Source: a virus
IMG/VR virus record: IMGVR_UViG_3300013138_000584
Span: 1 to 28,364 of that record
Direction: 5' to 3' (one strand)
DNA length: 28,364 bases
Both the position numbers and the translations under genes were made by a program. Positions 1 to 28,364 of this stretch are shown here, piece by piece. Within the stretch, counting starts at the first letter, position 1; each line of letters starts with the position of its first letter. The notes beneath the pieces are model-generated. The model saw only the letters and a list, made by a program, of their open reading frames with translations. It did not search any database and was not told the origin of the DNA.

Positions 1-1
1 C

Positions 2-115
2 ATTGAATTCAATATACGAGAGGGTCATACAAAATTCGGCACCCTTAGTTCACGTATACAAGACGATGAGACGTTAGATCCGTTGACTCGTTATTTATTA
101 TCAGATGTACTTTAA
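2..115 (+). CDS. 3' end of an unidentified gene (partial)
   Basis: An open frame runs in from the left edge and ends with TAA at 113-115, giving the last 37 residues (ending RYLLSDVL). It lies 34 bases before the next gene and on the same strand as the capsid genes, so it is probably a head-morphogenesis gene. The position would suit a scaffold, prohead protease or portal-associated protein, but no motif in this short piece lets me choose. It is polar and charged, with no visible membrane segment. Confidence 0.6.
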   Translation: MEFNIREGHTKFGTLSSRIQDDETLDPLTRYLLSDVL

Positions 116-149
116 ACTGAGTATATTATTAATTGGAGGAAAGAAGTAA

Positions 150-584
150 ATGCTTCAAATACTAAGTAGCTTAAACCTGGTCACAAGAATGGATCTCGCA
201 GCTAGTGCTGCAGTTCTAGCTTCTGGTGTAACAGGTACCTGGGTTACAATAGATTCCGCAGATCACGTAGATTTCCCTACAGTGAGTGGTGTATTAGCAT
301 TCCCAATTTGGTCAGAATCTAATAGAGATGGTAGTGCTGGTTTTTCACCAGATATTCACTCTACTGGAAACGTTACAGTTATCTACGGTAAATTACGTGG
401 TGTAACAGATCAATTTGTAGGATCACCAGCAGTAGGAACGGCTCTATATGTAAACACAGAAGGAAAATTATCAGCAGCAGGCAGTGATAGCACAAATGCA
501 GTAGTAGCTTATTGCACAAAGGCATCACATAGTGTGACTTATCTAAGCGCACCTTTCACAGCGATTGAATTCGTAACTGTATAA
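150..584 (+). CDS. probable capsid decoration / head-stabilising protein
   Basis: A 144-residue protein immediately upstream of the major capsid gene and preceded by a strong GGAGG site at about 136-140. It is rich in Gly, Ala, Ser, Thr and Val with predicted beta strands and no long helices. The middle and C-terminal half (VGTALYVNTEGKL followed by an alternating polar/hydrophobic stretch) resembles small beta-sheet decoration proteins of the DUF2190 type that bind outside the HK97-fold capsid. There is no signal peptide or membrane segment. The functional call rests on position next to the capsid gene and on general beta-type composition, not on a diagnostic motif. It could also be another small head protein. 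Confidence 0.5.
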   Translation: MLQILSSLNLVTRMDLAASAAVLASGVTGTWVTIDSADHVDFPTVSGVLAFPIWSESNRDGSAGFSPDIHSTGNVTVIYGKLRGVTDQFVGSPAVGTALYVNTEGKLSAAGSDSTNAVVAYCTKASHSVTYLSAPFTAIEFVTV

Positions 585-598
585 CGGAGGGTTATATA

Positions 599-1519
599 AT
601 GGAAAACATTAGTGCAAATACGATAAACGAATTGTTTATCCAAAAGCTAAACTCTCCTGAAGGTCTTGAAAAAGTTGCTCAAGAGGGTTCTTCTTTTATT
701 CGTCAAAAACTGCGTGAGGTATCGTTCGCAAGAAAGATAATTCAACCAGAGTATGTAACAAAAATGGATCTACAGAGATCTGTAAACCATGATGGTATGG
801 TAAAAATAGTTGACATCGAGCCAGATTCAAAGGCTATGATTGTTAACTTCCGTGGTAACCCCACAAATAACTATGTAATGGGTGAAAGATATGAGATCCC
901 ATTCTTCTTCGTATCAAGTGAAGACTTTCAGAAAACAGAAGAAGGGCTTTTAGCTTACGATATGCCTTTAACAGAGGTAATCGAGAAAAATTCTGTTCTA
1001 GATATTCAGGAGATTGAAGATACTGCATTCTTATCACAGGTAGATGCAGCTATCACTATTGAAGTAGCAGCTGGAAATCAGACACATGTGTCTGGTCTAT
1101 ATGCTACATCTGGTGAAGTTGGATCAATCGTAAAGAAAGATCTTAAAGCATTGTTTGATACATTAGATGGTAACAGACTTCGTGCAGAAGTTATTCTAAT
1201 GGACGCTACAATGTTCAATAGTCTCTTCTTATATGATGCAACTACAGCGGGTGATGCAGTTAGTGCAGAAACTCATGTTAATGGATATTCATATTCTACA
1301 TTATTTGGTCGTAGATTAATTGTTTCTAACAAATCTGATTTGTTAACTAACACAATCTATGTATTCACAGCTCAGGAGTTCTTAGGTAACTTCTATATCT
1401 TGAATGACACTAAATTCTGGATTGAAAAGAAAAAGAATATTATTTCATGGGCAGCTTATGAGACAATTGGTATGGGTATCGGGAACACGAAGTCCTGCGG
1501 TAAACTAACTTTATCATAA
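599..1519 (+). CDS. major capsid protein (HK97-fold type)
   Basis: A 306-residue protein with an excellent ribosome binding site (CGGAGGG, 8 bases before ATG). The N-terminal helical segment (ELFIQKL through RQKLREVSFARKI) is followed by a beta-rich body, as in the E-loop and P-domain organisation of HK97-like capsid proteins, and the size fits short myovirus and siphovirus major capsid proteins. The segment LLAYDMPLTEVIEKNSVLD and the Gly-rich C-terminus (MGIGNTKSCGKL) fit the P- and A-domains. A rho-independent terminator follows 19 bases after the stop, as often seen after this highly expressed gene. The next gene rightward is not structural but a decayed homing endonuclease. The identification is from position, length and overall pattern. 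Confidence 0.82.
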   Translation: MENISANTINELFIQKLNSPEGLEKVAQEGSSFIRQKLREVSFARKIIQPEYVTKMDLQRSVNHDGMVKIVDIEPDSKAMIVNFRGNPTNNYVMGERYEIPFFFVSSEDFQKTEEGLLAYDMPLTEVIEKNSVLDIQEIEDTAFLSQVDAAITIEVAAGNQTHVSGLYATSGEVGSIVKKDLKALFDTLDGNRLRAEVILMDATMFNSLFLYDATTAGDAVSAETHVNGYSYSTLFGRRLIVSNKSDLLTNTIYVFTAQEFLGNFYILNDTKFWIEKKKNIISWAAYETIGMGIGNTKSCGKLTLS

Positions 1520-1538
1520 GTTAAACGAAGATAATTAA

Positions 1539-1565
1539 GGGCCTGGCAACAGGCCCACTTTTTAT
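1539..1565 (+). terminator. rho-independent terminator after the capsid gene
   Basis: The arms GGGCCTG (1539-1545) and CAGGCCC (1550-1556) pair perfectly in 7 base pairs around a GCAA tetraloop, and a T-run follows at 1559-1563. It sits just after the capsid stop codon, so it should end or attenuate late transcripts here and favour capsid mRNA. Confidence 0.9.
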
Positions 1566-1738
1566 GTCAACAGGAATATATAAAATATCAAATAAAATTA
1601 CAGGGGATTATTATATAGGTTCCGCAGTAAATATTGAACGTAGATTTTATGAACATAAAAATAGTTTAAGATCAAAGTAACATGTGCCAGGTGTTGAAAG
1701 GGACCTTAAAACAGCACAAAGGATGGAAAAAAGCATAA
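1564..1738 (+). pseudogene. decayed GIY-YIG homing endonuclease
   Basis: ATG at 1564 lies directly in the T-run of the capsid terminator. The frame to TAA at 1678-1680 gives 38 residues that start MSTGIYKISN and contain GDYYIGSAVNIERRFYEHK, which are the GIY and YIG strands and the following helix with the conserved Arg of the GIY-YIG nuclease domain. A second frame (1682-1738) then reads CQVLKGTLKQHKGWKKA and stop. That ending closely resembles the C-terminal DNA-binding repeats (NUMOD-type) that finish phage GIY-YIG and HNH homing enzymes. The middle (catalytic Glu region and linker) is missing and the two ends are out of frame, so this is an internal deletion remnant of a free-standing homing gene. 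It was presumably once about 150-250 residues long. Confidence 0.78.
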
Positions 1739-1762
1739 TGAGTTGAGTACAATATATTTCGA

Positions 1763-1787
1763 GGCCAGTCAATGACTGGCCTTTTTT
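1763..1787 (+). terminator. second rho-independent terminator
   Basis: The arms GGCCAGTC (1763-1770) and GACTGGCC (1774-1781) form a perfect 8-bp stem with a 3-base loop, followed by six T residues (1782-1787). It closes the decayed homing endonuclease block and isolates it from the neck genes downstream, which therefore probably need their own promoter. Confidence 0.9.
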
Positions 1788-1797
1788 GTATATATTC

Positions 1798-1826
1798 TTG
1801 ACTATAAAAGCAATTATTGATATATT
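1798..1826 (+). promoter_or_regulatory. candidate sigma-70 promoter
   Basis: TTGACT (1798-1803) and TATATT (1821-1826) are separated by exactly 17 bases and lie just after two terminators. This would restart transcription toward the neck genes at 2211. In DNA this AT-rich a chance match is possible, and a Bacteroidota-type host polymerase would prefer a different motif. Confidence 0.4.
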
Positions 1827-1852
1827 AAATAGTAAAAATATTTTTAATTAGT

Positions 1853-2185
1853 CCAACAACAGATAATGTGTATAGACGAGACAGAACATAATGGTAGGAG
1901 TTAAATTAACACACGGGGTAGGCAAAAATATTCTGACCTGGGTCTTGGGTCTGTTGGTCAAGTAATATAACAAGCTGTAAAAGAACTAATTAAAATGGTA
2001 TCTAAAATAATTAAAATGGTATCTAAAATAACTAAACAGATTTCAAATAACTGATGGAACTAGTAAGATTTAACTCGTCAATAACTAAATCTATAGATTA
2101 TATTTCTAATATAGAAAGAAATATAATTTGGACTAGTTATATTACGAATTCAATAATAAAAAAAATCTTTAATATAAAGAATTAA
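1853..2185 (+). pseudogene. decayed coding region, possibly an old structural/fibre gene
   Basis: The roughly 420 bases between the second terminator and the gene at 2211 hold no intact gene but read as broken coding sequence. One frame (1853-1888) gives TTDNVYRRDRT. Another (1905-2054) gives GRQKYSDLGLGSVGQVI, a stop at 1968-1970, then amphipathic repeats around ELIKMVSKI. A TGATG overlap at 2052-2056 then leads into a 43-residue frame (2054-2185) with RFNSSITKSIDYISNIERN. The Ser/Ile/Lys repeat pattern is like repetitive fibre or structural proteins. None has a clear ribosome binding site. I infer a gene broken by frameshifts. A structured RNA or simple spacer remains possible. Confidence 0.3.
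1988..2029 (+). repeat. perfect 21-bp tandem duplication
   Basis: The unit at 1988-2008 is repeated without a mismatch at 2009-2029. A more diverged third copy may follow at 2030-2050. The unit is 7 codons long and keeps the surrounding reading frame (IKMVSKI twice), as expected for slippage within a coding or once-coding repeat. Confidence 0.95.
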
Positions 2186-2210
2186 ATATATAATCTCAAA
2201 GGTGTTTTAA

Positions 2211-2498
2211 ATGGGGAAAATTTATGTAGGTCAAACTGCACTTCGTTTTGAGTTAACTACAGGTATAGATGTAACTGGTGCTGTTTGTAGTGTAAAATAC
2301 AAAAAACCAGATGGTACAGTTAACACATGGTCTGGAATAATATCTGATCCAGATACTGGGGTTTTTTATTATGATGTTCAGGCAAATGATTTAGATCAAC
2401 CAGGAGATTGGGTAATGTGGGCATATGTAGTTTTTCCAGATACAACATTTGCTCCTGGAGAGCCGACTACTATCGAAGTATATGAGGAGGGTAAGTAA
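2211..2498 (+). CDS. small beta-rich structural protein of the neck region
   Basis: A 95-residue protein of predicted beta strands (YVGQTALRFELTTG, VCSVKYKKPDG, GVFYYDVQANDLDQPGDW), with the general pattern of an immunoglobulin- or BppU-N-like sandwich. Such small proteins are common among phage head, neck and baseplate genes. An AAAGGTG site precedes the ATG. The stop codon is immediately followed by the next ATG (2499), so it is translationally linked to the connector genes. No catalytic motif or membrane segment is visible. The structural role is inferred from position. Confidence 0.55.
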   Translation: MGKIYVGQTALRFELTTGIDVTGAVCSVKYKKPDGTVNTWSGIISDPDTGVFYYDVQANDLDQPGDWVMWAYVVFPDTTFAPGEPTTIEVYEEGK

Positions 2499-2984
2499 AT
2501 GGCAGATACAGTTTTTACAGTAACAGATGATGAAACTATTCCAGCTGCAGATCGTCCTTATGTAAACAGACTTCGTAGATTTCTTCAGGATCAAGTAGTG
2601 CTTAATACTTTAGATCAGGCACAAGAATCTACAAATACAGATTTATATTTTGCCCTGCAAGATTCACTTGATGAGATAAATATCACAGGACAAGTTACCA
2701 CTTATATGGCTTTTAGTGATGTACCATGGAGTTTACTCAAGCTCGGTGGAGTTCTGAATATACTTACATCACAGGGTATTTTGTCTGCAAGAAATCAACT
2801 CACTTATAATGATGCTGGTGGTATACAGGTATCAGATATTGATAAGTACGGAAGATATGTAAATTGGTTTAATGTTTTAATTAATAAATATCAGCGTGGT
2901 ATAATACAGTGGAAAATTACAAAAAATGTGGATGATGCCTATGGTGAAATTCCATCTGAGTATGTAGATCTTGGTGATATCTAA
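2499..2984 (+). CDS. probable head-tail connector / adaptor protein
   Basis: A 161-residue mixed alpha/beta protein following directly on the previous gene, with a strong GAGGAGGG site inside that gene's last codons. The N-terminal half is helical (NRLRRFLQDQVVLNTLDQAQ and then DLYFALQDSLDEIN), which suits head-completion or adaptor proteins that dock on the portal. Its stop overlaps the next start by one base (TAATG). Head-completion genes usually sit between capsid and tail-terminator genes in myoviruses, which is the basis for this call. I recognise no diagnostic motif. Confidence 0.45.
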   Translation: MADTVFTVTDDETIPAADRPYVNRLRRFLQDQVVLNTLDQAQESTNTDLYFALQDSLDEINITGQVTTYMAFSDVPWSLLKLGGVLNILTSQGILSARNQLTYNDAGGIQVSDIDKYGRYVNWFNVLINKYQRGIIQWKITKNVDDAYGEIPSEYVDLGDI

Positions 2985-3775
2985 TGTTAATTTTAAGTTC
3001 TCTAGAAGTATCAGTACCTGATGGACAAAGTTTATACTTGAGTTGGGATTTTCAACCAGATACAGATCTGATATCTGACTATGAAGTAAATATTTATAGA
3101 TCAGAATCACCTGTAGATGATATATCTCAATATGATCTTATTGCTTCTGGACTTAGTGCTAATCTATATAGTTATCATGATACCAGTGTAAATCAATTAT
3201 TAGATCTGGGACGACCCTGGTTTTATAAGCTAGGTATTTATGAAACTACAGTTACAGGACTTATAAGTTATCAGCCAGATCCAGCAGTTTACCTGAAGGA
3301 TGAAGTACCCGATAGAGTCTTTCGTGAAATAGTCAGACGTAAGAATATTAACTTGCAGAATACTAGATTTTCTGGAAGAGATTTTCAGGTAATCAAGCGT
3401 CGTACATGGGGAACACATTGTAATGCTTGTTGGGATGAATCACTTCAACGCTCAACTGATTCTAACTGTCTTGTATGTTATGGTACGGGATGGATTAATG
3501 GATATTATGATCCAATATCGGTAAGAGGTATGAAAAATCCCAGTCCTAAATTAAATCAAATAAATATGTTTGGTGAATGGAAACCAAGTGATAGTTTACT
3601 CTATATGCTAGGTTACCCACCATTAAAGCCAAGAGATATTATAGTAGATGATAATAATCATCTTTGGACAGTTGTTCAGGTACGTACCATAGAAAGACGG
3701 GGGTATATAGTAGAACAAAATGCTCAAATTGCTTCTCTTGCACAAGATGAACTTTTATATAAACAACTATTATAA
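2984..3775 (+). CDS. neck protein with a four-cysteine zinc-ribbon-like insert
   Basis: A 263-residue protein. Residues 1-100 look like a beta sandwich of the fibronectin type III kind (SLYLSWDFQPDT, SDYEVNIYRSESP, WFYKLGIYETT). Residues 146-169 hold C146-x2-C149 and C162-x2-C165 followed by YGTGW, a treble-clef or DnaJ-like metal-binding pattern. The C-terminal part (LGYPPLKPRDIIVDDNNHLWTV) is beta-rich. Similar CxxC...CxxCxGTG proteins occur next to connector genes in several phage groups as neck or tail-completion components. I infer that role here, with the zinc site stabilising a small domain. It is chained to its neighbours by one-base TAATG overlaps on both sides. Confidence 0.55.
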   Translation: MLILSSLEVSVPDGQSLYLSWDFQPDTDLISDYEVNIYRSESPVDDISQYDLIASGLSANLYSYHDTSVNQLLDLGRPWFYKLGIYETTVTGLISYQPDPAVYLKDEVPDRVFREIVRRKNINLQNTRFSGRDFQVIKRRTWGTHCNACWDESLQRSTDSNCLVCYGTGWINGYYDPISVRGMKNPSPKLNQINMFGEWKPSDSLLYMLGYPPLKPRDIIVDDNNHLWTVVQVRTIERRGYIVEQNAQIASLAQDELLYKQLL

Positions 3776-3879
3776 TGGCAGTAGAATTATTATTAAAAAA
3801 TGTCAGTGATGTACACCCAGATCCTAACATAGATCGTGTATCATCACTCAAGCGTGGAGATCTTGTTTACACAAAATAA
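3775..3879 (+). pseudogene. truncated small neck-region gene (34 codons)
   Basis: The ATG overlaps the previous stop (TAATG) and opens a frame of 34 residues, MAVELLLKNVSDVHPDPNID followed by RVSSLKRGDLVYTK. The spacing and the KRGDLV ending resemble a small phage protein family in which this motif is followed by a proline/aspartate/glycine turn, a Trp-Gly and a hydrophobic C-terminal strand. Here a stop comes straight after the lysine, so the C-terminal half seems to be lost. The 70 bases to the endolysin gene contain only short broken frames. I read this as a gene cut off at the edge of the lysis/PAS island, although a genuine 34-residue peptide cannot be excluded. Confidence 0.45.
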
Positions 3880-3949
3880 CAATGGTGATGCAATGACTAC
3901 TACTGCTGTATTAATGGTTTACTTAAAATGATATACTTGAGGAAAATTA

Positions 3950-4567
3950 ATGTATACTTATAATAGAGAATATTTTTTTAATTGTTATAGAATTACTTTT
4001 GGAAAATTAACTGCAAAAAAAGTAAAAGCACTCGAATTTTTACTAACTAAACTAGAACAATCCGAAAGAGTAGACTCTAACCAGAAACGCGCTTATACTC
4101 TTGCTACGATCAAGTGGGAAACAGCAGATACTTTTGAACCTATTACTGAGTATGGATCAAAAACATACTTGAAAAGTAAAAAGTACTGGCCTTATATAGG
4201 TCGAGGATATGTTCAACTTACTTGGGCAGAAAACTATAAGAAGTTTGGAAAAGCTATTGGAGTAGACTTATTAAATATTCCAGGTTTAGCAAATGATCCT
4301 GATGTTGCTTGGAGAGTATTAGAAGTAGGCATGACTGATGATTATGAAACTCAAGAAATAGAAAAAACTCTAGATCCTAATTTTACTTCTAGTACTCTAG
4401 AAGATTATTTTGATAATGGTAAATGCGACTATGAAAATGCTAGGAAAATTATTAATCCAAAAGATTACAAGAGTTACAAGCCTATTGCTGAAATGGCAAA
4501 TAAATTTTATACTTGTCTTACAGGTAGTATTATTACAGATAAAGATATTCCAGAGGCACGAGGGTAA
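3950..4567 (+). CDS. endolysin, glycoside hydrolase family 19 type
   Basis: A 205-residue single-domain enzyme expected to cut peptidoglycan at the end of infection. The family GH19 pattern is clear: AYTLATIKWETADTFEPITE with E57 in the catalytic helix position and E67 following, then the substrate-cleft motif YIGRGYVQLTWAENYKKFG (residues 82-100), NIPGLANDPDVAW, and the C-terminal helix ARKIINPKDY. The length suits a domain without a cell-wall binding module. There is no signal peptide, so export must depend on a holin or other factor, and the next gene encodes a membrane protein. A GAGG site lies 9 bases before the ATG. Its location between neck and tail genes, not in a separate lysis cassette, is unusual. 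Confidence 0.87.
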   Translation: MYTYNREYFFNCYRITFGKLTAKKVKALEFLLTKLEQSERVDSNQKRAYTLATIKWETADTFEPITEYGSKTYLKSKKYWPYIGRGYVQLTWAENYKKFGKAIGVDLLNIPGLANDPDVAWRVLEVGMTDDYETQEIEKTLDPNFTSSTLEDYFDNGKCDYENARKIINPKDYKSYKPIAEMANKFYTCLTGSIITDKDIPEARG

Positions 4568-4570
4568 TTT

Positions 4571-5314
4571 ATGAAATTGTGGGAAAAAATATTCAATGGT
4601 GCCTTAGTGGCAGTTTTAGTTGGTAGTGTTTCGTGGTTTATTATAAATGAATATAATAAATTTAATGTGTCCACATATGATATACCAAAAGAGGTTATAG
4701 TAGAACCAAATAAAATTGATTGGTCACCGCTTATTCCTGCAGTAAGTAGTATAACTTTATTTTTCTTACGATATTTTTTAATTGAAAGAAAAACTAAAAA
4801 GAAACTTAATAAAATTCCTCTATATGATCATCTCATGTTTGACACAATAGAGGATATTATTTCAAATGATATAATGCATAGAACATTTGGATCAGAGGGA
4901 AGAACTGAGGCCATAAGAACAATGATACTAGTTCAACTAGATACATATAGAGAAAGCTTTAAGTCATTTGTACAAGATAATCAAGAATTCGATGATTTAC
5001 ACGATTTTAGAAAAAAACTAAGAGCTGCAATATTTAAAATGCAGGATGAAACAATCAAGAAATGGAGAGAAAGATTACTACCTGAACTACTTATTGTAAA
5101 ATATAGTGATTTATACAAGCAAAGAATAGATTTATTACTAGGAGATGTGTTAGCAGTTACTTTGACAAACACGGATCCTCTAGAGGCTCTAAATGCCTTT
5201 TTTAATGAGGCTAGAATAGTTTTCATGACTGGATTACAAGATGATGCAATTATGGCTTTACGAGCTATGAATGGAGAACTAAATGGTCTAACATTTAATG
5301 GTAAAAAGCTATGA
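4571..5314 (+). CDS. two-helix membrane protein with large soluble domain, holin-like position
   Basis: A 247-residue protein with two predicted membrane segments: about residues 9-27 (GALVAVLVGSVSWFII) and 52-70 (PLIPAVSSITLFFLRYFLI), separated by a 24-residue loop. The positive cluster after the second helix (ERKTKKKLNK) places the roughly 175-residue helical C-terminal domain in the cytoplasm. It starts 3 bases after the endolysin stop, with a GAGGG site, and overlaps the PAS gene by 4 bases (ATGA). That context makes a role in lysis or membrane signalling plausible. The soluble domain is far larger than in classical holins and I do not recognise its family. It could act as a holin, a holin regulator or a membrane anchor for the PAS protein. 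Confidence 0.5.
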   Translation: MKLWEKIFNGALVAVLVGSVSWFIINEYNKFNVSTYDIPKEVIVEPNKIDWSPLIPAVSSITLFFLRYFLIERKTKKKLNKIPLYDHLMFDTIEDIISNDIMHRTFGSEGRTEAIRTMILVQLDTYRESFKSFVQDNQEFDDLHDFRKKLRAAIFKMQDETIKKWRERLLPELLIVKYSDLYKQRIDLLLGDVLAVTLTNTDPLEALNAFFNEARIVFMTGLQDDAIMALRAMNGELNGLTFNGKKL

Positions 5315-6483
5315 AAAGTATAGTTAATAAAACAAGCAATCAAACTTTAAATGAAATTAAGTTTGAAGAACAATTACTACAAAATTATGAATTTTATAAA
5401 TCAGCATTTGAATTATCTAAGGATCCAAAATTAGTTCTTGAAGATTGTGTAATCATCAGATTTAATCCAATCACTATGTCTTTTTTTGAATGTGATAATC
5501 CTAATTTTTTATTTCAACATAAACTATCAGAATTTTTACCAGGTAATTTAACTGAAGATGGAGTTATTAAAAATAAGTGTGAAGGCAATATTTTAATTGA
5601 AACAAAAATTTTAACATGTTCAAATAAATGGATACCAGTAACAATTAATTTTGATACTATTAGGAAAAATGGAAAAATGAGAACTATAGCAACAATTCAT
5701 AATATTAGTGAAATAATTGAAGCCAGAAAAAATTTAGAAGAGGGTCAAGAATTTATCTACAAGGTTATGGATAATTTACCTATTGGTATAGGAGTTAAAT
5801 CTATAGGTAATAAAACCGTAAAATATATGAATGAAAATTTTTGCAAAATTTGGGGATGGCCAAAAAGTATAGTGAGTGATTTTGATTTATTTTTTGAAAA
5901 GGTCTATCCAAAACCAGGAGAAGCAGAACATGTAAAGGCTATGGTTTTACAAGCTCTTGCAAAAGAAAATTTTGCCCATTGGGAAATGGTAAAGATACTA
6001 GATGAATCTGGAAATGATAGAATAATAGACATAACAATGTTTCTATTACCAGATCAAGATAGTATGGTTACTATGATTCAGAATGTTACTCAAGAGGTAA
6101 AAGACCGTGCATGGTTAAAAGTAAAAAGTGAAGCTGTAAAGGCACTTCCACATGGAATTGTAATTACTGATAAAGATGGAAGGATTCTTTGGGTCAATCC
6201 AGCATTTGTTAAAGAATATGGATGGGAACTTTCAGAAATAAAAGGACATACACCTAGAATACTTAAGTCAGATGAATATAATTCAGAGTTTTATTCAAAT
6301 ATGTGGGATACTATTTTATCTGGAAGGATCTGGAAAGGTAAAATTGTAAATAAACGAAAAGATGGGAGTATATTAGAAGATAGACAAATTATTGCTCCAG
6401 TACGTGCTGGAGGGGCAGAGATAACTCATTTTATTGCAATAAAAAACTTAACTGAGCAAGAACTTGACTATAATGCAAAATAA
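5311..6483 (+). CDS. three-PAS-domain protein without output domain
   Basis: A 390-residue soluble protein made of three tandem PAS-type sensory domains, about residues 30-137, 148-262 and 270-385, joined by short helical linkers (ARKNLEEGQEFIYKVMDNLP between 1 and 2). The third is textbook: GIVITDKDGRILWVNPAF, then YGWELSEIKGHTPRIL, then the PAC strands ending FIAIKNLTE, very like PAS domains of bacterial histidine kinases and diguanylate cyclases. The second has GVKSIGNKTVKYMNENFCKIW. No kinase, GGDEF, EAL, DNA-binding or methyl-accepting segment follows, and no membrane segment is present. PAS domains bind haem, flavin or small ligands, or mediate dimerisation. The 4-base overlap with the membrane-protein gene suggests the two products work together. 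The gene is very AT-rich and was probably acquired from a bacterium. Confidence 0.85.
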   Translation: MKSIVNKTSNQTLNEIKFEEQLLQNYEFYKSAFELSKDPKLVLEDCVIIRFNPITMSFFECDNPNFLFQHKLSEFLPGNLTEDGVIKNKCEGNILIETKILTCSNKWIPVTINFDTIRKNGKMRTIATIHNISEIIEARKNLEEGQEFIYKVMDNLPIGIGVKSIGNKTVKYMNENFCKIWGWPKSIVSDFDLFFEKVYPKPGEAEHVKAMVLQALAKENFAHWEMVKILDESGNDRIIDITMFLLPDQDSMVTMIQNVTQEVKDRAWLKVKSEAVKALPHGIVITDKDGRILWVNPAFVKEYGWELSEIKGHTPRILKSDEYNSEFYSNMWDTILSGRIWKGKIVNKRKDGSILEDRQIIAPVRAGGAEITHFIAIKNLTEQELDYNAK

Positions 6484-6502
6484 CAATATATTCTAATAAA
6501 CC

Positions 6503-6688
6503 ATGAGATTAAAATACACATTGAAAAGGGCTGCAAAGCCAAGTGAGGATATTCAAACAGATCGAAATATTGTAGAATATGTTCGAAAAACTATTCAAAA
6601 TAAACATCCTCGTGAGTTTATAGAGCAGGATTTGGGTACAGATCCAATTCCAGTAAGAGATTTTCTATTTAAGCAACTTGAGGTATAA
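6503..6688 (+). CDS. small protein of unknown function
   Basis: A 61-residue basic N-terminus (RLKYTLKRAAK) followed by an acidic helical C-terminal half (EFIEQDLGTDPIPVRDFLF). The stop overlaps the next start by one base (TAATG), and the gene begins 19 bases after the PAS gene. There is no clear Shine-Dalgarno sequence, so translation may rely on coupling. It sits where tail-completion genes begin, and I do not recognise it. Confidence 0.5.
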   Translation: MRLKYTLKRAAKPSEDIQTDRNIVEYVRKTIQNKHPREFIEQDLGTDPIPVRDFLFKQLEV

Positions 6689-7635
6689 TGCAATTATATA
6701 ACCCCTATAATAACATAAACTTGTGGATTAAACACACATTTTTAAGTTTTGCTCAAGGATACTTTTCAATAGACAGTAAATTTACTTGGAATAGTAATCC
6801 TCAATTAACTAAGGTTATTATATCAGATAAATTTGCAGTGGATCTCGGAGTTATAGAAAAGAAACCAGCTATAGTATTATCGAGAGGTAGTTATGGTTGG
6901 ACTGATACAGTACGAGGACAAGATGGTACTAACTCTGTGTTATCTAATAAAAGAGTAGATACTTTAATACCAGCCCCAAGTGCAAATAGATGGGGAAATC
7001 TTGTGCTAACAGATTTACTTCGTGGATCAGTAACTTATAACGTTATTTCAAAGAATGGCATAGAGGCAGAAGAACTGGCTAACAAATTATTTATTGCATT
7101 AAGTGGATACAAGCAAGAACTTAGAAAATATGGTATTCACAAAACTATGGGTCTGACTATAGGAGATGAACGTACAGTAAAAACAACCTCTGAAATTGAG
7201 GCTATGGGTGTAACAGTAAGTTTAGGATTTGTTGCACAACGAACAATAGAAACTGCTGAAGATTTAAATAATATAGTAGTAAATTATAACCTTGAAAAAG
7301 AAACTACAACTGGAACAACTATTGTACCAATACGTGCTTATGAAAATATTGATTATACTGTAACAAATAATGGTACACGAGTAGATTTTGTTTGGCCAAT
7401 AACATCTGGAGTATTATCTTTAGATATTAGTTATTATGATGAAACACAAGGATTACCTTGGACAGAAGAAATATTAGTTCCGTCAGGACTAGATTTTATT
7501 CAGGCACCAGCATTTGAATTGTCAGGTGCTGTCCATGGATATTATGTTTTAACTGAAAAAATAATTGTAAGTGGAATAACTTCAATATCTGGTTTATCAG
7601 ATCCTGAAGATCCTTTTATAGTTATTACAAATTAG
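6688..7635 (+). CDS. probable tail terminator / tail-completion structural protein
   Basis: A 315-residue protein, mostly beta after an N-terminal segment (NINLWIKHTFLSFAQGYF). The block around LVLTDLLRGSVTYNVISKNG followed by a helix EAEELANKLFIALSGYKQEL is like tail terminator or completion proteins that cap the tail tube and bind the neck. The C-terminal third (ENIDYTVTNNGTRVDFVWP, then ISYYDETQGLPWTEEI) looks like an added beta sandwich. A GAGGT site lies 7 bases before the ATG. It lies two genes before the sheath, where myoviruses place tail-completion proteins. The structural role is likely. The exact assignment is inferred. Confidence 0.5.
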   Translation: MQLYNPYNNINLWIKHTFLSFAQGYFSIDSKFTWNSNPQLTKVIISDKFAVDLGVIEKKPAIVLSRGSYGWTDTVRGQDGTNSVLSNKRVDTLIPAPSANRWGNLVLTDLLRGSVTYNVISKNGIEAEELANKLFIALSGYKQELRKYGIHKTMGLTIGDERTVKTTSEIEAMGVTVSLGFVAQRTIETAEDLNNIVVNYNLEKETTTGTTIVPIRAYENIDYTVTNNGTRVDFVWPITSGVLSLDISYYDETQGLPWTEEILVPSGLDFIQAPAFELSGAVHGYYVLTEKIIVSGITSISGLSDPEDPFIVITN

Positions 7636-7658
7636 TTCAATCCCTAAAAAGGAGAAAT

Positions 7659-8387
7659 ATGAATAAACTATCAGAACAAATAATTATGCTAAGCTTTGTA
7701 AATGAATTAGACAAGCAAGCAGGGTTTGATACTTTAGTAGAAGTTTTGAAGAATGTGGATTTGGTCGCAGGAACAAAAGGCATCAGGGAAGGTTTGAAAG
7801 TCCTTGAGAAACATAAAGAAGCCTTGTCTGCAGTATCAAAAGGAGCCTTAAAGAAACCCGTTCAAGTAGAAACTTATGGTAAGGGTGTAGGTGGCGTCGA
7901 AAAGTTCGTTTTAAAAGAATTAGGAAATACAGCACATGCATTACGCAGAGTTAGTGAAGGAGTAGGTAAGGGGCAGACATTTGGTAAAAATGTGTCTACC
8001 GTTGCTAAAAATTTTGGTCACCTACTTGGTGATCAAATAAGAGGTGCAAGATATAAAACTTTATCTCCAGATAAAGTAGTATTAACTGGTCCTGGCGGAA
8101 CACAAATAAAGGGACAAGGTATATTTAAAAAATATAAATCTTTTGATAGATCCATCGTCGGTAAAACTACTAGCGGAGATTATATTGTAAAAAAGAGAAA
8201 AGCTGCTGTCCCATTTGCAATGGCTCTAACTCCCGCAGGATATGGTGCTGGAACCCTTTTATTGGGCTCTGGAAAACAGAACGAGACACCTGTATCTAGA
8301 ACAGGTGCAGCCGTTAAAGAAACGGTAATGTGGTCACTAGTACCCCCTGTAGCTCAAGCAAAATTAATTTCTGATATGTTAAAATAA
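7659..8387 (+). CDS. putative virion protein of unknown function
   Basis: A 242-residue basic protein with a very good AAGGAG site 7 bases before ATG. It opens with an amphipathic helix (IIMLSFVNELDKQAG), is rich in Lys and Gly through the middle (VETYGKGVGGVEKFVLKE), and has a hydrophobic Ala/Gly/Leu stretch near residues 184-204 (VPFAMALTPAGYGAGTLLLG) that could be membrane-active. Its position between tail-completion and sheath genes suggests a virion protein, perhaps one ejected with the DNA, but I do not recognise a family. Its GC content seems higher than that of its neighbours. Confidence 0.5.
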   Translation: MNKLSEQIIMLSFVNELDKQAGFDTLVEVLKNVDLVAGTKGIREGLKVLEKHKEALSAVSKGALKKPVQVETYGKGVGGVEKFVLKELGNTAHALRRVSEGVGKGQTFGKNVSTVAKNFGHLLGDQIRGARYKTLSPDKVVLTGPGGTQIKGQGIFKKYKSFDRSIVGKTTSGDYIVKKRKAAVPFAMALTPAGYGAGTLLLGSGKQNETPVSRTGAAVKETVMWSLVPPVAQAKLISDMLK

Positions 8388-8405
8388 TTTATTGGAGGAT
8401 ATAAA

Positions 8406-10013
8406 ATGGCATATGTAAAACCCGGAGTTGAAATTGTACAAGAAGCTAGATCAACTACTCCTGCGTTAATTACTCCAGATCTTATGGGTGTACTTGTTGG
8501 TAATGGTTATTACTGGCAGGATCCATCTATAGATACGTCAATAGTAGTAGGAACAACTTATGATGGAACATCAACTCAAGTTGCACTTAGTGGTATCAAT
8601 ACTATATTTTATGATGTAACTGGATTAGAAGAATTAGTAGTAGTAGATTTAATTACAATTTCAGGCAATGGAATAGGAGATGTAACTCATTTAGTTTACA
8701 CAGATGATTACACAGTAGCCAATAATACAGTAACTATATCAGCAAATGTAGCATACCAAAGTAATTTATACCAGATTAGAATAGGATACTTGGCACTCAA
8801 GAATTCAAGCGACTATGGTTTTAAAACACTTTATTCATTAGCTGATATAGAAGAAACAATTGGCGAGCCAGTATCTTGGAATCCATTAGCATTTGGTGCA
8901 CGTTTAGCTATGTTAAATTCTGGAAGAGAAGTTAATGTAATAAACGTATCTGGTGTAACTGAAAATGATATGGAACAAGGTCTTGAATTATTAGGTACTC
9001 GTGAAGTTTATGCAATTGCACCAGTTACCCATAACTTGGGTATTGGAACAATGAAAACTCATGTAGACTTATATTCATCGGCTTCATACAAGAAAGAAAG
9101 AATTGCAATCATGAATCAGGACCTTTCAGGTTTCTGGGCAGGAACTGCATTTTCAACTGATAACACAGAAAAAACAACAACTGTAACATCTATAAGGGAT
9201 GCAAATATTGCCTATCTAGATAGACGAGTGGTAATCACACATCCTGATGTAGCATACATTACAGAAACACGTCATATTAGTACAATCAGTCCGACTTGGA
9301 TCACTAATAGTTTTACACCAACTTCTGCAGGCTTTGCATCTTATGGTCTGAAAGCTAAGTTTGCTTTTGATGCTTTTATCAATGGCAAGAAATATAAAGC
9401 TGATACAGAAATAACAGAAACTATTTGGGCAGAAGTACGAGATGCTGGTTGGGCAGGTGGAGATGGAATGGTAACTGTAAAAGTTCCTGTTCCAGGATAT
9501 TATTATCCTGCATTAGTAGTAGGTCAGGTTATTGGAGAGTTCCCAGAACAACCTTTAACTAATTTACCAACTACAGGATTAGAAGAAGTATATGGTTCAT
9601 CTGATTATTATAATGAAGCTCAGTTAAATCTTTTAGCTGAAGGTGGAACATACATTATGGTTCAAGCTAATCCTAATGCTCCTGTAGTATCAAGACATCA
9701 GTTAACTACTGATATGACACAGGTATCAAAGAGAGAGTTAAGTATTGTAAAGGCACTTGATTATGTAGCCAAATTCATAAGAAAATCTATGTCACCATAC
9801 ATAGGTAGATACACAATCACTCCAGCATTCTTAAAACTTGTTAATTCAATATTAATAAGTATCTCCTTATATCTGACCCGTGAAGGTAGAATTGCGGATA
9901 TGAAAATACTATCAGTTGCTGTTGATGATATCGCACCAGATACTATCAAAATAACAGTGGATATTAAAGTTAAGTATCCAGTTAATTATATTAAAGTAAC
10001 CTTATTATTCTAA
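8406..10013 (+). CDS. tail sheath protein
   Basis: A 535-residue contractile tail sheath subunit. The N-terminus MAYVKPGVEIVQEARSTTPA is the typical start of sheath proteins, whose extended N-terminal arm links neighbouring subunits. The C-terminal domain (KALDYVAKFIRKSMSPYIG, then NSILISISLYLTREGRI and the closing beta strands DTIKITVDIKVKYPVNYIKV) is the conserved sheath core that packs on the tube. The middle (residues about 50-330) is the variable outer domain. It is followed 11 bases later by the tail tube gene, the canonical myovirus order. A GGAGG site lies 8 bases before the ATG. This gene shows that the phage has a contractile tail. Confidence 0.92.
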   Translation: MAYVKPGVEIVQEARSTTPALITPDLMGVLVGNGYYWQDPSIDTSIVVGTTYDGTSTQVALSGINTIFYDVTGLEELVVVDLITISGNGIGDVTHLVYTDDYTVANNTVTISANVAYQSNLYQIRIGYLALKNSSDYGFKTLYSLADIEETIGEPVSWNPLAFGARLAMLNSGREVNVINVSGVTENDMEQGLELLGTREVYAIAPVTHNLGIGTMKTHVDLYSSASYKKERIAIMNQDLSGFWAGTAFSTDNTEKTTTVTSIRDANIAYLDRRVVITHPDVAYITETRHISTISPTWITNSFTPTSAGFASYGLKAKFAFDAFINGKKYKADTEITETIWAEVRDAGWAGGDGMVTVKVPVPGYYYPALVVGQVIGEFPEQPLTNLPTTGLEEVYGSSDYYNEAQLNLLAEGGTYIMVQANPNAPVVSRHQLTTDMTQVSKRELSIVKALDYVAKFIRKSMSPYIGRYTITPAFLKLVNSILISISLYLTREGRIADMKILSVAVDDIAPDTIKITVDIKVKYPVNYIKVTLLF

Positions 10014-10024
10014 GGAGGAATAAC

Positions 10025-10765
10025 ATGGCAATTGTAAAAACAGGTGTAAAAACATTACAAACATGGATAGATAAGTTTACCAATGATCATGCACAGCCTC
10101 TTGATACAACAGCAGGAGATTTCTTATCTTCTGAAGCAGTGGTATTGCTGTCAGGTCCACCAAAATTGGATAGCGCGATCACTCCTACTAACTTAATACC
10201 CATTGGATTAGTACAGAATGTGCAGGTAACCCAGGCAAAACAGATTCAACAGCTGTTTGAAATAGGATCTAAATTACCATTCTTTATTCCTGGAAGAACT
10301 ACTGTTCAGGTTGGTATGGCTAGAGTTCTATTTGATGGACCTTCATTAATGCAAGCTCTGTATGTGTATAATGACGGAGCTAGTGAATTATATATTCCTG
10401 CTATTAGTGGGGATATTGGTACAGCTACATCTAACCCAGGTCAACCGTATAATACGGCTGGAGAAGATCCAGTACTTATTGGAACAAAAGAAGGTGGATT
10501 TGAAACTACAAATAATGCAGAATTCTTTATCAATTTGGCATCAGAATTCTTCAATATACCACTTGGTCTAGGTTGTGTATTATATGATATGCAGCAACAG
10601 GCTTATGGTGGATTTTATCTTGAAGAGTGTTATATCCAATCTCATAGATTCTCTGCATCAGCTCAACAAACAGTACTTATGGAAGATGTTGGTATTCGTT
10701 GCACAGCATTAAGACCTATTAGTATTGATGAGCTTGGTGGAAGTTCACAAGGCACAAGTGCTTAA
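10025..10765 (+). CDS. tail tube protein
   Basis: A 246-residue protein directly after the sheath, with the strongest ribosome binding site in the window (AAGGAGG, 6 bases before ATG). The beta-barrel pattern suits the inner tube that the sheath surrounds: NLIPIGLVQNVQVTQAKQIQ, then LFEIGSKLPFFIPGRTTVQV and GFYLEECYIQSHRFSASAQQ. The phrase about the interior/exterior of the barrel is from family knowledge, and the order sheath-tube is the main support. It is the last gene of the plus-strand block and is followed 18 bases later by a strong bidirectional hairpin. Confidence 0.85.
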   Translation: MAIVKTGVKTLQTWIDKFTNDHAQPLDTTAGDFLSSEAVVLLSGPPKLDSAITPTNLIPIGLVQNVQVTQAKQIQQLFEIGSKLPFFIPGRTTVQVGMARVLFDGPSLMQALYVYNDGASELYIPAISGDIGTATSNPGQPYNTAGEDPVLIGTKEGGFETTNNAEFFINLASEFFNIPLGLGCVLYDMQQQAYGGFYLEECYIQSHRFSASAQQTVLMEDVGIRCTALRPISIDELGGSSQGTSA

Positions 10766-10783
10766 TTTATTTTTAAGCTAAAA

Positions 10784-10817
10784 AATAGAAATGGGGGGCA
10801 TAGCCCCCTATTCTATT
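10784..10817. terminator. bidirectional terminator between converging blocks
   Basis: GGGGGC (10794-10799) and GCCCCC (10803-10808) pair around an ATA loop. The flanks AATAGAA (10784-10790) and TTCTATT (10811-10817) extend the stem, and A- or T-rich tracts lie on both sides. It lies between the tail tube stop and the convergent dNMP kinase stop and overlaps the latter by two bases. Confidence 0.9.
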
Positions 10818-11535
10818 ACTTAAAAGCCTGTGCCATCTTTATGGGGTCAATAAATCCATGACAAAACTCATCTACTACTTCTTTTAATCTAGGAACATCA
10901 ATAGCAGTTAAAGTTACATCTGCAGGATAATTTTCTAATTCAGCCTCAGAAGGATGATTAGGATCTCTATCATCTGCAATATATTGAGAACCATCAATAT
11001 TAGTTCTAACAACTTTAATATAATAACCACCATTAAGTCTAAGAGCTTCAACTTCATTTTTAAATCTTGTGTCAGGAATTAAAATATATCCATCCTTTAA
11101 GTTTTCAGCAATAGACTTAGTTTTTTCTATTGTAAGATTAACCCAATATTGTGGATCACAATGTCGTCTACGATAATTTGTACCCCAGAATTGAAGTATT
11201 TCAGGATCCTTTTCAGTCATACCTTGATATTCATTTATATTTCTATTTACAAAAATCTGATGTAAGTATGGATCTTCTAAATTAGATATAGCATGTCTAG
11301 CACCAGTATTTTTATCTGCAAGTACAGTATAATATGTTTTTTCAGAAGTTGCAAATTCTTGTATAATGAGAGGGTAGGGTGAATCGGAATTAGTACACTC
11401 TTCATATACTCCATCTGCCCAATGTATAATTTCTACATTACCTAGTTTTTCTTTCAAGTAATTAGCTACGGTATCTTTTCCATTTCTGGCTCGATGTCCA
11501 AAACCAATCAACATCACATTAGGATAATTAATCAT
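10816..11535 (-). CDS. deoxynucleoside monophosphate kinase
   Basis: A 239-residue P-loop kinase that would phosphorylate dNMPs to dNDPs for phage DNA synthesis. It begins with a hydrophobic strand and a P-loop variant, LIGFGHRARNGKDTVANYL (G11-T22, K20 binding phosphate), characteristic of phage T4 gp1-type dNMP kinases. The later strand YILIPDTRFKNEVEAL is the conserved segment in the same family, where the Asp-x-Arg-x2-Asn/Glu residues contact the nucleotide. HW-A-D (residues 38-41) may be part of the NMP-binding region. It overlaps the upstream 90-residue gene by 8 bases and is the last gene in the minus-strand block. It fits with the dUTPase and ribonucleotide reductase further upstream. 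Confidence 0.8.
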   Translation of the reverse strand: MINYPNVMLIGFGHRARNGKDTVANYLKEKLGNVEIIHWADGVYEECTNSDSPYPLIIQEFATSEKTYYTVLADKNTGARHAISNLEDPYLHQIFVNRNINEYQGMTEKDPEILQFWGTNYRRRHCDPQYWVNLTIEKTKSIAENLKDGYILIPDTRFKNEVEALRLNGGYYIKVVRTNIDGSQYIADDRDPNHPSEAELENYPADVTLTAIDVPRLKEVVDEFCHGFIDPIKMAQAFK

Positions 11536-11800
11536 GATTATTTTTGATTAAATCTTTTAATTCAAGAACTTCTTGTAAAATCAAATTTAATTTTTTACTG
11601 TCAGTTGACATCATTGCATATTCATAATCACTTAATAATACTAAATGTTTTTTTTCATTATAAGCATCCTGCATAATTTTATGAAAATCAGTATCTATGG
11701 GTCCAACACATTCACAAATCATTTCAACTGATCTTGTACCTGTAGCAGGAGTCCGATTCATAGAAATAGATTTGGGTAAAAATTTTATTAATGTATCCAA
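11528..11800 (-). CDS. small protein of unknown function
   Basis: A 90-residue protein between polA and the dNMP kinase, overlapping the first by 13 bases and the second by 8. The N-terminal half is predicted beta (TGTRSVEMICECVG) and the C-terminal 30 residues form a leucine-rich helix (SKKLNLILQEVLELKDLI) that could dimerise. No known motif is visible. It may be an accessory to replication because of its place in the operon, but that is only a guess. Confidence 0.55.
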   Translation of the reverse strand: MDTLIKFLPKSISMNRTPATGTRSVEMICECVGPIDTDFHKIMQDAYNEKKHLVLLSDYEYAMMSTDSKKLNLILQEVLELKDLIKNNHD

Positions 11801-12456
11801 TGTTTTCCCACCTTTGGCTTTACTTCCATAGGAACAGAATCAGCATAATGATTAAAAGCTTTTATCATTTCTTCTTCAGTAGCTTTTTTAACTTCTTCTG
11901 TATGTTCAGGAGCAACTTCAACTAGTATTTCATCATGAATAGCATTCACTATTCTTGCATTATAACCATTTTTTCTTATTCTATTATTTAAGCGAACTAA
12001 CGCTAATTTAGTAGTTGATGCCCCAGCACCCTGAAATGGTAAATTTTTTGATTGATTTATAGCATGTGCTACCATAGCTTTATTATCCCAATCAATTTCA
12101 TGTAGGTCTACTCTACGACCATCTAGTGGAGATAGAGCAAAATGTTCAGATTCTACACGTTCTACTATCTCATCCATAAAAGATTTTACTCGTGTAAATA
12201 CTGCGAAGTATCTATTCATTAGAGCTCTTGCATCTGCATAAGGAATTTTTAATTGAGTAGAAAGTTTTTTAGGTCCAGCACCATATAGTAGTGCAAATGT
12301 TATTGCTTTACATTGACCACGTTCAGTAGGGCTAATTGAATTATAATCTTTTTCGAAGAGCAAACTTGCAGAGTAAGTATGTAAATCTACCCCTGTAGTT
12401 AATGCCTGAATCATCTGAGGTTCTTGGCTTGCATGTGCTAATAAGCGTAATTCTTG
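11788..12456 (-). CDS. polA: DNA polymerase family A, exon 2 (palm/fingers)
   Basis: Encodes the last 222 residues of the polymerase after intron removal, starting with CAA GAA at 12456-12451. It holds the O-helix motif B (R-x3-K-x3-F with ALLYG, R47 to G60 of the unspliced frame). The usual FG is FA here. It also holds motif C (HDE, H175-E177), whose aspartate is a catalytic metal ligand. Joined to exon 1, motif A becomes DFSGQELR, equal to the classic DYSQIELR, so the active site is rebuilt only after splicing. An ATG at 12459-12457 that would allow separate translation lies across the splice boundary and has no ribosome binding site. The spliced protein is 596 residues, compact like other phage family A enzymes. 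Confidence 0.9.
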   Translation of the reverse strand, partial: QELRLLAHASQEPQMIQALTTGVDLHTYSASLLFEKDYNSISPTERGQCKAITFALLYGAGPKKLSTQLKIPYADARALMNRYFAVFTRVKSFMDEIVERVESEHFALSPLDGRRVDLHEIDWDNKAMVAHAINQSKNLPFQGAGASTTKLALVRLNNRIRKNGYNARIVNAIHDEILVEVAPEHTEEVKKATEEEMIKAFNHYADSVPMEVKPKVGKHWIH

Positions 12457-13451
12457 CATTTTATCTTTATTTTCATAAAGTATGGGACTGCTCTTTACCT
12501 TAGTAATAGTGTTACTGTAGGTATACCATGTAAGTCCTCGACACTTGCCCAGAGATTGGTTCTCTTGCTAGCTCGGGATTGCCTTCAACGGACTTGTTAA
12601 GGTTTCCCCGAATTAGTGGTATGTTCTTCTATAAATTTCTTTATAGAGGGGCCTAATTTATTATATTTACGTTGTAAAAACACATCAGCATTTATGTACA
12701 CGTGAGAGACAAATTTTATTATTTCTTTTTGCGTACAAATTCTAAGCACTCCCAAATAGGTTTTAAACTGTCCAGTGACTTTTATTTTATTTTTATTAAA
12801 AAATGTTTTTAATTGTTTATAAAATTGTTTAGAACCAGTAACTATTTCTATTTGATTTCTATTATTTGAGAGTTGCCTAATATACCCATCCCCATCTAAA
12901 ATTCCTCTAATAATATCCCAAGTTAATTCTATTTTTAATTTTAAAGTCTTACTTTTATTTGGGGTAATTCCTAAGGTGGTTAAATATGTATGAACCTCCT
13001 TATTTCCAAATCTAACAGAATACATATAAGAATTAAATTTTTTATTTAAATATTTTCTTGGCTTTATATTATATCCTATAAATTTAGCATATTTGCACAA
13101 ATGTTTTTTATCGATTTCTGCAGCACTAATATCTATAGTATATTTACTATTTTTTGGGTCTGATAAATTACCATCAGCCATTAAAAATCCTAACCAATAC
13201 TGAATAGTTGGATTTTTTAGATTTTCAAATGGGTTTGTCTTTACAACTTTTTGAGTTTCCGAAGGTCCTTTCAACATATAATTATTTCTTAATAAAATTC
13301 TACGAATTGTGGTATTATATGTTTGAAATTGTTTAGCAATCTCGGTAGGAGAAAGTCCATCTTCAAATAACTTACAAATTTTTAATTCTAAATCATTAGT
13401 ATATTTCATATTTTAATATACCAATTAAATATAATAAAGTCAAATATCTTG
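12457..13451 (-). mobile_element. group I intron in polA (995 bases)
   Basis: The intron starts after the U of a GGT glycine codon (13452) and ends with G at 12457, as group I chemistry requires. Joining the exons restores DFSGQELR. The core helices can be drawn from the sequence (minus strand): P2 TCTATAAA/TTTATAGA with GAAA loop (12628-12647); P3 ATACCA (12622-12617) with TGGTAT (12528-12523); P4 TTCGGG (12612-12607) with CCCGAG (12577-12572); P5 CCTT (12602-12599) with AAGG; P7 GGACT (12537-12533) with AGTCC (12489-12485); P8 ACCT..AGTAA with TTACT..AGGT (12522-12497); P9 CTTTA/TAAAG (12480-12465). A short P1 (GGGU with GCCC at 12652-12649) is possible. P and Q strands match the usual consensus closely. 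It is probably self-splicing and mobile through the enclosed endonuclease gene. Confidence 0.92.
12597..13409 (-). CDS. LAGLIDADG homing endonuclease of the polA intron
   Basis: A 270-residue enzyme with two LAGLIDADG helices: WLGFLMADGNL and IIRGILDGDGYI, each ending in the metal-binding acidic residue. The two together form a single-chain pseudo-dimer that cuts an intronless polA allele to copy the intron. An N-terminal helix-turn-helix (SPTEIAKQFQTYNTTIRRIL, about residues 20-40) probably adds DNA contacts. The start is 42 bases from the 5' splice site and lacks a Shine-Dalgarno sequence. The last 18 or so codons (ending TTNSGKP) overlap intron helices P2, P3, P4 and the start of P5, so ribosome passage would disrupt the ribozyme. 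The reading frame is intact, which suggests recent activity. Confidence 0.93.
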   Translation of the reverse strand: MKYTNDLELKICKLFEDGLSPTEIAKQFQTYNTTIRRILLRNNYMLKGPSETQKVVKTNPFENLKNPTIQYWLGFLMADGNLSDPKNSKYTIDISAAEIDKKHLCKYAKFIGYNIKPRKYLNKKFNSYMYSVRFGNKEVHTYLTTLGITPNKSKTLKLKIELTWDIIRGILDGDGYIRQLSNNRNQIEIVTGSKQFYKQLKTFFNKNKIKVTGQFKTYLGVLRICTQKEIIKFVSHVYINADVFLQRKYNKLGPSIKKFIEEHTTNSGKP

Positions 13452-14573
13452 ACCCGAAAAATCTGCGCTTATAAAATTCCATGTAGGGTCTTGAACACCA
13501 AAAGGAGTTCTATAGTCCTGTTCTTTTGGCAGGTTCATCATATTAGGATCATCTGAACTTATTCTACCAGTTTGAGCTTTTAATTGACGATACTTGGAAT
13601 GTATTCTATTATCAAATTTATGTATATTGTTTAAGAAAGCTAATCCATAAGTTGATATTTTCTTTTGTTCTTGTCTATAGTCTATTAAATCTGCAATTAC
13701 TTCGTGCTTATCTTTATAAAATTCTAAGTATTTTGCGTCAGTACTAGTTAATTCTAACTGTGTAACTTCACGTAATCTAGGTAATAATTGTTTAGGAGAA
13801 TTATAATTAATTACGTATTCTACCTCACCAAATAAATCAGTACTTATATTGGCTTCAATAAAGTACTTGAAGTGTTCGTCTAATTTTGTTTTGGATTTAG
13901 CCAAACTTACCTTTGCTTTTTCTTCAAGAGGTATCCATAAATCCTTATCCAAATAAATACCATCAAGTGACATATTACCCAATACAGCTGCAGTTTCATT
14001 TTCTAATAAAGATAATTCTTCCATATCTCTATCTTTCAATAATTTTTGTATATTACTATAAATAGGTAGTAAATATTCAACATCCTCCGCAGCATACATA
14101 ATTTGTTCATGAGAAAATTCTTCACCATAGCGATGATCTTGAAAAGTGTCTCTAACAGATTTTTCTAGAATAATGCCCATGTATTTTTTTGTGACTCCCT
14201 CTAAACTAAAAGCTACTCCCTTTTTACCTTGATTCAGTAACTGTTCTCCAAGCATAGTACATTTCATATTATTTAAAGCTATTCCATAATTGGCCTTTAT
14301 TTGCATATAATCAAATATAGAATTATGTAATACTTTAGTTATTTGATGTTGATTTATAGAAGTAAGTAATTGTTTAGTTACCTTTTCTCCTATTTTTGCA
14401 ACATCAAATACATATTGTCTAGCAGGAGTACCGATTTGTATTAATAGAATTTTACTAATCAATGGATCTAGGCCAGTGGTTTCAGTGTCTATTGCAATGG
14501 AATCTTGTTTTAAAATCCAATCTATAGCATCTTGTACGTTTTCAGGTTTATCTATAAAATTATATTTATCCAT
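13452..14573 (-). CDS. polA: DNA polymerase family A, exon 1 (3'-5' exonuclease and thumb)
   Basis: Encodes 374 residues before the intron. The exonuclease domain is intact: Exo I IAIDTETTGLDP (D29, E31), Exo II HNSIFDY, Exo III YAAEDVEYLL. The polymerase part begins near residue 200, with the thumb, the conserved TGRISSDDPNMMNLP and motif A ending ADFSG (D371, first catalytic aspartate). Read without splicing, the frame continues QDI and stops at 13440-13442. This would leave a 377-residue product with exonuclease but no full polymerase site. It lacks the 5'-3' exonuclease of bacterial Pol I, as usual for phages. The ATG overlaps the sigma-factor stop by one base, so sigma and polymerase are translationally linked. 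Confidence 0.92.
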
Positions 14574-15370
14574 TATCCGAGATACTCTCTGAGCTGATTT
14601 GCATATTTATCGTCTTTTAATTTATCTATTGTTTTTTCTTTTATTTGTCTGATTCGTTCTCGAGTTAATCCATGATCTACACCTATTTCTTTTAAAGTGT
14701 ATGGGCGTAGTTTATCTATTCCAAAATACATTATTAAAATATCTCGTTCTCGTTCAGAAAAATCATCTAGAATGAATTCTAGTTCATCTTTTACATCTTC
14801 TAACAGAGCTGCAGGATCTATGACTGTGTTATCAGGTAGTATATCATTTAAATCTTTTGAGTTATCAGTTCGTGGTGCATCTATATCAACTGTACCATAA
14901 TTATATTTTAATACCTTTATTACTTCTTCGTCATCACTATATTCAATTAATTCTTCATCACTAATCGCATGTCCAAGTTCCTGTTCAAGTTCAGTTCTCA
15001 TTTTTCTAAGATTTGATAACTCAAGTAATACGTTTAAAGGTAATCTAACTATTTTAGTATTTTCTTCTATAGCTTTACGTATTGTCTGTTTTATCCACCA
15101 AACAGCATAAGTAATAAATTTTGAATCTCTTGTAGGATCAAATCTATCAAAAGCTTTTACCAGTCCTGTATTTCCTTCTGCTATAAGTTCGTCTAATGGC
15201 AGACCTTGGTTCTGATATTTCTTTGCCACACTAACAACAAATCTAAGATTTCTATTTAATAATTCTTCGTAGGCTTTTCTATCACCAGCTTTTGCTTTAT
15301 CTATTACACTCTTTTCTTCTTCTTTTGTAAATGGTGGAAATCTACGTATTTCTTTCAAGTATTGTTCCAT
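14573..15370 (-). CDS. sigma-70 family factor, primary-like (RpoD type)
   Basis: A 265-residue sigma factor that would direct the host RNA polymerase to phage promoters. Region 1.2 (MEQYLKEIRRFPPFTKEEEK) is followed by a complete region 2 (residues 38-105; NLRFVVSVAKKYQNQGLPLD and KFITYAVWWIKQTI). These carry the core-binding and -10 recognition helices. Then come region 3 (IVRLPLNVLLELSNL) and region 4 (SERERDILIMYFGI; helix-turn-helix TLKEIGVDHGLTRERIRQI). Region 1.1 is missing. The wording of regions 2 and 3 is closer to Bacteroidota primary sigma factors than to Bacillota SigA. It sits downstream of the ubiquitin-like cassette with a zero-base gap to the 79-residue gene. Most phage sigmas are far more diverged, so this is a recent capture or a host-like decoy. 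Confidence 0.92.
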   Translation of the reverse strand: MEQYLKEIRRFPPFTKEEEKSVIDKAKAGDRKAYEELLNRNLRFVVSVAKKYQNQGLPLDELIAEGNTGLVKAFDRFDPTRDSKFITYAVWWIKQTIRKAIEENTKIVRLPLNVLLELSNLRKMRTELEQELGHAISDEELIEYSDDEEVIKVLKYNYGTVDIDAPRTDNSKDLNDILPDNTVIDPAALLEDVKDELEFILDDFSERERDILIMYFGIDKLRPYTLKEIGVDHGLTRERIRQIKEKTIDKLKDDKYANQLREYLG

Positions 15371-15610
15371 TTAAATTTCCTTTGGTTTGAGATGTTCAAT
15401 TGATTCACCATTATCTATCATTTCACATATTTTACATTTAATGATATGTTTTCTTCCATTACAGTTTTCAGGATTTTTCCAATTATGAAAAATTCTATCA
15501 TAATGCAAGTCGTCAGTTTTCATCTCTGTTTGTATATTCCAAATCTCTTTAAAATCTTTAGATTGGCTACGATGTTGTCTGCCATCGTCTGGCTTATTAA
15601 AAATTTCCAT
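15371..15610 (-). CDS. small protein of unknown function next to E1
   Basis: A 79-residue polar protein. Its start overlaps the E1-like stop by one base and its stop touches the sigma start. The C-terminal half has NCNGRKHIIKCKICEMIDNG: three cysteines and a histidine that could bind a metal. The N-terminal half is highly charged (DDGRQHRSQSKDFKEIW). It is too small and lacks the motif set for an E2. It may be an adaptor for E1 or for sigma, but nothing visible decides this. Confidence 0.5.
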   Translation of the reverse strand: MEIFNKPDDGRQHRSQSKDFKEIWNIQTEMKTDDLHYDRIFHNWKNPENCNGRKHIIKCKICEMIDNGESIEHLKPKEI

Positions 15611-16212
15611 TATAATGTATGAATAAATTCTGCGGGGTTATGCTCTCCTCGCAACCAATTTAAAATATAACTAACGCCATAACTTGCGGCATGAATATTA
15701 CCTCGTTGTACAATACCTTGCTCTAATTCCCAGGCGTTTTGACAACTACCATCTTCTACTTCTTCATCTGGCAATGTATTCAACATTGATTCATAAGTAT
15801 GTTTTTTACTTTTTGTGTAAGTTGCATATGATTTTCCTTCACTTCTCAGGTCTATCCAGTATGTTTCAGGTGAATCATTAAAAACATAATCGAACATCAT
15901 TTTTCGAAATCTAGTATTATCTACTGCAGCAACTATACAATCAAATCCCTTGAACATACTTTTTTTATCTATCTTTTTATTCAAGCCTTCCATTCCATAT
16001 CTAGCTGCTATGATTTCAACTTTAGGATCTAATACGTCAGATTTATTAAAATTTTGATAAGGTAGATTTTTTATATCCACGTCGTCATAGTCTGCGAAAG
16101 TTATTAATGCTGTCGTTATTTGATTTGTTTTACGTAAGCGATCTAATTCAGGTGCCATCCAGGAACCTATACCTCCGGCACCAACAATTAAAATATTTTT
16201 TACTTTTTTCAT
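15610..16212 (-). CDS. E1/ThiF-like adenylating enzyme
   Basis: A 200-residue Rossmann enzyme of the E1/ThiF/MoeB superfamily, which activates the C-terminal glycine of ubiquitin-like proteins with ATP. The nucleotide loop GAGGIGS (residues 11-17), the acidic strand ADYDDVDIKNLPYQNF (D41, D43) and the conserved AVDNTRFR (residues 96-103) are clear. In place of the usual N-L-x-R-Q, it has N-L-P-Y-Q, so the active-site arginine is a tyrosine. It has no Cys-x2-Cys zinc site, and only two cysteines, C92 and C157. C157 (DGSCQNAW) lies where a catalytic cysteine could be. At 200 residues it is a minimal E1. It lies 39 bases after the JAMM gene and has no Shine-Dalgarno sequence. Confidence 0.87.
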   Translation of the reverse strand: MKKVKNILIVGAGGIGSWMAPELDRLRKTNQITTALITFADYDDVDIKNLPYQNFNKSDVLDPKVEIIAARYGMEGLNKKIDKKSMFKGFDCIVAAVDNTRFRKMMFDYVFNDSPETYWIDLRSEGKSYATYTKSKKHTYESMLNTLPDEEVEDGSCQNAWELEQGIVQRGNIHAASYGVSYILNWLRGEHNPAEFIHTL

Positions 16213-16251
16213 GTTTTCTATTATCTTTAGATGTTTTAAATTAAAAAGGTT

Positions 16252-16737
16252 TTATTTTATTAATAAATAAGCTCCTCCAAAACCTCTAGTTTCTTTATAT
16301 CTGGCCGTGGCAATATTTGGATTGTCAGATCCCTCATTATACCAAGCCATTATATCTTTGTATAAATTTGAATAAATTACATATATTCCAGCATAACCTG
16401 CACCATCAATATCCATTTCTGATGGTATTGGTCTCCAGTAAGGATGATTGTGAAATACTCCGATGAAGGAAAGTGGTGCTTTTGGGTTCATATGTACATT
16501 GCTATTCATAAGTACTTTATTTAATAATTCATTTCCATCCATTATATAATCAGCAATACCCATGCCAGCAACATTTTTTATAGGTATAAAGTTAACCATT
16601 TTATACAAGCCAGAATCTTTATCTATAATGTTGCCCATTATAGCACCACATATTTCCTTATCAGGGGAAGTTTTTGCGTAGTCTATTAATTCATTTAATT
16701 GTATATAGGTTAACAAGAGTCCAGTCTTGTTGTCCAT
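16252..16737 (-). CDS. JAMM/JAB metalloprotease (deubiquitinase-like)
   Basis: A 161-residue JAB/MPN+ protease with the complete zinc site. E28 (DKEICGAIMG), H96 and H98 (FIGVFHNHP), S106 and D109 (IPSEMDID) obey E-x(n)-H-x-H-x10-D exactly. Such enzymes cut the bond after the terminal glycine of ubiquitin-like proteins. In phages with tail-tip JAB domains the gene usually lies in the tail module and is fused to NlpC/P60. Here it is a stand-alone gene in an early-type operon next to E1 and a Gly-Gly modifier, which points to removal or processing of the modifier. Because the modifier already ends in Gly-Gly, the likely role is deconjugation. The start lies 28 bases inside the upstream gene, with a GAGG site 5 bases before it. 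Confidence 0.92.
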   Translation of the reverse strand: MDNKTGLLLTYIQLNELIDYAKTSPDKEICGAIMGNIIDKDSGLYKMVNFIPIKNVAGMGIADYIMDGNELLNKVLMNSNVHMNPKAPLSFIGVFHNHPYWRPIPSEMDIDGAGYAGIYVIYSNLYKDIMAWYNEGSDNPNIATARYKETRGFGGAYLLIK

Positions 16738-16958
16738 GCTTCCTCGTTGTTTGCAAATTGATAGTTTAGATGATTATCTAATCCATCAATATCTTGTTTT
16801 AAAATGTGTAATAGTTGTCTTGTTTCGTGTCTTTCTTTTTTATGTATTAATTTTTTAATAAAAGTTCCGTGCATTTCAGTATCAGGACAACCACAATAAA
16901 ATACACCTCTATATGTCTTATTTGGATGTCCCTTTAATTCTGCATTTACTCCATGCAT
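16710..16958 (-). CDS. 82-residue protein of unknown function in the ubiquitin-like cassette
   Basis: The N-terminal 30 residues contain GHPNKTYRGVFYCGCPD, a possible metal site or nucleophile. The rest is helical, basic then acidic (FIKKLIHKKERHETRQLLHI). A GAGGT site lies 8 bases before ATG. It overlaps the JAMM gene by 28 bases and follows a 14-base-pair-class hairpin region after the ubiquitin-like gene. The HPN and following cysteine superficially recall E2 enzymes, but the domain that should precede HPN is absent. I cannot assign a function. Confidence 0.6.
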   Translation of the reverse strand: MHGVNAELKGHPNKTYRGVFYCGCPDTEMHGTFIKKLIHKKERHETRQLLHILKQDIDGLDNHLNYQFANNEEAWTTRLDSC

Positions 16959-16988
16959 TCGAAATACCTCGATTTTGTATTAAAGGTA

Positions 16989-17008
16989 GCGTGGGGATTA
17001 ACCCACGC
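16989..17008 (-). terminator. intercistronic hairpin after the ubiquitin-like gene
   Basis: GCGTGGG and CCCACGC pair perfectly in 7 base pairs around a 6-base loop, 8 bases after the Gly-Gly gene's stop. On the minus strand it is followed by TACCTTTAAT, a weak T-run. This could be a partial terminator or mRNA-stabilising hairpin that keeps the modifier more abundant than the 82-residue protein, JAMM and E1. Confidence 0.6.
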
Positions 17009-17015
17009 TTAAATA

Positions 17016-17276
17016 TTATCCTCCTACAAGAGCATTAGTTAGAATAACATATTCTGCATCTAAAAGTTTTTCAACGGTTAAGTTATTAGCGTTTTGTTGA
17101 ACGCCATCTATATATAACCATTTTTTACTATTAGCCATTTCGTTTTGTATTCTAGATAATGCAATTTCAGGAACATCTTGCCATTCGTCATGTCCACGAG
17201 AACTAACGACTCTAACAGTGATCTTACGTTCTAATTGTTCCTGAAAGGCTTCGATACTTACTTTTTCATTTATCAT
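17016..17276 (-). CDS. ubiquitin-like protein ending in Gly-Gly
   Basis: An 86-residue protein with a beta-grasp pattern: strand pair at residues 18-34 (KITVRVVSSRGHDEWQDV), a helix at 36-50 (PEIALSRIQNEMANS), a strand-turn KKWLYIDGVQQ (compare ubiquitin's LIFAGKQL), and a last strand with LTVEKLLDAEYVILTNALVGG. It ends exactly at Gly-Gly (residues 85-86, followed by stop), so no processing of a tail is needed before activation. An E1-like enzyme and a JAMM protease follow in the same operon. The length matches single-domain modifiers. There is no Shine-Dalgarno sequence. A 12-base palindrome occupies the leader instead. The fold is inferred from sequence pattern, but the context makes it strong. 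Targets are unknown. Confidence 0.83.
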   Translation of the reverse strand: MINEKVSIEAFQEQLERKITVRVVSSRGHDEWQDVPEIALSRIQNEMANSKKWLYIDGVQQNANNLTVEKLLDAEYVILTNALVGG

Positions 17277-17284
17277 TATTTTAG

Positions 17285-17296
17285 TTGGTTAACCAA
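17285..17296. promoter_or_regulatory. 12-base perfect palindrome in the leader of the ubiquitin-like gene
   Basis: TTGGTTAACCAA lies between the 720-residue gene's stop (17297-17299) and the modifier's ATG (17276), where a ribosome binding site would be expected. It may be an operator or part of an RNA structure controlling translation. It may also be chance. Confidence 0.4.
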
Positions 17297-19459
17297 TCAG
17301 TTTAAGGTGTGGATATCCTGCGCTAGTGCCTGATCATTAGTAAGCGCATATAAGCGGTTTATGAGTTTGTCTTTTCCAACCTGTGATGTTGATTTATCGA
17401 CTATACATATGTATCTACCAGATGGATATTCATAAACTTCACATTTGTCTGTGTTTGCTACCACATATTGTCTAAGTTTTCCGTTTACTATATAACCCTC
17501 TTTTACAGTAACCTCATTCATTTGAATGTTTTCTTGTTTACTCAACTTGAGAGTTTTTTCTGTTTCATCAAGTAATTTTTTACTCTTATCTATTGCATCT
17601 TGATATTCAATCTTAGCTAATTTTAATACAGATTTTGCATCATCTATGGTCATACCTTCGATAACTTTATCACCTAAAAGTAATTCCATAATTTCACCAA
17701 GATCTCGTAAATTTTGCATATTTATTAGTCTATTTGTATCTCTGACTTTATACTCATTATCCCCTAATACAATATACATTAAATTTTTTCTTCGTTCAAG
17801 GGGTAATTTAAAAGAAAACCCCTCATTATATCTCATACCAGATACCTCAAAATCAACACCAGTTTGTAAGTATCTGTGAAATTTCAATGAACAACTACTA
17901 ACATTAGCCAAAAATTCATCAAAATCTTCTTGAGTAGTATAACATACTGCTCGTCTTAAACAGTCTGAAATTTCAGCTTTATTTATTCTATATTCATTTA
18001 AATAAGTTTTTGTACTATCAATACCTGCAGTATTTGTAGAAACATCATATACTAATTTAAATTTTACTTCTCCAAGTTGGCCTTCTGAACTTACCCAAGA
18101 TGCAGATGATACAAATTGTTCAAAAGTGGCATCCCAGTTTATATCATCGAACTGATGTGCTCTGGATAAATCATATAAAATGTTGTACACCCAATCACTA
18201 GAGTCTGTACGACTAAGTGTTTGTCCTTCATATTCGATTTTATCTTTTTGCACAGTCATTCCATTTAGAATTAATTTTTTCTTACCAGTCTTTATACCTT
18301 CTAGTCTTTCTTTTAATTTGGCCTCTAGAATTTTCTTTTCTTCTTCGGCTTCCTTTTCTCGTCTAGTCTCTTCAGAGAATTTTTTAATAGAAAGTTTTAA
18401 TTGTGAGGCATCACATAGCTGAGTGTTATCACCAGTAACGTGTCTAGCCATCCACAATAGCACCTGTGTGGTAGGTAATGTAATTTCTTCTGTAAAAATT
18501 ACTTTACCAAATACCGCGTTCTTATCTAATGCAAAAATATTATTATAACTATAATAATTTTTTCTACCAAATATTATAACTCTTTTTGCATCTGCATAAT
18601 TAAATAATGCATCTGTATGACTAAGTAAGAATATTCGTCTGTGAGATGCTGTTCTATAATAATCATTTGTAAATACTGCTAAAATACCTAGTCTATAATT
18701 ATCTTTTTCATAGACACTCTCTATATATCCAACTGGATTTTCTCTAGTGCCACTTCCTAATAATTTTTTCTCTAATAGATCATCTGTAACTGAAGTAATT
18801 TTAGCATTTGGCATTAACCAATCACACATGGATTGTATTTGATCAAATGTATTATCCATTGCCATAGTTGTGTTTATAGCCGTATCTTTATTTAGTTCAT
18901 CTAATTTTAATTTTTCTAATATTCGAGGTCCATTAGTAACTTCAATAAACCAAGTCAAATCATCACAAATATTCATAGATCTAAATTTATCACGTTCTTC
19001 TTTATTAAGAGCTTTAATTCCCATTTCATGACAGAAATGTAAATTTTCTAATAGAGTATGAAACTGCTCAGCATCTATTGTTTTTACTTTAATAGAAAGT
19101 TTGGAGTTAGTAAAACTATCTGAGGCAAACTCAAAATAAGAAGTAGTTACAGGAACTAGTAGAGTTTGTTTTTGTTCATTACCATCAGAATCAAGAACTT
19201 GAGGTACTTGACCAGCATGTATTTCTAATCTACCTCCCCAATCATCATTAAGATACATAGTGTGAGTGATAGTATTTATCCCGTTATCTATTACGTGATT
19301 TATCGAACCCACACTAGTATGTTTAAATGGTTTTCCTAAGTCTTTTAATTTTTTAGCAACCTCTTCTTGTACAGAAAAGGCTTTTGTCATTTCTTCTTCT
19401 GAGAATTTTAATTCGTACATCTCATTAAATAATGGCAAAGTTTGTTGTGTCACTTTCAT
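17297..19459 (-). CDS. 720-residue protein of unknown function upstream of the ubiquitin-like gene
   Basis: A large cytosolic protein without membrane segments or signal peptide. Residues 1-350 are mixed alpha/beta (TITHTMYLNDDWGGRLEIHA; RRIFLLSHTDALFNYADAKR). Residues 357-390 are a highly charged coiled coil (EETRREKEAEEEKKILEAKL), and residues 395-600 form another alpha/beta part. Near 615-655 a helix-rich stretch follows (DDAKSVLKLAKIEYQDAIDK), then a beta end. No ATPase, nuclease or E2/E3 motif is visible. It is 20 bases upstream of the modifier gene, so it may be the substrate, partner or scaffold of the ubiquitin-like pathway, or just a replication protein. No ribosome binding site is seen before its ATG. 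Confidence 0.6.
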   Translation of the reverse strand: MKVTQQTLPLFNEMYELKFSEEEMTKAFSVQEEVAKKLKDLGKPFKHTSVGSINHVIDNGINTITHTMYLNDDWGGRLEIHAGQVPQVLDSDGNEQKQTLLVPVTTSYFEFASDSFTNSKLSIKVKTIDAEQFHTLLENLHFCHEMGIKALNKEERDKFRSMNICDDLTWFIEVTNGPRILEKLKLDELNKDTAINTTMAMDNTFDQIQSMCDWLMPNAKITSVTDDLLEKKLLGSGTRENPVGYIESVYEKDNYRLGILAVFTNDYYRTASHRRIFLLSHTDALFNYADAKRVIIFGRKNYYSYNNIFALDKNAVFGKVIFTEEITLPTTQVLLWMARHVTGDNTQLCDASQLKLSIKKFSEETRREKEAEEEKKILEAKLKERLEGIKTGKKKLILNGMTVQKDKIEYEGQTLSRTDSSDWVYNILYDLSRAHQFDDINWDATFEQFVSSASWVSSEGQLGEVKFKLVYDVSTNTAGIDSTKTYLNEYRINKAEISDCLRRAVCYTTQEDFDEFLANVSSCSLKFHRYLQTGVDFEVSGMRYNEGFSFKLPLERRKNLMYIVLGDNEYKVRDTNRLINMQNLRDLGEIMELLLGDKVIEGMTIDDAKSVLKLAKIEYQDAIDKSKKLLDETEKTLKLSKQENIQMNEVTVKEGYIVNGKLRQYVVANTDKCEVYEYPSGRYICIVDKSTSQVGKDKLINRLYALTNDQALAQDIHTLN

Positions 19460-19478
19460 GTTGTCTTTGTTTTATTAA

Positions 19479-19910
19479 TTAATTAAAAAGTTCTTTTTTA
19501 ATTGGTTTAGGTTTTTCCTCATTAACTAAAGTTGCTTTCAAGTCACTCTCATCTATATCGCATGTAGTTAATACAAGATAATTATTTTTATCAGGATACA
19601 CAGCCAACTTTTTACCTATGAATTCATTTAATTTAGTTACTCCGTGATATTTCATAAGCTGTGCTACAGCGGACATTGGAGAAATTCCATTTTTACCAGT
19701 TGAATACCAAAGACCTTTTATATCTTTATCTCCTTTATAATCTTCTACCCAGCAGTCTGAGATAGTGAAATTGCGACCATTCTCATCCTCTACAGTAAAT
19801 TCTACTTTCTGAGATACCTTATCGGGCATAACCACATCTTTTAAATTAATAACTTTTACTGTAACATCTCTATCTAAACTACCTATAGATTTATTTAAGA
19901 AGTCTTCCAT
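19479..19910 (-). CDS. small protein, possibly single-stranded-DNA-binding or OB-like
   Basis: A 143-residue protein of beta strands (DVTVKVINLKDVVMPDKVSQ, then KVEFTVEDENGRNFTISDCW) with a helical part (MSAVAQLMKYHGVTKLNEFI), and a lysine-rich, disordered end (EEKPKPIKKELFN). The beta pattern and its position among replication genes are compatible with an OB-fold single-strand binding protein, but there is no specific motif, so the call is tentative. It starts 69 bases after the ribonucleotide reductase stop, across an inverted repeat, and 19 bases separate its end from the 720-residue gene. Confidence 0.45.
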   Translation of the reverse strand: MEDFLNKSIGSLDRDVTVKVINLKDVVMPDKVSQKVEFTVEDENGRNFTISDCWVEDYKGDKDIKGLWYSTGKNGISPMSAVAQLMKYHGVTKLNEFIGKKLAVYPDKNNYLVLTTCDIDESDLKATLVNEEKPKPIKKELFN

Positions 19911-19934
19911 ATTGTTTTCTGTTTGATTGTTTAT

Positions 19935-19968
19935 ATTTATTAAATGTTTCGCATAGTATTTAATAAAT
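19935..19968. repeat. 11-base inverted repeat between the ribonucleotide reductase and the 143-residue gene
   Basis: ATTTATTAAAT (19935-19945) and ATTTAATAAAT (19958-19968) are perfect inverted repeats around a 12-base spacer. It is too AT-rich for a usual terminator and lacks a T-run. It is better placed as an operator or as an mRNA 3' end element for the reductase. The 69-base gap is one of the largest in the minus-strand block. Confidence 0.6.
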
Positions 19969-19979
19969 GTTTTGAATAT

Positions 19980-22900
19980 TTAGCATTTACTCCAACCACA
20001 GTTAATACAAGTTTTACATCCATCCTGATATATTATTGTACTTGTTTTACAAGAAGGACACTTTTCTTTTTTAACTTTAGTGCCATCCTGTATATAACGA
20101 GATAATAATTTAGAAAGATAAAATACAAAACTTGATAATTCATGTGGGTATTTATCTAGTATTTCTACTACGTCTTGTATCTTCAGGTTGTGACGTAATG
20201 CCATACCAATAATTCTAGCTATTCGTGTAGTATTTTTTTGATTCTCATATTTAGTAATTTGCTCTTCAATAAGTTTTTTAGGCAAACCTTTTTCGGTAAG
20301 AAGTTTTTCCATAGATTTAACAAGTTCTTCAGTAACTTCTGTACTCTCTATGTTATTTGTACTAACGAACATTGCATAGGGTCTAGTCATGGCTTCATCA
20401 ACAAATGCTAGGTTAATGTACCATTTTTTACGACCATTATCTTTAATTTTAAATCCACGAGCAAAATATTCATTGGGTATTTTTCCTACATTCTGAATTA
20501 CTTTATCGCCCGCTTCAGCGAACTGTCTTTCAAGTTCATTTTGATAAATCTTTACTTTTCTAGTTTCTAAAACAGCAGTCATCGTACCAGCTCTATATGT
20601 AGTGAGTCCTTTTATATTTGATTTCCAAGCATCCAAATATAAAGACTTGAAATCTTCATACGGGTAATCACTGGGTAAATTAACTGTTTTTGAATTATTC
20701 ATATTAGTATAATGAGCAACTACTTTTAAAACATTTATATGATCTGTCACTGATAAATCCATAGCACTTGCAAATATTCCTTTTGATTGCATATCAAGTA
20801 ATTTATCTTTATAATAATTTTTAGCAAATTCCCATCCATAGTCAGAAACAAGGACTGCTTTTACTAAACCTCTATTTTTATCAACCTCATAATCAATGTT
20901 TTCAAAAGTTCCTTTTAGAATTTGTTCATCGCCTTTAATAAAAAATTTAACATGTTCTGTTTCAAACCATTCTCCCTTCAATGGGTCTGGCCAAGTGAAT
21001 CCTTTTCTTTTTAAACTACGTTTTTCATTTTCTGTAACTATTGCCCATCGAGTATATTCTAACATAAAAGAAGGCTCTATTCCACCAGTAACTATTCCTG
21101 CGTATATACTAGTATTTCCATTAGGTGCATTCATAGAATGATGAGAGTTTCTCATGTATCCAATGTTTTCAATTTCTTGTTTTACACTTGGAGATATTTT
21201 TAAATTGTTCCACCAATAGGTGCTAAAGTATTTCTCTTTATCAAATAATTTAAAACTTCCCTTTTCTTTTCCAAGTTGTGCCGATGCCAGTAATTCTGTT
21301 TCAGCTTTTAATTTATAAATATTTTTAATTAATTCCAGAGATTCTTCTGACCCATATCTTATACCAAACATTAGCATTAAAGATCCGAGTCCCATATTAC
21401 CCAAACCTATTCTTCGTTTTTCTGTCATAGAATCTTTGTATTCTTTTAGTGGAGCTCTCGAAATATCATTTATATTATCTAAATATCTTACACCTAATTT
21501 TACACATCTAGCATATTCATCATAATCAAATTCTAATTTATTATTTATAAGTTTTACAAACTTGGTTAAGTTTAAAGAACCAAGATTGCAAACTCCTGTT
21601 GCCATACCAATTTCACCACAAGGGTTAGTAGCAAATATATCTTCAGCATAACTTAGAGCATTTAATTTATTAAATAAATCAAGAAATATTACACCAGGTT
21701 CATTACGTGTGTAGGTAGCATAAGATATGGTTTCCCACAGATCTTTTGCTTTAACAGTTTTATATACAATTACTTTATATCCTTTAGATTTCCAGTCTTT
21801 AATATCCCCTTTCCACTCATCTTCATATTTAGGGTGTTCTGTATCAGGAAAAATTAATTGCCAATCTTCATCATTTTCTACAGCTTTCATAAAACCTGTA
21901 GTAACACCTATTGACATATTAAATTTTGTAAGTCTTCCTGGAGTTTGTTTTGCAATAATATAATCTTCTATTTCTGGGTGCCATACAGAAAGAACAGCCA
22001 TTTGTGCACCTTTACGAATTTTTGTTTTCTCATCATCATGCAATTCACCAAGAATCTTTTCTGATCCCATAGTAATTATTTTAGATGATACATCCCATAA
22101 TTCCATAAAGTGTAGTACTCCTGGAGTACGGCTACCTATTCCTTTTACATATGAGCCTGCAGGACGAATCCAACTAAAGTTCATACCATAACCACCCTCA
22201 GACTTAAGGGTATGTGCCTGAGCCTTTAACATTGTGTAGATACCCTCTATAGAATCAGGATCTTTATAATTTATGTCTTTTGGATGATGCACATAACATT
22301 GCCCAGTCAAATAGCAATTATCAATAACCATTGTATGAGTTTCTTCTTCTACACAGCAAAATACTTCTTCTATAGTATTCATATTTTCAATAGAAACAAC
22401 TTTTATACTAGTATATTTTTCTGGAACTTTACTATTAAACATGTTTTGCTTATGACTATTTTTAATAATCATCTTTTCATCATACATATATTTTTTTACT
22501 AGACTAAGTTTCCATAAAGGTTTATAACTACCATCAAATGGACTATGAGTTCGTACTAAGGTGATATTAGTAGTAGGTAGTCCAGCATATGTGCATATAG
22601 TTCGTATTTCTTGTAGTACTTCTTTATCTTTACAATGCAACATTACATGACCATTAATATCGACATGCCCGTCTGCTCCTATATAACCAGCGATAAACCC
22701 ACGTAAGTAAGATTTAGATTCTTGTAGGGATGGTAAACTTTTTAATTTATTTTCTAAATGTGTTACTGATAGATATACATGGTCAACAGATTTAGTATAT
22801 GATTCAAAATAGTCTTCAATTAAGTGTTTACTATCACCGTATTGTCTTAACATTGAATACTTACCACTCATATATAACCAACCATCTCCAAAAACTAATC

Positions 22901-23468
22901 CGTGTCGTACACCATTTAAGTAATCTAACTCATCATAATTAAAATTTGTAATTCCTACAAGTGGTATAAAAGAATTTTCAAGATCAACTGTTTTTACTCT
23001 TTTCCATCCGCCCTTATTATTTCGGATTACCCATTCATGCTCCGCAGTTGCATACAATTCGTCTTCATTTTCTAAAGTTATTTTATATAATTCCTGGTTA
23101 CCATAGGAATACCATTTAGCAGGTCTGTACATACCATCTTCAGAAAGAACATTTACTTCAGTATCAGAAAGTTCTTTTGCATAAAAAATACCAATATCTG
23201 TATGTATTTTTGTATTTCCACTTATACAATTCATAAGTGTAGTAGCATGGCGAGTATCTATGCCGAGGTTTGCCATTATTCTCCCGCCAGGGATGAATTT
23301 AAAATCATTCAGAATAGAATAAAACTCATTTGAGATTTGTTTTCGTATTTCCTTGTTTTCTATTTTTGCGGCTTCAATTGCCAATCGTTTCCAAGTATCT
23401 TCGATTGTTGTCTCTCCAGGTCCTCTGTAATTATCGTTCCAGATTTCCTCTGAGTATTTATTCATCAT
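19980..23468 (-). CDS. nrdJ: class II (adenosylcobalamin) ribonucleotide reductase with intein
   Basis: A 1162-residue precursor. Removing the intein at residues 81-390 leaves an 852-residue reductase that makes deoxynucleotides for DNA synthesis. The N-terminal FKFIPGGRIMANLG, the active-site NPCGEIGMATGVCNLGS (N-x-C-x-E, then the redox Cys of VCNLG) and NAPNGNTSIYAGIVTGGIEP are standard. The C-terminal tail with CPSCKTS and then GCKTCINCGWSKC is the zinc or redox tail of class II enzymes, so it should need vitamin B12 and not oxygen. The intein sits exactly before the N-terminal redox cysteine (TLMN-CYV). A GAGGT site lies 8 bases upstream of ATG. It is next to dUTPase, so nucleotide genes are grouped. 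Confidence 0.92.
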   Translation of the reverse strand: MMNKYSEEIWNDNYRGPGETTIEDTWKRLAIEAAKIENKEIRKQISNEFYSILNDFKFIPGGRIMANLGIDTRHATTLMNCISGNTKIHTDIGIFYAKELSDTEVNVLSEDGMYRPAKWYSYGNQELYKITLENEDELYATAEHEWVIRNNKGGWKRVKTVDLENSFIPLVGITNFNYDELDYLNGVRHGLVFGDGWLYMSGKYSMLRQYGDSKHLIEDYFESYTKSVDHVYLSVTHLENKLKSLPSLQESKSYLRGFIAGYIGADGHVDINGHVMLHCKDKEVLQEIRTICTYAGLPTTNITLVRTHSPFDGSYKPLWKLSLVKKYMYDEKMIIKNSHKQNMFNSKVPEKYTSIKVVSIENMNTIEEVFCCVEEETHTMVIDNCYLTGQCYVHHPKDINYKDPDSIEGIYTMLKAQAHTLKSEGGYGMNFSWIRPAGSYVKGIGSRTPGVLHFMELWDVSSKIITMGSEKILGELHDDEKTKIRKGAQMAVLSVWHPEIEDYIIAKQTPGRLTKFNMSIGVTTGFMKAVENDEDWQLIFPDTEHPKYEDEWKGDIKDWKSKGYKVIVYKTVKAKDLWETISYATYTRNEPGVIFLDLFNKLNALSYAEDIFATNPCGEIGMATGVCNLGSLNLTKFVKLINNKLEFDYDEYARCVKLGVRYLDNINDISRAPLKEYKDSMTEKRRIGLGNMGLGSLMLMFGIRYGSEESLELIKNIYKLKAETELLASAQLGKEKGSFKLFDKEKYFSTYWWNNLKISPSVKQEIENIGYMRNSHHSMNAPNGNTSIYAGIVTGGIEPSFMLEYTRWAIVTENEKRSLKRKGFTWPDPLKGEWFETEHVKFFIKGDEQILKGTFENIDYEVDKNRGLVKAVLVSDYGWEFAKNYYKDKLLDMQSKGIFASAMDLSVTDHINVLKVVAHYTNMNNSKTVNLPSDYPYEDFKSLYLDAWKSNIKGLTTYRAGTMTAVLETRKVKIYQNELERQFAEAGDKVIQNVGKIPNEYFARGFKIKDNGRKKWYINLAFVDEAMTRPYAMFVSTNNIESTEVTEELVKSMEKLLTEKGLPKKLIEEQITKYENQKNTTRIARIIGMALRHNLKIQDVVEILDKYPHELSSFVFYLSKLLSRYIQDGTKVKKEKCPSCKTSTIIYQDGCKTCINCGWSKC
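22299..23228 (-). mobile_element. LAGLIDADG intein in the ribonucleotide reductase
   Basis: A 310-residue intein (residues 81-390 of the precursor). It starts with Cys1 (CISGNTKIHT, block A) and has TxxH of block B at T141-H144 (ATAEHEWVI). It carries two LAGLIDADG-type helices, HGLVFGDGW (D195) and LRGFIAGYIGADG (D266), between the splicing blocks. Block F is EVFCCVEEETHTMVIDNCY, and the intein ends LTGQ before Cys+1. The last residue is Gln with Gly before it, not the common His-Asn. Inteins with C-terminal Gln are known to splice (for example in an iridovirus reductase), so this can be active but is atypical. The insertion site is the redox-active cysteine of the reductase. Confidence 0.93.
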
Positions 23469-23485
23469 ATATATACCTCGGTTAA

Positions 23486-23926
23486 TTACTTTTTATCACT
23501 ACTTCCAAATCCCTTTGTTCCGCGAGTTGTTTCATCTAATTCAGTTACAAATTCAAAAGTTACTTTAGGTTGTTTATGTATAACTAATTGTGCAATTTTT
23601 TCTCCTCTTTCAATCTCTATAGGATAAGCACCACAATTTTGGAAAACACATTTTATTTCTCCACGATATTCTGAATCTATAACTCCAGCTTTTAATTTTA
23701 AAGTATTCCTTAAGGAATATCCACTACGTTCTTCTATTTGACCATAATATCCTTCTGGAATAGCTACTGCATACCCAGTTGAAACTGCTTCTCTGTTACC
23801 TGCAGTAATGTTAATTTTTACTGAAGAATATAAATCTATACCTGCATCCGTATCTCGTTCTCTAGTGGGAGCAGTTGACATATTATTTAATTTTTTAAAT
23901 TTTAAATTAGCAGTTACTTGTGCCAT
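23486..23926 (-). CDS. dut: dUTPase (trimeric type)
   Basis: A 146-residue enzyme that hydrolyses dUTP to dUMP and keeps uracil out of phage DNA while supplying the dTMP precursor. All five family motifs are present in order: DAGIDLYSS (I), ERSGYSLRN (II), AGVIDSEYRGEI (III), RGEKIAQLVI (IV) and RGTKGFGSS (V). The length is typical. The start overlaps the previous gene's stop by one base, and the reductase starts 17 bases after its stop. Confidence 0.95.
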   Translation of the reverse strand: MAQVTANLKFKKLNNMSTAPTRERDTDAGIDLYSSVKINITAGNREAVSTGYAVAIPEGYYGQIEERSGYSLRNTLKLKAGVIDSEYRGEIKCVFQNCGAYPIEIERGEKIAQLVIHKQPKVTFEFVTELDETTRGTKGFGSSDKK

Positions 23927-24186
23927 TATTGTTCGTTTGGTTTTATTTCATTTAACTTTAGTTTAAACATATATTTAATTTCTGTTATTGGAAAAATTGC
24001 TGTTTCAAATTCTATAGCATTATCTATTTGTTCAAGAAATTTTGTATCTTTAAATCCTTTAACTTCTATTCCATCTTCAGCCATATCTATATCAGTCACT
24101 ATACCTATAACACCAACAGCAATATCGGTAGTAATTCTTACTGTATCTCCAACCTTTATTTTTTTATATACAAATCTAGGATTCAT
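23926..24186 (-). CDS. small SH3/KOW-like protein of unknown function
   Basis: An 86-residue protein whose core KVGDTVRITTDIAVGVIGIV then VKGFKDTKFLEQI is the pattern of small SH3-like barrels of the KOW type that bind nucleic acid or proteins. The C-terminal end is basic. It lies between recU and dut with 4- and 1-base overlaps, so it is part of the replication operon. No more specific role can be given. Confidence 0.5.
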   Translation of the reverse strand: MNPRFVYKKIKVGDTVRITTDIAVGVIGIVTDIDMAEDGIEVKGFKDTKFLEQIDNAIEFETAIFPITEIKYMFKLKLNEIKPNEQ

Positions 24187-24659
24187 GTAAGTTCAGCTTC
24201 CATTTCATCTACTTTATCGAGATAATTCTCAATATCAATTAACCACTCATTTTTAAATTCCTTGAAAGGTATAGATTTTCTAATATCTTCTTCTATAAAT
24301 TTTTCAATTAAACTGATAGGAGTTATGAATACTTTATCTGGATACATTTTTTTAAAATGAATCATAAAGAATGCGATTCCTCCAAGGTTTTGTTGAAACC
24401 TCAAGTAAGCTAATTGGTGATCTTCGATATTTGCTAGTGGAAAACTTGTTTTACTTTGGGTCTCTTTTGCATCAAAAGCTATAGATTTTCCACCCTTTAA
24501 TGTGCCTGTATAATCGACGGTTGATTGCTTTGCTACAAGACCCTTGCTAGTTATAATTATAGGAACTTCTATCTTAAGAATCAAGGCCCGATTATCTTTT
24601 CTGTATAAAATATTTTGTCTATTTGCTCTCTTTTCGAGATCGCTTCCTTTTAATCCCAT
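24183..24659 (-). CDS. recU: RecU-like Holliday junction resolvase
   Basis: A 158-residue nuclease of the RecU family. The key segments are ALILKIEVPIIITSKGLVAKQ, STVDYTGTLKGGKSIAFDAKE (D and the DxK-like catalytic residues of the fold), FPLANIEDHQLAYLRFQQN and the Gly-Gly-Ile-Ala-Phe-Phe strand. Such enzymes cut four-way junctions formed by recombination or replication-fork restart before packaging. The family is best known from Bacillota and their phages but is not exclusive. The start overlaps the glycosyltransferase stop by one base. There is no strong ribosome binding site. Confidence 0.85.
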   Translation of the reverse strand: MGLKGSDLEKRANRQNILYRKDNRALILKIEVPIIITSKGLVAKQSTVDYTGTLKGGKSIAFDAKETQSKTSFPLANIEDHQLAYLRFQQNLGGIAFFMIHFKKMYPDKVFITPISLIEKFIEEDIRKSIPFKEFKNEWLIDIENYLDKVDEMEAELT

Positions 24660-25318
24660 TAAATTATTCTAGACCAATGAGTTGTAGTCTTGATTTGTGT
24701 TTTATAGTAAATTTCATCTTCCGGCAGATTATTTGGATCTAAATACCATGTAGTATGTCTAGCCATATATGGATGCCCAGTTCTGAAAGATCTAGCCCAA
24801 GCTGTGCGTTGTCTAGGATCATGTAATGCAAATGTAGTATCTATATCAGCTTTATACACACCAGGTTCTAACTGTGTTGTCCAAAATTGATTTTCCCAGC
24901 CTATAACAGAAGCTTTGTGTGGGAAATGATCTGGAAGATCATCTATTTTAAGACCAAGTCCTAATTTTAAAAACTGTGGATATTTTTTTAATATTGTGTA
25001 CATATGTTGTATAATATCTGATGGGCATTCTTCTATAAGAACTACATCTGGATCTGTGTACACAAAGTAATTTTTATTAAATCTACTGTTATATAAACCA
25101 GATTTCCAAATAGCTTCGTGACCAAAATTATTTCCAAGCATTATAATTTCATACGAGAGTGTTTTATAATATTCAAGTAATGGTTCGTAGCTAGACTTAT
25201 TGTCTAATATAATTATTGGATTTGGTATTTCTAAGTTCTCTATAGAAGTTATGCATTTTTTTAAACATGTCAGTCTATTAAAAGAATTTATTACAATTGG
25301 AATACTATCTACGTTCAT
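24659..25318 (-). CDS. GT-A family glycosyltransferase
   Basis: A 219-residue sugar transferase. The N-terminal strand IPIVINSFNRLTCLKKCI and the following IILDNKSSYEPLLEYY are the nucleotide-sugar-binding start of family 2-like enzymes, and YTDPDVVL holds the DxD motif that binds the metal and diphosphate. HEAIWKSGL and the C-terminal region with RTGHPYMARHTTWY complete the domain. It is the last gene of a nucleotide-sugar block and probably attaches a dedicated sugar to a phage or host surface acceptor. A GAGGG site is found before the ATG, inside the upstream reductase gene, which it overlaps by 14 bases. Confidence 0.8.
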   Translation of the reverse strand: MNVDSIPIVINSFNRLTCLKKCITSIENLEIPNPIIILDNKSSYEPLLEYYKTLSYEIIMLGNNFGHEAIWKSGLYNSRFNKNYFVYTDPDVVLIEECPSDIIQHMYTILKKYPQFLKLGLGLKIDDLPDHFPHKASVIGWENQFWTTQLEPGVYKADIDTTFALHDPRQRTAWARSFRTGHPYMARHTTWYLDPNNLPEDEIYYKTQIKTTTHWSRII

Positions 25319-26126
25319 TAAAAAATTCCCTCATTTGCTTGAGTTGCAATTCTAAATCTGGTGCTAAAAATTCTTCAGATATAGGAATTAAGCTTCTATT
25401 ACATGGGTTACCAGAAGTAGTTTTATTTATTTTTAATTCTAATTCATAAACTTTACTAATCAATTTTAATAATTCATATTTATTTATTGGTTCACTAGCA
25501 TAATGAATTATTTCTCCAGTATATACCCAGTTATGTTTTATAACTGTGTGTATGAACTTAGCTAATTCTAATGTAGTTACTCCACTCCATATGTGGTCTG
25601 TCCAACCAGATACTTCTTTTCCTGCCTGTGAAATAGCCCATTCGAGCAGAGAATATTTATTTTTTAGTTCTTCTCCAATTATAGAAGTTCTTATAACTAG
25701 ACCATCTTTTGCACATGACTCACCAATTGCTTTTGACATTCCATATATATCTAAACTATCTTGCAAAGCCTCTTCGATATATGGACCATTATTTCCAGTA
25801 AATACACAATCGGTAGAGATATGTATTAGAGGAAATTCTAAATATTCTTTTTGTACAATTTTACTAAGTTGAATAGGAAACCACGAATTAATCTTGAATA
25901 CATCTTCTTTTTCATAGAATTGTATTCTAGGTTTCACTATACCAGCACAGTTTATAACTGCAAGTACATCATCAGTTAAAAACTTTTCTACTTCATTTAT
26001 TGGAGTGTTTAATATATTAAATTCATCTGATGTTGGGGCAACTACTTCATAATATTCTGAAAAATATGTTGCTACAACGTAACCTAACATACCATTACTA
26101 CCAAATATAACTATTTTCTTTTTCAT
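25305..26126 (-). CDS. RmlD-like NAD(P)-dependent sugar reductase
   Basis: A 273-residue extended short-chain dehydrogenase. The nucleotide-binding IVIFGSNGMLGYVVA (G-x2-G-x2-G), STDCVFTGNNGPYIEE and catalytic Tyr and Lys in DIYGMSKAIGESCA are as in dTDP-4-dehydrorhamnose reductase and its relatives such as the N-terminal domain of CapF/WbjC. It would reduce a 4-keto-sugar nucleotide. The start overlaps the cupin gene's stop by 4 bases, so reductase and epimerase are translationally linked, like a split version of the CapF fusion. The exact substrate cannot be read from the sequence. Confidence 0.75.
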   Translation of the reverse strand: MKKKIVIFGSNGMLGYVVATYFSEYYEVVAPTSDEFNILNTPINEVEKFLTDDVLAVINCAGIVKPRIQFYEKEDVFKINSWFPIQLSKIVQKEYLEFPLIHISTDCVFTGNNGPYIEEALQDSLDIYGMSKAIGESCAKDGLVIRTSIIGEELKNKYSLLEWAISQAGKEVSGWTDHIWSGVTTLELAKFIHTVIKHNWVYTGEIIHYASEPINKYELLKLISKVYELELKINKTTSGNPCNRSLIPISEEFLAPDLELQLKQMREFFNERR

Positions 26127-26584
26127 CTTTCTATCACTGCAAAAGGATCATGATGAGTATTTCCGTGAACAGGAAATCTAATATCATCTAATTTACTTTC
26201 TTCTGTACTACTTGTTGATAATACTAATAGTTTTGAATTAGAAGTTAATAATTTAAATCCATTAGCGTAACCAGCTGGAATATAGTATACCATAGGAACT
26301 TCAGAGGAAATAGCTGCCTTATATTTTATATCCCAGTTTAATTCCCATTTATTTTTAGTCAGGATCATGTGCACAGCCGCCACAATTGCACTACCAGATA
26401 ACATAGTAAAATACTTTGCTTCGTTTTCATGTCCATGCCAAGCACGAATAAATCCTGAAACATGGTTTGTTACTGTATACATTCTCTTGATTTCAGATAA
26501 ATCAAGTTCGTTATTAAATTCTAAAACACCACGATCATCAACAAAAATATCACCCTTATATAATTTGGGTTCTTGTATAATCAT
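26123..26584 (-). CDS. RmlC-like cupin, nucleotide-sugar 3,5-epimerase type
   Basis: A 153-residue cupin barrel. FVDDRGVLEFNNE and FIRAWHGHENEAKYFTMLSG correspond to the conserved start and the histidine-bearing strand of RmlC, and YIPAGYANGFKLL to the GFAHGF segment. It would epimerise a 4-keto-sugar nucleotide. The catalytic pair of RmlC (His and Asp/Tyr) is not fully certain by eye. It sits 14 bases after the next epimerase gene and overlaps the reductase by 4 bases. Other cupin isomerases (for example FdtA-type) are possible. Confidence 0.7.
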   Translation of the reverse strand: MIIQEPKLYKGDIFVDDRGVLEFNNELDLSEIKRMYTVTNHVSGFIRAWHGHENEAKYFTMLSGSAIVAAVHMILTKNKWELNWDIKYKAAISSEVPMVYYIPAGYANGFKLLTSNSKLLVLSTSSTEESKLDDIRFPVHGNTHHDPFAVIER

Positions 26585-26598
26585 AATTTAAATTTGAT

Positions 26599-27573
26599 TT
26601 ATATTTGATTTATATCTAAGCTCTTTAAATAAGCTTGATTTGAATATCTAGCATTATCTAAATCTTTTATTCTTTTAGTTTTTACTAAATATTTTAATTC
26701 TTCTATTCCTTGATCTATTGAACATATGGGATTAAATTTTAAATGTGATTTGGCTTTATCACTTGAAACTCTATAGTTTCTTGTATCTTGAAATGGCATG
26801 TCAGTGTGGTCAATATATAGATCTGGAAAATGATTACGTACTTGATATGCAAGATCTATAATTCTTACATTTTGCTTGTGTATATTAAAAATTCCAGTAG
26901 ATGGAGTGTATAAATTGTCCACAACTGTTTGAGCTACATCTCTAACATGTAATAATGGTCTGAATTGATCTCCACCAAAAACAGAAATTTTACCAAGTGT
27001 GTGTGCTTTTACAGTAAGTACATTTACAACTAAATCAAGTCTTATACGAGAGAATTGATCTCCTACTCCAAACAATGTTCCAAGTCTAAATATCAAAGCA
27101 TTTTTATCTTCTAAATATTTTTCTGCTTCTAATTTGCTTATAGCATAGGCAGATAGGGGGTTAGTTGGTGAGGTCTCGTCGAGTTCTATATTTTGAGCTC
27201 CATACACAGAACAAGTAGACATAAATATTATTCTACCATCGTAATTCTCTGCAAGCCACTTAACTGTATCTGAATTAACTTGTTTAGTTAGAGCGGGGTC
27301 AATTTGACATGCACCGTCTCCTACTAATGCAGCAAGCCATATAACTGAGTGTGCCTGCTTGAGTAAAGGTAGTAATTTTTCTGTATCTCGTATATCACCA
27401 TATACAAAATTTACATCCTTACGATAAGAATCCTCATAGAGTAATTTATCATATACAGTTATCTTGACACTTTGATGACCAGGAATATTTTGTATTATTT
27501 TATTTTCTTTAAGTAAATCTACAATTATCCCACCTACATACCCGGCCCCGCCGACTACTAAAATATTATGCAT
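26599..27573 (-). CDS. NAD-dependent nucleotide-sugar epimerase/dehydratase
   Basis: A 324-residue extended SDR. NILVVGGAGYVGGIIVDLL is the NAD-binding loop. VKWLAENYDGRIIFMSTCSV then LSAYAISKLEAEKYL gives the catalytic Ser/Thr, Tyr and Lys (Y-x3-K). FGGDQFRPLLHVRDVAQTVV is the conserved substrate-binding segment. It looks most like UDP-glucose 4-epimerase family members, but the reaction could be epimerisation, dehydration or oxidation. It overlaps the methyltransferase gene by 8 bases and starts the sugar-modification run in the visible window together with that gene. Confidence 0.8.
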   Translation of the reverse strand: MHNILVVGGAGYVGGIIVDLLKENKIIQNIPGHQSVKITVYDKLLYEDSYRKDVNFVYGDIRDTEKLLPLLKQAHSVIWLAALVGDGACQIDPALTKQVNSDTVKWLAENYDGRIIFMSTCSVYGAQNIELDETSPTNPLSAYAISKLEAEKYLEDKNALIFRLGTLFGVGDQFSRIRLDLVVNVLTVKAHTLGKISVFGGDQFRPLLHVRDVAQTVVDNLYTPSTGIFNIHKQNVRIIDLAYQVRNHFPDLYIDHTDMPFQDTRNYRVSSDKAKSHLKFNPICSIDQGIEELKYLVKTKRIKDLDNARYSNQAYLKSLDINQI

Positions 27574-28159
27574 TTTCTTCTGGTTGATTATTTATAAATG
27601 CAGTATGACTTATTAGTTCAAATACTAATAAACGATTATCATGTGCTGTGTATTTATTTTGTATATAAAAATAATTTTTAATTAAATTAGTCCAATATTT
27701 AATTCCTTTCTGTATTCTATGAATATCTATTCCATCTACCATTTCTTTATGATTTGCAATAGTAAAAAAACTATATTTAGAAATATAAGATAAATATTTT
27801 AGCACTGATAATATTTCTGATTCATCTAAATGTTCTAGACAATCCATAGCAAATAAAAAATCATGTCTTATTAAATATGCTTCTCTTTGTTCTCTGCTGT
27901 TTAAATCTAATTCTATAAAATTAATATCATAACTATGAAATTTTTTTATATCAGTAGATGTTATTAAAAATGAATCATAACTATTTAATAATAATTTTAT
28001 AAAAATACCACGACCACTAGAAATATCTATAATTGTTTGATTTTGTTTATGATATTTTTGTAAAAATTCAAGTGCCTTGACATATCTTAATTCATCATCC
28101 GGGTGGAAATTATAATTATCTGTTTGAAACAATTTTTTGTATATATTATTATAATTCAT
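27566..28159 (-). CDS. class I SAM-dependent methyltransferase
   Basis: A 197-residue enzyme with the SAM-binding motif I TIIDISSGRGIFIKLLL, an acidic motif II around SFLITSTDIKKF and AMDCLEHLDE as motif IV. It probably methylates a sugar or a lipid-linked intermediate because it lies between a UDP-GlcNAc 2-epimerase-like gene and an NAD-dependent epimerase. It overlaps the upstream gene by 11 bases and the downstream one by 8. Confidence 0.7.
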   Translation of the reverse strand: MNYNNIYKKLFQTDNYNFHPDDELRYVKALEFLQKYHKQNQTIIDISSGRGIFIKLLLNSYDSFLITSTDIKKFHSYDINFIELDLNSREQREAYLIRHDFLFAMDCLEHLDESEILSVLKYLSYISKYSFFTIANHKEMVDGIDIHRIQKGIKYWTNLIKNYFYIQNKYTAHDNRLLVFELISHTAFINNQPEENA

Positions 28160-28364
28160 TTTTTATATAATTAATGATTAATTCAGAAGTCTCTCCTTTT
28201 CCTAACCAATAAGAATTCATACTCTCTCTATGATTTAACCAATTTATTATATCATTAGGTAAATGAAGTAAACTGTATTTTAAATCATTTACATTAACCA
28301 TCATAGAGCAATGGTTCACAACAGATTCTGGTCTCTCTGTAAAGTCACGAGGAACTATAACAGG
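28149..28364 (-). CDS. UDP-N-acetylglucosamine 2-epimerase-like, C-terminal part (partial)
   Basis: An open frame enters from the right edge and ends at 28151-28149, giving the last 71 residues. PVIVPRDFTERPESV (the conserved T-E-R-P-E of the family) and NSYWLGKGETSELIINYI (compare the usual YGDGKTSERI near the end) match the C-terminal region of WecB-like 2-epimerases such as CapG. It is not in the ORF lists because it is cut by the window edge and short. It supports a dedicated amino-sugar pathway together with the genes to the left. Confidence 0.65.
   Translation of the reverse strand, partial: PVIVPRDFTERPESVVNHCSMMVNVNDLKYSLLHLPNDIINWLNHRESMNSYWLGKGETSELIINYIKNEL

Follow-up and report, generated by a model that had tools for sequence, protein, structure and literature searches.

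A ubiquitin-like modifier, an E1-like enzyme and a JAMM protease encoded in the replication and transcription block of a phage lineage

Ubiquitin-like (Ubl) conjugation in prokaryotes has mostly been seen as an antiviral weapon of the host or as an enigma carried by plasmids. Why, then, would a phage encode a Gly-Gly modifier, an E1-like enzyme and a JAMM protease side by side? The question is raised by the window analysed here, the whole 28,364-nucleotide stretch of the virus record IMGVR_UViG_3300013138_000584. A real Ubl, E1 and JAMM cassette was confirmed in its phage replication/transcription block.

The cassette and its three proteins

Checking the ORFs of the window bore out every position given in the initial annotation. 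The genes were found in a fixed block order, p143 – p720 – Ubl – JAMM – E1 – (p79) – sigma70 – DNA polymerase A. The parts of this minus-strand block are listed below, with locus counts taken from the p720-seeded scan of the next section.

19479..19910 (-): p143, conserved neighbour upstream of p720, in 30/34 loci
17297..19459 (-): p720, constant partner of 720 aa immediately upstream of the Ubl, linked in 34/34 loci
17300-17638 (-): C-terminal domain of p720 with invariant Cys685 (codon 17405-17407), weak likeness to DUF7737 (PF24879, 2.8e-4)
17016..17276 (-): Ubl, 86 aa, C-terminal Gly85-Gly86 (codons 17019-17024), assigned by AlphaFold2, Foldseek and Gly-Gly conservation
16710..16958 (-): p82, a small and rapidly evolving ORF that overlaps the start of JAMM, dN/dS 0.58
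16252..16737 (-): Prok-JAB/JAMM metalloprotease with E28, H96xH98, S106 and D109 (PF14464, 1.8e-7)
15610..16212 (-): 200-aa E1-like enzyme of the ThiF type (PF00899, 7.2e-14), with Cys157 as candidate catalytic residue (codon 15742-15744)
15371..15610 (-): p79, an H-N-W...C...C-x2-C protein, Zn-finger-like by pattern, in 16/34 loci, dN/dS 0.07
14573..15370 (-): sigma-70 family factor, directly downstream (PF04542, 3.9e-17; PF04545, 1.5e-14), in 33/34 loci
13440..14573 (-), first part, and 11788-12459, second part: DNA polymerase A (PF01612, PF00476), in 33/34 loci

The 86-aa protein, which had been described as β-grasp-like and ending exactly at Gly-Gly, was modelled by AlphaFold2 as β-β-α-β-β-α-β (pLDDT 81), which is the ubiquitin β-grasp order, and Gly85-Gly86 was confirmed as its terminus. 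Foldseek against the PDB returned mostly NEDD8, SUMO, ISG15 and ubiquitin, the best match having a probability of 0.99, an E-value of 3.7e-3 and an only modest TM score of 0.43. All 44 distinct Ubl rows contained the Gly-Gly, which was exactly terminal in 17, followed by 1-3 residues in 21 and by longer tails in 6. Relatives therefore include Gly-Gly-extended and Gly-Gly-fused Ubls; at L102, for example, the Ubl runs on past Gly-Gly into a longer protein. The Gly-Gly-ending Ubls of L088, L104 and L106 were recovered by reading the gaps between called ORFs.

The protease matched Pfam Prok-JAB with 31.4 bits against a cut-off of 25, and its metal site was intact, Glu28, His96-x-His98, Ser106 and Asp109 forming HxHx7SxxD (= HxHx10D); the full E...HxHx10D claimed for it is thus present. 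The catalytic residues were invariant among 6 homologues, and the nearest solved chain was archaeal JAMM1 (8.7e-12). Pfam found only the JAB domain in this protein, which stands alone without NlpC/P60.

The third protein, annotated initially as an E1/ThiF-like Rossmann enzyme, showed a single ThiF-type domain (51.9 bits against a cut-off of 28.1) and the active-site residues expected of one. GxGGxG 11-16, D41xD43, N49, K64, D98 and Cys157 were invariant among 8 homologues, and in the NLxRQ motif the conserved Arg is replaced by Tyr in this clade. A single-sequence E1 search of viral contigs gave no match; relatives came with alignment queries.

Against the nearest relative, strong purifying selection was seen for the Ubl (dN/dS 0.086), JAB (0.081), E1 (0.066) and p79 (0.071). 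An exact Gly-Gly end occurred in only 5 of 4486 other ORFs from the same loci. Because such ends are rare and these dN/dS values are low, the cassette is not a chance assembly. The constituents by which prokaryotic Ubl-E1-JAMM modules are recognised are present: a predicted β-grasp Ubl with a C-terminal glycine, a JAB/JAMM protease with an intact metal site (linked in 33/34 loci) and a Ubl-linked, E1-like ThiF domain with the expected catalytic residues, apart from the Arg-to-Tyr change in NLxRQ. The Rfam scan of the window detected no RNA family.

Gene linkage across viruses, p720 and the E2 question

The locus scan was seeded with p720, and so was independent of E1; it yielded 34 viral loci, about 20 of them distinct. 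Ubl and E1 were present in all 34, JAMM, sigma and PolA in 33 each, p143 in 30 and p79 in 16. The same gene order recurred across these loci, which agrees with the earlier placement of the cassette in a replication/transcription block and not among tail genes. The initial annotation had set against its own reading a non-ubiquitin fold, or an unconserved Gly-Gly together with unlinked genes; what we found was a ubiquitin-like prediction, Gly-Gly in every homologue found and linked genes.

A sister E1 clade contained 52 loci with JAMM and usually a Ubl, and in 50 of the 52 a TFIIB-like factor occupied the place where phages have sigma. The viruses carrying this factor and the sister clade probably infect archaea. 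In the E1 tree, the phage and probable archaeal-virus enzymes formed one clade with 99/90 support.

Besides Ubl, E1 and JAMM, only the C-terminal Cys domain of p720, a conserved partner that had been left uncounted at first, was common to all lineages. Cys685 is invariant there, a helix following its C-I-V-D / C-I-D-N motif, and the likeness to DUF7737 is remote, PF24879 reaching 2.8e-4 at best among the members. The p720 structure model, built from 7 sequences, was of low confidence (pTM 0.45), and its Foldseek list was noise. The C-domain had no match in the PDB, nor in profile comparison with two phage E2-like families, which miss each other too.

The cassette had been described as lacking a visible E2, and this holds for the profiles tried: Prok-E2_D, Prok-E2_B and UQ_con gave no match in 24 viral records, and PF14460 (Prok-E2) gave none in the window record or its relatives. 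These are weak negatives because no genome served as a positive control, the named control genomes being unmatched in both cases. The suggestion that a 79- or 82-aa orphan takes the E2 role found less support, with p79 in fewer than half of the loci and p82 in the closest relatives only; the p720 C-domain is favoured instead. Weak constraint and this narrow occurrence also rule out p82 as a core component, and p79 is possibly an adaptor. Conservation of Cys685 is no proof of thioester chemistry, because cellular DUF7737-type homologues retain the Cys with Ubl, E1 and JAB absent nearby. On this ground, and with the profile comparison negative, we dropped the claim that the domain is an E2; it is the best candidate, albeit unproven, for an E2/E3 or a target.

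Probable protein tagging and its alternatives

As a modifier, its putative activating enzyme and a protease that would remove it lie together in a core block, the viruses probably run their own reversible protein tagging. From sequences and models, we consider it rather probable that the cassette is a virus-encoded, reversible Ubl protein-modification module which, in this phage lineage, forms part of the core replication/transcription block. The Ubl fold prediction, the conservation of Gly-Gly and active sites, the fixed synteny and the distinct E1 clade support this; the missing known-family E2, the Tyr in NLxRQ, the poor p720 model and the modest TM score of the Ubl count against it. The E1-like enzyme, which is probably homodimeric like ThiF/MoeB, would adenylate the C-terminal glycine of the Ubl, which by family chemistry and residue conservation would then move onto Cys157. 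Transfer to lysines may follow directly or via p720, where Cys685 is a candidate thioester or adaptor site, and the acceptors may be viral or host proteins of DNA metabolism and transcription. As targets, p720 itself, RNA polymerase and the viral initiation factor (sigma in the phages, TFB in their archaeal-virus relatives) are the most economical candidates. Since the JAMM site is intact and the Ubls of relatives continue past Gly-Gly, we infer that the protease would trim such precursors and strip the tag.

The main rival is sulfur transfer, which we regard as fairly unlikely. The E1 would make a thiocarboxylate at the Ubl C-terminus, the acceptor of the sulfur would be a small molecule, a tRNA or a nucleotide, and JAMM would merely trim the precursor. 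The model for this is the ThiS/MoaD and JAB siderophore clusters, and E2-less Ubl, E1 and JAB triads are known from sulfur-transfer operons (PMC1779556). The single ThiF-type domain and the lack of a classical E2 fit it as well, and sulfur could still come from the host. However, in published clusters the E1 usually comes together with a rhodanese domain or with sulfur genes (PMC1779556), whereas a rhodanese domain was found in 0/24 viral records (up to 210 kb) and a marginal class-V aminotransferase (Aminotran_5) in two. No sulfur acceptor enzyme was recognised nearby, the constant neighbours being p720, sigma/TFB and PolA. Activated Ubl might also serve non-conjugative chemistry of the MccB type, such as the addition of a nucleotidyl or peptidyl group to a small molecule, with p720 as its user. 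MccB and TcdA are among the nearest solved relatives of the E1, and p720 is large, constant and has conserved residues, but the intact JAMM and the Ubls that extend past Gly-Gly better fit modifier maturation and removal, so this reading is very improbable.

Hosts employ Ubl conjugation against phages (PMC10097602; Hor et al. 2024 as cited in PMC12660748), and in such systems deconjugation is carried out by JAB; the PADLOC JAB models also matched the viral protease weakly. JAMM might then reverse antiviral conjugation by Bil or type II CBASS, with Ubl and E1 as decoy or competitor. Counter-defence genes are usually patchy, whereas this core-block module is almost constant and supplies its own E1 and modifier, and we judge a counter-defence role improbable. 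PHROGs labels the JAB a tail protein by similarity (6e-11), as would suit a tail-assembly Ubl/JAB pair like lambda TAPI/TAPK. A JAB without NlpC/P60, an adjoining E1 and a fixed place between p720 and sigma/PolA leave almost no room for this reading, which the synteny contradicts.

Within the preferred reading of protein tagging, a farther-reaching version, unlikely in our estimate, is an ancient virus-specific Ubl conjugation common to phages and archaeal viruses. The DUF7737-like Cys domain would replace E2/E3, and transcription would be switched by modifying the virus's own sigma/TFB or the recruited RNA polymerase.

Across a large uncultured phage lineage and the probable archaeal viruses, Ubl, E1 and JAMM belong almost invariably to the core genes. 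Both groups have the module next to the virus's general transcription initiation factor, and the phages have DNA polymerase next to it as well. Should the module conjugate protein, a reversible tag would belong to the basic infection programme of bacterial and archaeal viruses, perhaps with no classical E2 involved, which would bear on the origin of ubiquitin-like systems. The cassette is a compact three- or four-gene system for reconstitution, and the Cys domain of p720 would give a first functional lead for DUF7737, whose function is unknown.

Relation to known systems

The viral set fails defining tests of the Bil, CBASS, PRTRC, SAMP and lambda-tail systems. Its closest general counterparts include the prokaryotic E1/JAB/Ubl/E2 operons of types 6a-6e (Iyer, Burroughs & Aravind 2006, PMC1779556), with which it shares a Ubl with a conserved C-terminal glycine, a rhodanese-less E1, an adjacent JAB, extra conserved proteins and a mobile-element distribution. 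Unlike them, it is without the described E2 families, its E1 is short, single-domain and unfused to JAB, its fourth member is p720 with the DUF7737-like Cys domain, and the block is a viral replication/transcription one with sigma or TFB. A plasmid PRTRC ThiF was 29% identical over 83% of the E1 query, but PRTRC_ThiF (TIGR03736) matched E1 at 9.5e-11 with 41.5 bits where the cut-off is 144.75, and no PRTRC E2-like protein was found with the viral cassette (a weak negative, the controls being unmatched).

BilABCD and type II CBASS Cap2/Cap3 follow the same Ubl/E1/JAB logic. In Bil, the modifier contains two Ubl domains, the E1 consists of an inactive and an active adenylation domain and a Cys domain, and an E2 is present (PMC11354881), whereas the viral Ubl is one 86-aa domain, the E1 has 200 aa and a single ThiF domain, and no E2 is recognisable. 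For type II CBASS, the E1-E2 models gave only about 17-bit matches, in the E1 part alone, and no CD-NTase was found among the neighbours p720, p79, sigma and PolA. The ThiF/MoeB equivalogs were also distant (35.1 against 275.25 bits for adenyl_thiF, 22.3 against 266 for MoeB), and, unlike ThiS/MoaD operons, the 24 records had no linked rhodanese or sulfur genes beyond the two marginal Aminotran_5 matches.

Flavobacterium phage Fpv3 and Salmonella phage Arash likewise encode a ThiF and JAB pair, but their E1s belong to other clades, the JAB lies within a longer protein, a separate E2-like candidate adjoins and p720 is absent. A ThiF-family (MoeB/ThiF) gene, with thermosomes, was prevalent in the predicted archaeal virus genomes of the RaFAH study, whose searched parts make no mention of the Ubl, the JAMM, the Cys-domain protein or a link to TFB (PMC8276007).

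The archaeal SAMP/UbaA/HvJAMM1 system resembles the viral set in its single small Gly-Gly modifier, ThiF-type E1 and JAMM, and archaeal JAMM1/desampylase is both the nearest chain and the nearest family to the viral protease. To our knowledge, archaeal sampylation works without a dedicated E2. The viral E1 scored only 19.3 against 450 bits on the SAMPActivE1UbaA model and the JAMM 38.4 against 130 bits, under the desampylase cut-off, and the p720 partner and the viral location are new.

Gene content of the viral operon

The virus record is 28,364 bases long, and the ubiquitin-like (Ubl) candidate lies in an operon on its (−) strand.

Operon genes in reading order
19980-23468 (−): ribonucleotide reductase (RNR)
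19479-19910 (−): p143; no convincing Pfam match
17297-19459 (−): p720
17016-17276 (−): Ubl candidate, 86 aa, Gly-Gly end; no convincing Pfam match
16710-16958 (−): p82; no convincing Pfam match
16252-16737 (−): JAB protein (JAMM protease); Pfam Prok-JAB, 1.8e-7, above the curated cut-off
15610-16212 (−): ThiF protein (E1); Pfam ThiF, 7.2e-14, above the curated cut-off
15371-15610 (−): p79; no convincing Pfam match
14573-15370 (−): sigma-70 factor; Pfam sigma-70 regions 2 and 4
After sigma-70 (−): DNA polymerase A (PolA), last of the listed genes

The JAMM site of the JAB protein is complete (E28, H96, H98, S106, and D109). The E1 showed GxGGxG, D41/D43, N49, K64, and D98, and its Cys157 sits in an S-C-Q that is invariant; its clade has Tyr where the N-L-x-R-Q motif usually has Arg. 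Compared with the nearest relative, L004, dN/dS was 0.07-0.09 in E1, p79, JAMM, and Ubl; p143, sigma, and p720 gave 0.13-0.14, and p82 gave 0.58.

The RNR contains a 310-aa intein-like insertion (22299-23228, −), absent from L004, with LAGLIDADG_3 above and Intein_splicing (PF14890) below the cut-off. PolA is split by a ~980-bp intervening sequence (12460-13439, −) with a LAGLIDADG ORF (12597-13409); it gave no Rfam match and is probably a mobile intron or similar. The L004 PolA is uninterrupted (597 aa). A RecU-like Holliday-junction resolvase was observed at 24183-24659 (−; 1.4e-31); this family is known best from Firmicutes and their phages.

Predicted fold, Gly-Gly end and gene linkage of the Ubl

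The initial annotation had read the 86-aa protein as beta-grasp-like, and structure prediction agreed. The AlphaFold2 model, built from an alignment of eight natural homologues (pLDDT 81), showed the ubiquitin-type order b1(19-25)-b2(28-34)-a1(36-50)-b3(53-56)-b4(59-61)-short helix(68-73)-b5(77-80), followed by the tail ending in Gly-Gly. In the PDB, Foldseek mainly retrieved NEDD8, SUMO, ubiquitin, and ISG15, at a probability of up to 0.99 (E 3.7e-3). TM-scores were ~0.43, so the likeness is one of fold class and not close. Among viral models, the top matches included annotated viral ubiquitin-like proteins and some unrelated ones. By prediction, the protein is of ubiquitin-like fold; as its sequence profile found no convincing PDB relative and no Pfam family, it represents a separate Ubl family.

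Iterated profile searches over loci fetched via E1 resulted in 44 distinct Ubl sequences. The Gly-Gly on which the annotation relied was kept in all 44, at the exact C-terminus in 17, before 1-3 further residues in 21, and before longer tails in six; among the 4486 other ORFs at these loci, an exact GG end was seen in only 5. The Ubl of L102 (7750-8463), followed by a JAMM gene, extends ~150 residues past Gly-Gly and resembles a ubiquitin-fusion precursor, and those of L012/L013 extend nine residues, as expected for a protease-matured precursor.

The profile iteration was based on E1-found loci. Against this bias, viral contigs were scanned independently with the C-terminal domain of p720 as query, a step that reduces the bias for the phage group (sigma-70 and PolA loci) only. 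The scan gave 34 loci, ~20 distinct once near-identical contigs were removed; the close relatives are metagenomic contigs throughout, several of them near-identical. The three-gene linkage held, with Ubl carrying GG and E1 in 34/34 and JAMM in 33/34, in constant gene order. Sigma and PolA were each found in 33/34, p143 in 30/34, and p79 in 16/34. The sole locus without JAMM was contig 3300045118_000327 (L011/L236). Distant members (L015, L104, L106, L119-L121, and L162) keep Ubl, E1, and p720, with sigma nearby in some only.

L164, assigned by binning to a Methanomassiliicoccaceae archaeon, has the complete cassette together with sigma-70 and PolA, and therefore looks like a mis-binned bacteriophage contig; its JAB is spread over two ORFs. 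In L012, an ATP-dependent DNA ligase-domain protein (8634-9881) immediately follows E1, its N-terminus being WGR-like by eye.

The probable archaeal-virus counterpart and the p720 domain

In 52 further loci (L107-L118, L122-L161), JAMM follows E1 in 51. A TFIIB-like factor (TFB; PF08271, PF00382) lies between a ~400-aa protein and E1 in 50, and the two loci without it start at or just before E1. The Ubl was found upstream in 40/52, several loci being incomplete, and ends in ...IVGG, mostly plus 0-2 residues. Many JAMM proteins of this group end in an acidic tail (e.g., EEE), and in several loci a GroEL/thermosome-like gene, read from sequence, comes next in the block. Archaeal hosts are suggested by TFB, and these are probably archaeal viruses. 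Independently of this, a host-prediction study reported MoeB/ThiF-family genes among the most prevalent auxiliary genes of predicted archaeal virus genomes, where thermosomes also occur (PMC8276007). In a maximum-likelihood E1 tree (123 rows; root and long branches uncertain), phage and TFB groups formed one clade (99/90), separate from Flavobacterium-phage and Arash/cyanobacterial E1s.

Besides Ubl, E1, and JAMM, both groups share only one C-terminal domain, carried by p720 in phages and the ~400-aa protein in the TFB group (hhalign 96% probability, E 1.3e-9). Across 22 diverse members, conservation is complete at G, C, R, N, D, and T, the Cys being Cys685 in the window p720. The best external likeness was the uncharacterised DUF7737 (6/22 members, best 2.8e-4, under the curated cut-off). 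Actinobacterial DUF7737 proteins retain the Cys (LCIVP or similar), and no Ubl, E1, or JAB was found within ~9 kb in five regions checked, so the Cys is old and no specific mark of Ubl chemistry. The p720 structure model was unreliable, and p720 had no match among isolates in 50,697 phage records. The domain is at most the leading candidate to act as an E2/E3 or as a dedicated effector or target.

Proposed mechanism and known systems

From family chemistry and the conserved residues, the E1 would activate the Ubl Gly-Gly, and Ubl would then be passed to a target. JAMM may mature Ubl and remove the tag, as suggested by the intact site, the GG-extended relatives, and an archaeal JAMM1 as closest solved homologue (8.7e-12). 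The annotated lack of a visible E2 stood for the profiles tried: Prok-E2_D, Prok-E2_B, and UQ_con were unmatched in 24 viral records, and likewise in the control genomes, so the negative is weak. Archaeal sampylation (SAMP) is a precedent for E2-less conjugation. The SAMP system is outlined in PMC12660748.

The main rival, in which the module serves sulfur transfer, is disfavoured: rhodanese domains occurred in 0/24 viral records including the window, compared with 13/14 control genomes, only two marginal aminotransferase matches appeared, and no adjacent sulfur genes were recognised. Counter-defence is less likely, as the cassette is a near-invariant core block, and tail assembly is rejected on the position of the genes. 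Sigma-70 in phages and TFB in the other group, both transcription initiation factors, adjoin the module, as does PolA in phages; this amounts to two associations at group level rather than 80 separate events. This position fits transcription/replication control, and simple operon inheritance is a possible explanation too. We hypothesise that sigma/TFB is the target.

Separate E1+JAB cassettes occur in the cultured Flavobacterium phage Fpv3 (L002 4622-7972) and Salmonella phage Arash (L003 1519-4539), where the annotations read hypothetical, thiamine biosynthesis, or structural protein. Unlike the present cassette, where none matched, these carry E2-like candidate genes with FCIG and MCVG motifs, and the Fpv3 289-aa protein may contain a Ubl domain. 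The nearest isolate E1s share ~33-44% identity over part of the protein only. ThiF-family E1-like proteins are also encoded by crAss-like phages (DAC15, cr106_1, cr126_1, Kolpuevirus), and the cyanobacterial ThiF genes of L165-L189 (chiefly genomes of Nostocales, plus a plasmid) have LPN...CFGG E2-like-motif proteins homologous to Arash gp248 in their vicinity.

No description of the viral cassette, the p720 partner, or the TFB counterpart was found in the literature searched, which covered openly available, published papers. Operons of the E1/JAB/Ubl/E2 type, and the Ubl/JAB pair of lambda tails, are known from Iyer, Burroughs and Aravind (PMC1779556), and BilABCD and CBASS conjugation is described in PMC11354881 and PMC10097602. 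The cassette would be filed with the Ubl-E1-JAMM kind, as a variant new to the searched literature.
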